From Bimuria novae-zelandiae CBS 107.79 (Eukaryota > Ascomycota > Dothideomycetes > Pleosporales > Didymosphaeriaceae): a stretch of 64,000 bases of DNA. Position numbers and translations under genes: made by a program. The notes beneath the pieces are model-generated. The model saw nothing but the letters and a program-made list of their open reading frames with translations. It was not told where the DNA came from and did no database searches. Every line of letters starts with the position of its first letter. Position 1 is the stretch's first letter. The DNA lies in NCBI GenBank assembly GCA_010015655.1, contig ML976674.1, forward strand, positions 124,001 through 188,000, written 5' to 3'. Positions 1 through 64,000 of the stretch are shown piece after piece.

Positions 1-110
1 ATCTTAAATTAACTTATATAATACTTTAGTATTCTAAATATAATTATTAGCGATAGAGATAAACTCTTTACTTTAAACTACTAGATAACGCTTATAGTAC
101 TTATTAAAAT

Positions 111-363
111 TGTCGGTTCACAGGTAGCAAGGAATAAACAAGTAACTCTCTGTCTTTGGTATCTGGTGTCTGTCTTGTCTTGTGTGTGTGCTATAATAGT
201 TCTATATACCTTCCTTCCAGTTCTTGTGGATGTGATAGAGTACCAGGTGGTGTAGAGGCGAAGGGGTTTCGGTACAGTATTAGGTTAACTAGAAGTGAGG
301 GGGCACAGGGGTATGATAGGGTTACATAATTCCCTTAGTGCGAAAGGCGAGGCTGTGCAGACA
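111..363 (-). repeat. Copia 3' LTR
   Basis: 253-base repeat with TG..CA ends. By my count it differs from the copy at 6050-6302 at about eleven positions, all transitions. It has near-normal base composition in contrast to the AT-rich interior. Confidence 0.93.
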
Positions 364-619
364 CTGGCAGCTTTTCTTTTATAGTAAAAACAAGTGTGGA
401 TTAGGTGTACACTCGCTGGAGAGGCTGTTTGCGAAAGTCGGAAGGTAATAACTATAGTAGTTGTTATAATTATTATTGTTAGAGCTAGTTTGCAGGGTCC
501 TTACGTGTTACCTATCTATTAACTTGTACGCGCAGCGAGTTTATACTAATAAAAGTTTCTAGGGCTTTGTTTAGCGATATTTTTGTTATAGCGTTGGTAG
601 GGTTATCTTAGCCATTTAC

Positions 620-3600
620 CTATCGAATCTTAAACAACTCCCTTCTCTTATATGATTGACGTAAGGCCATAATATTAATTATTAGTCGTTTTTCCTTAGT
701 CGTTCCTAGCTTGACAATACACTCATACAGTGAGTATGAGTCCGTATAAACTACTAGGGGGAGAGATAGCAGACTAAGCTGCTTTGTAACCATGGCAAGC
801 GTCGAGGTAATAGAGTATACGAGGTTAACGCCTCTTACTATTGCGTAGATTTCTAATGCAAGTACGCTCCGGGTCACGCGTTTACTCTTTATAGAGCTCT
901 AGTAAATAAGATTACTATAAATAGTAAACTCTGCGTCAGCAATATCTTCTATAGCTACTATAATTATGTAGCTAATCTGGCTACTTAAATCTTTGTTGTT
1001 TACGAAGAAGCTGTTAACAAAAATAAAGACTTTAGCCTAAGCCAGGTTAAGTGCCTTATAGGTGAGGCCACGATTAAGATTGTTTAGTTGCTACTATAGG
1101 CGTTTATTTAACGCGTTAACGTCGTTGGCGGTAGGCTCCTTAGTTTGTGTAGTAATAGAGAGGTTAAAAGTTGCCTCTAATTAGTAGATACTTGCGATGT
1201 AGGCGCCGCGAGCTCTCTGCTTAACGTACTATTATTAATAGTTAGCTAAGCTTGCGTTAATAAGATAAATCTTCTTGCCCTAATCCTTTTGTTATAGTAA
1301 GAGCTTACTAGTGTAATCAATCGATAGGACGTAGCTATTAAAAATTAATAGAGTAGTAGGTGTTAGCTTCTCCTTTAGCTTAGCTATAAATGTTAACTCC
1401 TTCTCCTCTAGGTTAGAGAAACGTTTATTCGCAAGGATAAGTGTGTCGTTAGTCTGCATGCTTACTATGCTAAAGGCGTCCTAAGTAGTAGTTATAAGCA
1501 GGCATGGATCATACGTTAAGGTCTCTATGTAAAGCTTTTCCTTGTAATAAGCGCTGTATATTGCCCACTAATAGGTACTGGCTTTAGCTAGGCCGTATAG
1601 AGGCTTCTTAACTATCATGACTATGCCAGGTGGATACTTGTATTTAATTTCCTTAGGTAAGTGGGTGATAACTACTTAGTTAAGCTTTATACGTGACTAT
1701 ACGTATGCTTAGGTAATATCTTATAGCTAGAGCGAGATCTCTCTATTTATTAACAGAACTCTATTACGCATAAGTGAAGGAGCAATAGCTAGTATAATTC
1801 GTTAGCTAGCTCGCTAGATAGTTAGTAATTAGGTAAGGATTATTACTTTGCCATCGTCTTAATAGCCTTGTACTACAAGACGTAATTTCTTATATAGGGT
1901 AGTAATAGTTTTATCTTTAATTTCGCGTACTAGTCGCGATTTAAAAATCCGTCCTTAGTGCTTACCGGGATCGTATTGTTTAAAGCGGAAGACTCTATTA
2001 GCAATAAGGCTATTAATTTCCTTATTATCTAATAGCTTAAGTAGTTAACTAGGTGTAGTTATCTTTTGCTCTTGGCGTAGCTATATAGCAAGTAGCCAGT
2101 CAGTGTTCTCTTTGTGCGTTATAAAGACCTCTATTATGTAAGCTTTATTAGGCGCTACGTGGATAGTGTACGCTATAGGAGCTGCATAAGCTATCCTATA
2201 AGGGTTTGCGCGGGCTGTAGTAGCTTTAGGCTTATTCTTACTACCTTTAGGTTAGCCGCGTTTTTATTAAGGGAGTTTAGAAGCTTGTTCTTAATACTAG
2301 TTAGTCTTACTAGTTTCGCTATCTTTATCTTAATTATTGTCTTCGTTGTTTAGCATATCTATTAGGTGGCTATTATCCTTATTATTAATTACTAGTAGCG
2401 TGGCTGGTTCGTTGTTTGTCGGGGAGGTATCCGTGTAGTACGGCTTAACAACCGTTGAGCGGAAATTTGTAGGGCTATGCAGTAGCTATATTGTACAGGT
2501 TTTATTCGTTATAGTAATAAGCTTATAGGGGCCTATCCATCCATCCTTCTCGCGCCAAACGCGCATATTAAAGTTAATAGGTAGTATAGTTATTTTAAGC
2601 GTTGCAGGTCCATTGCGCGTTACTAGCGCATTATTAATTTAACGCGTCTTATATACCTATTATACCTCTCTTATAGCCTTTTTAATAGCAGCAGCGCGTT
2701 AAGTAATTAATAGCGACGGGGAAAAGTCTTCTGTTATTTATAGGTAGGCGCCAAAGACAAGGAGCGTAGGCACTAGGCCATTAGGACCTATTGTGTTATT
2801 AATAGCTTTAATAGCCATTTGCAAGATAAGCTGCCTATTTATTATTATAGGTAAATTAGCTTAGATAGTCTTAAAAGCACGTTATAATAAAGTATAGTAC
2901 CGCTTTACCTTGCCTACGCTGTTATAAGCTTCTACAGGTACTTCTTTAATATTAATTAACAGTGACTTAGCAAGTTACTTAAATTTAGTAAAAATAAAGT
3001 TCCTGCCGGCATTATAGACAAGATACTTAGGCAGTCTAAGGTAGGTATTAATCTAGTAATACTGTAGAGCGTCCTAAGTGCTTGCAGCTAATGCATCTTT
3101 AAGAAAGCAAGTAGCTTAAAAGGCAATCGCGTTGTTAACTACATGTAGGATAGGTTTTCTATTTAGGTATATAATATTAATAATTATCTTGTAGTTAAAG
3201 TCTAGGTCTAGTTCCTTAAGCTTAAATCTAAAGCGTCTAGGTGCTTTCTAATTTAGTTAGCACTATTAGTAGTACTTAACAAGCTTATTAATAAGCTCCT
3301 TGTGGACGTTATTATAGCCAGCGCGAATAAGCAAGTCGTAGAGCTAATAAGCTAATAGGTAGCTAAATTGTTAGTAGAGCTAGCGTAGCTTAGTCTCTAT
3401 AAGGTAGTAGCTAGCGGCTGCAGTGCGTTTAGGTTAATTTACAAGAAGCTATAGATGGCCCTATTTATGCATAACTAGGTGTAGCTAGTTGCCCTAAACC
3501 AGTACGTTGCGCAGGTTGTCATATCTAACGCCTAGTCTATCCATGTTGGCTAGATAGAGTAAGAATGGCATATTAGTAGGTAGCACGTGGAACGTGACTT

Positions 3601-5900
3601 TACTAATTACTATGTTAACGTGTAGGGTGCCTATTGATATAATTGCCTAGCCTTTGCTAAAGCGGATTTGGTGCTGCCTAGCTATTAAGGTATTTATTTA
3701 CAAGCTTATAGCTGCCTATAGAGCAGTCGCTTATAGTTCTCTAGCTATTAAGACGCCTAAGGCTCCCGTGTTAGGTATAATGCCCTAAAAGACTTTCTTA
3801 TTATATTAATCCTTAAACGTAAATACAGTGGCGGGCGTGTTATCTATAGCCCTAAACGCGTTAATTCGTGTAGTCGCGTAGTATATAGCTTAGTTATTTA
3901 GGTAGGCAATCGTCTAATTGCCATTAATTATACTAGAGAACTTAGTAATAAACTAATCTCCCTTAGTTATTATTTTAGTAGCGAGCATCTACTTGGCCTT
4001 ATTATTAATTTTAATACCTTCGTACTTAGTTAGGAAAGCGTAAAAGTCAGCGACGTTAGGTTACGCGTTATATAAGTAGGCTAACGCTATTTAGTAAAAT
4101 CTATTATAAAATTACTTACGCTCGTCCCTAGAGTGGTTTATTAATTAGTAGCCAGGCTTACTATAGATAAAGCATTTCTTCTAAGATTACTATTACTTAG
4201 GTTATAGTAGCTATTAGAAGGGTAATCCTTAAAAGTTGCCTTAATAGAGTCTATAATTATTAATATCTTGCAGCGAGAAGCGCGACAAGAATCCTTATAA
4301 TCTATTACCTTAATCTCTCTATAAGCCTTTACCTCTGTAGGTCCTATTAGTCTAGTACTACTCATGGCCGTTTGCGTTGGGGTCGTCCTTATAGGGGTGT
4401 TAGAGGTTATAGTAGTTCTAATACTCCTTATTAGTAGTGTATTACGTTAGGCTTAGATTACGCGCCTCGCGCAAGCGGGTAGTAGCGCTAATAAATAAGC
4501 GTAAAGTAGAGTAGAGGCCTTTAAAAGTAGGCGCTAGGGCGAAAAGGGCAAGATTATAGTCCTTAATACTACTATACGTATTAAGTAGTTATTCGCGTAG
4601 CACGTTATTACCTTAGTAGTTATAGCCTAACCCGCGTTAAAGCTTCTAGAGCTTATTAATAAGTAATTAGAGAGCATTAAGACAAGATTTATTAGGGTAG
4701 GCGCTAATTATACGTGCTAGCGTGGTTATTCTTTACTTACTAAGGTATAATTAACAATTCTCCTTATTATAGAAGTAGCTCTTTATTATACCTATTATTA
4801 TCTTAAAATTATAGCCCTGACCCGCGAGGTAGTTATAGTAGTAGTTAGACGCTTTGTCTTTTAGCATAATAGAAAAAGCTTAATCCTAGTATTACTTAGG
4901 TAGCCCTATCTTGCTGCAATTATCTCGGAAGATTCTAAATTTAGTGTTAAACACGTTATATAGCTTACCTCTAAAGCGCTTCCTATTGTCGTATAGCTTA
5001 CAGAGGTCTATAATAAGTTAATGTGTGTTATTAAGACATGTGGCGTTTGTAGGGCTTTCGTGCTGTAGATGGGGGTTGTACGTATTGTACTGGTTTAGCT
5101 GCTGCGTAGAGGATAAAGGCGCGTTGTGCTGCTAATAAGGGGGCAGGTATTTGGTGGGCTGCCATTTTAGTAGAGGTATAGGTTAGTAGACAGTGCGTGC
5201 TATTAGAGCTAGTTAAGGAGAAGTAAGGTGCGTAGAGGGTTATTAAGAAGATTACTATAATAAAGGCGTATCGTATAGAGGTGATGCCGCAAGATTTAGA
5301 TTAAAGCGCGAGTTAAACCTTTTATTTATTTTAAGCTAGTAAGTAACCTTTTTATTAGTCTATTTATAATAGTCGCCCTGCAGCGCTTCTGCGATGTTAT
5401 AGGCAATTAACTTACTATTCTTAGCTATAAAGACGCCTTGCTTGCGTAGGTAGTCTCGGAATTTAGTAATAAGAGATTTGTTGCCTTTATTAAAGAGTTC
5501 TTTTAGCTATCCTTTAAAGATAATAGTTATCTGCTCCTATAGCTCATAGTCCTCCTATTCTTTATTTCGGGAGATTCGGTAGTAGAAGAGGATATATGTG
5601 TTTACACTCTTTATATTAATTTTCGTGATGTCTATATTCTTATTAATATTAAGGGGCTAGCCCTAGCTATCCTCGTTAATAAGCGCCTATTCTTCCTTCG
5701 TGAGATAGTCGGTGAAAGGCATCGTGGGAAAGCGATTTAGGGGTCGTAAGGCGTCTCTTTAAGAGAGTAAGACGCAGGTTAATTAATAGTACTATTAGCA
5801 GCGGGTACTATAGAGCGTAATAGATAGGGACTTAGGTAAACGCTTAGACTCCTTGTTACTTAGTGGTAGGCTACGACGCGCGTGCTTCCGGCGAAGGCGT
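620..5900 (-). pseudogene. RIP-degraded copia gag-pol
   Basis: The clearest remnant is an open stretch at 620-877 encoding a Ty1/copia RNase H/RT terminus. Residues include SVLALEIYAIVRGVN, then LPLVVYTDSYSLYE and KLGTTKEKRL, which correspond to the family pattern ending in YTDS..L and a KR-rich tail. Upstream on the minus strand (roughly 900-5900) no long frame survives, but the length matches gag, protease, integrase and RT in copia order. A short open stretch at 4141-4365 may be part of the gag/protease region, but I cannot assign it. The gag start cannot be fixed because stops occur throughout. Confidence 0.7.
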
Positions 5901-6049
5901 GATAGACGCGGAGACCCAGGTAAACGCTTAAGGTCTCGTTAGCACACGGTTTAGGGTATTACTATACCCCTCGTCGTGTCTCTTCTGGTTCTCCTTGCTA
6001 TCTGTGGTTATCTCTCATAGCATCGACTGTAAGGGTAACCACTAATTAG

Positions 6050-6302
6050 TGTTAGTTCACAGGTAGCAAGGAATAAACAAGTAACTCTCTGTCTTTAGTA
6101 TCTAGTGTCTGTCTTGTCTTGTGTGTGTGCTATAATAGTTCTATATACCTTCCTTCCAGTTCTTGTGGATGTGATAGAGTACCAGGTGGTATGGAGGCGA
6201 AGGGGTTTCGGTACAGTATCAGGTTAACTAGAAGTGAGGGGGTACAGGGGTATGATAGGGTTACACAGTTCCCTTAGTGCGGAAGGCGAGGCTGTGCAGA
6301 CA
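6050..6302 (-). repeat. Copia 5' LTR
   Basis: 253-base repeat matching 111-363, TG..CA ends, followed by the target duplication AAAAT (6303-6307). Confidence 0.93.
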
Positions 6303-7128
6303 AAAATAAAGTAAAAACTATTAATAGCACATTATCCGCAAGCAGACGGACAAACAGAACGTATAAATTAAATAATTAAAACGTACCTACGCATCTACTG
6401 CAATAACTAGAAAAATAACTAGATTTCCCCATTACTTATAGCATAATTAGTATATAAAATAAGATATTAGTAGCAACAAAAGTTACACTATTCTACGTAA
6501 ACTACGAAAGATACCTATATCTCTTTAATTAAGTATTTCCTATAATAATTAAGACAGAAGAAGCAATTAACATAGTAGAAACTATAAAAAAGATACACGT
6601 ATAACTCTAAGAGAATTTTAAGAAAGCTTAATAGTAAAGTATTTCTTATATAAACTAAAAAAGAAAAATAGTACCTTAGCTAAAAAAGGGGGACAAAGCG
6701 TAGCTGCTTATAAGAATCTTTGAATTTAAAAGAAAAGATACAAGAAATCAGACTATAATAAATTTAGACCATTTTTTATTATTAAGTAGATATTACTAAT
6801 TAACTACTAATTAGAACTATTGCTAGATGCTAAGATATACCTAGTATTCTATATAAACTAACTTAAACTTACAGACCCTAAAACACTAGTTAAAATAATC
6901 TTCTATTACTAGCTAGAGGAAGAAAACGAATTTAAAATTAAAATACTTTTAAAATATAGAGAAGTTAGATAAGAAGACTTTTAAAATAATAAATTATTAT
7001 AGAAATAATTAGTTAAGTAGAAAGGCTACCTATACTTAGAAAATATATAAAAATTTAAATCTAAACTTCGTAAGAACTACTAACAGCTTTTAAAGAAAGT
7101 ATAAAGCAAGATCTATAACTACTATTAC

Positions 7129-7576
7129 TGTTATGAGGCTCTCACACCTTGTTCGGATCCAGGTTAGGGCAGTAAGGTATCGTGGTGCTTCACGGATTAT
7201 TTAGTAGTATAAGTTAGTGCGACACTTAGCGCGAGGCTAGATAATCTAATCTTATAATAAAGTAAAATAACTATTAGTCTATATAGGAGGACGTACTCGC
7301 ACAGAAGATATGAGAGTTGACTACGAGGAGCATAACATAGGAAACCGTCCTGTATATATATCCTCCTTGTCCCATAGAATCCCACGATGTCCCATAACCC
7401 GGAACCGTGGGATCCCATGGGATTTCCTGGGACATTACGTGACCAGGGTCACGTGGTCCCACGGTGTCCCATAGTCTTGGCGTCTGGGACAGCCTAGGAC
7501 GTTACGTAATCCTGAGGTGGGGCCCGGATGCCGTTATAAGGCTCTCCATCCCACCGTTAGCTTCTAGACCGTAACA
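7129..7576 (-). repeat. Element A 3' LTR
   Basis: 448 bases with TGTTA..TAACA ends, matching 14536-14983. Its outer (U5) edge is less mutated than the same edge of the other LTR; its inner (U3) edge is more mutated. U3 is GC-rich with CACGTGA-type motifs, and a TATATATA stretch lies about 35 bases before the inferred R start. Confidence 0.92.
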
Positions 7577-7663
7577 CTATCCTTCTCCTTCCTTTGCATG
7601 TCCTTATGCAGTAGCTAATATTCTGTTAGAGATTAAATAAATTTAATTAGTTAGACCGCTATA

Positions 7664-8170
7664 GTGTCCTGCAAATACTACGTAAAGAAGGGCTTAACCT
7701 GTAAGCTATCTTCTCTTAAGACGTGGTATAGTAACTATTATAAGAATAGCGTTGCGAAGTATAAGCTAGTAGAACTTATAGTTTTAAATTTCTCCTTAAT
7801 TAATTCTAAGGTGGATAGGCTTAAGCGCCTAAAAAAGGTAGTAGTAGTTAAGAAAGAGGCGGCTATAGTAGCCCTTTAGGCTACCTATAATAAAAGAAAA
7901 AAGTTATTAAAGTAAAAGTGTCTACTTAAGGAGCGTAAAAGAAAGCTTCTTACTAACTTAATAAAATTTATTAAGGAGATTAAACATCTTAAGGGGATAG
8001 AATTATTAGGCTAAAATATTACTTAACTAAAAAGGGGTCTTATGCCTAGCTTTTTTAGCTTAGACTAGTCTATCTATCCTCTACTTTTTAACCTTAATAA
8101 TCTTAAACCTTCGGCCTTAGCTTCTCTAGATGCTCTTAGTAGAACTTCTCTAAGGCCTTTTTATAGTTAG
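7664..8170 (+). pseudogene. Antisense accessory gene of element A, Zn2Cys6-like, RIP-mutated
   Basis: A 169-codon frame on the strand opposite to gag-pol, open for the first 71 codons (7664-7876) and then interrupted by TAG/TAA. The start has a cysteine-cluster layout in which most Cys codons have become Tyr: C-x2-Y-x6-C-x8-Y-x2-Y-x7-Y. TGC/TGT to TAC/TAT is the RIP change. A Lys/Leu-rich segment of coiled-coil type follows (from about residue 50). The frame ends in a Ser/Thr-rich tail resembling the end of the gene at 55103-55681. No ATG is visible at the start (the frame begins GTG), so the true start is uncertain. Element B has an equal-length copy at 22125-22631. The function is inferred only from the cysteine pattern. 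Confidence 0.6.
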
Positions 8171-10703
8171 TAAGGTTCCCTACTAGTTCTTATATATTAT
8201 GGCTCTCTAGCTATCCTTCTTATTTTACTAGGTACTTATGCTAATGCCTAATCTTTTATAGATCCCTAATTACTTTAACCTTATACTTTTTGTCCTTAAG
8301 TTTAAGTTATATTTTTAGTTCGGCGCTTAGTAGTGCTAGTTCTAATAATAACTTATAAAAGACTAGGTAGATCCGCGTATCTATAAGTAACTATAGTTTA
8401 AAATTAACTAGTCCTCTAACCTCTTAAATTTTAAATAGTCCTTTTTAAAGATTATTTAGTTTTTTACTTAGCCTTATTATTTTAAGATTTTTTTGTAAGA
8501 GAAGGACTTTATCCCCCTCTTTAAAAGTTAGTCCCTTAATCCTTTTCTTATTTACCTATTTCGCTATTTATTTATTACGTTACGCAATATTCTAGCGTAG
8601 TGCCTTATACAGATCCCGCATAAGTTTGGCTTTATTAGCTACGTCCTTTGCGATGCTTTGGATGTCTAATGGATTCTGGTGAGTCGTCAGCTCACATCCA
8701 TGGTTGGCGTAATATAGTAAGTATCCCGTAGTCGCCAATCTTGCGCTATTGTATGCTAGCTAGGCTATTAGTAATAGCTTAACCTAGTTATCTTAGAGCT
8801 TATTTATATATATTTAGAGGTATTGTTCTAGCGTTTAGTTAGTACGTTCTATTTAGCTATCTATTTTAGAATAAAAGCTCGTCGTGAGCTTATGCTTAAT
8901 CCCTAATTTAGGTGTAAACGTGGTCTAATATAATAATATAAATATCTTAGCCCTATCTGTGATAAGCTTGTTAGGTTATTTAACCTATAATATTGGTTCT
9001 TATTTTACTATATAGGCTAGTTCTTTTGCTAATATAGCTTTCCTAATTAGCATAAACCTTAACTCCTTAGTAAGTTAATAAATTATAACTAAAATTAAGA
9101 CGTAGGGGTCCTTATTCCTTAGTGCTAGTAATGCTAGTAGCTTTATAATAAAGTCTATAGTTACGCTAGACTATAGCCTTAGGGGTGGCTTTAATAACTT
9201 TAAGAGGCTATTGGGCTTATATCTTTTAGGCTTATTTTTATAACAGGCTAAATAGTTACCTAGCACCTTCTATACTACCTAGCGTAGCCTAGGGATAGTA
9301 TATTCGTTCGTAATTTAACGCGTTATTTTAGTAATCTTTAGGTATCCCTAGTCCTTATCTTCGTGTAGTTTTTTAATTAGTAACGAAGCTATTTACTTAC
9401 TAATCTAGATGCGGTTTTAATAGTCCCGTGCTGTTAATCTTATAGCTTAGTAAAGGTTATACGCTTAGTAATCCTCGTCTGTAAGCCTATCGTAATCCTA
9501 TATCCTATCTATAATTAGTTTATAGTAGGTAAAGTCTGCGCGTTGCACATCTAGTGCTAGCGCGAGCTATGTCTTATTATAGTAAAGGGTTCTATCCTCC
9601 GCCTAGGTTAGGATTATAATATAGTTTCCACTATTGTCTTCTTCTATAAGGTCTAATTATTTACTAAGTATGTCTACTATAGCGTTCGCGTTCCCTGGCA
9701 AATGCGTAATATAAAAGTTAAATTCTGCTATCTATTTAGACTATTTAGCCTATCGCTAATTAAGCTTTTTAGTTATTATAAAGCGTGTTAGATTAAGGTA
9801 ATTAGAGAATACCTCTATCTAATACTTAGCTCCCTTAAGCTATACTTCCTATTACTTGAAATAGTTAATAATTACTAGTAGTTCTTTATTATAGATCTTA
9901 TAATTAAGCTCTACTCCTAAGAGCTTTCTTGCGTAATAGAAGACGGGTCTCTATTTCTTGTTATTATATTCTTGTAGTAATACGGCCCCTATCGCATAGT
10001 TGGATGCGTTGGTGTAGATGCGATGTCGCCGCTTTAGGTTGTATATCTATAGTAGGGGTGCCGTTAGGAATAGGCGCTTTAGCTATTCGAAGGCTCTTTT
10101 TTCTATTTCTTATAAAGGTTACTATTTTCCTATCTTCGTAAGTTCCGTTAGCGGAGCGGTGACCTTTAAGTAGTTCCTAATAAATTTATAATAGAAGTTA
10201 GTAAAGCCTAGGAAAGATTAGATATCTTTTACTAATTTTAGTAATAGCTATTCTTCTATTATCGCGATTTTCTTTAGATCTATCTTAACACCTTTCCAGG
10301 ATATTACAAATCCCAGATATTCTGTTTCCGTGACATGGAATTTGCATTTCTTAGGGTGTAGGAGCAGTCTATGCTTTTATAACTTTTATAACACCTTGTA
10401 AACATGTCCCTTGTGTTCTTCTAGTGTTTTACTCAAGTATATTAATATATCGTCGAGGTACGCCGTGCAGAATACGTCTAAGTATTTATATAATACTTAA
10501 TTTATAAGCTCCTAAAAGGTTGCTAGTACGTTAGTTAGCCCTATTAGTATAACTATATACTTAAAAAGGCTATATCGCGTGCGGAAAGCTATCTTCCACT
10601 TATAACCTTTTACTATCTAAATCCTATAGAACCTATCCTAGATATTAAATTTTATAAACTACTTAGCTCCTTAGAGTCGATCTATGAGCTCCGTTATTAG
10701 CGG

Positions 10704-11148
10704 TGTTACGGACCAGAAGTCAACGGTGGGACGACAGGCCTTATGACGACAACCAGGCCCCACCTCCGACTTACGTAATGTCCTAGGCTGTCCCAGGCGC
10801 CAAGACTATGGGATATTATGGGACCACGTGACCCAGGGTCACGTGACGTCCCAGAAAATCCCATGGGATCCCACAAGGTTAGGATATGGGATACCATGGG
10901 ACTCTATGGGACAAGGAGGATATATATACAGGATAGTTTCCTTTATACGCTCCTTGTAGTCAACTGAAATATCTTCTGTGCGAGTACCTTCTCCTATACA
11001 GACTGATAGTTATCTTATTCGCTATAAGATTGGATTGTTCAACCACGCTTAATTGTCGCATCAACTCGTACCATTGAATAACCCGTGAGACGCCTCATTA
11101 CCTTACCGCCCTAACCCGGATCGGACCAAGCGAGTGCACCTCATAACA
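10704..11148 (+). repeat. Solo gypsy LTR nested in the RT region of element A
   Basis: 445 bases, TGTTA..TAACA, flanked by the duplication AGCGG (10699-10703 and 11149-11153). Removing it with one duplication restores the pol reading frame around the LLPLITELI-type RT segment. It has the same U3 type as the LTRs of A and B but in the opposite orientation to A. It is clearly less RIP-mutated than the surrounding pol sequence. Confidence 0.92.
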
Positions 11149-13848
11149 AGCGGTAATAGGTAGTAGTTTTTAACTATAATAGTATTTAGCTATCTATAAT
11201 CTATATAGAGTTGTAGTCTACCGTCTTTCTTTTAAATAAAGAGTATAGGGAAGGCTATAAGGCTTTAACTAGGTTTTTACTTTCCTAAGCGTAGATTTTT
11301 TTGTATTAGCTCCTTTAACTCTTTTTTCTATTTATAGGTAAGGGGCCTTAGGCGTTTTAGCTATAGCTTAGCTCTTTCTACTAGTAGTATCTCGTAATCC
11401 TACTCCTTATATTTAGGCAGGATAGTCTTATCGTGTTCCTTGAATAGATCTGTAAATTCCTTATATTCTTCTAGTAGACCTAGGTTGTTAGGGACTATCT
11501 TAGCCTCCTGGACCTATATATAGTGCACCCGTCTTAGGTATTATTATAAAATCCTGTCTATCTTGCATACTAATATTTCTTGTATCTTAGATAGTTGGTT
11601 CTCCTTCCTTGCCTAAGGTTTCTGGAGAGTTTCCCTTACTCCGGGGCTCGCCTGAGCCATTACTAGTGGATTTTGGGGAAGGATTATTCGTTTAATCTAG
11701 TCTATTTGTAGATTATATTATTCTAGCTATTCGTATCCGACGATAGCTTCTATGTCTCCTATTTCTATAATAGTAAAAACGTGTTAGCTTTCTAGGCCTT
11801 CTATGTTAACTTATACCGGCGCCGTTTCTAGGCGTAGCTAACTATTACTATATCCTTATAATCGGGTCCTATCTGCAAGTCCTATTTATAGTAGTGTCCT
11901 CTTATTATAATATAGTATATTATATTTTTTAACTACTTATAGGGCAATTAGACACGCGTCTGCCCCTAGGTCTATAAGTGCTATAACACGATATCTATGC
12001 ACTGTAATATCCTTAATTAAATGTTTCTTAACTTGGCGAGTGTTAACTTAATAAGCTATAATAATTATATTATTACTAGTATAGCTTATTACCTAGTAAT
12101 AGTCTAGTTTTTTAAGTCCTTAGAGTTCTTAGACTTGTTTTAGCCCTCCTATAAGGCTTCTACCTCTTAGATCTATCCTTTAAGCTAGGCTAGCTTCGAG
12201 ACTTCTTTAATCTAGTACTACTTATATTATTATTAGTACAGCGCGTAGGTCTCTCTAATTCTATTAGAATTGTATACCCCCTAGTTCCCGTGCTATAGGT
12301 AATTCAGGGTAAGATATTCGTTCTAGGCCAATACATTATGCCCTAAGTAGCTATTAGAGGAAGTTACTTTCTCTTATAGGCTTAGGTGCGCGAAGCACTA
12401 CTGGTTATATTAGTCTTATTTAATTATTAGGTAGTCCGCGTCTCTTCCTAGCTATATATTTCTTATTATTATACTAGTGTCGCGGGGGTCTAGGCCTTAA
12501 GGAAACTAGCCTATCTCGAATTTCTATTACCTGTGTATTTTATAGGTAATATTCAAGTATTAATACTAGCTATTCTATTTATAGTGCTTAGCCTAATAAG
12601 CTAAAAAGTACTTATAGTAGTTATTAGATACGCTGCACTAGTCTTTCTTAAGTCTATAGTATTCTAAGCCTCCTAGAAAGTAAGAGGCTTTAACTCTAGC
12701 CTTATAGTGCTATCGGCATCCTTTTCGTGTGCATTACTACTCTTTGGCATGTATATATTATTCTTGTATTATAACCTGGCGTAGGTACTATTTCGGGGGT
12801 CCTTATAACTTTTTGGCAAGCTAATAAGCGTCCTACGCATGTAGTCCTTAGATAATTACCTTTATTTTATACTAAGACAAGTAATATAATATACTATTAT
12901 ATATCTAGCAAGTGTTATCTGCTAGTTACTAAAAGATCTAGTATTTATAGAGGGTTTTTTATTGCTCTCCCTATTCTTTTGCTAGTTCTAGGATTTCTTA
13001 TGTAAGATCTACTTCCTCCGCTTCTACTAGCGTAAGGGTGGTTATGGCTACTTATAGGAGGTTAGTCGTATTAGCCTTAATTTCCTAACCTTCGCAGTCC
13101 TTGGCGAAGTAGCCTTATTTACCGCATTAGAGGCAGGCCTTATCCTTAAACCTCTATTCTTACTCTTCCTGCGAGATGCCGCTCTTGCCCTAGTAGCCTT
13201 TCTTTAGCTTATACAGCTGTTTTCCCTTGCTATTTCTCTTTTTGTACCATTAGGCTTTGTTAGTTATAATAACATCTCTATCCTAGTCTCTTCCAACGGG
13301 TCTAGCGTTGTTTTCTTTTCTAGAGAGCAGTCGGGTACTATGCTATTTCTCTAGCTTTCGCTTATATAGGCGATTATCTACTTTAATAGCATTATTAATA
13401 AGTTTTTCTAGATCGTCTGCTTTTCCTTAGTAGACTAGTTTGTCTTTAACTAATTCTTTTAGTCTATTATAGTAGGTAATTATAAGCGGGGCTTCTCCCT
13501 ATTCGTTAAATTCTGCCACGATCTATTTAAACTCTAGTATATAAAGTACTATAGATCTTTCTTAACGCAGGCATTAAAGGCGTATTTTAGCTTAATATCC
13601 CTTATTAATAGTGCTAAATATTCCTTTTATAGCCTTATAAAAGGATTCCTAGTCTTTAAAGGCGTCCTTAGTAGCGTCTAAAGTATAATTCTCTAGTTTA
13701 CTATGCTTAAGGAAGTTATTAATTATTAGCTTAGCCTATATAGCTACTTTATCCTGCATATTTATGTAGGTGACTAAGATCTTGTCTTATTCTATATTAA
13801 ACTTTCCTAGGTTATAGCGGATAAATAGTTCTATCTAGGTTAGGAACG

Positions 13849-14304
13849 TGTTAGGATCTGAACGAGCGGCAGCAAAGGAGGGCCCACGGCGGCCATGGCG
13901 GGGTAACCCATAGTGGGACTGCACTACCGAGGTCACGTGATGTACCCTCACGCCAAGCCACACCATCACGCCAAGACAGTGATGGCAGTACCATCACTGA
14001 TGCCAGTACCATTAGACCGAGGTCATGATGGCATAGAAACGGGTGATGACAGAAGAAAGCCTACGGGTATATAGAGAGCTTGAATATCCCTCTGGATATG
14101 CGTGTTCAACCTGTTCATCAATCTATCGTTTGGATCTGAATAAGCAACCTTGTTGATTTGATTGTGCTGTACACACCTTCGATACCAACGCCCTTAGTGA
14201 CAGGCGCAAGCTATCACTACAACCCTTTCCCGTCCTACCAGTACTCCTGCCCGAGAACCAACCTTAGCCCCTTAGAGAATAGCTACCTCTTTGGGATCTT
14301 AACA
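13849..14304 (+). repeat. Solo LTR of a second family nested in gag of element A
   Basis: 456 bases beginning TGTTAGGATC and ending CTTAACA, flanked by the duplication GAACG (13844-13848 and 14305-14309). Element D at about 60,880-60,905 has the uninterrupted site. A TATA-like GGGTATATAGAG near 14,067 suggests plus orientation. Base composition is near normal, so it escaped RIP. A RIP-decayed relative of its last 140 bases lies at 15911-16051. The internal region of its parent element is not in the window. Confidence 0.88.
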
Positions 14305-14535
14305 GAACGTTCCTGGATGGCCTTTCCTAGAGTAGGGTTTAGGCTTTAAAACCTTTAGTTAATACTTCGTATCTTTTTATTTACTTATCTTCTTACTTAT
14401 CTAGTTAATAATTTCTTATAGCTAGGCTATCTAAGCTACTTATTTAATAACTATTTCTTTTAGGGTCTTTTCCTTAGGTGCTAAGGCTGCGGTGGTCGAA
14501 CTAGGTCCTACTATTATACTATAGGGTAGTTAAAG

Positions 14536-14983
14536 TGTTATAAGGCTCTTACACCTTATTCTAATCTAAGTTAGAGTAGTAAGGTATCGTAGTACTTTAT
14601 AAATTATTTAGTAGTATAAGTTAGTGCGACACTTAGCGCGAGGCTAGATAATTTAATTTTATAATAAAATAAGATAACTATTAGTTTGTATAGGAGGACG
14701 TACTCGCATAGAAGATATGTAAGTTAACTACAAGGAGCATAATATAGGAAACCGTCCTGTATATATATCCTCCTTGTCCCATAGAATCCCACGATGTCCC
14801 ATAACCCGGAACCGTAGGATCCCATGGGATTTCCTGGGACATCACGTGACCAGGGTTACGTGGTCCCACGGTGTCCCATAGTCTTGGCGTCTGGGACAGC
14901 CTGGGACGTTACGTAATCCTGAGGTGGGGCCCGGATGCCGTCATAAGGCTCTCCGTCCCACCGTCGGCTTCTGGACCGTAACA
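14536..14983 (-). repeat. Element A 5' LTR
   Basis: 448 bases, TGTTA..TAACA, target duplication ATTAC at 14984-14988. The sequence just inside (complement of 14518-14535) reads CTTTAACTACCC rather than a tRNA-type TGG primer site. Its inner U5 edge is heavily RIP-mutated. Confidence 0.92.
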
Positions 14984-14988
14984 ATTAC

Positions 14989-16221
14989 TATATAGGGATA
15001 ACGCGAGAAAGCTTTAAATGAAATAAAACTTATAACACGATAATAATTTAAAAAGGTATAAGAACTAATAACACTACGTAGTAAAAGAGAAAGTTTTTAA
15101 CTAGATTATAAACTAGTCTATTACTTTAGCACCTAAGTTGGTATTTAGATTAATTAACACTATAGCCTAAGTAAGTTCCTTATAAGTCTCTATGGCCTCT
15201 AACTTATCTACTATAGATATACTATAATTAAATAACTTTTATTTCTTTTACTATAACCACTTACGCTAATTGCGTAAACGCGCTATCTTCTCTTATACTA
15301 GATAAGTACGTAGGAGCGCTGCGTAAGTAAGCTTTTCTTTTATCTAAAGTTTTACCTCTTCCTTAGCCTCTAACTTTTCTAATCTTTCTAACTTAGTATC
15401 TATTTTTAAATAGTTTAGTAAAGGAATCTCCTCTAGCTTATACTTTTAATTATTTTACTAAACATAATTCGTGCACTTTAAGTATAGTAATAATAATTAA
15501 TAGGGTAATTACTTCTTAGCGTAGTATAAATAGGAAATTATAATAAATATATAATTTTACTTAACATAATTAGCTTGCGAATAATAGTATCACGTAAATT
15601 AAAAAAGTAGCATTATAAGTAGTTAACTTATAAGGATATTAAGTCTAGAGAGGGGAGCTAACATTAAGATCTATTAAGATCTAATATAATATAAGACAGG
15701 GCATAGACACTTATTAGTATAACTAGCTAAAGTTTCTAACTTAGCTATAAGTTACGTAATTTAATTACGCGTTCTAGAAATATTAGGCATCTTAGAAGTG
15801 TCTTAGCACATAGGACTTTAAGACTCTTAAGACTCTTAGGATTCGTAGGACGAGTTATGTATATAGGAACGCAATAGTAGTCTTCTACTATTATATTTAA
15901 CTTAGGCTCTTATTAATTTAATTATGCTATATATACTAACGTCCTATTAATACGCGCAAGCTATTAATACCCCTTACCTATATTACTAATACTTTTACCT
16001 AAGAACTAACCCTAACCCCTTTGGGACCAGCTACCCCTTAGGGCTTAACATATTATAAGACTTAATATTATATTTACTAATTTTCTATTATAGAAGCTTA
16101 AAATAAAACTTATATATTACTTTTAAATTAGCTTTGTAGTAATTATAGTTAATGTTAATTATTTATTTCAATATAAGTAAGGTGCTATTCTACTTAATAA
16201 ACTAATTAACCTAGTTCTTGC
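14989..16221 (-). pseudogene. C-terminal part of a pogo-type transposase, RIP-degraded
   Basis: Conceptual minus-strand translation from 16221 leftwards continues the pogo frame that stops at 23195. It starts with a CENP-B/Tc5-like HTH stretch (KSTISK then ARTRLISLLSR), and towards 15,100-15,500 there is a Lys/Arg-rich coiled C-terminal tail. The two parts were separated by insertion of gypsy element B; the junction is marked by the duplication CTTGC. Stop codons are abundant and the DDE motifs are not legible. A decayed LTR end (15911-16051) also lies inside. Bases 14989-15130 could not be assigned with confidence. Confidence 0.55.
15911..16051 (+). repeat. Decayed LTR fragment related to the solo LTR at 13849-14304
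   Basis: Resembles the last ~140 bases of that LTR, including CGCGCAAGCTA (CAGGCGCAAGCTA in the intact copy), a GAACTAACCCTAACCCC block and the CTTAACA end, with many C-to-T changes. I could not find its left end or a convincing target duplication. Confidence 0.6.
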
Positions 16222-16671
16222 TGTTACGGTCCAGAAGTCGACGGTGGGACGGAGAGCCTTATGACGGCATCCGGGTCCCGCCTCAGGCTTACATAACGTC
16301 CCAGGCTGTCCCAGACGCCAAGACCATAGGACACCGTGGGACCACGTGACCCCTGCTCACGTAACGTCCCAGGAAATCCCATGGGATCCTACGATGCCAG
16401 GATATAGGACATCGTGGGATTCTATAGGACAAGGAGGATATATATATATAAGACAGTTTCCTTCGTTATACTCCTTATAGTTAACTTATATATTTTCTAT
16501 GCGAGTACGTTCTCCTATATAGACTAATAGTTATTTTATTTATTATAAGATTAGATTTTCTAGCCTCGCGCTAAGTGCCGCATTAACTTATACTATTAAA
16601 TAATTTATAAAGTACTATAATACCTTACTACCCTAATTTAAATTAGAATAAGGTATGAGAGCCTTATAATA
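16222..16671 (+). repeat. Element B 5' LTR
   Basis: 450 bases beginning TGTTACGGTCC; the expected terminal ATAACA is mutated to ATAATA. U3 has CGG triplets at 16227, 16242, 16250 and 16265 and CCG at 16271. The U5 end facing gag is more mutated than in the 3' LTR. Confidence 0.92.
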
Positions 16672-19600
16672 CTTTAACTATTTTATAGTATAATAGTAGG
16701 ACCTAGCTTAACTACTATAGCTTTAGTACCTAAGGAAAAGACCTTAAGGGAGATAGTTATTAAATAAGTAGCTTAAATAGCCTAGCTATAGGAAATTATT
16801 AACTAGATAAATAAGAAGATAAGTAAATAAGAAAATATAAAATATTAACTAAAGGTCTTAAAGCCTAAACCCTACTCTAAGAAGGGCCACCTAGGAACGT
16901 TCCTAATATAAATAGAACTATTTATCTATTATAACCTAAGAAGGTTTAATACGGAATAAGATAAGATCCTAGTTACTTATATAAATATATAGGATAAGGT
17001 AGTTATATAAGCTAGACTAATAATTAATAACTTTTTTAAGAATAGTAAGGTAGAATATTATAATTTAGACGCTACTAAAGACGCCTTTAAAGACTAAGAG
17101 TCGTTTTATAAGGCTATAAAAGGAATATTTAGTACTATTAATAAAAGATATTAAGCTAAAATACGCCTCTAACGCCTACGTTAGGAAAAATTAGTAGTAC
17201 TTTATATATTAGAGTTTAAATAAATCGTGGCAGAACTCGACAAATAGGGAGAAGCCCTACTTATAATTACCTACTATAATAGACTAAAGAAATTAGTTAA
17301 AGACAAATTAGTTTACTAAGGAAAAGTAGACGATCTAAAAGAGCTTATTAATAATGCTATTAAAGTAAATAATCGCCTATATAAGCGAAAGCTAGAGAAA
17401 TAGCATAGTACCTAATTACTCTTTAGAAAAGAAAATAACGCTAGACCCGTTAGAAGAGATCGGGATAGAGATATTATTATAACTAATAAAGCCTGGTGAC
17501 ATAAGAAGAAAAACGGCAAAGGAAAGTAGCTATATAAACCTAAAAAGAACTACTAGGGTAGAAGTGGAATCTTGCAAGAAGAGCAAGAATAGAGGTTTAA
17601 GGACAAGGCCTGCCTCTAATGTATTAAGCAAGGCCACTTCGCCAAAGACTACGAAGGACAGGAGACTAAGGTTAATACAACTAACCTCCTACGAGTGGCT
17701 ATGGCCACCCTCGTGCCAGCAGAGGCAGAGGAGATAGACCTCACACAAGAGATCTTAGAACTAATAGAAGAATAGGGAGAGGGACGAAAAACCCTTTACA
17801 AATACTAGATCTTTTAACAACTAGTAGATAACACCTGCTAGATATATAGTAGCACGCTATATTACTTGTCTTAGTGTAAGGCGAAGGTAATTATTTAAGG
17901 ACCACATGCGTGGGACGCTTATTGGCTTGCCGAAAAGCTACAAGGACCCCCGAAGCAGTACCTACGCTAGGTCACGATACAAGAACAATACGCACATGCC
18001 AAGTAGTAGTAATACACACGAAAAGGATGCTAATAGCACTTTAAGGCTAGAGTTAAAGCCACTTACTTTCTAAGGGGCTTAAAATACTATAAATTTAAGA
18101 AAGACTAGTGCAGCGTACCTAATAATTATTATAAATACTTTTTAGTCTATTAGGCTAAGCACTATAAGTAGAATAGCTAGTATTAATATTTTAATATTAC
18201 CTGCGAACTATATAGATAATAAAAGTTTAAGATAGGCTAGTTCCTTTAAGGCCTAGATCCTTAGAATACTAGTATAATAATAGGGAGCACGTAGCCAGGA
18301 AAAAAAGTAAACTACTTAATAATTAAATAAAACTAATATAACCTATAGTACTTTATATACCTAAGCCTATAAGAAGAAGTAGCTTCTTTTAATAGCTATT
18401 TAGGGTATAGTGCATTAGCCTAGAACGAATACCTTACTTTAAATTGCCTATAATATAGGAATTAAGGAGTATACAAGTTTAATAAAATTAAAGAGATTTA
18501 TACGCTGTATTAATAATAATATAAGTAGTATAGGGTTAAAGAAATCTTGAAGCTAGCCCGACTTAAGGGTTAGATATAAGAAGTAGAAGCCTTATAAAAG
18601 AGCTAAAACAAGTCTAAAAACTCTAAGAACTTAAAAAACTAGATTATTACTAGGCAATAAGCCACACTAGTAATAGTATAATTATTATAGCTTATTAAGC
18701 AGATACTCGCTAAGTTAAGAAACACTTAATTAAGAATATTATAGTACACGGGTATTATATTATAGCACTTATTAACCTAGGGGTAGACGCATGTCTAATA
18801 GCCCTATAAGTAATTAAAAAATATAATATACTATATTATAATAAGAGGACACTATTATAAATAAGACTCGCGGATAGGACCTAGTCGCAGGGATGTAGTA
18901 ATGATTAGCTACGCCTTAAGACGGCGCTAGTATAAGTTAATATAGAAGGCCTAGAAAGCTAACATGTTTTTACTATTATAAAAATAGGAGATATTAAAGC
19001 TATCGTAGGGTATAAATAGCTAGAATAATATAATCTATAGATAGACTAGATTAAACGAACAATCCTTCCCTAAAATTTACTAGTAATAGCTTAGGCGAGC
19101 CCTGGCGAAAGGGAAACCTTTTAGAAACCTTAGGCAAGAAAGGGGAACTAACTATTTAAAATATAAGAAGTATTAGTATACAAGATAGATAGGATCTTAA
19201 AGCGATACTTAGGACAGGTACACTATATATAGGTTTAGGAGGCTAAAATAGTCCCTAATAACCTAGGTCTACTAGAAGAATATAAGAAATTTATAGACCT
19301 ATTTAAAGAGCACGATAAAACCGTCCTGTCTAAATATAAGGAGTAGGATTATAAGATACTACTAGTAGAAGGAGCTAAGCTATAGCTAAAACGCCTAAGG
19401 CTCCTTACCTATAAATAAGAAAAAGAATTAAAAGAGCCAATATAGAAGAAACTACGCTTAGGGAAATAAAGACTTAGTTAGAGCTTTATAGCCTTCCTTA
19501 TACTATTTATTTATAAAAAAGACAGCAGGCTACGACTCTATAAAAATTATAAATAGCTAAATACTATAATAGTAAAAATCTGCTACCTATTACTGTTAAT

Positions 19601-22140
19601 AACGGAGCTTATGGATCGATTCCGAGGAGCTAAGTAGTTTATAAAATTTAATATTTAGGATAGATTTTATAGAATTTAAATAGTAAAGGAGTTTAAGTAG
19701 AAAATAGCTTTCTACACGCGATACGGCCTCTTTAAATATATAGTTATAATAATAAAGTTAACTAATGTACTAGTAACCTTCTAGGAACTTATAAATTAGG
19801 TACTATATAAATACTTAGAGGTATTCTATACGGCATACCTTAATAACATATTAATATACTTAAGCGGAACTCTAGAAGAACACAAGAAATATATTTATAA
19901 AGTGTTATAAAAGTTATAAGAGTATAGATTACTCTTACACTTTAAGAAATATAAATTCCACGTTACAGAAACGGAATATCTAGGATTTATAATATCCTAG
20001 GAAGGTATTAAGATAGACCTAAAGAAAATCGCGATAATAGAAGAATAGCTACTACTAGAATTAGTAAAAAATATTTAATCTTTTTTAGGCTTTACTAACT
20101 TCTATCGTAAATTTATTAGAAACTACTTAAAGGTTACCGCTCTACTAATAAAACTTACGAAAATAGGAAAATAGCGACCTCTATAAGAAGTAGAGAAGTA
20201 AGCCTTTAAATAGCTAAAGCGCCTATTCCTAACGGCACCTTTACTATAAATATACGACCTAGAATAATAATATTATATCTATACAGACGCATCGGATTAT
20301 GCGCTAGGGGTCGTACTACTATAAGAATATATTAATAAGAAGTAAAGACTAGTCTTCTATTATATAAAGAAACTCTTAGGAGTAGAACTTAATTATAAGA
20401 TCTACGATAAAGAACTGCTAGCTATTATTAACTATTTTAAGTAATAGAAAGCACAGCTTAAGGGAGCTAAATACTAAATAAAGGTGTTTTTTAATTATCT
20501 TAATCTTACGCACTTTACAACGACTAAAAAGCTTAATTAATAATAAGCTAAATAGTTAGAATAAATAGTAGAATTTAACTTTTATATTACGCATTTACTA
20601 AGAAATATAAACGCTGTAGCAAACGCACTTAGTAGATAATTAGATCTTATAGAAGAAAATAATAGTAGTAACTATATTATAATCCTAACCTATGTAAAGG
20701 ATAGAATCCTTTACTATAATAAAATATAGCTTGCGCTAATACTAGAGGTGCAACGCGTAGACTTTACCTATTATAGGCTAGTTATAAATAGAATACAGGA
20801 CTATAATAGGCTTATAAATAAGAACTACCAAGCGTATAACTTTTACTAAGCTATAAGATTAATAGCACGAGACTACTAAAACTATATCTAGATTAGTAAG
20901 TAGATAGCTCCGTTGCTAATTAAGAAGCTACATAAAGACAAGGACTAGGGATACCTAGGGATTACTAAAATAACGCGTTAAATCGCAAACGAATACGCTA
21001 TCCCTAGGCTACGTTAGGTAGTATAAAAGGTTCTAGGTAACTATTTAGCATATTATAAAAATAAGCCTAAGAGATATAAGCCCTATAGCCTCTTATAGCT
21101 ACTAAAGCCACCCCTAAGGGCATAGTCTAGTGTAACTATAGACTTTATTATAAAGCTACTAGTATTACTAGCACTAAAAATAAGGATCCCTATAACTTAA
21201 TTTTAGTTATAATCTATTAACTTACTAAGAAGTTAAGGTTTGTGCTAATTAAGGAAGCTATATTAGCGGAAGAATTAGCCTATATAGTAAAATAAGAACT
21301 AATATTGCAGGTTAAACGACCTAATAAATTTATTACGGATAGGGCCAAGATATTTACATTATTATATTAGACTATATTTATAGCTAAATTAGGGATTAAG
21401 CATAAGCTTATAATAAGCTTTTACCTTAAAATAGATAGCTAAACAGAGCGTATAAACTAAACGCTAGAATAATATCTCTAGATATACGTAAACAAGCTTT
21501 AAGATAATTAGGTAGAGCTATTATTAACAGCTTAACTGGCATACAATAGCGCCAGATCGGCGACTACAGGGTACTCACCATACTATGCCAACCATGGATG
21601 TGAGCCGACGACTTACTAGGATCTATTAGACATCCAGAGCATTACAAAGGATGTAGCTAATAAAGCTAAACTTATATAGGATTTATATAAAACACTACAC
21701 AATAACATTACGTGGCGTAATAAATAAATAGCGTAATAAGTAAATAAGAAAAAAATTATAAGACTAACTTTTAAAAAGGGGGATAGAGTTCTCCTCTCGC
21801 GAAAAAATTTTAAAACTATAAGGCTAAGTAAGAAACTAGATAACCTTTAAAAGGGACTATTTAAGGTTAAAGAGGTTAAAGAACTAGTAAATTTTAAACT
21901 ATAATTACTTATAAATATACGTATACACCTAGTTTTCTATAAGTTATTATTAGAACTAGCACCACCAAACACTAAGCTAAAGATATAACTTAAACTTAAG
22001 AATAAAAAGTATAAGATTAAGGTAATAAGGGATCTATAGAAAATTAGGCGTTAGTATAAGTACTAAGTAAAATAGGAAGGATAGATAGAGAGCTATAATA
22101 CGTAAAAATTAATAAGAAATCTTACTAACTATAAAGAGGT
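16672..22140 (+). pseudogene. RIP-degraded gag-pol of element B
   Basis: Motifs legible across stops are CIKQGHFAKDY (zinc knuckle with the last Cys codon mutated), LINLGVDACLIAL (protease), an RT block ending in YLNNILIYL, an integrase tail with TTGYSPYYANHGCEP (21,555-21,605) and a degenerate chromodomain before 22,140. Asp-to-Asn and Cys-to-Tyr replacements are those that RIP makes (G to A). No frame is long enough to code for a functional polyprotein. Confidence 0.8.
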
Positions 22141-22631
22141 CTTAAAGAAGTTCTACTAGAAGTATCTAAGAAAGCTAAGGCTAAAGGTTTAAAATTATTA
22201 AGATTAAAAGGTAGAGGATAGATAAACTAGTTTAAAATAAAAAAGCTAAGTATAAGACCCCTTTCTAATTAAGTAATATTTTAGCCTAATAATTTTATCC
22301 CCTTAAGACGTTTAATCTCCTTAATAAATTTTATTAAGTTAGTAAGGAGCTTTTTTTTACGCTTTTTAAGTAAACGCTTTTACTTTAGTAACTTTTTCTA
22401 TTTATTATAAGTAGCCTAGAGGGCTACTATAGCTACTTCTTTCTTTACTACTATTACCTTTTTTAGGCGCTTAAGCCTATCCACCTTAGAATTAATTAAG
22501 AAGAAATTTAAAACTATAAGTTTTACTAGCTTATACTTCGCAACGCTATTCTTATAATAGTTACTATACTATATTTTAAAAAATAATAGTATATAGGTTA
22601 AACCCTTCTTCGCGCAGTATTTATAGGACAC
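22125..22631 (-). pseudogene. Antisense accessory gene of element B, Zn2Cys6-like, RIP-mutated
   Basis: A 169-codon frame of the same length as 7664-8170 and clearly homologous to it (shared KKGLT, NSVAKYKLV and TSLRPLYS-type end). The first cysteine pair is complementary between copies: element A keeps the first Cys (SCKYY) and B keeps the second (SYKYC). This points to an ancestral CX2C start. Several stops are present, and GTG occupies the apparent start. Its end overlaps the chromodomain end of pol on the other strand. Element D holds a better preserved relative. Confidence 0.55.
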
Positions 22632-22744
22632 TATAATAATCTAACTAATTAAATTTATTTAATTTTTAATAGAATAATAATAGAGAATATTTTAAGAGGA
22701 TATTAGCTACTGCATAGGGACATGTAGAGGAAGGAGGAGGATAG

Positions 22745-23194
22745 TGTTACGGTCCAGAAGTCGACGGTGGGACGGAGAGCCTTATGACGGCATCCGGGTC
22801 CCGCCTCAGGCTTACATAACGTCCCAGGCTGTCCCAGACGCCAAGACCATAGGACACCGTGGGACCACGTAACCCCTGCTTACGTAACGTCCCAGGAAAT
22901 TCCATAGGATCCCACGATGCCAGGATATAGGACATCGTAGAATTCTATAGGACAAGGAGGATATATATATACAGGATAGTTTCCTTTATTATACTCCTTA
23001 TAGTTAACTTATATATCTTCTGTGCGAGTACGTTCTCCTATATAAACTAATAGTTATCTTATTTATTATAAGATTAAATTATTTAGCTTTACGCTAAGTG
23101 CCGCATTAACTTATACTATTAAATAATCTATAAAGTACTACGATACCTTACCGCCCTAACCTAGATCGGAACAAGGTGTGAGAGTCTTATAACA
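22745..23194 (+). repeat. Element B 3' LTR
   Basis: 450 bases with TGTTACGGTCC start and TAACA end, then the duplication CTTGC. The inner U3 edge carries extra RIP-type changes relative to the 5' LTR; the outer U5 edge carries fewer. Confidence 0.92.
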
Positions 23195-23488
23195 CTTGCT
23201 AATAGTACTATTAGCTATAAAACTAAGAAAATTTCTTATTATTTATTTAGTAAGTAGTAGGCTATATTTAGTAAGCTTATTAATATATTATATAAGCTCC
23301 TACTCTTATTATAGGCTAAGTTTTCTACGTGTAGAGGCTGCAGCTTCACGCAACTGCGTAAGCGCGTTATGCCTACGCGTAAACGTAGATCGTACAACGC
23401 CATACTTTTTCGCGATTTTTGTATAGTTGATAGATTCTCCAGGTTCCAGCGATTCTATATCTGCAAGCGCAGCGTCGATAGCGTCCAT
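23195..23488 (-). pseudogene. N-terminal part of a pogo-type transposase
   Basis: Starting from ATG at 23486-23488, the minus-strand frame reads MDAIDAALADIESLEPGE, then an HTH of the psq/CENP-B N-terminal type (YTKIAKKYGVVRSTFTRRH). A QxxL-type linker follows before stops begin near 23,310. The family usually continues with a second HTH and a DDE domain. These lie at 14989-16221, on the far side of element B. The first ~60 codons are not RIP-mutated, whereas the rest is. The frame is open a further 35 codons upstream to 23593, but MDAID is the usual start in this family. Confidence 0.75.
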
Positions 23489-23593
23489 ATTGGCTGAGAT
23501 AGGTGGTGTTGAAAGTTGACGCGTTTTGATGTGGGCGCGCATTGAGGCGGGGCGCACATTGACCCGGGCAGCACGGTAGCGCGACCCTAGCAA

Positions 23594-24236
23594 TGCGCTA
23601 GCTGAGCTCTACTCTAGCACCTAGAGGACTCCGCGAAGACATCTTAACACTTCGTATTTATATTATAGGACATTTGAGTATTAAAATAATAATATTAATG
23701 CCATTGCTATATTTAAATCCGCTTGGCTTTGGCCTTCGTTCGCATCCTCGGAATGACCGCACCGGTATGACACCACCAACCACCACCGAGTATCGGGATA
23801 GCCCTTCACGCACGATTCGATCTGTAGGTAAGACAGATTCTATCGCGAAGCACTTAGGAATGAAGCATAATGTGTCGTATTTCTGCCTCCGCCACAAGGG
23901 CATCGCCACTACAGCTGGAAGAAGGCGAACAAGGCCGACAATATGCCTCACTTTACTCAGCCTTTCGTGCGTCCTCCCAACAAAAAGAGGACGTCGGTTG
24001 CATAAGTCCGCGTGAAGCTGAGCCGGATGTCCGTACCTGTCCACTTGTTCATTGGTTCGGCAGCCTTTCATTTCCAGATGCAACCTTGATTCTGCACTGC
24101 CGCGCAGTTCCCGGGGTCGCACAACATTTCAGCCGTGCCGAAACTGGCGGAATGGCCCCATACAAGAAGAAGACAGAGCTCGTACGCCTTGTTGCGGAGA
24201 CGGTCGGTTGCAAGATTGCTTTCTGCGCTCCACATT
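23594..24236. other. Intergenic, upstream of the CorA-like gene
   Basis: Mixed composition: AT-rich at 23,640-23,720, then normal. Open frames on both strands overlap each other and have no recognisable domain. Probably promoter plus the edge of the pogo element, whose terminal repeat I could not delimit. Confidence 0.5.
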
Positions 24237-25763
24237 ATGTTTGACGACTACGACGCCAGGCTGCAACAGGATCCTCGCTACTTCGGACGAGGTGCAGGAT
24301 CTGGGAACGAGATTATTGAAGTATATGGAGCGGAAATTGTGAGTGGTTTCAGCTTTTCTATTTGCATCAGTAGCTAAAACATCTCATAGGCTGTCAAGAA
24401 ACGATTTCGCGAAGAGTCGATTGCGGAAGACCAGATAGTGGGCTGGCTTAACAAGGTATTATTGAACGGTGAGGCCATGCTTCACTAGCTTACTAGAACA
24501 AAGTATAACGCAGAAATTCCGAAGCCGTTGCTTCGCGTTTTCGTGTGCGCACCCGAACAGCACACCTCTGATGCCGAGGTCATTGCTCTGCCATTCACTC
24601 GCGCGACCCTTCAGGCGATTCGTAACAAATGGCATCTCCCGAGCGAGTTTCTCCGTATGCTATTGAGTACCATGCCCATCAAGTCGAAGTTCAGCGTTAT
24701 ACACTCGGGTGCTAAATATGATGGCATCATGCTGCGTGGCGGACGCTCAAAAGATTGGAATTACTGTGTTACGACGACAAAATGCCCGACGACAGGCATC
24801 GTGAATTGCTTCGTGCACGGATTGCAGGCGAATGAAATTGTTCATGTGAAGAGATGTTTGCGGGAGTCCACTGCATACGCTAATTATGCGATGCTCGTCC
24901 CTATTATCCTGGTGGAATGGAAGATCCATCATTTCGCGGTCTTGCTTGAACGGAGGGCCCAGTATCTGGCTGCCGTGGAGAATGAGACAGGCTTGATACA
25001 CGGCGCTGCAGACGACCCAAATTACAGACTGTCCCCTCAACAGCGGATGGCTCGGCTCGAAGAAATCAATTTTGATCAAATAACGCTTCAGCTGACGGGA
25101 TTGGTTGGGACGTTATACTTCTGCGGGATGACTTTCCAGAGCGGACTGAGCTCACTCGAATTGATCGAAGAAGTCTCGAAGACTTTGCAAGCACTACCAG
25201 ACTGCTTCGTTCGACGGATCACGTATCTAAAAGGTCTCATCGCCGGCGCGGAAGACTCCAAAAAACTACTTGAAGCCAGAACCCAGGCCCAAGTGGACAC
25301 TGTCAACACCCTGATCTCGCAACGCCATGCCGAAGCCGCACTGAAAGAGACCTACGTCATGCGCATTGTAGCTATCGTGACATTGGTCTTTCTTCCAGCC
25401 ACCGCAGTTGCTGTAGGTCGCACAAGAAACATAATAATACCAGAGGTGCTAATGAGATGATAGACAATGTTTAGCACATCCTTCTGGAACTGGATGCCAT
25501 TGGGCCAGGATGAAAAGAACCATACCGTTGTCTCAAGCTGGGTCTGGATTTATTTCCTCTGCAGTATACTTTTGTCGCTCGCTGTGTATTTCTTCACGTA
25601 TTGGATGCATCGACGACAGAAAGAGAGCCGAGACAAGAAGCTTGGATGGAAGAAAAGAGCTAGCGTAGTACGAACCACAGGAGTAGCAGTCTCTTGGAAA
25701 GGAGGCAGGCTTTTGTCAAAGAGGGCAAGTGGCCAAAGTGGGGCTGACTTGTTTCAGGTATAA
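24237..25763 (+). CDS. CorA-like Mg2+ transporter-family protein
   Basis: Four exons (24237-24338, 24390-24468, 24514-25412, 25464-25763) join in one frame to 459 codons. All three introns (51, 45 and 51 bases) have GT..AG ends, and branch-like CTAA/CTAATG motifs precede the acceptors of introns 1 and 3. The N-terminal half is soluble and includes IPKPLLRVFV and an EWKIHHFAVLL segment. A coiled region with LISQRHAEAALKE leads into TM1 (RIVAIVTLVFLPATAVA) and TM2 (WVWIYFLCSILLSLAVYFFTYW). This is the architecture of the divergent fungal CorA-like family. The GMN signature after TM1 is absent (TMFSTSFW instead), so ion selectivity is uncertain. A basic C-terminal tail follows TM2. It lies between two repeat blocks but is not RIP-mutated. 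Confidence 0.82.
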
Positions 25764-26300
25764 GCCCCCACACCCTGGTCTAGAAATCTTCACAAACGCG
25801 GAGATTGTCCTCGTAGGGCGCTCGCGGAAAAGGTCTTCCTCCCACATTGCGGATTAAGACGCGCCCAAATAACATGAACGTTTCGTGATGCATGTGTATG
25901 GATTTTGGGCCGAATTAGGGCTCAGGGGTCAGGGGCTGGAGTGGTTGGGTGTACCGTGTAATCAATTTTTAGCCCCCACAGCCCAGATGATGCGTTGTCC
26001 TTGGTAGGCATCACAAGAGATTGCTAAAAGCAAGCGAACACCATCCCCAGAGTGTTCCAGTCGACCTACCACTCGCTACCTACGTAGGATGGAACTGCTC
26101 ACCTGCTCGCTCGCTCTAGCGGGTGCACGCTCCACGTGGGGTGTGTGTTTCCAAGGTTGTAGGCGCAAGGCTGTGCCAACATTGACTGACCATTCCAGAA
26201 TTTAATCAATCTGCAAATGCCACGTCCGAAGGTTTTGCATCGGCATCAGCCGGCTCAATAGCCATGGGCGTAAACGACTCATCCCTGGCTGCGATAGTGA
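25764..26300. other. Intergenic stretch before the disrupted GPI-type gene
   Basis: Normal composition with no convincing gene. The phrase AGCCCCCACA occurs twice (about 25,762 and 25,971). An ATG at 26264 opens a short hydrophobic frame that could be a signal peptide, but it is not in frame with the exon that follows. Confidence 0.45.
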
Positions 26301-26388
26301 TCCTTGTTGGAGGCAGTAGCGCCCGCGTACACGGCAGGAGCCACCCTAGTACTATATAGGCGATTTCCGTTACCTAGCCAATCCAATA

Positions 26389-26454
26389 AGCCGACGCACC
26401 CAAATATTGATCACCCCTAAATGTTGATTAGCCCTACCAAACTAATCACCTACA
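26389..26454 (+). repeat. Left terminal inverted repeat of the Fot1 element
   Basis: Matches the reverse complement of 28113-28178 apart from a few T/C differences; preceded by TA. Confidence 0.9.
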
Positions 26455-28112
26455 TAACACCGCCTTTTCTATTAATAACGCTTAATCGATACAGGTAATT
26501 ATAAAATAGCTATATAAGCTACTATTATAGACCTTAATTTTAATATTTTTTCTAGTTAGCGCGTAGCTATATAAGCCTATAATATTACGTAATCTATACT
26601 ATCTATACGCGTTAATAGACGCGCGCCGCACTATGCTACTTACTAATATTTATAGTAATTATTACTAGATTAAGAGGATTTCCTTACTAACTAGATTATT
26701 AATTAGGATATAAAAAGATATCCCCTATTACACGCGCGCGCTCAAGAAATAGCAATCTAAATTTTATACCTTAATAGCAATACTTAGCCTCTTAGTAAGT
26801 AATAGATATAAAGCTTTATCGCACGAAACCTACGCATTAATTTAATTATTAGTAAAAAGTTTAAAGCTTTATAAGCTAAAACTACTACTTTTAAATAAAT
26901 ACGCGCGTTTTTAAGCTATTTAAAGCTATTTAAACACGTCTTAATATACGTGTTAAGGATATATAAAATATAAATAAGACTAAAATAGCCTTAGGTGTAT
27001 ATACTAACTTTAGGGTGCTTATATTAAGCTATAAGAAGAAGGCTTATATAAGGTTTTTAAAAAATTATAAGTAGGCCTTAATAATTAACTACGTCTTTAT
27101 AATAAAGCAGAAACTTTGCTACGCTATTATCTTTACAGGTTAAAACTTATAAATAATATAGTTTTTAGTAGAAGTAGTACCTAATTAGCTATATATAACT
27201 TCTAAGAATAAATAGATATTAAAAAATATAAGTGCTAAGTAGCTATAGCGTATCTATATCTTAGAGATAGTACCTAATATTTAGCAATATTAACTTCTCC
27301 TACTAAATAGACAATCTAACTATGTTAATATTAAGTTTATATAGCTTTATAGAATTAATAGGAGAGAGCTTTTTTTTTACTTCTATATTTAATACACCTT
27401 CTATAGCCTCTTAATCTCTCTAGATTCTCTATTATTAAGTTAAAGTATTAGAATTAGATATATAATTTATTAAGCCTTAATAACGCTGCACTAATTAAGA
27501 AGAATTAATTTATTATATACTATTACCTAGTATAAAAGGAAGGCTTATTTAAGAGGATAATATAAGTAAAATAGTAAGTAGTAGGTTTTATACTATATAA
27601 TTTTAATTAGGTAATTTAGTTATTATAAATGTTTAATTACCTAGTAATACTAAAATAGCCTAATTAATTAGTAAATTTAAAAAAATCTAATATATAGCAC
27701 GCCGCGGAGACCTTATGATATTTATATTACTTAATAGGCCTTATTATAGTTAGAAAACTTGTTGTAATTTACGCGCCTATTATTATTAAAAGCAGGCAAG
27801 GCTATTATAATAGCTAATATTTATATAGCTACGCAGGAGGTAAAGATATTATAATTAAAATATTAACTATTAACTTTAAGCTTTATATAGAAGAGAAAGC
27901 GTATATAAGTTAATTAAAACTAAAAGTTTATAAACATTAAAGCTATTTAGACTATAATTAATTAAGCCACTACTTAGAAAGCTCCTGTATTACGATTAAC
28001 TATATTAAATACTACCTTAGCTATTAATAAGGTAGCTGCAACACTAAGCTTCGCAGATATATATATATAGTTTTAAATATAATATAGCGTTAATTGATTA
28101 TCGCGGCTTTTG

Positions 28113-28178
28113 TGTGGGTGATTGGTTTGGTGGGGCTGATCAACATTTAGGGGTGATCAATATTTGGGTGCGTCGGCT
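28113..28178 (-). repeat. Right terminal inverted repeat of the Fot1 element
   Basis: Inverted copy of 26389-26454 with fewer RIP-type changes; followed by TA. Confidence 0.9.
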
Positions 28179-31097
28179 TAACTCATACACAAAAACTTCA
28201 TGTTTACGATACTTTTCAACAACCCTTGCCCCTTCCGTCGGCGTGCTCAACTCGGCAAACAGCTCATCAACATCCCAGTCGCCTAATACTACAGGTAAGC
28301 TCGAGACTAGCACCACGCTACACAGTGATATTCTAATAAATGCTAGGAGACTTCAGTTTTGCAAACGACACTCTGTGCTGGCTCTCATACTGGTCATATA
28401 CCGAGGCTGTTGTTGCGTTCACGAAGTCGCATACCCAGATATTACCCACTATCATAACCCGGACATCTACAATCAGTTACTCTAGACCAGTCGTAGCCAC
28501 TTCTGGCAACCAGTCCTACACTATTCTTTACGATAGGCTTCCGCGCTTTGACACTAAAGAACAAGCGCAAGCTGCCTTCAAGCCTGTCCTATTACCAACA
28601 CCCATTGTTACCACTACGTACAGAATCACTAGCGTAGTAAAATGCTCAACATACACCGAAACTCGACCAAGGTGTACGATTAAGGATGCGACAGCATGTT
28701 CAAATCTTTAGGGATTGTACGCTTCATCGCGTTCGCGTAGTCTGTCCTCATGGTCTTCGTCAAATGTGCTTACTGTCTCTCTGGCCTCTCCTCCTGCCTC
28801 TATCATTATTAACGGTGAAATAACACCTTTGCCTCTCGGGAATGGGGGTTTGCCAATACTAACACTACTAAAACAAAACTTGTATAGCATCACAAATGCT
28901 ACCAGTCTCACCGGGCGAGCAATCTTTACGTAGAACGATAACGATATCACCGCGCTGGCCTATGGCCCTCGAGACGGGAATTGTAATGGTCCAGCTAGTG
29001 GTAGTATCATCTCCTCTCAGTGTGCCACGGCGCAATGTACAATCGCCGCGACCCACGTACAGCTTATATATTCTCCGCCGCCTTCCAAGAGTAGAGATCT
29101 ATGTGCGAACACTTCACCAGGATTTGATCGATGTATGCATTGCATCTCTCACGATTTGTGCGTAATCTAACAGCGCGTAGTCTCAGTCTCGAAACAAGGC
29201 ACATGTCCGTTACTCGGCCCTTTCAGCATACAAGACGTGTAGTATGGATAACCTCAACCAAGCTACAACATTGCCCGTTGGTGGGGTGTAGCGTGACCAA
29301 CTCGTGGAGGTCGCTTCCAGTGACATTTCTTCGATCTGTACCTGGAGGATGGACCCAGCACTACACGTCAACCCAATTGGAGCGACGGCATTTTCCTTCA
29401 ACTTCGACGATCTCAATGGTCCAATCCCAGCGTCGGCATACTCGTGTAAGTACATAGTTGGATTTGTGACTGTGACGCTCATGTTCGTGAAGGTATACCA
29501 CTATGTCTCGGCAATCAGTGCACGGCCATAGTATCGAAGAATTAGTTGACCGAACTTGGTCTTGCTGTGCCTACTCAGATCCAGAAAATTGTTCCAGCTT
29601 GGGCCAGTTGCGACCCTTATTTCCTCGGTAGGCGTATTGCACTAGTAGTTGGTCTGAATCGAAACTAATCTAGTCACGACAGGGGTTCCCGATCCGCCGA
29701 TTGCTCTTAGTAACATTGCCAACTTCCTGTCGACTACGACCGACGCGCCACCGAAGCCTACAGACCATGCGCCAGGAAATACGCCAGAAGCGGTCGTGAC
29801 AGCTACAGCCGGTGTTCGACCTACGTTCGATCCCAAGCCTAAAAGCCGACCTAATTCACCTAACCACCCTAGCGCCTCGCAAAGTACGACCCTGCCAGGT
29901 GGTTCTCCACCCAACGATCCACCAAACAACGATCCCCCAAGCAAAGAATTACCAAGCAACATTCCACCAAGCAGCCGGGCTTCCCATCATCTTCCTGGTA
30001 CCGAGCCAACGGGCCTACCCGATGATACTCCACTCAAAGATCTGCCAAACAACGTTCCAACAAATAGCCCGGCTTCAAATGATCATGCTGGCACTAATCC
30101 AACCCGCCTACCCCAAAATCCCAATGCGGGGCTTGTCACCGCCCCTGTAACCGTACCATTCACGTGGACCATGCCCCTTTCGCAGGCCACCAGGCCTCCA
30201 GACAATGGTGTCCCTTATACACTCATAGCCACAGTCGGAGGGTCGCCTATAAACGCTAACCCAAGTAGCCCAGGTGTCGTGATCATCGGAGGCCCTGGCA
30301 CTCCAGGCTCGCAGACTCTGAGCGCTGGAAGTCCACCCGTTGTTGTCCCCGGCACCATCCTGTCTGTTTCACTAACCAGTGGGGCCCTGATCATCTCGGG
30401 AAAAAGCACACTTCTACCCGTCGGCGCTCTTGGCGGTCAGACTGTTTGGGCCGACCCCTCTCGTTCCAATGAAGTGATTATCGGTGATCCCAACTCGCCT
30501 CAGCAGCTACACACCTTGAGCGTTGACGGCGAACCTATGGTAATTTCTGGAACGACCGTAGCCTTGTCATCATCCACAGGAAGCGCGACAGGTTCTGGTT
30601 CCACGAGACTCAAGGGCTTATCTATGGTCTTAGATCCTGCTTCTGGGTCATTAAACGTCATTGGCGAATACATTTTGAAGTCCGGTGACGCCCAAGTCTC
30701 TATAGACGGACAAACGGTGTTCTTTGATCCGAGTGGGCACAGCGCTGTTATCGATGGTGTAAATCAACCCCTCAGATCTCTACCTGTTCTCGTTGTCGAA
30801 CACGATGGCACCGCCAGTGTGCTTGCGCTTGGTCAGAGTGCTTCAAGCCCTTCTGGCACGGATAACTCGCAAGAACTACCAGCCTCTAAATCTTCACAAA
30901 TTTCGTCCCAACCATTGGTAAAATCATCGGGAATACTTATCTCAAGTCAAACCGGCCCGAAAACGACTGGTGTTTCTTTGGGCACTCCAGATGAGGGTGT
31001 GCCAAGCGATAGGGCGAGGCCCAACGTTGCCTCTGCAGTTCCAAGTACTTCCTGGACAGTGCTCTTTATATCGCTACTATGCATAATGCTTATCTAA

Positions 31098-31628
31098 TGA
31101 ATGATTTGTCTTTTTAATCCCGCGTGGTCCCCAGTGCCTGCGGGCTTCAATGTTTCAAAACACCTGCGGGTCTGTGATAGGGTTGCGTAACGGGAAAATG
31201 GACTTCTATGGCATTCTTTCCCGCGGTATTCCTATGATACTTCTTCTCAACATTTCAATCAAACTGCGGCTGATATTCACTGACACTTCAACCGCTGTTG
31301 ACGCAAAATCACATTAAGCAATAAGCTGTAAAGCACTATGGCTCACATGCAAGTATTTATTCGCGCAGCCGCCTACACTGGTGTTCGCTGCCGTGGCTTC
31401 ACTCAGGCAAAATGAACTGGTCGAAGGCATACAATGTGAACTACAAAGAGGTAAATTTATCATTCTATAAAAGGGCTAGACGAAGTAAAATGGCGTCGGG
31501 AGTATTTCAACTATCGTAAAAAGAGTATTCAAACTTTCGCAAAAGAGCGACCGACACTACGACCCCAAAGAGAACTGAAGTTGTGGTGGATACGAATCGT
31601 CGCGTTGGATTACAAACGTGGGCGCGTT

Positions 31629-31703
<75 letters not shown>

Positions 31704-31778
31704 GAGATTGAGAAGTTCCGCTGGTTGGGGGGGGGAGGGGGCGGGGGGGGAGTACCGAGGAAGCAGTCACACTCATTT
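31098..31778. other. Convergent intergenic region with microsatellite
   Basis: Lies between two convergent genes. It holds the (TTG)n tract at 31629-31704 and a G-rich run at about 31,725-31,751. Open frames through these tracts are low-complexity artefacts. Confidence 0.7.
31629..31704. repeat. (TTG)n microsatellite, about 25 units
   Basis: Uninterrupted TTG/GTT repeat of about 75 bases, followed by a guanine-rich run. Confidence 0.97.
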
Positions 31779-33060
31779 TCAAGTAAGGACTGCCATTCCT
31801 TGCGACGCGTTCCTCGCAAAACCGGCCAGACCGAAAATCTGAGCCTCCTTCAGAGAGCCCTGCCCACCCGAAACGTCGACGACGGTGATTTGTGCCTCGA
31901 TTGTTCCGTTTCCTGGGGACAAGGCATACAAGAAGTTGCCTGCACTCTTCAAGTCGATAAGACCCGCGTTCCCGTTCCCAGTAAGGTTCAAGGATTTAAT
32001 GGGGCGGGCATCAGTGATACTCATCTCAACAATGCGGTTGACCGCGGCATCAGTCACGAACGCCGACTTGGTGGCGTGCGAGATGGTTGTCCAGCAAGTG
32101 GCCCGCTGGCCGCGGAGCGTCTGCATGTGCGCGGTGGTAGCCTTACCATCCTTGTCGACGGACAAGATGGCGGCTCCGAAAGAAGCATCGGCGGCGAAGA
32201 TAGTGGATTTAGGGCCAGGAATAGGGTCTGCACCAAAGAGCACCATGGTTCCGTTGGGCGAGCTGCGGACGTCTTGAGTCCCGAGAGTCGATGGCTGGCG
32301 CCGCTTGTGCTCAACTTCGTAGGCGGAAAGAAAGCCGGTCTTGTTTTTCATCGGGTCACCTTTAACCGTTGTGTACAGCCTTGTCTCATCGAGCGAGAAA
32401 AAAGTTTGTGAAACCGTGTTCGGTGGGCCGACAGGCGGCGTAGACTGGCCGAGATCGATCGGACGGATCTCGTCCATCTTGCCGATACCGTGACCCGAGA
32501 ATGAAGCGCAGGAGATACCAGCCACAGCTCCCGTTATTCCAACACAAACGAGCTTGTTCTTCGCTGACGCAGCGACAGTGGTGGGAAATTCGCCGGGCAC
32601 CGGGACAGGCTTGCCGACAACCGTTAGGCAAGTAGGATCCTCGTGTGAGATGGCCAGCATGGTCACGGTGTTGGAGCCAGCGTTCACAGCGAAGATGTAC
32701 TATGCAATCGTCAGTACAATGGATTTTCGTAAGTAGAGTGCTACCCACATTTCCCACAACCGTGAGCGAAGATTGACTGACTAGCGCATCGCTGAGTGCA
32801 GGCTGGCCTGTCATTGCGCTGATCTGGATACCACCAGAGCCTCCAGTCTTGGTCGAGGTACCAGCTGAAAGTTTGCCGTCGCGTCCTATGGGCAGTGCCA
32901 CGACTGCGTTCTCTGCTTCGTTTGTGATGAAGTAGACGGCCTTTCCGACTGTAGGCCGACGGTTCCAACCTGAACCTTTCGGTCCATGATGTGGAGCTGA
33001 CTCCCCAAAGGATGCGAATACAGCAATAAGAGCTGTGATCTTCGTCGAAAACGCTATCAT
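31779..33060 (-). CDS. Secreted beta-propeller protein (carboxymuconate cyclase/lactonase-like)
   Basis: Two exons (33060-32749 and 32699-31779) with a 49-base intron (32700-32748, branch TACTGAC) give 410 residues. The splice restores VVGN-YIFAVNAGSNTV, a typical blade motif. The N-terminus (MIAFSTKITALIAVFASFGES) is a good signal peptide, so the protein is probably secreted. Repeated segments such as AVYFITNEAENAVVALPI, LFAVNAGSNTV-type, FAADASFGAAILSV and FVTDAAVNRIVEM fit a seven-bladed propeller of the 3-carboxymuconate cyclase-like family. That family contains lactonases but also many secreted proteins of unknown activity. No catalytic residues could be assigned. Confidence 0.82.
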
Positions 33061-33826
33061 GGTGTAATAAAAGAGGAAAAATCCGGAGTGAAGTCGGTGA
33101 GAAACAAAACTCAAAAGTCTGTGGAAAGATAGGGTATGAGGAAATGTGATAAGAAGCAGTGCTAGATGTTGATCTGAATGCAGACTCGAAACTTGCACAA
33201 GACGCCTCTATATACTCGTCTCTGAGTGTCCATCTCAACCGCCGAACGCTTTGACGACGATCTTACCATCTACCACAGCCATGATTATTTGATCACTACT
33301 TCCCAAACGAGCAACAGACGAGCGTCCTACTTCCCGTGTAATCTAGCGACAATCCAGTTTAACAATCGGCCAGGATTTGTGCATCCTCAAATGTGTGGAG
33401 AACAGATCAGCCGCAAAAAGTACACTGGAGATTTGATTCCAAAACTTTACCCCGAATAGGCTGTGAGAGTCCGTGCTCACTAAGCGCTAACGATGATTGT
33501 AACCAATCGGTCGCCATTGAGGGACCAGCCGTTATGAAACGGGCGAATAGGGTTAGGGGACGGAGAATGCACACCTTCAGCCACATTTTAAGCGACCCGC
33601 AACACGAACTGTCACGACCAAGCTGAGTCTTCCCGAACAGTACCTAAGTCCCCTTGATTCCTAACGTCCCGTGAAATCTCCTGTTAGTAGCGACAAGACC
33701 GTAGTTTGATCACCCTAACAGTGCGCTTCTGCGGAATCGCTCCTCGATATTCTAACACCGGAATTGATTCGGGTGTTTCTGAAGCCTAGGGAGATTCGGT
33801 CAGGTCATCGCGTCGGACCTAGCAAT
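33061..33826. other. Divergent promoter region
   Basis: Between two divergently transcribed genes. No ORF with recognisable domains. Probably carries promoters for both neighbours; no specific site is identified. Confidence 0.6.
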
Positions 33827-35256
33827 ATGAAGTTCACGTTCAAGCCATTCAAAGCCCAGAAGGAGAGCTCTGCAGGTGCGATATGATCTCATTTACACAT
33901 TCACCTTCCCCTTTGCGCAAGCATGTGAGCGCTCTGTCGAATGCGAGGGCCGCTAGCCGTGCTGCCGCAGAAGGGAGTTGGCATCGCCGCAACCATGTCG
34001 GCATATACCGAACGGGGTCAAGCACGAATGCCATCAATCATTCGTTTTCGGGAATGGACGTATATCACGTTGCTAACGACGTGCGGGTTACAGGCGCGGA
34101 TAGTTCCGAAGAGACACAAACGCGGTACCACAGGCGCAGGGAACAGGTTCGACGCGCTCAGAAGTATGGCCCTCCCATCGGATTGAGTTACTCTATCTGA
34201 TCCCGCTTTTCAGGGTAGTACTCACTAAATCGCCTTTGATAGGACGCATCGGGAACGGAAGGAGGCTTACATTAAGTCACTGGAGACTGAGGTCGTTCAG
34301 CTGCGCGCCAACGAAGCACGACTCTTCCAAGAAACGAAGGCCTTGTACGCGAAACTTAGTGCCATGAAGAAGCTATTGGCAACCAACGGTATCTCAGTGC
34401 CTCTTGAACAGCCACAGGGTGTAGGTGACGCCGGGGTGGACTTTTCAGATCAGAGCAGTGAAGAGTTGTTCGAATTCAACATCTCAAAGACGACGAAGCA
34501 TCAACAAGAACGAATACAGGTGAGAAGACAGTCCAAGCGCAGAGGCAAAGGAGAGGCCGGTACAGCCACGGCCTCTATGAAACACTTCTTCCGTGAGTCA
34601 ATACATGTACCATGGATGCCTCCTGAAGCTGTCTGACATTACAAGTCTCCCAATATCCCATTGTACAAGAAACTTCGGATGCCTCGCTATTCAATCCGAC
34701 AGAGACGATCGTCAGTCAATCCGATCCCACAGCTATCGGTATGGACTTTATTCTGGCGTAAGTGCGTCCTTACATGCCGACTGAATTTCTTCTGAACTTT
34801 TCTCCAGCCTCGAAGCACCATGTTTAGGACATTTGCCTCAAGATGAACAAACTTCTACGTTGACATCATCTGGTCATGCGCTAATGGCCAGCGCGACCCT
34901 GCTACACCATCATCATATATCTGCCACTGACCTAGGTCAGGTCACAACTTGGACCATATCTGAATCAGGGGTAGAGCGGCTTCTGGAGCTGTCGAAAAGT
35001 ATTCCACTAGATGGAGAGGTTACGCCCGTACAGGCGTGGGATCACATTCGAAAGCATCCGCAGTACGAGGTTTTGAGTTACGAACGACTGGAAAGACTCA
35101 AATCGAGCTTGATACAGCACGTGAAGTGCTATGGGTAAGGAATTCACTAATGATTCAGTAAGTGGCTAATCCTGGTGCAGTTTCGGTGGCGTCATTGCAC
35201 AAGATGTTTTTGAGAATGCTCTATTCGATACATTTGTGGTTGCCAGTGTCTTTTGA
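33827..35256 (+). CDS. bZIP transcription factor
   Basis: Six exons (33827-33875, 34094-34163, 34243-34592, 34646-34757, 34808-35134, 35181-35256) agree in phase and give 327 residues. The basic region (RRREQVRRAQKTHRERKEAYIKSLE split by an intron) is followed by a leucine-zipper-like heptad run (ETEVVQLRANEARLFQETKAL). A conserved C-terminal domain starts IGMDFILALEAPCLGH and contains IPLDGEVTPVQAWDHIRKHP, then HVKCYGFGGVI. It resembles a Pap1/Yap-like group of Pezizomycotina. It is probably nuclear; targets are unknown. The first intron (218 bases) is longer than the others, so the first exon is the least certain part; phase agreement supports it. Confidence 0.8.
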
Positions 35257-35699
35257 TTTGATTGGATGGAAAGCTGTTGGATTGGCTCTGAAAACTGTTC
35301 ACTGGCAAGCTTGTGTCTATACAGCAATCATCGTTGCGTTTCTTGATTGCTGTGTGTCGCATGATCTATTTAGGTCGTTGAAGACGATGAAAGAAAAGCT
35401 TATCTGCAGCTCGCTAGTCGTTAGCTCCGTACAAGGAAATTCATTCACAAATGTGATTGTCATCAGGTGATGCGCATGTTCAACTCTCAAGTGTGGTTAC
35501 AGTCCATGCACTTGGTCCTCGCGTCTATACTCGATCTATATAAAATACCCGCCACGTCCGACCTCTCCCCATGACCCACAGCAATCTTTTTTCGTCGAAG
35601 AAGCCGGAACCGTTCTCCACCACAAGGTTAGGAGGCACGCGGTGGGGAACGTACCGCGAATCATGAACGCGCACACTTTCGAAACAGGCTCACCCGAGA
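35257..35699. other. Intergenic, promoter of the following gene
   Basis: A TATA-like TCTATATAAAATA occurs at about 35,533-35,546, some 150 bases before the next start codon. No gene seen. The open frame at 35162-35470 is the bZIP 3' end read in another frame. Confidence 0.5.
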
Positions 35700-36566
35700 A
35701 TGCCTGTCACACCCGACCAGGAGCAAATGTCCAATCCAGCCAACGGCGACGATGCTCCTGCTCTCAATCAAGTCCCATCGCCCCATATCGACATCTCTCC
35801 CCCGGAACCATCGAGCAGAGAGCCATTCCATCAGCAAAACCCCTCCACCTCAACCAGAGGGTCCCTTACGCCAGACTCCGCGACACCCTTTCGCTTCCTC
35901 GATCTCCCCTCAGAAATCCATTTAATGGTATACGAAGCAATGCACATCGAGCGACGCCACACGGTCTACAACACAGCAACCTTCGTCTACCACGCCCTCC
36001 CCGGCTGCCACATCCTCGCAACATGCCAACTGATCAATAAAGAAGCCGGTCCGACCCTCTCCCCTCAACTCCGCCCGACGCTCAACTACCCTATGCAGAT
36101 CATCTTCGGTTCCGCCACCGGCAACACCGAGGCCGAAATCCTCTATTTAATGTGCGGCTTTGGCTCTCCCTCCGGAAACCCCTTCTTCAAATCGCTCGAA
36201 TACTTGTTAGAGTATTATTGGATCTCGTCTCAGCATCCCGCGCAGGTCTTCCTGGTTTCTCAGCGCCGTGCTCCCGAGGTGGATCGACCGTGCGGCTTAA
36301 CCTAATTCCTGCAGCAAGCGTATCGCCGCGCGTAAATCGTCCTGCTAAAGAACCCTCACACAGTGACTCCACCTCTTCGCATAGTAGTTCCTACGAAGGG
36401 CCGTGCGACTCAATCTTATAACGCGTGGTATGGGCGTTTGTTCCGCTTTCTGTATAGTCTCAAGGAGGTTGGCCAGCTTGTGGCGGAGCCCCTTCGAACT
36501 GGGAAACCTTGCGTGGAGTTCCAGTTCGTTGCTCCTCTGGAACCCGAGATTGGGGAAGAGAAGTAG
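35700..36566 (+). pseudogene. F-box-like hypothetical protein with two in-frame stops
   Basis: From ATG 35700 the frame encodes a Pro/Ser-rich lead, then FRFLDLPSEIHLMVYEAM, an F-box-like start. Next come HALPGCHILATCQLINKEAG and LEYLLEYYWISSQHPAQV. It stops at TAA 36303 and again at TAA 36333. The same frame then continues open to 36566 (LRIVVPTKGRATQSYNAWYGRLFRF). This resembles the usual C-terminal part of the family, with FLQQAYRR between the two stops. Both stops could come from CAA by C-to-T. An alternative is an intron from about 36,245 to 36,314 (TTAACC branch, TGCAG end), but that leaves a frame ending earlier. A related gene is at 41947-42648. The function of the family is unknown. 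Confidence 0.6.
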
Positions 36567-37091
36567 GGTCACGTATAGTCAGCATGCGTATGGCGGCGGA
36601 TCTGCTTGATGGAGTGGTTCCTGGGCGCCCTAACCATGTGCTCGGGCCCATTTTGCTGAAGAAGACGATGAGTAGGGAGGAGTGGGAGGAGGATTGGGCT
36701 GAGCGCGTGTTGTGTTAGCTCGGTTTGTGGGCACTGGTTTTGTTGGTTGAAAATGATGCATATGGCACCGTCGGGAGGAACGTTCTGCGACACTGCGCGG
36801 CGTGGGAATTTACTGTAGCTTTGAGGGGGTATGAGCATTTATGGGGTCGATAGACGGGAACTGATGAATTCTGAAACGGTCCTATATGAACCATAAAGGA
36901 CGGAGTCCATGCATTGTGTCTGACTTGATCTGTTAGCACCCCGGGTGGGCTTGTATGGCTGCAATAATACCCAATGAATTTCTCCACAATGCAATGCTCT
37001 AAGTAAACATGTCCCTTTTGCGTGTTGCCGTCTATTTTTCTCTGAACATGCAGGACCTGCTGATTAAAGCCTGAGACATTAAGTTAAGAAC
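36567..37091. other. Intergenic, convergent 3' ends
   Basis: Several overlapping short frames on both strands with no domain. Nothing else seen. Confidence 0.55.
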
Positions 37092-38381
37092 TTATCTCTG
37101 CCTTACAACCGGTCCATGGCCCCGCTCACCGATCATCGGCTTTCTGAGTATCGGACCGTGAGGGCCCTGCAGTAGGTCAGGCCTACCATCTGGATTCCTC
37201 CTTTTGCCATCTTCGCCATCTTCGCCATCTTTCTCATCCAATTGCTTCGACTGGCCATCCCCTTCCCCTTCACTCTTCACCCACTTCTTCGCATAATCCT
37301 GCGAGCCTCCCCCCATCGCCCTCATCTCCTCATTATCCTCCCCCTCCCCACTAGCCACATACCTCTTCACCGTCTCAAGCAGCTCCGTCTCGTTCTGGAA
37401 ACTGCGCTCAGCGCTCCACTTCGCAAACGCGGCCCACCACCAACTATGCGTCTCCCCGTCGTCGCCTTTGTACCCGGCGATCTTGTCCCCGGAAGGAGAG
37501 GTAGATACGTGCGCTGCCCACGGCTTGTCGACGATGTAGTGCAGGATCGCAACTTCGGAGTCGCGCCACATCTTGGGGTGCCAGTAGCGCCATGTTTTGA
37601 GCACGTTGGTGCGCCAGGAGAGGGGGGACCAGCGGCCGTGAAACACCATGTTGAGGAAGTCTTGGTCGGGGAATTTCAGTTTTCGTAGTTCGCTGTGAGG
37701 TGTGCTTTCGAAAGCGCCGAGTACGAAGGAGGAAAGTCCGGAAGAAGGGTGGAAGAGGAAAGTCCCTGTGTTCATCTCTGACATCGTCTCCGGCTCGCTC
37801 TTTACTTCGGCGATACTATCGGGTCCCGCGACGTGCGTGTACGCACAGTTCTCAGGGACCCACGTCTTCGGAGCCCAGGCGTCATGGTCGAGGTTGCACA
37901 CACATATGTGCGTGGCGCACAGTCTCTTTCCGTCACCGGAGGAAAGGTACGCGTCGTTTTCCGCGTTGAAGATTAAAGGCGTGGGGTCGCGGAATATCAT
38001 CATGTCAGCGTCAAGAAAGCATAGACGGCCTAGCCTTTTCCCTTCTATCTCGAGGACTTCGAAGACACGCAGTTTCGTCCACGTGTCGATGAAGCGCTCG
38101 GCTACCATGCCGTGCTCGCTGTCGTTGTCGGACTTGGGGAGACGCAGATGGTCTACTGGGTGGAGGATGGTGTTTGGGTGTTTTGCTTCTGCACGAAGAG
38201 CATTGATAGAGTGTTCGGACATGGTCTCGGGCGTGTAGAGGATGATGAGCGGGGTGCTAGGGGAGTGCTGGTTCAGGGTGTAGGCGAGGAGTAGGGCGCC
38301 GGCGAGGTAGTTGGGTCGTGTGAGGAGGGTTGCGTATGCGTTGAAGCCATTGCTATTACTGTCTCTTTCTTGGACGCTCAT
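37092..38381 (-). CDS. Glycosyltransferase family 8 (glycogenin/galactinol synthase-like)
   Basis: Single-exon gene of 429 residues. The N-terminal GT-A fold begins AYATLLTRPNYLAGALLLAYTL. The metal-binding DxD is in FLDADMMIF (D124, D126). Further family motifs are MNTGTFLFHPS, FPDQDFLNMVF and a late ILHYIVDKPW. The first ~300 residues are the catalytic domain. The tail is Glu/Gly/Lys-rich and ends in GERGHGPVV. No signal peptide or membrane segment is seen, so a cytosolic UDP-sugar-dependent transferase is likely. It is longer than plant galactinol synthases because of the tail. The acceptor is unknown; glycogenin's target tyrosine region cannot be identified. It is transcribed in the same direction as PEX3 upstream. 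Confidence 0.85.
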   Translation of the reverse strand: MSVQERDSNSNGFNAYATLLTRPNYLAGALLLAYTLNQHSPSTPLIILYTPETMSEHSINALRAEAKHPNTILHPVDHLRLPKSDNDSEHGMVAERFIDTWTKLRVFEVLEIEGKRLGRLCFLDADMMIFRDPTPLIFNAENDAYLSSGDGKRLCATHICVCNLDHDAWAPKTWVPENCAYTHVAGPDSIAEVKSEPETMSEMNTGTFLFHPSSGLSSFVLGAFESTPHSELRKLKFPDQDFLNMVFHGRWSPLSWRTNVLKTWRYWHPKMWRDSEVAILHYIVDKPWAAHVSTSPSGDKIAGYKGDDGETHSWWWAAFAKWSAERSFQNETELLETVKRYVASGEGEDNEEMRAMGGGSQDYAKKWVKSEGEGDGQSKQLDEKDGEDGEDGKRRNPDGRPDLLQGPHGPILRKPMIGERGHGPVVRQR

Positions 38382-38863
38382 GGTGGTGGTCAGAGCCTGT
38401 TGTTGGGTGTGTCGTGAAGTTGAACCGTTTTGAGACTATTGGTGACGAAGAGACGCCCTCAGCAGAACCGCAGAATAGGAACGACTTCCAAGGAGATAAC
38501 AAATCGCTCGTAGGAGTGTGTATGTAACGACTTCTTCATTCTGCGTTCCTCGACACGCGGTGACGTCATTAACTCGCCTGTTCACGTGCTAGTGCATCCG
38601 CTGTGGCTCTCAACATTTGGGGGCACTCTTTTGACGACCGATATCAGTAAAGTTGGGTTGTGCTCTACATACGTAGTCTGGCATGCCTGTGGTCCAAAAT
38701 TATCGTAACATACCTCATTAAGTAATACGCGGGTATATCTCTCCCAACCAATGCCAACCCATCTCAGTCAGCTGCCCAGCTCATAAGGATAAACCAGCGA
38801 GATGTACTATACACGAAGCTCTAAACACACCACCACTACACCCATGCGTCCCACCTCGTGTGA
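38382..38863. other. Intergenic between PEX3 and the GT8 gene
   Basis: Presumed promoter of the GT8 gene and 3' region of PEX3. No ORF of interest. Confidence 0.6.
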
Positions 38864-40567
38864 TCAAATCACCCTCCCATCCTCCTTCGCGAGCGCCTTA
38901 TCCCATGCATTCTCAAACCCCTTGTCCACACCCTCCTCCTTCGCCTCCGCCTTCCCCAACTCCAGTCCAGGCGGCACATCCACGCCCGTCCTCAACGGCT
39001 CCCTCTCCTTCCCGGTAAACTCCGGGTCTTCAACCTCAAAATGACTCGAATACACGACGGCTGCAAAGCTCTCCAACTCCCTAACGTTCTCGATGGCTTC
39101 TAGGTATTCATTGCCCACGCCGGACCCGATACTGTGAGCCTGTCTGCAGAAGACTGCTAGGGAGGACGCGACCTTCGCCTTGGGCGAGCCAACGATTTCT
39201 TGGACGCGGGCGGTGGATTCAGAGATTGGCGGGATCTTGTAAGCGAGCTGGGAGATTTTCACGTCGATGAGGTGGGAGAAGGCGGCGTCGAGGAGGCGGG
39301 TGAGGACGTGGGTGAAGGCGGGGGAGTCGATGAGGTCGGCAGTTTCGTCGGTGAGGCGGCGGAAGGAAGTAGACGTCGTTGGCGAGGCGTCCGAGGAGTC
39401 GGTATTCATGCCGCTTTCGCGGAGGACGTAGGCTTCTTGGTCGGGGGAGGGAAGGAGGTAGGGCAGCCATTTGCAAGTCCTGCATAGATCGTTAGTGCTG
39501 ATGGGGCGAAAGTGGGAAGGAGCTACTGACCTCCGCTCTTCTTCGGTGGCACCTTCCACTTTCTTACGCACTTCGAGGGTGAGTTCGGAGAGGCGCTCGA
39601 TGGTTATTTCTTCGCGCGGGTTGAGGGTGCCGAAGACATCCTTGACGGCGACGCGCACTTTCTCCATTAGGTTGAGGCAGCCCTTGTGCAGAAGCCACCA
39701 GCTCAGACTCAGATATCGTCGGTTCGTCTCAAAGTCGTTGCCGTAGGCCTGCTCGACATTGTCGTCGTCATGGTTCTCCAAGTTTATTCGCGATTCTTGG
39801 GTCGCTGGCGGTGGAGAGGCGAGTGACACGACCGAGGCGAGGTAGTTGCGGCGGCCCAGCAGGTTCAGCTGGATGCGGGTGAGGAGAGTGAGGAGCGATA
39901 GCGTGTATAGCAGCGTGAAGGCTCGTGTTATCGCTTGAAACATTAGTCAATTTGGAGTACAAATACTCCTCGCATCACTCACAGCTGATCTTCATCTCGC
40001 TCCATAGCTGTGCCTTGCTCTTCTTGCTCTTGCGCTCGCCCGACTCGGTGCCGCCTTCCACGCTCCCCGCTGCGCTCTCGCCCTCGCCGGCAATCTGGCT
40101 TGCATGTATGTAGCTCTCGCTCTGGAAGCTGGAGCTCTTCGCATCATCCTCGGTAGTGTCCGCGACACTCGGCGGGGCCGTGCTTGCGATTTCGCTCGGC
40201 CCCACGCTCCTCGCTAATCGTTCAGCCTTCTGCTTCTGCAGCTCCTCCAGCACCTGTTCGACAGGAACGGCGTCGAGGAGGTTCTCGGTAGCGGTGGGGA
40301 GGATGGCGAGGACGGTGAAGGTGCAATCTTCTTGGTTTTGTTCGAAGCGGCGTCGCAGGCTATGTCGTTGTTAGCATCGTCTCCGAGAAGGTTGAATTGT
40401 GCCTCCCACTTTTCCTTTGCAATGCGATCCTCACTCATGCGCTGGCGTGCCTCGGACAGCTTCCCCAGCGCATACTGCCCTGCTAAGTATCCCGCGCCCA
40501 ATACGCCTGCGCCTATGGCGAAGTTGACGCGATTGCGCCGAAGCCAACGCCGCGATGCCGCTATCAT
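38864..40567 (-). CDS. PEX3: Peroxin-3, peroxisomal membrane biogenesis protein
   Basis: Four exons (40567-40410, 40359-39983, 39933-39531, 39479-38864) give 517 residues. The introns are 50, 49 and 51 bases with GT..AG and CTAAC-like branches. The N-terminus has a short basic lead and a membrane segment (VNFAIGAGVLGAGYLAGQYAL). The hallmark Pex3 motif AKENLRRRFEQNQEDCTFTVL is formed across the first splice (N from the junction). It continues ILPTATENLLDAVPVEQVLEELQKQKAE. A central Ser/Glu-rich insert, then RIQLNLLGRRNYLASVVSLA and a C-terminal helical domain, fit fungal Pex3. Role: docks Pex19 and recruits peroxisomal membrane proteins; anchored in the peroxisome/ER membrane. The last intron is 51 bases without an in-frame stop, so retention would add 17 residues. 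Confidence 0.95.
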
Positions 40568-41301
40568 GATGCCCTACAAGGAGCTGTTCCCTGTGCCGAG
40601 TCGCGGGAGCGCGGGGAGGGACGACTAAACGCGCCCGCACCGAACAGAGAAGTGATGTCACCAATGAAGCCGAGAACCGTCTACAAGAAGCTTCAAACCG
40701 GCGATACGACGAGTGTAAAACCCAAAGAACAAACAAGCAATTGGTCGGTAGCGAGATGCAGTCAAAAGTATCGCATGCGTGGCTGGTGTCGTGTACGCCA
40801 GGTCATGCACAGGCCATCTGAATCTGGGGAAGCCGAGGCAATCGCGGAACGTCACTGCCAGTTGGAAGCCTAGCATGAATATTCATCGTTTCCACCCCTC
40901 ACTCGATATCATTTGACAAATTGATTGAATCATCTTATTTTGATGGGCGAACACAAGGCATTCTAGCCACTAGCAACCCATGATTTATCCCTAATGCCTC
41001 TTGAAAGAGACCCAACGCATAAGCAGAATGATCATGACCGCCATGCATCCCATCACTCCACAGCGTCGAGAAAATACTAGGACAACTGAAAGGCGCATAC
41101 GCTCTCCTCGCAAGCTTTTACGGGACGGACACACAAGGTACAAGCTTTTGGCCTTTTGCATCAGATATACTGTAGTAATCCAGAGGACCTCGGGGTGCAC
41201 CAACACACGATGTCTTGGCTTCTTAGTAACAATCAGCCTTCCTTCGAACTCTCCTGCGGTAGATTAGGTATGTGCGGATGGTGTAGCCAATCGCCTTCGA
41301 C
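40568..41301. other. Intergenic upstream of PEX3
   Basis: Probable PEX3 promoter and further non-coding sequence. Short frames on both strands lack known motifs. Confidence 0.5.
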
Positions 41302-41813
41302 TCACTCGGCCTCCCACTCTTGCGTGCTCATCGTATCCTTGACAACAACCGGTGCCAACCGCCATTGCGAGAAGCGAGTGTTCGCAAACTCTGCAAATTT
41401 GTTGAGAGATTGTGTGGTATTTCCCTCCCTGCCTGCCCACCCACCGGGGGTAGGGGTCGTGAATTGCAGCTCGATTCTAGCCCCGTACCTTTCCAGCACA
41501 TCCCCTTGCAAGAACGCTTCCGACGATTGCAAGAGCCTTCCTTCTCATGCCGTTCGTCTCGATTACTGTTAGCAAGCGTTTCTTGCGTTGTCTACAGCGG
41601 CAAGCCTGGAGCATTTTCGTGTGCAGGCCGTCCTGCAGCAACATACATGACGATATTCCACGCGCTGAGCCGAGGAAGCACCGAGGCAGACTCACCCTCC
41701 ACACTCCCAACTTCGCGCAAGTGAACAACGCAAGCCGCAGCTTGTTTACAAGTGACCCACACTGAGGTTCGTGACCCCAACACCAGACAATATCTTTTCA
41801 GATCAACTTCCAT
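41302..41813 (-). CDS. Hypothetical protein, two-exon model
   Basis: Exons 41813-41596 and 41536-41302 join in phase through a 59-base intron (41537-41595) with a TGCTAAC branch, giving 150 residues. The second exon (FLQGDVLERYGARIELQFTTPTPGGWAGREGNTTQSL...) has balanced protein-like composition without low complexity. A further 63-base GT..AG segment inside exon 1 could be an optional intron because it keeps the frame. I recognise no family. The start codon is uncertain. It is divergent from the F-box-like gene at 41947. Confidence 0.35.
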
Positions 41814-41946
41814 CGAACAGGTGGCAAGGCTGGAGAGGCAATATCTCGCGTCGATTCGCAGCTACACGAACTTGAATTTGAGCCCAACGGCGGTTGATTC
41901 CCTACTCAGGGGTCGGGCACTGCCCTGAACTCGTGCCACCGCCCAT

Positions 41947-42648
41947 ATGGAGCCCTTTCGGTTTCTGGATCCTCCGAAGGACCTGAGGTTGATGGTCTAC
42001 GAGCGACTAACCATTCAGACACGACACATGCCCGCACTTGATTGTTTTCAGACCGACTTCACCATCGTTTATCGCGTAGTTCCTGGGATTGAGATTTTCG
42101 CGACATGCCGCCAGATTAATGATGAGGCGGGTGCAATTCTGTACGCTCGACTACGCTCTATAATTGCTATTCCCCCGCAAATCATCCTCGACTACACTCG
42201 AACGTCATTCCTGATTTACGATGGCTTTAACCGCGATGGAGACCATGATCTGGCTGCCATGCTCAAGGACGCCTAGGAGAATGCAGCAGACGACCCTTGG
42301 TGCAAGACTCGCTTTCCTGTTCGACGCCCGCTTGGCGAGCCATACACGAAGTTGGACCACTTTCGAACCTCGCTCTGCCTAGGTTATGTAATGAGAGGAG
42401 ACTGCTTCATACGTCAGCAGACCCGATTCCAACCCCTTGTCACACCCCGTCGGCGTTTTTTTACCTTAGGCTCTGGGAGGCCGTCGAAGACCTGTCCACC
42501 TGCCCTAAACGAAGTTCGAGTTGAGTGCGGCGTGGTGCGAACAGGCAGAAGGCTTGTTTTAAAATCTTGGGATTGCCAAGACATTAACTCTCACAGGTTA
42601 GCGTCGTGTCTGATCATGAACACTACGAGAACCAAGTACACACTCTGA
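41947..42648 (+). pseudogene. F-box-like hypothetical protein with one in-frame TAG
   Basis: Frame 41947-42648 is open for 233 codons except for TAG at 42274-42276. The start (MEPFRFLDPPKDLRLMVYERL) and FATCRQINDEAGAILYARL are clearly related to the gene at 35700 (FRFLDLPSEIHLMVYEAM, LATCQLINKEAG). After the stop the frame stays open for another 124 codons, so a single C-to-T (CAG to TAG) or G-to-A change would explain the break. Readthrough or a sequencing error cannot be excluded. Function unknown; the N-terminus looks like an F-box. Confidence 0.6.
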
Positions 42649-43295
42649 TCTACCAAGCGCCAGACAAGCCGTCATTGAACTAGCAAGAACCCGTAGACTA
42701 TCGCAAAACTCTACAAATTCACACATCGCACCATCAGCAAGTCATCCCAGTCATATACCAAATGGATTACATTCACTATCACAAGCTCCACACTTTTACT
42801 GCGGGTGAAAAATTCAACTAACAAAAACGCTCCCTCAGATGAATCTTCACTGGCTGCACTTTTCCATCATTAAAAGCCAGAATCGCAAATAAAAAGACCG
42901 CTTTAATACATTCTACCTGCCGCTGCTCCCGCTAAGCTAAAACAAATACATTCTATGGAGTGATAATGTCGCAAGTTCAATCTAGATGTTGTGAGATAAA
43001 TCGAAAAAGTTGATGGAGGAATGCCGTGATAATGTCCCAAGGTCAGTCTGGATGGTGTGAGATAAATTGAGAAAGGGAATTGAGAAATGCCGTGACAGGT
43101 CTTCGCAAGATTATGGAAAGGTATCGCCGATTCTTGGAATGAAGTACAGAAATGTCGTGATAGATGGTGCAAAATAGAGCCGGTTTCTCTGTTTTGATAG
43201 ATAGTGTGAGACAGTCTTGTAGTCGATGTTCAAGCTTCGAAGTTGGCCACCTGCCCTGAGCTGACACCTGCGCCAGATCTTGAAATCCGGGGAAG
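42649..43295. other. Intergenic, AT-leaning
   Basis: Contains two imperfect ~60-base repeats with the phrase GATGGTGTGAGATAAAT/GATGTTGTGAGATAAAT (about 42,985-43,010 and 43,050-43,070), spaced about 65 bases. No gene. Probably the 3' region of the coiled-coil gene. Confidence 0.5.
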
Positions 43296-45764
43296 CTAGT
43301 ACAGATCGATCAAATTGACATGCTGATCCGCCTTGTGCACTTTGTCGCCCTCAGAGCTTCCATAGGAAAAGATGCGCCTGCCTGAAGAGAAAGACGGTAC
43401 TTCGACGTGCTTCGGCCCAGTAGAGTCCTCGCCAGTGCTAGCATTCGTGGGCGTGGGCGTGGGCGTGGGCGTGGGCGTGGGCGTGATCCCTCCGCTGACA
43501 TCACCTGGGGAGGTCTCGAGAGTAGTCGCGTTCGTGTTGGAGGACGGAGACTGGAAGGCGGGAAGGAGGGGCCGGGGTCGAGGGGCCGTCCTAGTGCCGT
43601 ACAAAGGAACGCCGGAAGACTCATCTGGGATGCGTAGCATGGGGTTCGGGTATTTCTGCAGGCCATTCGATTGCTGAGGACGACCGCGGGGTTCGAGGCG
43701 TGGATTATGGGTGGTAACAGGTCCGTTGGCACGATCAGTGATGTGCACGTATGGGTGCCTCGGCTTGACTGTAGGATCGGTTCCGTACCCATCCACATAT
43801 TTGCGCAGGACGCGTTCAGGGAAATCGGTAGAGCGGGTGGGCGGTGCAGGTGAGCTGGGCCCGGCCTTGACAGGGAGCGGAGCTGTGGTTGTCTCGCGCC
43901 GACCGACCTGCAGCCCTCGGATGAACGGGTTGTCAGGATGGCCAGGGTCAAACAAGAAAGCCGCCTCCGGGCTGTTAGGCGACAGCAAGCCCGCTTGAAC
44001 CTTACTCGTGTTTTCGTACATGCGATGGCAGGCCGCATAGCCTTGTTCGAAGCACTCCTGTCGTAACTTGTCGTTGCCTTCGGTTTGACCAGTGACTTTG
44101 CCCTGTGCGTAGCCGCGGTCATATTCCGCGTTTCCTGCACGAGTTGTGATCTCTTCTTCAAGCTCAGCTCGAATCTTGGCCTCGAGCTCTTCGCCGAATT
44201 GACTCTTGTCCATGGCGGCGCATGCCTTCTCTCGGATGCGGACATTCGCCTCGCGGAGTTCCAATGCCTTCATCTTCATGGCAAGTTCGGCTTCAACTTT
44301 GCCATTGCGACAAGACATTTCGTGTCCTACCCTCTCACGAATGATTTCCATGTTAACATCAATAAAGCTCTCGAGGTCTTGGTCGTCTGCACCTGCAGCT
44401 TGCTTCTGGCCAATCGCAAGAAGGTGTTCGATCTTGCGGGTGAGCTTTATACGACCTCCGAGTTCGAGTTTCTGTTTCTTAATCTCCACCGTCTGTTCAG
44501 CAAGACTAATCTGCTGGTCCAAGATGGCGCTGTGGATCGGTTGGAAAGCTGCCTCGAGGTTTTCCCTTGCACGCACGTAGGATTTTCCAAGCGCAATTTT
44601 ATGAGCCTTCCGCTCCTCTTCAAGAGTCTGATTGGCTTGGCGCAACTGAGCTTGTAGGTTTCGGACTTCGTCTCTAGGGTCCGGTCTGTCAGAGTTCTGG
44701 TAGTTACCATACTGTTGACGACGAGGGGCACGGGGGAGATGCTGAAACTGGACTTCGTTAGCAACCTGTTGTTCATGTCTTTCAATGCATACTGTCTACC
44801 TGCTGTTCGAACCTTCCGGTCCAATGTTCTCGGTATTGCTGAGATGGCTGTGCTGCGTACTTCTGAAAGTCAGATATACTTAAAGGACACGACCAAGACA
44901 ATCGTGCTTACCTTAGAAGGGTACATGTCTGATTTGGGATCGTTTGTCTCTTCAAATGATCCAGATGAAGTGTCAACAACACTAGATGCCTCAGCGTATG
45001 ATGGAGATCCGTTGACCTCCGAAGGATCGATAGATCGGCGAGACACTTCCTTCAGCGTCGTAGGGCCTACACATGTTAGCTGAATGATACCATTAACACT
45101 TCTTTCTGGGAGTGGAAGCCCCATCGCAGTTTTCTCCTAGATCAATGTATGTGTACGACGTGGTTCGGCGAGAAACGCGCAAAATTAGTAATCCTTACTA
45201 TTTATAGTTGCTGGGGAATGAGCTTCAACACAGTTATTAACCATTGAAACGAGCTCCTTCGGTTCCGTGACCTCATCTGAACTCAACGTTTCCGTGTCAG
45301 GGTCGTGAACTGTCGACTTTGAGTCCCAGCCTCCATCAGAAGCAATCTTGATGTCCATCTGGTCGATTTCTGTGTCAACCGTACCGGCTCGAGTATTCCC
45401 TGAATCACCGCAGGCGGGAGAATGGGACAACTTCGCCTCCGTGCCAGTGTAGATATCGTCATTGTGTCCGGCACCAATGATGGTACGCTTGAATGTGTCA
45501 GCTCAACATCATCTCGAAAAGTTGCAGCTATCGTACCTCTGAAGACCCCACTTCCGGCTTCGGAGTAGTGTCTTGGGCGAATTCCGATATAGAGCCTTTA
45601 CGAGGACCTTTGCCCTCCCCTTCGTTGAGATCCAGGTTGCCGACGTTCAGGAGAGTTCCAGATGCTTGACCGTCTTCTGAGAGCTCGTCACCATGACCCA
45701 AATTCCCACTCTTGACCACTTCTACTTCACCCAAGACCTTGGGCTGTTCTTCCAAGTCCGCCAT
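43296..45764 (-). CDS. Coiled-coil hypothetical protein
   Basis: Five exons (45764-45537, 45487-45199, 45105-44912, 44862-44800, 44747-43296) agree in phase and give 741 residues. Introns are 49, 93, 49 and 52 bases with GT..AG and CTGAC/CTAAC branches. The N-terminal third is acidic and Ser/Gly-rich. A long coiled coil follows (LRQANQTLEEERKAHKIALG through KIEHLLAIGQKQAAG and MKMKALELREANVRIREK). Then comes a proline-rich C-terminal part with a (PT)n run encoded by the repeat at 43447-43484. No catalytic domain is recognised. The start ATG at 45764 follows from frame and lack of upstream in-frame sequence; a short frame at 45888 may be an upstream ORF. Possibly a scaffold protein; this is a guess from shape only. 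Confidence 0.65.
43447..43484. repeat. (GTGGGC)n minisatellite in coding sequence
   Basis: About six tandem GTGGGC units, read on the minus strand as alternating Pro-Thr codons. The length keeps the frame. Confidence 0.95.
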
Positions 45765-46475
45765 ATCGGCGCTTAGCCTCACAAACGGAGAAGTCGAGGC
45801 AGGCGTCGAGAAGGCTCTGTATGTCCCCTATGGGAGGATAGACCGGGGAGTTGGGGGATTGGAGGAAGAATTCGAAGGTGGCGGCCATGGTCTTATATAC
45901 CCATGTGGGGAAGTCCATGCAAACGGATGACTTCGGTAAAAGGCCGGAAACCCCGAGAATATGTGAGAAACCTGTGCCTACTCCGTGAGCGTGACTTGAG
46001 CGTTTGGAGCTGGGCTAACGGAAGGCTGGAGGAACAAACGAGCGGTCACCGCAAGTTGGTGTCAGAAACCCTGCAGAGGCTTACCGCTCGGCCGGGATGC
46101 TGAAATGATACCAGGCAGACTGGATGGGGCTAACTGGAGTTTCAGTATAGCGTTGATGGAAAAGACAGTCGACAAACCACCAAGACAAGTAGATACTGAT
46201 GCTGGTCGACGCTTGGGGCAAAGAGGGTCACGACTCACAAGTAAGAGAGGCTGTAGGAAGTTCCTGGGGAAAAGTATGGATAGAGGGCGAGATATAGTGA
46301 TAGTAGAGCAAAATCAGGTCATGATAATAGTTCTATATTCCCTGAGTCGCAGTCGAAGATATTTGCGCAATTTACCGGCTTATAGAAGTAATAACAGGTC
46401 TGATAAGCTCGTTGTTGTTGTTGGGAAGTTTAAACACCAAGCAGGTCCGAGTGCCGTAGCCGCTGAACCGAAGCT
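45765..46475. other. Intergenic, 5' region of the coiled-coil gene
   Basis: Includes a minus-strand short frame (45918-45727, MDFPTWVYKTMAATFEFF...) that overlaps the start of the next gene in another frame and may act as an upstream ORF. The rest shows nothing recognisable. Confidence 0.45.
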
Positions 46476-47992
46476 TTAATCGAGCGAAGCAAGGCAATCC
46501 GACTCTTCAAGGACACTGAACCGGACGCCCTTATCTGCAAACTTCAGCGGCAGTGGTATTTCCTCTTCCACTTGGGTAGAATAGGGAATCTCGAAGCTCT
46601 CGTGTTGAATGACGAGCTCTCGTAGATGGGGAAGGTAGTGCGGACAGTCATCTGCCAGCCGATACAGAGCGCGTTCCGCAAAGAAACTCGAGGCTGTCGA
46701 ATTGATATATCGCATCGTATAAGTGATTGTTAGATGCTCTATTGTTGACGGTAGCAGTTGTGAAATAGATTTTCTAGGTACGCTCATCGGAGAGATGTTT
46801 CCGAACCGATAATAGGGAATGAAACTGTCACATATTTTGGCCTCTTTCAGAGATCTCATCTCGTGCAGGATAAAACAAGCTGGAGACGTGGCGTTGTTGG
46901 ACCAAAAGTCCGCTCTGTCCGCCAAGAGCCACAGCGTCTCCAATGTCTGTTGGTGCTTCAAGAGGTTCGGGAGCAGGTCTGGCGTCTCATGGGACATCTC
47001 GCACCATAAGATAGACCAATGACAAATGAAGTGGCGGAGATTGTCGCAAACGATCAGAACATCGTTGACCACTTTGTGTCCGAGGGTACATTCAGTGAGT
47101 TCGATGCGCTGTAGATTCTTGAGAGTTAGACCAACATGTGGGACCTGTACACTCCTACCGGTGGCTCCCAAAGCGCGAATTTCAGTCAGCAAAGGCAACT
47201 CAATGAGACCACATAGAATTTCTTCGAAGCCTATACAATCACCTGCCTTAGCGTTCGTTTGGAAAGTGAGCCTCTCCAACTTAAGCAAGCTGTGCCCCGG
47301 AACGAGGGGGAAATGACCATTCTCGGGAACAAATTGAAGTAGCCGTTCCCAAAGTGAACAGTTTTCAATTTCGAGAGAAACGACGGATATTTTCCGGATG
47401 TTTGGAGCAATTAAAATGACGTCCGCGAGCTTTTCGACATATTCGTTCACTGAGTACAGTCAGAGATTATAGCTCCAGATAAAAAACAAAGGTTGGACGC
47501 AGGAAGAACTTGGTGCTACATATTTGAACACAACGTACACATTCCTGAACGTACGGACTACGCGGCACATGAAATGTGGGACAAGAATCAATACTTACCC
47601 AGGTGTAGGGCATCGTCACCATTGTTTTCCACATCAAGGTGAAGATCGTTTCCAAAACAATCGCTGAGAAGATTCTCCACGTATTCGAGATGAGAGCAGA
47701 GCTCTTCATTTCCCGTAATAGTTTTCCAGAACAGGCGTAAAGTTGTTAGTCCGTACCAGGTTGTCGATCCAGTGATCGAGCTATAAAGCACCGGAACAGC
47801 AAGCCGATTTAGCCTCTGCGATGTGAGACAAAGCGCATAGAGCGCATTTCTTCGATGGTAATTCTCATATTGTCGGTTCCTTTCTTTCTGTTTATTTTTG
47901 AACGCCCTTGTTTGAGGTTTATCGAGCCGGACAGCATGCAGTTTGGAGAAAATGAGAACAAGGAGCTCATCAGGTAGATCGAGCAGTTGCAT
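46476..47992 (-). CDS. F-box protein with LRR-like C-terminal part
   Basis: Two exons (47992-47599 and 47449-46476) separated by a 149-base intron with GTAAGT donor give 455 residues. The N-terminus MQLLDLPDELLVLIFSKL is an F-box, followed by YALCLTSQRLNRLAVPVLY, the usual second helix pair. The rest has leucine-rich-repeat-like periodicity (LLKLERLTFQTN, LTEIRALGAT, LKNLQRIELTECTLG). Such proteins are substrate adaptors of SCF ubiquitin ligases through Skp1; the substrate is unknown. It is convergent with nothing nearby and shares no obvious sequence with the F-box-like genes at 35700/41947 beyond the motif. Confidence 0.8.
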
Positions 47993-48552
47993 CTTTTTTT
48001 TTTTATCTCGCTTTCCCTTGCCGTAGTAGTTTAAACGAAGAGATTTGGTTTCGAGTTCTCAGCTAGATTTGTGCTGTAAAAGCGGCACCCGTAGTCCCAC
48101 CTTGGTCCTTGCTCGTCCCTCTAGGCTCTAAAGTACGCGCGCGCGAGGCAGCAGCGTCGTCGTGGTTGAATAATCTGGCGAGAAGCTTAGTTTTGGGGAC
48201 GGAACCGCTTCCTGTTCTTGATCGTGCAATCCACAGCGCGCCTTTGATCTCCTTATGGTAGAGCTGGGGAGAACCAACAGGATGCTGGCCTGACTGTTGG
48301 AAACCGTGATGACCCAAAAAGTGTGGATGGTGGGGTCGGTCGTTGGCAACGTCAACAACCTGGCAAATTATTCTTACTAAGCTGTTGGTGCCAAATCAGG
48401 TTAGCGGGTTCTACGTCATGAGCCACTGCTGCTAGAGTCCTATTGTGCAAGGCTACCTTAAGGTATTGTGAAAAGGTGAGCAGTCACCTGCAGAAGACGA
48501 CGATTCTCCTATACAATTACGCACATGTCTAGACTACCACCAACCTTTGAAA
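47993..48552. other. Intergenic
   Basis: A T-rich run (complement of poly-A) lies at 47,994-48,004 just upstream of the F-box gene. No convincing gene; minus-strand short frames at 48063-48358 lack motifs. Confidence 0.5.
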
Positions 48553-49118
48553 TTATACCACCCTCCGCACTTTGCCAGTCTCCACCTCATAAACCCACCC
48601 TGTAACCCGTATGCCCTCCTCCACCGCCCTGCTCTTCAGCCATTCCACATCCTCCCTCACTTTCTCCTCCAAGTCTGGAAAGGCCAGAAAATCGAGGCCT
48701 TCGACTTCCTTCGCCGCCGCTTCACCTTTGTTCTTCTTCACCAGGCCTCGCGCTGTCTCATTATCAAACGTCAACATGCCGCAGCCCGTGTGCTTGACCA
48801 GAAGCACTTCCGTCGTGCCCAGCAGCTGTTGACTTATGACGAGCGAGCGGAAGGCATCACGGGCGGAGGCACCTGCATTGCGAATGACGTGGGCAGCGCC
48901 GAGGGGGATGTTGAAGGCGGCGGCAGGGTCGATGCGCGCGTCCATGCATGTTACTACAGGTTATCGTTAGCTAAATTTACTACATTACAAGTGGACGTAG
49001 TGGGAATCCACGTACGACCAGTATAATGATGACTGGGAGGGAGTGCAAGGTCCCCCTGTGTGAAAGAAGCTGCATAGGCCTTGTTGCCCTCGACTAGGTT
49101 GTTTTCTCCTAACGACAT
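48553..49118 (-). CDS. Beta-class carbonic anhydrase
   Basis: Two exons (49118-49019 and 48953-48553) joined through a 65-base intron give 166 residues. The splice creates V-T-C-M-D-A-R. Zinc ligands are Cys36, His88 and Cys91 (HTGCG), with the Asp38-Arg40 dyad, all in the expected places. The protein catalyses reversible hydration of CO2 to bicarbonate. The short length and lack of a targeting sequence point to a small cytosolic beta-CA type. The donor GTCGTA is unusual, but the phase and motif reconstruction support it. The C-terminus (VTGWVYEVETGKVRRV) matches the family's usual end. Confidence 0.88.
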
Positions 49119-49510
49119 GGTGGGTCCGCTCGATAGATGGAGACTCTTTTAATTGCGTTTCACTTGGGGGTAGTAAGGAGGTACCCGAATGGGGGCTATG
49201 TAACTATATAGCTCCTGGATGCCATGCGCATCTTGTCCGCAAGCACGAATCGCGAGAGAGCGGGGTATGATTGCGCCATACGAGGCTGTGGTATCCGCCG
49301 AGCTACAAAGAAAGCGTGTGTGAACGTGACGGAAAAGCAAGGAAGGAATGCTTGGAGATAGGGAGCGCATACTTCGCGATAGGTACCAGTAGTTGTCAGT
49401 GGAGGGGTCTTATCGATACGCTACGCGGCTTATGTAAAAACTGTTTGTCGCGCCCATCGTGCGGGCCTCGCAAACCTCACGCGTCTTTCCATCTGTAACA
49501 TCACAATTCA
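49119..49510. other. Divergent promoter region
   Basis: Between carbonic anhydrase (minus) and the F-box pseudogene (plus). No gene or special motif recognised. Confidence 0.5.
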
Positions 49511-51012
49511 ATGTCAGTGGCTGCTGATAACCCCGAGTCTGCATCCACGCTCGCCGAACTGCCTGCTGAGCTTCTTTTGGAAATACTACAGTATCTCAAC
49601 ACGATGCGCGGCTATATTTCCGCACCCGAAGATGAAGCTGCACGCCGCGCCGAGAGTGCGGAAAGGATCTCTGCTTCGCACAACTTGACTCTCACGTGCC
49701 GCCGTCCGAACACGATTGTCATTCCCTTTCTCTATGGCTCTTTGATTGGGATCGGTAGTGAGAACAGCTGGCGTAGTGTGAACTTTCTCCTGAGGACGCT
49801 CGCTGCGAAACCGGCACTCAATAAACCACGTTCGATACATCGAGACCGAATACACTGAAAACGACTGGTCCGGCAACTCTATCCTTGAATTGGGAAAGGC
49901 GATGACAGAGCTACTACAGCACGAATATTGGGCATCTAGCGCATCGCAATACGCTAAGCTTGATGTTTCCCGTCCCGCTTCTACTGGATCCTGGGTCGTC
50001 TCCTGCCTCATCTTGCTGGCTCAGAATCGCTCAGAATCTACACAGCCTGGGAGTCCACGGTGCTTGGAAGGTCATGCTGGTCTTGCCACCACAACATAAT
50101 ACGAACTTGCGAGAACTTGCATCCGTATCCTGGGGGGATAATACGGTTGTAGTCCGTACACCACCGCTTTCCGGGACAATCTATAGTCCTCTCCTCATGT
50201 TCCTGTGCTCGAAGCAGTTGGGCTTTCATGTCGATGCGTCTGTTCGTTCTGTTCTCGCTGGCGGCCAAGGGCAGTTAGTACCAGTGGAGGAATTAATACT
50301 TGAGGGCAATTGGCACGTAACGGATATAGGTATGTTCATCAGTAAGTGCAAGTCTCTCCGACGCTTCCACTGCCGATGGACGGCCGCTCCCGAAGGCGAA
50401 CCTATCAACCTGGCAGCGCTCCGTTTCGACCTCAGACATCTTGAAAGCAGCTTGGAGTCACTCATTTTGGACACATTGGACTCCACCTGGATGGTCGAAC
50501 TGGATAGAGAGATCCCGACAATAGGAAGCCTGCACGAGTTTGGGGTCATGAAACACCTGGAAGTCTCAGGCATGGTATTATGGAACGACGAGAATCTAGA
50601 CGAGGATCTAGACAAGGAGGAAGATGCTCCATCTAAGCAACCGCCTCTTTCTTGGATACTCCCACCGTCTCTAGAAACGCTGGTGATCAATGTTGAGTGG
50701 AATTACTTGGTCGAGGACGGTCTTTCAGGTCTATCCAAAGATTGGACTGTCCATTTGCCAAACTTGAAGAGCATCGATTGTTCCTGGCGGCCTGCTCCCA
50801 TGGACTCTGGGGAACATCTCACCGCCGAGTTTGAAAAGGTGGGGGTCGCACTCAAGTTAGACATAGCTAAGACTGTCGAGGAGGAAGAGGCGCGAATCGA
50901 AAAGTATATGACGCGAATGATGGAGGTAGCGGATCGCCTTGATGAAGCAGTTGAGGCCTTCGAACAGGCAATGACTGACTCAGATCACGAGAATCTCGCG
51001 ACAATAGATTAG
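49511..51012 (+). pseudogene. F-box protein gene with two frameshifts
   Basis: Starts MSVAADNPESASTLAELPAELLLEILQYLN (F-box). The coding frame changes at about 49,820 and again at 50,019-50,038. Dropping one A from the AAA at 49823-49825 joins KPALN to NHVRYIETEY. Removing one copy of a 10-base tandem duplication at 50019-50038 joins CLILLAQN to LHSLGVHGAW. After that the frame is open to TAG/TAA at 51012, with LRR-like segments (LVPVEELILEGNWHV, LESLILDTLDSTW, LETLVINVEW) and an acidic, coiled C-terminus. No splice signals explain the shifts. Loss of function is likely unless these are assembly errors. It resembles the gene at 46476-47992 in architecture. Confidence 0.7.
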
Positions 51013-51195
51013 GAAATGTAGTGCCTCTTCGGTAAATATATATCCTTTGTTCTCAAATTGACTCTCTTCATTATGGAAGTGTTCCAAGTGCGATGCTGAC
51101 GTGCCACAGTCTTCCCCACTGTTCACGTTTGAAACTTTGGGACCATATCGTCACCTTTGCTCCGCTCTTCTCCCCACACCGCGAGGGGCTCTAAG

Positions 51196-52272
51196 TTACA
51201 CCACTTTGATTTCAAATTTCCCAGTCGCAACTGGTCTTCTTTGCGCCCACGCTATGCCATCTTCGACAGCCTTGTCCCACTGCGCAGAGGCTTTCAGAGC
51301 AGGTCCAAATCTTCTAAACCCGTGAGGCACACCCTTGAACAGCCTGACTTCGGTAGGCACGTTCGCTTCAGCCAACAGCTTGGCATACAGCAGTGCCTCG
51401 TCCCGTAGCGGATCCAGTCCTGCAACACCAAAAATGGTAGGTGGCATTCCCTTGACGACGTCTGCCGTAGCTGCAGTGAGCACATTGGTCTTGGGATCCT
51501 CCAATTCGACCTTCGGTATCTTCAAAAGCGACGTAAATGCGTAACATGCTTTCATGGGCAGGACTGGCGCATTCTCGTTCTCCACAATGGATGAGATCTC
51601 CCGGCTTTTCATTTGCTTCATCGGTCCTTCGGCGTATGTCTCGTGATGGGCTAGAATCGGGATAATGAGAACCTGTGCAGCGATTTCTGGGAGACGGTTC
51701 AGGGCCACGTTCTTTCCACGCTGTTTCTCTAGCACCAGCGAAGCGGTTAGCTGTCCGCCGGCTGAGACGCCGCCTACCACGACTTTTGACCGGTCAACCT
51801 TGAGCGTGTTTGTATTCTTGTGGAGCCAGATGAACGCATCCTGGGAGTCAAGCCATGCGGTTGGGAAAGTGTATTCGGGAGTATGCCGGTAATTGACATT
51901 GAGCACAACACATTTCGCGTTGATGGCCGTGTTAGCACAGACGGCGTCTTCGCTGTTGAGTGTACCAAACAGGAAGCCGCCACCGTGGAAATGCAGATAT
52001 ACCGGCGCGATCTCATCCTCGGGGAGGGAAACTGGGCGGTAGCTGCGAGCCTCGATTGTTGAACCGTCACGCGTTGGAATGGTGTGATCTTTGGTCCGTA
52101 CATGCGGTCCCAGTTTCTCCATGAATTTTGCAGATGCCTCCTCTCGTCCACCGTTGACTAGGGCCTTGGATGCTTCCGGGTCAAGGCTGAAGTCGAAGAA
52201 CGGGACTGGAAGTGTCTTCTCTATAGCGAGCCATTCTTCTGAAGGACCACCGTACTCGCTGAAATCGCACAT
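51196..52272 (-). CDS. Alpha/beta hydrolase, HSL-type esterase
   Basis: Single exon, 358 residues. The oxyanion-hole motif HFHGGGF is at 94-100. The nucleophile is Ser170 in GGVSAGG, with acid Asp287 in GLDPLRD and His317 in VPHGF. These define the hormone-sensitive-lipase group of alpha/beta hydrolases (family IV esterases). No signal peptide is visible, so it is probably cytosolic; it would act on short-chain esters or small lactones. The substrate is unknown. A hAT transposon begins only about 140 bases upstream of the start codon and may have displaced the promoter. Confidence 0.88.
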   Translation of the reverse strand: MCDFSEYGGPSEEWLAIEKTLPVPFFDFSLDPEASKALVNGGREEASAKFMEKLGPHVRTKDHTIPTRDGSTIEARSYRPVSLPEDEIAPVYLHFHGGGFLFGTLNSEDAVCANTAINAKCVVLNVNYRHTPEYTFPTAWLDSQDAFIWLHKNTNTLKVDRSKVVVGGVSAGGQLTASLVLEKQRGKNVALNRLPEIAAQVLIIPILAHHETYAEGPMKQMKSREISSIVENENAPVLPMKACYAFTSLLKIPKVELEDPKTNVLTAATADVVKGMPPTIFGVAGLDPLRDEALLYAKLLAEANVPTEVRLFKGVPHGFRRFGPALKASAQWDKAVEDGIAWAQRRPVATGKFEIKVV

Positions 52273-52414
52273 CTTCGCTGGGATCTGGGCCTGGTCTGGA
52301 ATTCCTCGTATTGAGATAGAAGCACGAGCGCAGTTGATGTGGTTGTCTTCGATGCGGGGTTACTGTTGAGGAGAGGAACCGTGGTGGTACGTGCTCGGAT
52401 GAGGCTGAGCTTCC

Positions 52415-52470
52415 CAGAGTTGCGGCCGATAGCCTATCGGTTCGATAGCCTATCCGATAGGGCTTGGCAG
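52415..52470 (+). repeat. hAT left end with subterminal CGATAG repeats
   Basis: Terminal inverted repeat followed by a palindromic CCGATAGCCTATCGG and further CGATAGCCTATCC units. Confidence 0.85.
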
Positions 52471-52559
52471 CTAATTTTCTCGCAGCGAGAATAGGATATA
52501 ATTACGGTCTTAGAATAAAGAACTAAAACCCCTTATTATTACTATAGATAATACTTTCT

Positions 52560-53648
52560 TTAATAAACTTAATAATAACTTATCTTCTATTTTTTTTAAG
52601 TACTATTAACACTAAAACTAATATGTCCTTAATTATAATAAGTTATATATTAAGATAAGCCTCCTTAATCTATAAGTATTACTATTTAACAACAAAAAAG
52701 AAAAAGGCTTAAACTAGAAAAGTTACTTTTATAAATATTACCTGTCTTAAGAAGACCTAAAAGGATACTATACCTTAATAAAAGGACTGCGGCGCTATCT
52801 ATAAAGAGTCTATAATATTAAATAGAGCCTAGTAGAGAATAATATTCGTACAACACTAAAATCTATAAGAGAGAACTTAGTTTAAGCACTATATAAAGAT
52901 TTTCTAAAAAAGGGAGAAGTTTAAGATCTTAAGGACGAGGTTCTAAAGGGGACATTATAAAAGAATATCGTAAAATAAGCACTTGTAAACCTTATTATTA
53001 TATAATAGCTTCTATTCTTTTATATAGAGTAGCTAGAGTTTTACACTTTTATTAAAGTAATAAATTAAGAAGCATCCTTGCTTATTTCTATCTATTATTT
53101 AATAATAATAGACTAGATCCTAGAATACTTTGTTAAAAGCTAAAACATTATATAAAAAGTACTTTAGTCTATATAGATAAATATTTATCTTACTATTAAT
53201 ATTTAAACTTCTTTAAGCTATTCCCTTTTTCTTAGAATCTTTGCTAGCTTTGTAGATATTTATAATAAATATTAGAATCCCTTAATCGCTCTTTATCTAG
53301 TTTATAGTTAAAGTAGTTTAAATTAATAGGAGGCGCTTCGTTTAGTTCTTATTAGTTATAGAATTAACACAAAAATTAGAGCTCTTGTTAGAGATAATAC
53401 TAGATTAAATAATGTTCTTTATTATATAATAGGCTAATAGCTTAGCCTTAAGCATAAGATTACCTATAACGTAACGTATTAAAGGATCCGCTATTAAGGG
53501 CATGTTATTAATCTTATTATTTAAGCCTTTCTATTTAGTTCTAAAAAAGATAAGAATCTCATGGAATCGTACGATAAGGAATATAAGGAGCTAAAAGGAG
53601 AAGATAATAAGGAAGAAATCGCACTACTAATATTATAGACAGCAAAGC
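52560..53648 (+). pseudogene. hAT transposase, N-terminal and middle part, RIP-degraded
   Basis: The plus-strand frame across stops reads a BED-like start region (GYYTLIKGLRRYL near 52,750). Later come RLVLISYRINTKIRALVRDNT (53,338-53,400) and IRYQGHVINLI-AFLF (53,478-53,540). The last corresponds to the conserved IRC.GH.LNL...F segment of fungal hAT transposases. The Cys there reads Tyr, a RIP-type change. It is interrupted at 53654 by a solo LTR and continues towards 54,415. Confidence 0.7.
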
Positions 53649-53653
53649 CAAAA

Positions 53654-54105
53654 TGTTACGACCACGAACCCCACAAGGATGAAGAAGCCAGACAATTACG
53701 CCAAGAGAGTAATTATTAACGAAGTAGCAGAGTTAACGGGACCTAACAGGGCGCGGGGCAGCTTAGTTAGCAGTCACGTGACAAAGTCCCGCATAAAGGG
53801 AAGTCCCATGGGACTACTATAGTCCCTGGGACTACAGGGCCTTGGCGGGACTACGAAGAAGGAATAGGCTAGTATATAGTATGGCAACTTTCCTATTGTT
53901 GTTTCCTTCCTTGTAGTTAACTTATATATCTTCTGTGCGAGTACGTTCTCCTATACAGACTAATAGTTATCTTATTTATTATAAGATTAGATTGTTTAGC
54001 CGCGCTAAGTGTCGCATTAACTTATACCACTAAATAATCCGTGAAGCACCACGATACCTTACCGCCCTAACCCGGATCGGACTAAGGTGTGAGCGCCTCA
54101 TAACA
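53654..54105 (+). repeat. Solo gypsy LTR, third U3 type
   Basis: 452 bases, TGTTACGACC..TCATAACA, flanked by CAAAA (53649-53653 and 54106-54110). The last ~230 bases match R-U5 of elements A, B and D. The first ~220 bases are a different U3 with TCACGTGAC and several GGGAC/GTCCC words. Confidence 0.9.
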
Positions 54106-54415
54106 CAAAAGATAGAAGAAAAAAGAAAAGGGAAGACAGGCCTAAGATATTATTTAAGAAAAGAAGTAAAAACATTTAAGATATTATAAAACTAATAAGA
54201 AAGTTCTATAATATTATTATATATATTTATAGTTTAGCTAATTATATAATATAGTGTAAAGATCGCGATAACAAAATTATTCCTCTTAATAATTATATAA
54301 GATAGAATAGCTAGTTTACTATATTAAATATAGCTCTAGAGGATAGAGTAAGGTCTGCACTTTAGCTTTATATTAATCATTATTAAGATAATATCTTAAA
54401 AGATAATATTCCTAT

Positions 54416-54948
54416 TGTTATGAGGCTCTCACACCTTGTTCCAATCCGGGTTAGGGCGGTAAGGTATCGTGGTGCTTCACGGATTATTTAGTAGTATAAG
54501 TTAATGCGACACTTAGCGCGAGGCTAGATAATTTAATCTTATAATAAAGTAAGATAACTATTAGTCTATATAGGAGAACGTACTCGCACAGAAGATATAT
54601 AAGTTAACTACAAGGAGGGAAACAACATAGGAGAATCGTCACACTATATACTAGTCTGTTTCCTCCCTTGTCCCTGGGTGCTCTGTTATTCCCCACAGAG
54701 CGCAGTCGCTCTGTGGGCCCTTACAGAGCGTCGGTGTGTCGGCGCTCTATCCGCCAAGACAGAGCGTCATCACGTGATACGCCCGTTTGGTATGTCGGCG
54801 CTTTGTCCGCCAAGACAAAGCGTCGTCACGTAATACATTAGTCTAGCGTGTTGCCCTACGGCCCTCGTGCCGTGCGACCTGCGTCCCTTCCTGGACACCT
54901 CGTCCACTATAGAGATTCATTCCTACGCTATCCTTCGGGATCGTAACA
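54416..54948 (-). repeat. Element D 3' LTR
   Basis: 533 bases. R-U5 resembles the other gypsy LTRs. U3 is unique to D and holds two 56-base-spaced units with CGG-N8-CCG (54740-54753, 54796-54809) and ATCACGTGAT. Confidence 0.93.
54649..54860 (-). promoter_or_regulatory. U3 promoter region of element D with paired CGG triplets
   Basis: Each unit contains an inverted CGG/CCG pair separated by 8 bases next to an inverted GCGCTCTGTC/GACAGAGCG pair and CACGTGA. Zn2Cys6 proteins of the Gal4 class typically bind CGG triplets as dimers. This is a candidate binding region for the protein encoded at 55103-55681; the link is inference. Confidence 0.45.
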
Positions 54949-54962
54949 CTATCCCCCCTCTT
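54949..54962 (-). other. Polypurine tract of element D
   Basis: Minus strand reads AAGAGGGGGGATAG directly before the 3' LTR. Elements A and B have tracts ending in the same GGATAG. Confidence 0.85.
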
Positions 54963-55102
54963 AAAGGTATTGTCCCGATATCTTTGTATTTCGGTTGTCG
55001 CGGCGTCGCCCGGGGTTAGCGCCGCAGCGCCTACATAAGGTCGCCCGTCCCCGCCCTTGTCGTAAGTAGTCATCCTCTCGGATTTCCCTAGCCTCCCTGA
55101 CC

Positions 55103-55681
55103 ATGCCAAAAGCTTCAAAACCTGCGTCCACGCAGCGACATCACGATCGTGTGGCTGCTATTCTTGCTACAAACGTAGAGATGCCTTCTCCTTGTGGGCG
55201 TTGTAAGAAGAAGGGTTTAAAGTGTATTGTAGAGATTCAGACGGGTTTCTGTGCTTTCTGTATTCAGGCAAAAGCTCGTTGCGACCTTGTGTTAATAAAC
55301 ACGGAGCGTCGCGAGCTTAAGCAGCGTAAGAGGCAGGCTCGTATTGCCTTTCTACAGGCCTAAGAAGAACTTGCCCGCGCGGAGCGGGAGCTTCTTGAGA
55401 TTAAGAAAGAAGAGCGGAGGCGTGTGCTTAAAGATATTACCTTGACTATGGAGTTGGAAGAGTTGGAACGTGCCGCGGGGCTCCTAGAGCCAATTCCTAG
55501 GGGTACGATCGCTCCTCCCATCGTTTTATCGCCCCCGCCCGTAGGCTGGTCACAGGCTGATTTATTTACTTCCTTTAATCCCTCCGTACCCTTCGACTTC
55601 TCTGAGTTTCTTGCAGATCCGGCCGCGGGACTTCTGGATGCTCCTCATAGAACCTCTCCAGCGCTGTCCTGCAGTTCGTGA
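55103..55681 (+). pseudogene. Antisense Zn(II)2Cys6 regulator-like gene of element D, one nonsense codon
   Basis: From ATG 55103 (context GACCATGCC) the frame runs 193 codons with a single TAA at 55361-55363. CAA to TAA would be RIP. Residues from about 31 show C-x2-C-x6-C-x8-C-x2-C-x6-C (CGRCKKKGLKC ... CAFC ... ARC), the exact spacing class of Gal4-type binuclear zinc clusters. A Lys/Arg linker and a charged coiled-coil-like helix follow (ELARAERELLEIKKEERRR). The tail is aromatic/acidic (GWSQADLFTSFNPSVPFDF) and resembles an activation segment. The gene lies between 3' LTR and pol on the opposite strand, and its end overlaps the pol end. Base composition is normal, unlike the rest of the element. 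It is likely a nuclear DNA-binding protein; its target is inferred, not shown. Confidence 0.72.
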
Positions 55682-58600
55682 GGTTTTGTACTAGTTCCCA
55701 TATATTGTGGTCCTCTGGCCATCCTTCCCATTTCACTAGGTACCTGTACTAACGTCTAATTTTCCGTAGATCCCTAATTACTTCGACCTCGTACTCCTTG
55801 TCCTCAAGTTTGAGTTAGGTCTCTAGTTTGGCGTCTGGTGGTGCTGGTTCCAGCAGCGATTTGTGGAAAACTAGGTGTATACGTGTATCTATAGGTAACT
55901 ATAGTTTAAAATTAACTAGGCCTCTAACTTCCTAGATTTTAAATAGTCCTTTTTAAAAGTTATCTAGTTTTTTGCTTAGTCTCGTTATCTTAAGATTTTT
56001 TTGTAAGAGGAGGACTCTATCCCCCTCCTTAAAGGTTAGTTTTATAATCCTTTTCTTATTTGCTTATCGCGCTATTTATTTGTTACGTCGCGCGATGTTC
56101 TCGTGTAGTGTTTTATATAGGTCCTATATAAGTTCGGCCTTATTAGCTGCGTTCTTTGCAATGCTCTAAATATCTAATAGATCCCAGTGAGTCGTTGGCT
56201 TACATCCATGGTTGGCGTAATATGGCAAGTACCCCGTAGTCGCCGATCTTGCGCTATTGTATGCCAGCTAGGCCGTTAGCAATAGCTTAACCTAGTTATC
56301 TTAAAGCTTATTTACATACATCTAGAGATACTATTCTAATGTTTAGTTTATTTACTTAGTTTAGCTATCTATTTTAAGATAGAAGCTCGTCGTAAGCTTG
56401 TGCTTAATCCCTAATTTAGCTATAAACGTGGTCTAGTATAACGATATAAATATCTTGGCCCTGTCTATAATAAACTCGTTAGGTCGTTTAACCTGTAATA
56501 TTAGTTCTTGTTCTACCACGTAGGCTAGTTCTTCTACTAATATAGCTTCCCTAATTGGCACAAACCTCGACTCTTTAGTAAGTTAATAGATTATAACTAA
56601 AATTAAGTCGTAGGATCCTTATTCCCTGGTGCTAGTAATACTAGTAACTTTACAATAAAGTCCATGGTCACGCTTAACCATAGTCTTAGGGGTGGCTATA
56701 GTGGCTGTAAGAGGCCATAGGGCTTATGTCTCTTAGGCTTATTCTAGTAACAGGCTAAGCAGTTGCCTAAAACCTTCTATACTATCTAGCGTAGCCAAGG
56801 GATAGTATATTTGTTCGCGATTTAACGCGTCGTTTTAGCGATCCCTAGGTGTCCCTAATCCCTATCTTTATATAATTTTTTAATTAGTAGCGGAGCCATC
56901 TGCTTGCTAATCTAGATATGGTTTTAATAGTCCTATACTATTAATTTCGTGGCTTAGTAGAGGTTATATGCTTGGCAATCCTCGTTCGTAAGCCTACTAT
57001 AATCCCGTATCCTATCCACGACTAGTCCGTAATAGGTAAAGTCTACGCGTTACACCTCTAGTGCTAGCGCGAGCTATGTTTTATTATAGGAAAGGGTCCC
57101 GTCCTTCGCGTAGGTTAAAATTACAACATGATTACCTCTATTGTCTTCTTCTATAAGATCCAATCGTTTGCTAAGTGCATCTGCTACAGCATTTACATTT
57201 CCTAGTAGATACGTGATGCGAAAGTCGAATTCCGCTATCTATTTAGACTATCTAGCCTGTTATTAATTAAGCTTCTTAGTCGTTGTAAAGCGTGTCAGAT
57301 TAAGGTAATTAAAGAATACCTCTATCTAATATTTAGCTCCCTTAAGCTGCGCTTCTTATTACTTAAAATAGTTAATAATAGCTAGTAGTTCCTTATCGTA
57401 GATTTCGTAGTTAAGCTCTACCTCTAAGAGTTTACGTGCGTGGTAGAAGACGGGTCTCCACTTACCGTCGTTATATTCTTATAATAGGACGGCCCCTAGC
57501 GCATAATCTAATGCGTCTGTGTAGATGCGATGTCGTCGCTCCGGGTCGTACATCTATAGTAGGGGTGCTGTTAGGAATAGGCGCTTTAGTTATTTAAAAG
57601 CTTCCTTCTCTGCTTCTTATAGAGGTCGCCATTTTCCTATCTTCGTAAGTTCTATTAGTAGAGTGGTAACTTTTAAGTAGTTCCTAATGAATTTGCGATA
57701 GAAGTTAGTAAAGTCTAAGAAAGACTAGATATCTTTTACTAATTATAATAGTAGCTATTCTTCTATTATCGCGATCTTCTTCAGGTCCATCTTAACACCT
57801 TCTCGGGATATCACAAATCCTAAATATTCTGTCTTAGTAACATGGAACTCGCACTTCTTAGGGTGTAGGAGTAATTAATACTTTTATAACTTCTATAGTA
57901 CTTTGCGTACATGTCCTTTGTGCTCTTCCAAGGTTCCGTGTAAGTATATTAAGATATCGTCGAGGTACGCCGTGCAGAATACGTCCAAGTATTTATATAG
58001 TACTTAATTAATTAACTCTTAGAAGGTTGCTGGTGCGTTGGTTAGCCCTATAGGCATAACTATGTACTTAAAAAGGCTATATCGTGTGCGGAACGCCGTT
58101 TTCCACTTGTGCCCTTTCGCAATTCGAATCCTGTGGAATCTATCTTGGACGTTGAATTTCGTGAAGTATTTAGCTCCTTGGAGTCTATCTATGAGCTCCG
58201 TTATTAGTAGTAACAGGTAGCGATTTTTAATCGCCACGGCGTTTAGCTATCTATAATCTATATAAAGTTATAGCCTGCCGTCTTTCTTACAAATAAAGAG
58301 TATAGGGAAGGCCGTAGGGCTCTAACTAGGCCGCTATTTCCCTAAGCGCAGGTTCTTCTAGATTAGCTCTTTTAACTCTTTTTCTTACTCGTATATAAGG
58401 GGCCTTAGGCGCTCTAGCCGTAACTTGGCTCCTTTTACTAGTGGTATCTCGTAATCCTATTTCTTGTGTTTAGGTAGGATAGTCTTGTCGTGTTCCTTAA
58501 ATAGGTCTACGAATTCCTTATATTCTTTTAGTAGACTAGGGTTGTCTAGGACTATCTTAGTCTCCTAGACCTATATATAGTGCACCCGTCCTAGGTGTTA

Positions 58601-61100
58601 CTTTAAAATCCTATCTATCTTACATACTAATATTTCTTATATCTTAGATAGTCGACTCCTTTTTCTTGCCTAAGGTTAGGGAGTTTCCCTCCCACTAGGG
58701 CTCGCCTAAGCCTTCGCTAGTGGGTCCCGGGGAAGGATTGTTCGTTTAATCTAGTCTATCTATAGATTGTGTTATTCTAGCCATTTATATCTAATAATAG
58801 CTTTAATGTCTCCCATTTCCGCGATAGTGAAGACGTGTTAGTTCTCTAGGCCTTCTATGTTAACTTATACCGGCGCCGTCTTAAGGCGTAGCTAACCGTT
58901 ACTGTATCCTTATAATTAGGTCCTGTCCGCGAGTCCTATTTATAGTAGTGTTTTCTTATTATAATATAGTATATTATACTTCTTAACTACTTATAGGGCG
59001 ATTAGACACGCGTCTGCCCCTGGGTTAATTAGTGCTATAACACGATGTCTATGCACCGTAATGTCTTTAATTAAGCGCTTCTTAACTTAGCGAGTGTCTA
59101 CTTAATAAGCTATAATAATTACACTATTACTAGTGTGGCTTGTTACCTAGTAATAATTTAGTTTTTTAAATTATCGGATCCTTTATCTAAGGTTTTAGAC
59201 TAATTGGCGTCGGCTTCCTTAATCTAGTCCTAGACCTTAGATAGCTTAGAGACTTCCTTAATTTAGTGCTACTTATATTGCTATTAATACAGGGCGTAAG
59301 TCTCTCTAATTCTATTAGATTTGTATACTCCTTGATTCCTATGTTGCGGGTAATTTGGAGTAAGGCATTCGTTCTGGGCTAATACACTATGCCCTAGATA
59401 GCTATCTAAGGAGGCTACCTCTTCCTATAGGCTCAGGTGTGCGAAGCACTATAGGTTATATTATTTTTACTTAATTAACAAGTAGTCCGCGTCTCTTTCT
59501 AGCTATATATTCCTTATTATTGTGCTAGTGTCGCGGGGGTTTAAGCCCTAAGGGAACTAACCTGTCTCGAACTTCTATTGCCTGTGTATTTTATAGGTAA
59601 TGTCGAAACATCGGTGCTAGCCATTCTATTTGTAATACTTAGCCTAATAGGCTAAAAAGTGTTTGTGGTAGTTATTAGGTACGCTGCACTAGCTCTGCTT
59701 TAACCTATAGTGTTCCAAACCTCTTAGAAAATAGGAGGCCTTAACTCTAGCCTTAAAGTGTTGTTAGCATCCTTTGCGCGTGCATTGCCACCACTTAGCG
59801 TATTTATGTCGTTCCTGTATCGTGATCTGGCGTAGGTATTACTTTGGGCGCCCCTGTAACTTCTTCGCTAGCCAGTAGGCGTCCCATGCGTGTGCCCCTT
59901 AGACAATCACTTTTGCCTCATATTAAAATAATTAATATAGCGCACTACTGCACATCTAGTAGGTGTTGTTAGCTAGTCTTTAGAAGATCTAGTACTTAGG
60001 AAGGGTCTTTTGTTCCTCTTCCTCTTCTATTAGCTCTAGGATCTCCTGCGTAAGATCTAATTCGTCGGCTCCTGCTAGCGTAAGGGTGGCTATAGCCACT
60101 CGTAAGAGGTTAGTCGTATTAACCTTAGTCTCCTAATCGTTATAGTCTTTAGCGAAGTAGCCTGGCTTGCTATATTAGAGGTAGGCTTTATCTTTAAACC
60201 TTTATTCTTATTCTTCCTGCGAGATACTATTCTTGCCCTAGTAACTCTTTTTTAGTCTATATGGCTATTTTCCCTTGCCGTTCTTTCTTTTGTACTATTA
60301 GGCTTTATTAGTTATAATAATATCTCCGTCCTAGTCTCTTCCTGCGGGCCTGGATTAATTCTCTTTTCTAGTAAGTAGCCTAGTACTATGCTGTTTTTCT
60401 AGCTTACGTTTATATAGGCAATTGTCTACTTTAATTATATTATTAATAAGTTCTTCTAGGTCGTTTGCTTTTCCTTAGTAGACTAATTCGTCTTTAACTA
60501 ATTCTTTTAGTCTATTATAGTAGGCAATTATAAGTGGGGCTTCTCCCCATCCTTTAAGTTCTGCCTTGATCTGTTTAAACTCTAGTGTATAGAGTACCGC
60601 CGATTTTTCCTAACGTAGGCGCTAGAGGCGTATTTTGGCTTAATGTCCTTTATTAATAGTGCCAAATATTCCTTTCACGGCCTTACAAAAAGACTCCTAG
60701 TCCTTAAAGGCGTCTTTAGTGGCGTCTAAACTATAATCCTCTAATTTGCTATTCTTAAAGAAATTATTAATTATTAGTCTAGCCTACGCGACTGCCTTGT
60801 CTTGTATATTTATATAGGTAACTAGGATCTTATCTTATTCCGTATTAAACTTTCCTAGGTTATAATAGATAAATAGTTCTATCTAGGTTAGGAACGTTCC
60901 TAGGTAATCCTTTCCTAAATAGGGTTTAGGCTTCGGGACCTTTAGTTAATGTTTCGCATTTTCCTATTAGCTCATCTTCTCGCTTATCTAGTTAATAATT
61001 TCTTATAGTTAGGCTATCTAAGCCGCTTGTTTAATAATTATCTCTCCTAGGGTCTTTTCCTTAGGTGCCGGAGCTGCGGTGGTCGAACTAGGTCCTGCTA
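55575..61100 (-). pseudogene. RIP-degraded gag-pol of element D
   Basis: The minus-strand polyprotein is interrupted by many stops, but a 72-codon RT stretch is open at 58019-58237 (LLLITELIDRLQGAKYFTKFNVQDRFHRI and later IVMPIGLTNAPATF). The 3' end is the best preserved: a chromodomain (YLVKWEGWPEDHNIW) runs into TALERFYEEHPEVPRPDLQ and a stop at 55575-55577. If that stop is original, pol and the antisense gene overlap tail to tail by 107 bases. The gag start is not identifiable. Mutation is heavier in the 5' two thirds than near the 3' end. Confidence 0.8.
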
Positions 61101-61122
61101 TTGTACCGTAGGGTAGTTAAAG

Positions 61123-61655
61123 TGTTATAAGGCTCTCACACCTTATTCTAATCTAAGTTAGGGCAGTAAGGTATTGTAGTGCTTTATAGATTATTTAGTA
61201 GTATAAGTTAATGCGACACTTAGCGCGAGGCTAGATAATCTAATCTTATAACAAAGTAAGATAACTATTAGTCTATATAGGAGAACGTACTCGCACAGAA
61301 GATATGTAAGTTAACTACAAGGAGGGAAACAACATAGGAGAATCGTCACACTATATACCAGTCTGTTTCCTCCCTTGTCCCTGGGTGCTCTGTCATTCCC
61401 CACAGAGCGCAGTCGCTCTATAGGCCCTTACAGAGCGTCAGTGTGTCGGCGCTCTGTCCGCCAAGACAGAGCGTCATCACGTAATACGCCCGTTCGGTAT
61501 GTCGGCGCTCTATCCGCCAAGACAGAGCGTCGTTACGTGATACATTGGTCCGGCGTATTACCCCACGGCCCTCGTGCCGTGCGACCTGCGTCCCTTCCTA
61601 GACACCTCGTCCACTATAGAGATTCATTCCTGCGCTATCCTTCGGGATCGTAACA
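61123..61655 (-). repeat. Element D 5' LTR
   Basis: 533 bases matching 54416-54948. The CGG-N8-CCG units are at 61447-61460 and 61503-61516. A TATATAG box (complement of 61351-61357) lies about 34 bases before GTAGTTAA (complement of 61311-61318), the likely start of R. GTAGTTAA is complementary to the TTAACTAC just inside the LTR (complement of 61113-61120). Confidence 0.92.
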
Positions 61656-62600
61656 CCTATAATAGCTAAATAAGTATAGCTTTATATAATCCGTGATTTC
61701 CTTTAATCTTTTCACGAAGTAACTATGTTTCTTTAAGGAGATTATACAACACTTAAAAAAGTTTTAGTATTAATTTACTTACTTTAGAGGAAAATATATA
61801 TATTATTAGTAAGTTATATAACACTTTTAGCTAGGCCTCTTTAACAAATTCTTTTCTTCTAGGAGAAAGCTAATAAGGCTAATAATAAGTTTATAGCTCC
61901 TTAACTTTAGCGGGCCTAAGACAAGTGCGTAACTTATATCTAAAAATTAAACGCTTCTCTGTACTATCTAGTAGCACGCGTTTTCGATCTAGAAGCTCGT
62001 ACAGGTTTCTTAAAAGTGGAAGACGAGGAGGGAGTAGAGAAGCTTATAGCTAAAGGAGAAAAGAAAGTCTATATTATACGAAAGCTTTAGGAGAGATTCC
62101 GTAATAAAATAACGCCTTTAGCTATGCCATGCAAGTCTAGCAAGCTCCCCCTTTAATTTAAAAATAATATAACTAGCTTCTAGAAAGAGATCTAGGAGCT
62201 TAAGTTTAAGAAATATTATCTATAAAGCTAAGATAAGTTTAATACTTATATTAGTAAAAATTAGACTATACTAGAAAGTAGTATAATAACTATTTAATAG
62301 TAAAGTTAGTCTTTTTAGTGTAAAAGGTTTCTATAACTTTTACAGCTTGCAATTAAAGTTCTTTTAATACCTAAAATAAGTAATAAGCTAAAGAAAGTAT
62401 TTTTAGATTTTTAGCGTCGTGTTCTTTAAGATTATACAAAGACAAATCTATAACTACTTAAAGTATTAAAATATGCGAAAGACTAGACTGCATAAGGCAT
62501 TCTAAGTATTCCTTTATAATATAAATAAATTACCTTACTACTAGGGATTACGCAATCTCCTTTCTGTACATATTTTATAGGTTTAAGTCCTTTTTAAGTA
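61656..62600 (+). pseudogene. hAT transposase, C-terminal part, RIP-degraded
   Basis: Position after element D and high density of TAA/TAG codons fit the rest of the hAT transposase. A Lys/Glu-rich stretch (EKLIAKGEKKVY) and short helical segments can be read, but the hAT dimerisation motif is not legible. Assignment rests mainly on location inside the hAT ends. Confidence 0.45.
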
Positions 62601-62639
62601 GTATAATGCCAAAGTTATCAACGTGAAAGTTTGCCAAGA

Positions 62640-62731
62640 AATTATCGACGCTATCGGATAGTCGGCCGATAGTTATCGGTCGATAGGCTATCGGTTCGAT
62701 AGCCCTATCGGGCCTATCGACCGCAAGTCTG
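62640..62731 (-). repeat. hAT right end with subterminal CGATAG repeats
   Basis: Five to six CGATAG/CTATCG words within 80 bases before the inverted CAGACTTGCGG end and the 8-base duplication. Confidence 0.85.
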
Positions 62732-62739
62732 GAGCTTCC

Positions 62740-63135
62740 ACAATTCAGCGCCTCTGTCCAAGTGGAGACACGTATACAGAACAGCCAAGCAAGGGTACCT
62801 ATTTGACCATAGGATAAATAGACGATCCGGGAAGTGTGATGGTTGGTGCGCCTATGGGAGTCGCCTGCGTCTACATTGGCTGGCGCCTCAATGCCCCGCA
62901 CTACATTCCGAGCCTCGGCAAATGTCCTTGTAAACAATACATACACAAGAATTTAGCAGTGAAGACCTGTTCAACCAATGCACCGCACGGAGGTAGAGTG
63001 CCATTTTCGGGCATAGACCTCCGAATATGTCAGTGGGCGACCGTCGGCTGCCCCGCATATACCTAGGGGAGCATTAAGTGATGAGAACTGCAACACAACA
63101 CATCGATTGATGCTCAGTGCTCAACTCAAGCTCCC
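62740..63135. other. Intergenic, promoter of the SDR gene
   Basis: Normal composition. A minus-strand frame at 62575-62946 crosses the transposon end and is not credible as a gene. Confidence 0.55.
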
Positions 63136-64000
63136 ATGGCCGACATACCAAGCGAACCTCCTCCTCGCGGGCTCAAAGGCAAAGCCGCTATCGTCACCGG
63201 CGCCGGCTGCGCCAGCGATGGCATCGGAAACGGTCGCGCGATAGCCATCATGCTCGCAGACGAAGGTTGCAACGTCCTATGTCTAGATATGAACCTAAAA
63301 GATGCCGAGATAACAGCCGCAATGGCCAATTCGAAACCGGGTCGAGGTCAAGCGACAGCCTTCAAATGCGACGTAACCAAAGCAACCGACTGCGAAGCTT
63401 CCGTCCAACATGCTCTGACTTCCTTCGGTAGGCTAGACATCCTAATCAACACCGTCGGCATAGGCGGCGCTCCGGGAACTGCGCTGGATGTGGATATGGA
63501 GGCTTTCGCAGAGGGACTTGAGATCAATGTCACGAGTATGGTGCTCATGGTGAAGTATAGCATCCCTGCGATGCTGAAGAATGAGGGTGCGGTGAAGGGG
63601 AGTATTGTGAATATGGGGAGTGTGGCAGGACTGAAGGGCGGGACGCCGCATCTGCTGTATCCCACGAGTAAAGGCGCGGTAGTCAATATGACAAGGGCGA
63701 TGGCGGCGCATCATGCGGAGAGTGGGATTAGGGTGAATTGTGTTTGTCCTGGGGTAAGTTGCGAGTTATACTTTCGTGCTGGTGCTTTGCTTTCCGATAG
63801 TCTCCAGAGGGCAATGGGCTGACGTGGCTAGATGTTATACACGCCTATGATGTACGCAGGTGGTATGAGCGAAGAAGCTCGAGAAGCACGGCGGAAGAGA
63901 AGCCTTCTAGGCATAGAAGGCAATGCTTGGGACGCGGCGTGTGCGGTGGCTTTCCTTGCGAGCGACCATGCGAGATGGATCACTGGTGCGGTACTTCCTG
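63136..64000 (+). CDS. Short-chain dehydrogenase/reductase (partial, runs off window)
   Basis: Exon 1 63136-63753, a 78-base intron (63754-63831, GTAAGT donor, CTGACG branch) and exon 2 from 63832 to beyond the window. The cofactor motif TGAGCASDGIGNG is at 21-33. The acidic/adenine region is CDV (79-81), with NTVG at 105-108 in place of NNAG. The catalytic set is Asn131, Ser162, Tyr175 and Lys179 (YPTSK). After the splice the frame reads VCPGMLYTPMMYAGGMSEEA and AVAFLASDHARWITGAVLP, the usual end of classical SDRs. It is an NAD(P)-dependent oxidoreductase; the substrate is unknown. An earlier in-frame ATG is absent; MADIPSEPP is the natural start. Confidence 0.88.

What the first reader, a model, noticed from the sequence alone, without database searches (positions are those of the whole stretch)
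54649..55681. Retrotransposon carries an antisense Zn2Cys6 regulator next to a matching CGG-type promoter
Seen: on the strand opposite gag-pol, element D has a 193-codon frame with the cysteine spacing of Gal4-type zinc clusters, a coiled-coil-like helix and an aromatic/acidic tail. The adjacent U3 has two CGG-N8-CCG inverted triplets. Known: Zn2Cys6 proteins bind CGG triplets as dimers and are the main fungal transcription factor family. Inference: the element encodes its own promoter-reading regulator, possibly an activator or a copy-number control factor. I know of no described gypsy element with this arrangement, but I cannot search.
Basis: partly seen in the sequence, partly recalled or inferred. 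Interest (0 to 1): 0.88.

Follow-up and report, generated by a model that had tools for sequence, protein, structure and literature searches.

The report
Retrotransposon with its own switch gene
A family of fungal jumping genes appears to carry, on its reverse strand, a gene for a DNA-binding switch protein, together with matching repeated binding sites in its own promoter, and the switch and its sites seem to be swapped between elements as one block.

Summary
Element D (54416-61655) is a Ty3/gypsy chromovirus on the minus strand. Its six cysteines align with host Zn2Cys6 clusters, although 38 of 57 family members have no Pfam Zn_clus match at E<=0.1.

CGG-N8-CCG sites exist (three, not two) but only in D's lineage among those tested. 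The general feature is an array of lineage-specific half-sites in U3 beside the gag-pol TATA: CAGAGCG, CCATCC or GTCCCA. Array type follows the antisense protein, not the backbone: GTCCCA is the top 6-mer on two backbones whose regulators are 40% identical. Elements D and 7129-14983 share R/U5 and pol but differ wholly in the U3-plus-regulator block. One subtype shows no array.

Best reading: a self-encoded Zn2Cys6 regulator and its operators form an exchangeable cassette; activation favoured, repression the main rival. Binding is inferred. I found no description of this, but the literature search was incomplete.

The parts
54416..61655 (-). element D, Ty3/gypsy chromovirus (gag-pol on the minus strand), flanked by 5-bp target-site duplication CCTAT (54411-54415, 61656-61660)
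54416..54948 (-). 3' LTR of element D (TG..CA)
61123..61655 (-). 5' LTR of element D
54692..54717 (.). U3 palindrome CCCACAGAGCG-N4-CGCTCTGTGGG
54696..54766 (.). four exact half-sites CAGAGCG/CGCTCTG at 54696, 54707, 54724, 54760; shuffle mean 0.04, 0 of 2000 shuffles reach 4
54740..54753 (.).
54796..54809 (.). CGG-N8-CCG site 2, in the second copy of the same repeated segment; palindrome CGCTTTGTC-N6-GACAAAGCG overlaps it
54859..54872 (.). CGG-N8-CCG site 3, outside the repeated segment
54949..54966 (-). polypurine tract beside the 3' LTR (read on the minus strand)
   Evidence: sequence; boundary
54949..55102 (+). leader between LTR and antisense start codon; related lineages have TATAA[AG]T 55-57 or 65 bp before the start codon, D itself has none
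55103..55681 (+). antisense regulator frame, interrupted by TAA at 55361-55363; zinc-cluster region at codons 31-60
   Evidence: relatives
55575..55748 (-). C-terminal pol piece with chromodomain; 55575-55681 overlaps the antisense frame tail to tail
58019..58246 (-). reverse transcriptase piece of pol (RVT_1)
7129..14983 (-). second element, same R/U5 and pol type as D but a different U3 array (GTCCCA) and a decayed E-type antisense regulator; strand inferred from its alignment with D
   Evidence: flanking ATTAC repeat
7655..7879 (+). decayed E-type antisense cluster of that element
16222..23197 (+). third element of the same E type in the opposite orientation (gag-pol strand inferred)

Best explanation
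These chromoviruses carry a complete regulatory cassette at their 3' end. An antisense gene, reading inward from the 3' LTR toward pol, encodes a roughly 200-residue protein with an N-terminal Zn2Cys6 cluster, a ~60-residue helix of coiled-coil type and an acidic/aromatic tail. I propose that the protein dimerises and binds an array of lineage-specific half-sites in the U3 of its own LTR. In the seven loci measured the array begins 14-51 bp from a TATATA that would drive gag-pol from the 5' LTR. In the 3' LTR the same array lies upstream of the regulator gene, so gag-pol and regulator would respond to one protein. The tail resembles activation domains, so I favour a transactivator with autoregulation. 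Shown here: gene conservation, position, purifying selection, arrays, and pairing of array type with regulator type across backbones. Inferred: dimerisation, binding, sign of regulation, expression.
For: Gene is real: 150 matches scored (the cap, the window copy among them; 236 candidates), all E<=2.6e-6. Median dN/dS 0.22 over 134 of 190 pairs of 20 frames open for at least 95 codons, all 134 below 1 (pairs are not independent). 57 proteins from public sources at E<=0.001, 40-67% identical, with named Pyrenophora, Bipolaris, Exserohilum, Alternaria, Sporormia and Lizonia entries. Zn2Cys6: 56 of 59 fetched proteins keep C-x2-C-x6-C-x8-C-x2-C-x6-C; profile alignment with eight zinc clusters of the same genome has probability 74.6, against 0.1-2.0 in 20 column-shuffled controls; 7 of 8 Foldseek PDB hits are Zn2Cys6 proteins, all weak. 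Own promoter: TATAA[AG]T lies 55-57 bp before the start codon in 27 of 28 C-type starts found, against 90 of 1930 background windows (start context found in 37 of 71 loci). Operators: ranked by excess over shuffles, the top 6-mer per U3 is CAGAGC (7.0 observed, 0.19 expected; 3 U3s) for A, CCATCC (5.0 and 4.8; 6 and 5 U3s) for C and C5, GTCCCA (6.1, 0.22; 7 U3s) for E on the A backbone and again GTCCCA (6.0, 0.21; 2 U3s, 0 of 5000 shuffles in each) for E on the C backbone. No regulator had another type's array. E proteins L079 and L078 are 40% identical; L080 has no U3 or gene DNA homology detected with L082 or the 7129 element. Tail: 42 tails average 6.7 acidic and 0.43 basic residues.
Confidence: 0.72

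Rival explanations
1. The protein binds the U3 array but represses: a copy-number or immunity factor made by resident copies that shuts the LTRs of incoming copies of the same type. Swapping the cassette then escapes resident repression.
For: In seven loci measured the arrays begin 14-51 bp from the sense TATATA, where a bound protein could block transcription. Cassette exchange and several coexisting specificities are what escape from cross-repression would favour.
Against: The acidic/aromatic tail looks like an activation domain; nothing here measures sign.
Confidence: 0.3
2. The antisense protein is a real DNA-binding factor with another target (host genes or chromatin); U3 arrays are enhancers bound by host factors, and the pairing is linkage of neighbours.
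For: Regulator and U3 are within about 700 bp. Boxes seen in U3s of different types, CTTGGC and CACGTG, suggest that host factors also bind U3. L018-L020 have the gene without a recognised array.
Against: The same top 6-mer recurs in E-type U3s on two backbones with no detected DNA homology in U3 or gene, and no regulator had another type's array.
Confidence: 0.15
3. The functional product is the antisense transcript (double-stranded RNA, silencing), and the protein is incidental.
For: Antisense transcripts with such roles are discussed for plant elements (PMC7264820, passages).
Against: Protein-level purifying selection with third-position bias, 5724/4383/8478 differences at codon positions 1/2/3.
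Confidence: 0.05
4. Chance open frame with chance cysteines.
For: The window copy is interrupted and sub-threshold for Pfam.
Confidence: 0.01

Closest known systems
Plant antisense aORF-3R genes (maize Grande gene23, rice RIRE2, Silene Retand, PvRetro13)
   Same: Conserved extra gene between pol and 3' LTR, antisense to gag-pol; antisense promoter upstream of the gene in Grande (PMC7264820, passages read).
   Different: That review says no clear similarity to database proteins and unknown function; here the protein is Zn2Cys6-like, has candidate operators in U3, and varies with them. Host is a fungus.
HTLV-1 HBZ (recalled, not tested)
   Same: Antisense gene at the 3' LTR encoding a nuclear transcription factor that regulates the viral LTR.
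   Different: HBZ is a bZIP acting with host factors; here a zinc cluster with proposed direct operators and exchangeable specificity.
Foamy-virus Tas/Bel1 (recalled, not tested)
   Same: Element-encoded DNA-binding activator of its own U3.
   Different: Sense strand, unrelated protein.
Gal4-type Zn2Cys6 regulators (Pho7, Put3, Gal4, Ppr1, Hap1)
   Same: Six-cysteine cluster followed by a coiled coil (recalled); weak fold matches.
   Different: Short; Pfam scans list no other fungal regulator domain; sub-cut-off Zn_clus score in the five proteins scanned singly; top half-sites other than CGG triplets; encoded by a retrotransposon.
Phage immunity regions (analogy, recalled)
   Same: Regulator plus adjacent operators exchanged as a block among related elements.
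   Different: Retrotransposon; repression not shown.

Membership tests
Ty3/gypsy chromovirus | Paired LTRs with short target-site duplication | tested here: met
   54416-54948 / 61123-61655, CCTAT on both sides
Ty3/gypsy chromovirus | Reverse transcriptase and C-terminal chromodomain in pol | tested here: met
   RVT_1 32.6 bits (cut-off 29.6), Chromo 39.1 bits (cut-off 25.1), both minus strand
Ty3/gypsy chromovirus | Integrase upstream of the chromodomain; gag zinc knuckle | tested here: inconclusive
   The other five of seven decayed window pieces gave no Pfam hit; zf-CCHC found in relative L039
Zn2Cys6 (Zn_clus) protein | Six cysteines C-x2-C-x6-C-x(5-12)-C-x2-C-x(6-8)-C (spacing rule recalled) | tested here: met
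   Window; 56 of 59 fetched proteins with the exact x8 form
Zn2Cys6 (Zn_clus) protein | Pfam PF00172 score above the curated cut-off | tested here: not met
   Window 19.5 bits, cut-off 21; four relatives 15.7-18.3; 19 of 57 family members at E<=0.1, best 5.7e-5, bit scores not listed for them
Zn2Cys6 (Zn_clus) protein | Profile homology to bona fide zinc clusters | tested here: met
   hhalign probability 74.6, E 2.6e-5; 20 column-shuffled controls 0.1-2.0
Zn2Cys6 (Zn_clus) protein | Zinc-cluster fold | tested here: inconclusive
Zn2Cys6 (Zn_clus) protein | Binds CGG triplets | not testable with these tools
   CGG-N8-CCG in D and L043 only of six elements; top motifs of the arrays are other 6-mers
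Antisense aORF-3R class | Conserved gene between pol and 3' LTR, antisense | tested here: met
   Position in D and L039-L043; dN/dS
Antisense aORF-3R class | Transcribed from its own antisense promoter | tested here: inconclusive
   TATA at fixed distance in 31 of 37 starts found, not in D; no expression data

The most novel reading that the evidence does not exclude
LTR retrotransposons of one fungus are sorted into regulatory groups by an exchangeable cassette: U3 operators plus the antisense zinc-cluster gene that reads them. Because U3 of the 3' LTR is copied into both LTRs at reverse transcription and the regulator gene lies beside it, replacing one stretch changes promoter and regulator together. 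The left border of the exchanged block lies near the predicted U3/R boundary, where the obligatory first strand transfer happens, so one further template switch in the chromodomain would complete the swap. This would be a retroelement counterpart of phage immunity regions.
Probability: 0.42. Interest if true: 0.93.

Novelty: new variant of a known kind. Interest (0 to 1): 0.86.

Why it matters
Antisense genes between pol and the 3' LTR have been known in plant elements without an assigned function (PMC7264820, passages). Here such a gene has a recognisable DNA-binding domain and a set of predicted targets in the same element, with several specificities and a natural backbone swap. That makes the question of what such antisense genes do directly testable. 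If true, retrotransposons carry self-specific transcription control of their own, and their groups may be defined by regulator-operator compatibility. It would also mean that some proteins filed as Zn(2)-C6 fungal-type in public annotation (names seen) are retrotransposon genes.

Tried and rejected

Rows dropped or reduced. One search used 26 chosen U3s (3 A, 7 E on A, 2 E on C, 6 C, 5 C5, 3 B), each a fixed 330-nt window 460 to 130 nt before the cluster match; 4 of 24 frames shorter than 95 codons; 56 of 190 pairs with pS<=0.15 or no finite ratio; start context found in 37 of 71 loci; 9 places without a complete U3 (L016, L022, L028, L048, L057, L060, L075, L078, L081); L071 and L083 are the same place, so its 63 places are 62 and its 16 E-on-A places are 15. 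averages include such duplicates (window copies and re-fetched loci); a first, stricter pattern gave 6 of 59, the wider one 10 of 59.

Not done: no survey of other fungal genomes at DNA level; no naming of the host species, so a public homologue could be from the same species; no tree of pol against regulator; no scan of genome contigs.

Full report
What is there. Element D spans 54416-61655. Its LTRs (54416-54948, 61123-61655) are 93% identical over the matched 538 nt and flanked by CCTAT on both sides. Of seven minus-strand pieces scanned, two match Pfam: RVT_1 (32.6 bits) and Chromo (39.1 bits), so D is a Ty3/gypsy chromovirus whose 3' LTR is the left one. Its last 107 nt overlap the end of pol, tail to tail.

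The frame belongs to a real gene family. Its open first piece finds 150 scored matches in the same genome (the cap, the window copy among them) out of 236 candidates, all with E<=2.6e-6. In three places (L018, L019 = L039, L022 = L040) the frame is open to the usual end, 198-205 codons. Among 20 natural frames open for at least 95 codons, compared over at most their first 130 codons so that the pol overlap is left out, the median dN/dS is 0.22, quartiles 0.18 and 0.25. That is over the 134 of 190 pairs with pS above 0.15 and a finite ratio; all 134 are below 1; the pairs are not independent. Differences at codon positions 1, 2 and 3 sum to 5724, 4383 and 8478. In the public protein collection the type B query found 2 relatives and the type C query 57, 40-67% identical. 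Named ones belong to Pyrenophora, Bipolaris, Exserohilum, Alternaria, Sporormia and Lizonia (Pleosporales, recalled), and several carry a UniRef name beginning Zn(2)-C6 fungal-type. The window's own species is unknown, so one of these could be its own; they cannot all be. Ten of the 59 end in a stretch that resembles what the strand opposite the chromodomain reads in the window (such as FLLVPKCSGFLAIL against FVLVPIYCGPLAIL), one of them from Bipolaris sorokiniana. This suggests the same antisense position in other species; their DNA was not examined.

Its own promoter. The start context was found in 37 of 71 loci. In 27 of 28 C-type starts TATAA[AG]T lies 55-57 bp before the start codon, and at 65 bp in 4 of 9 A/B starts. 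Background windows of the same loci held it in 90 of 1930. D itself has no such TATA. The tail from the conserved GW motif on averages 6.7 acidic, 0.43 basic and 15.5 large hydrophobic residues per up to 45 in 42 proteins, as activation domains often do (recalled).

The U3 arrays. CGG-N8-CCG occurs three times in each LTR of D (54740, 54796, 54859 in the 3' LTR) and three and two times in the LTRs of L043, a copy of the same lineage, but not in the LTRs of L039-L042. What most lineages share is an array of one half-site, often in both orientations, in U3. Without choosing the motif beforehand, the 6-mer with the largest excess is CAGAGC for type A (7.0 per U3, 0.19 expected, 3 U3s), CCATCC for types C and C5 (5.0 and 4.8; 0.24 and 0.34 expected; 6 and 5 U3s), and GTCCCA for type E (6.1; 0.22 expected; 7 U3s on the A backbone). 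In seven loci measured, the array starts 14-51 bp from a TATATA that would serve gag-pol. Type B is mixed: it gave no clear top motif; L017, L021 and L023 hold 4, 3 and 5 TRATCC/GGATYA sites, a motif I chose by eye (0, 1 and 0 of 2000 shuffles reach this), while L018-L020 hold none.

Regulator and array go together across backbones. Elements 7129-14983 and 16222-23197 in this window have D's R/U5 and a pol close to D's, but GTCCCA arrays and decayed antisense genes of another zinc-cluster type (type E). Counting only transversions, which RIP-like transition decay does not create (recalled), D against the 7129 element shows 1% in the first 200 nt of the LTR, 20-31% across U3, leader and antisense gene, and 0-9% across pol and gag. 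By blastn the homology stops at position 235 of D and resumes at 1218, inside the chromodomain region. D against L043, the same lineage, rounds to 0% in every window. Conversely L079-L081 have a C-type pol, and L079 and L080 a C-type R/U5 (L081 is masked there), but GTCCCA arrays and E-type proteins. L080 matches L042 over 206 nt of R/U5 (88%) and 532 nt of pol (87%), and between them only over about 31 nt at the LTR end. The E proteins L079 (C backbone) and L078 (A-type pol, LTR lost) are 40% identical over 166 residues. No DNA homology in U3 or gene was detected between L080 and L082 or the 7129 element, which carry the array on the A-type backbone. Yet GTCCCA is the top 6-mer on both backbones, with 6 copies in L079 and in L080 and 0 of 5000 shuffles reaching 6 in each.

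Counts. Of 63 places with a complete U3 (62 after removing one place fetched twice, L071 = L083), counting an array as three or more sites of these motifs: all 7 A regulators had CAGAGCG arrays, 29 of 32 C regulators had CCATC[CA] arrays, and all 18 E regulators (17 after the correction) had GTCCCA arrays, 15 on the A backbone and 2 on the C backbone. The other 9 (6 type B, 3 type C) had none. No regulator had another type's array. The motifs were found in part of the same loci, the few E-on-C copies are close relatives and amount to about one event, and neighbours are linked; so this is strong but not conclusive evidence for recognition.

How it most likely works. The antisense protein dimerises through its coiled coil and binds half-site arrays in U3. 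In the 5' LTR this controls gag-pol, in the 3' LTR the regulator gene. The tail favours activation (inference). The rapid change of specificity would equally suit repression between copies, so sign is the main open point. The block exchanged between elements starts near the predicted U3/R boundary, where the first strand transfer of reverse transcription occurs (established knowledge of the retroviral cycle), and ends at the chromodomain, so a single extra template switch could create a swap (inference).

Compared with what is known. Plant elements such as Grande, RIRE2, Retand and PvRetro13 have antisense genes in this place, described in PMC7264820 (passages) as without clear database similarity and with unknown function. 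HBZ of HTLV-1 and Tas of foamy viruses are recalled analogues. PMC3248453, a survey of fungal LTR elements, has no occurrence of 'antisense', 'zinc' or 'transcription factor' in its main text (term search). Five paper searches were answered; I saw only listings: 1 of 1, 20 of 11,505, 20 of 93, 20 of 185 and 0 of 0. No title or abstract start in them describes such a gene. The one paper uses its terms apart (passages of PMC7014384). Passages of PMC9289625 and PMC6338049 mention other extra ORFs and domains in retrotransposons but nothing like this. Seven further searches failed, so I cannot say that it is absent from print.

Noticed in passing
L040 about 620-890 (same place as L022): An inserted piece with terminal inverted repeat GGAAATACCTGCTCGACCC inside U3, MITE-like, splits this LTR (read by eye).
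   Followed up: no
proteins P0012 (Exserohilum turcicum) and P0014: Two zinc-cluster-like segments in tandem in one protein of the family.
   Followed up: no
U3 of many loci, e.g. window 54740-54830: Boxes found with different arrays: CTTGGC and CACGTG; possible sites of host factors.
   Followed up: partly
L022/L025 against L024/L029: Within type C, L025 (array CCATCA) has IAVSAECELF around the sixth cysteine where CCATCC copies such as L029 have IAAHAECELY, a candidate for specificity residues; L022 shares the L025 residues and its array looks CTATCA-like.
   Followed up: partly
window 54001-54105: An LTR fragment in inverted orientation lies 310 nt from element D's 3' LTR.
   Followed up: no
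window 10703-11130: Solo-LTR-like copy related to the LTRs of the element at 16222-23197, also with TGGGAC/GTCCCA sites by eye.
   Followed up: no
window 116-6302: Another LTR element with 248-nt LTRs in which no 6-mer exceeds 3 copies; used as a single control.
   Followed up: partly
L078 and L057: Antisense genes whose LTR is replaced or interrupted: L078 is preceded by what looks like other repeat sequence, L057 by an AT-rich stretch (by eye).
   Followed up: no
L018-L020, L039: B-backbone elements have a zinc cluster almost like L017's but no recognisable array; unexplained.
   Followed up: partly
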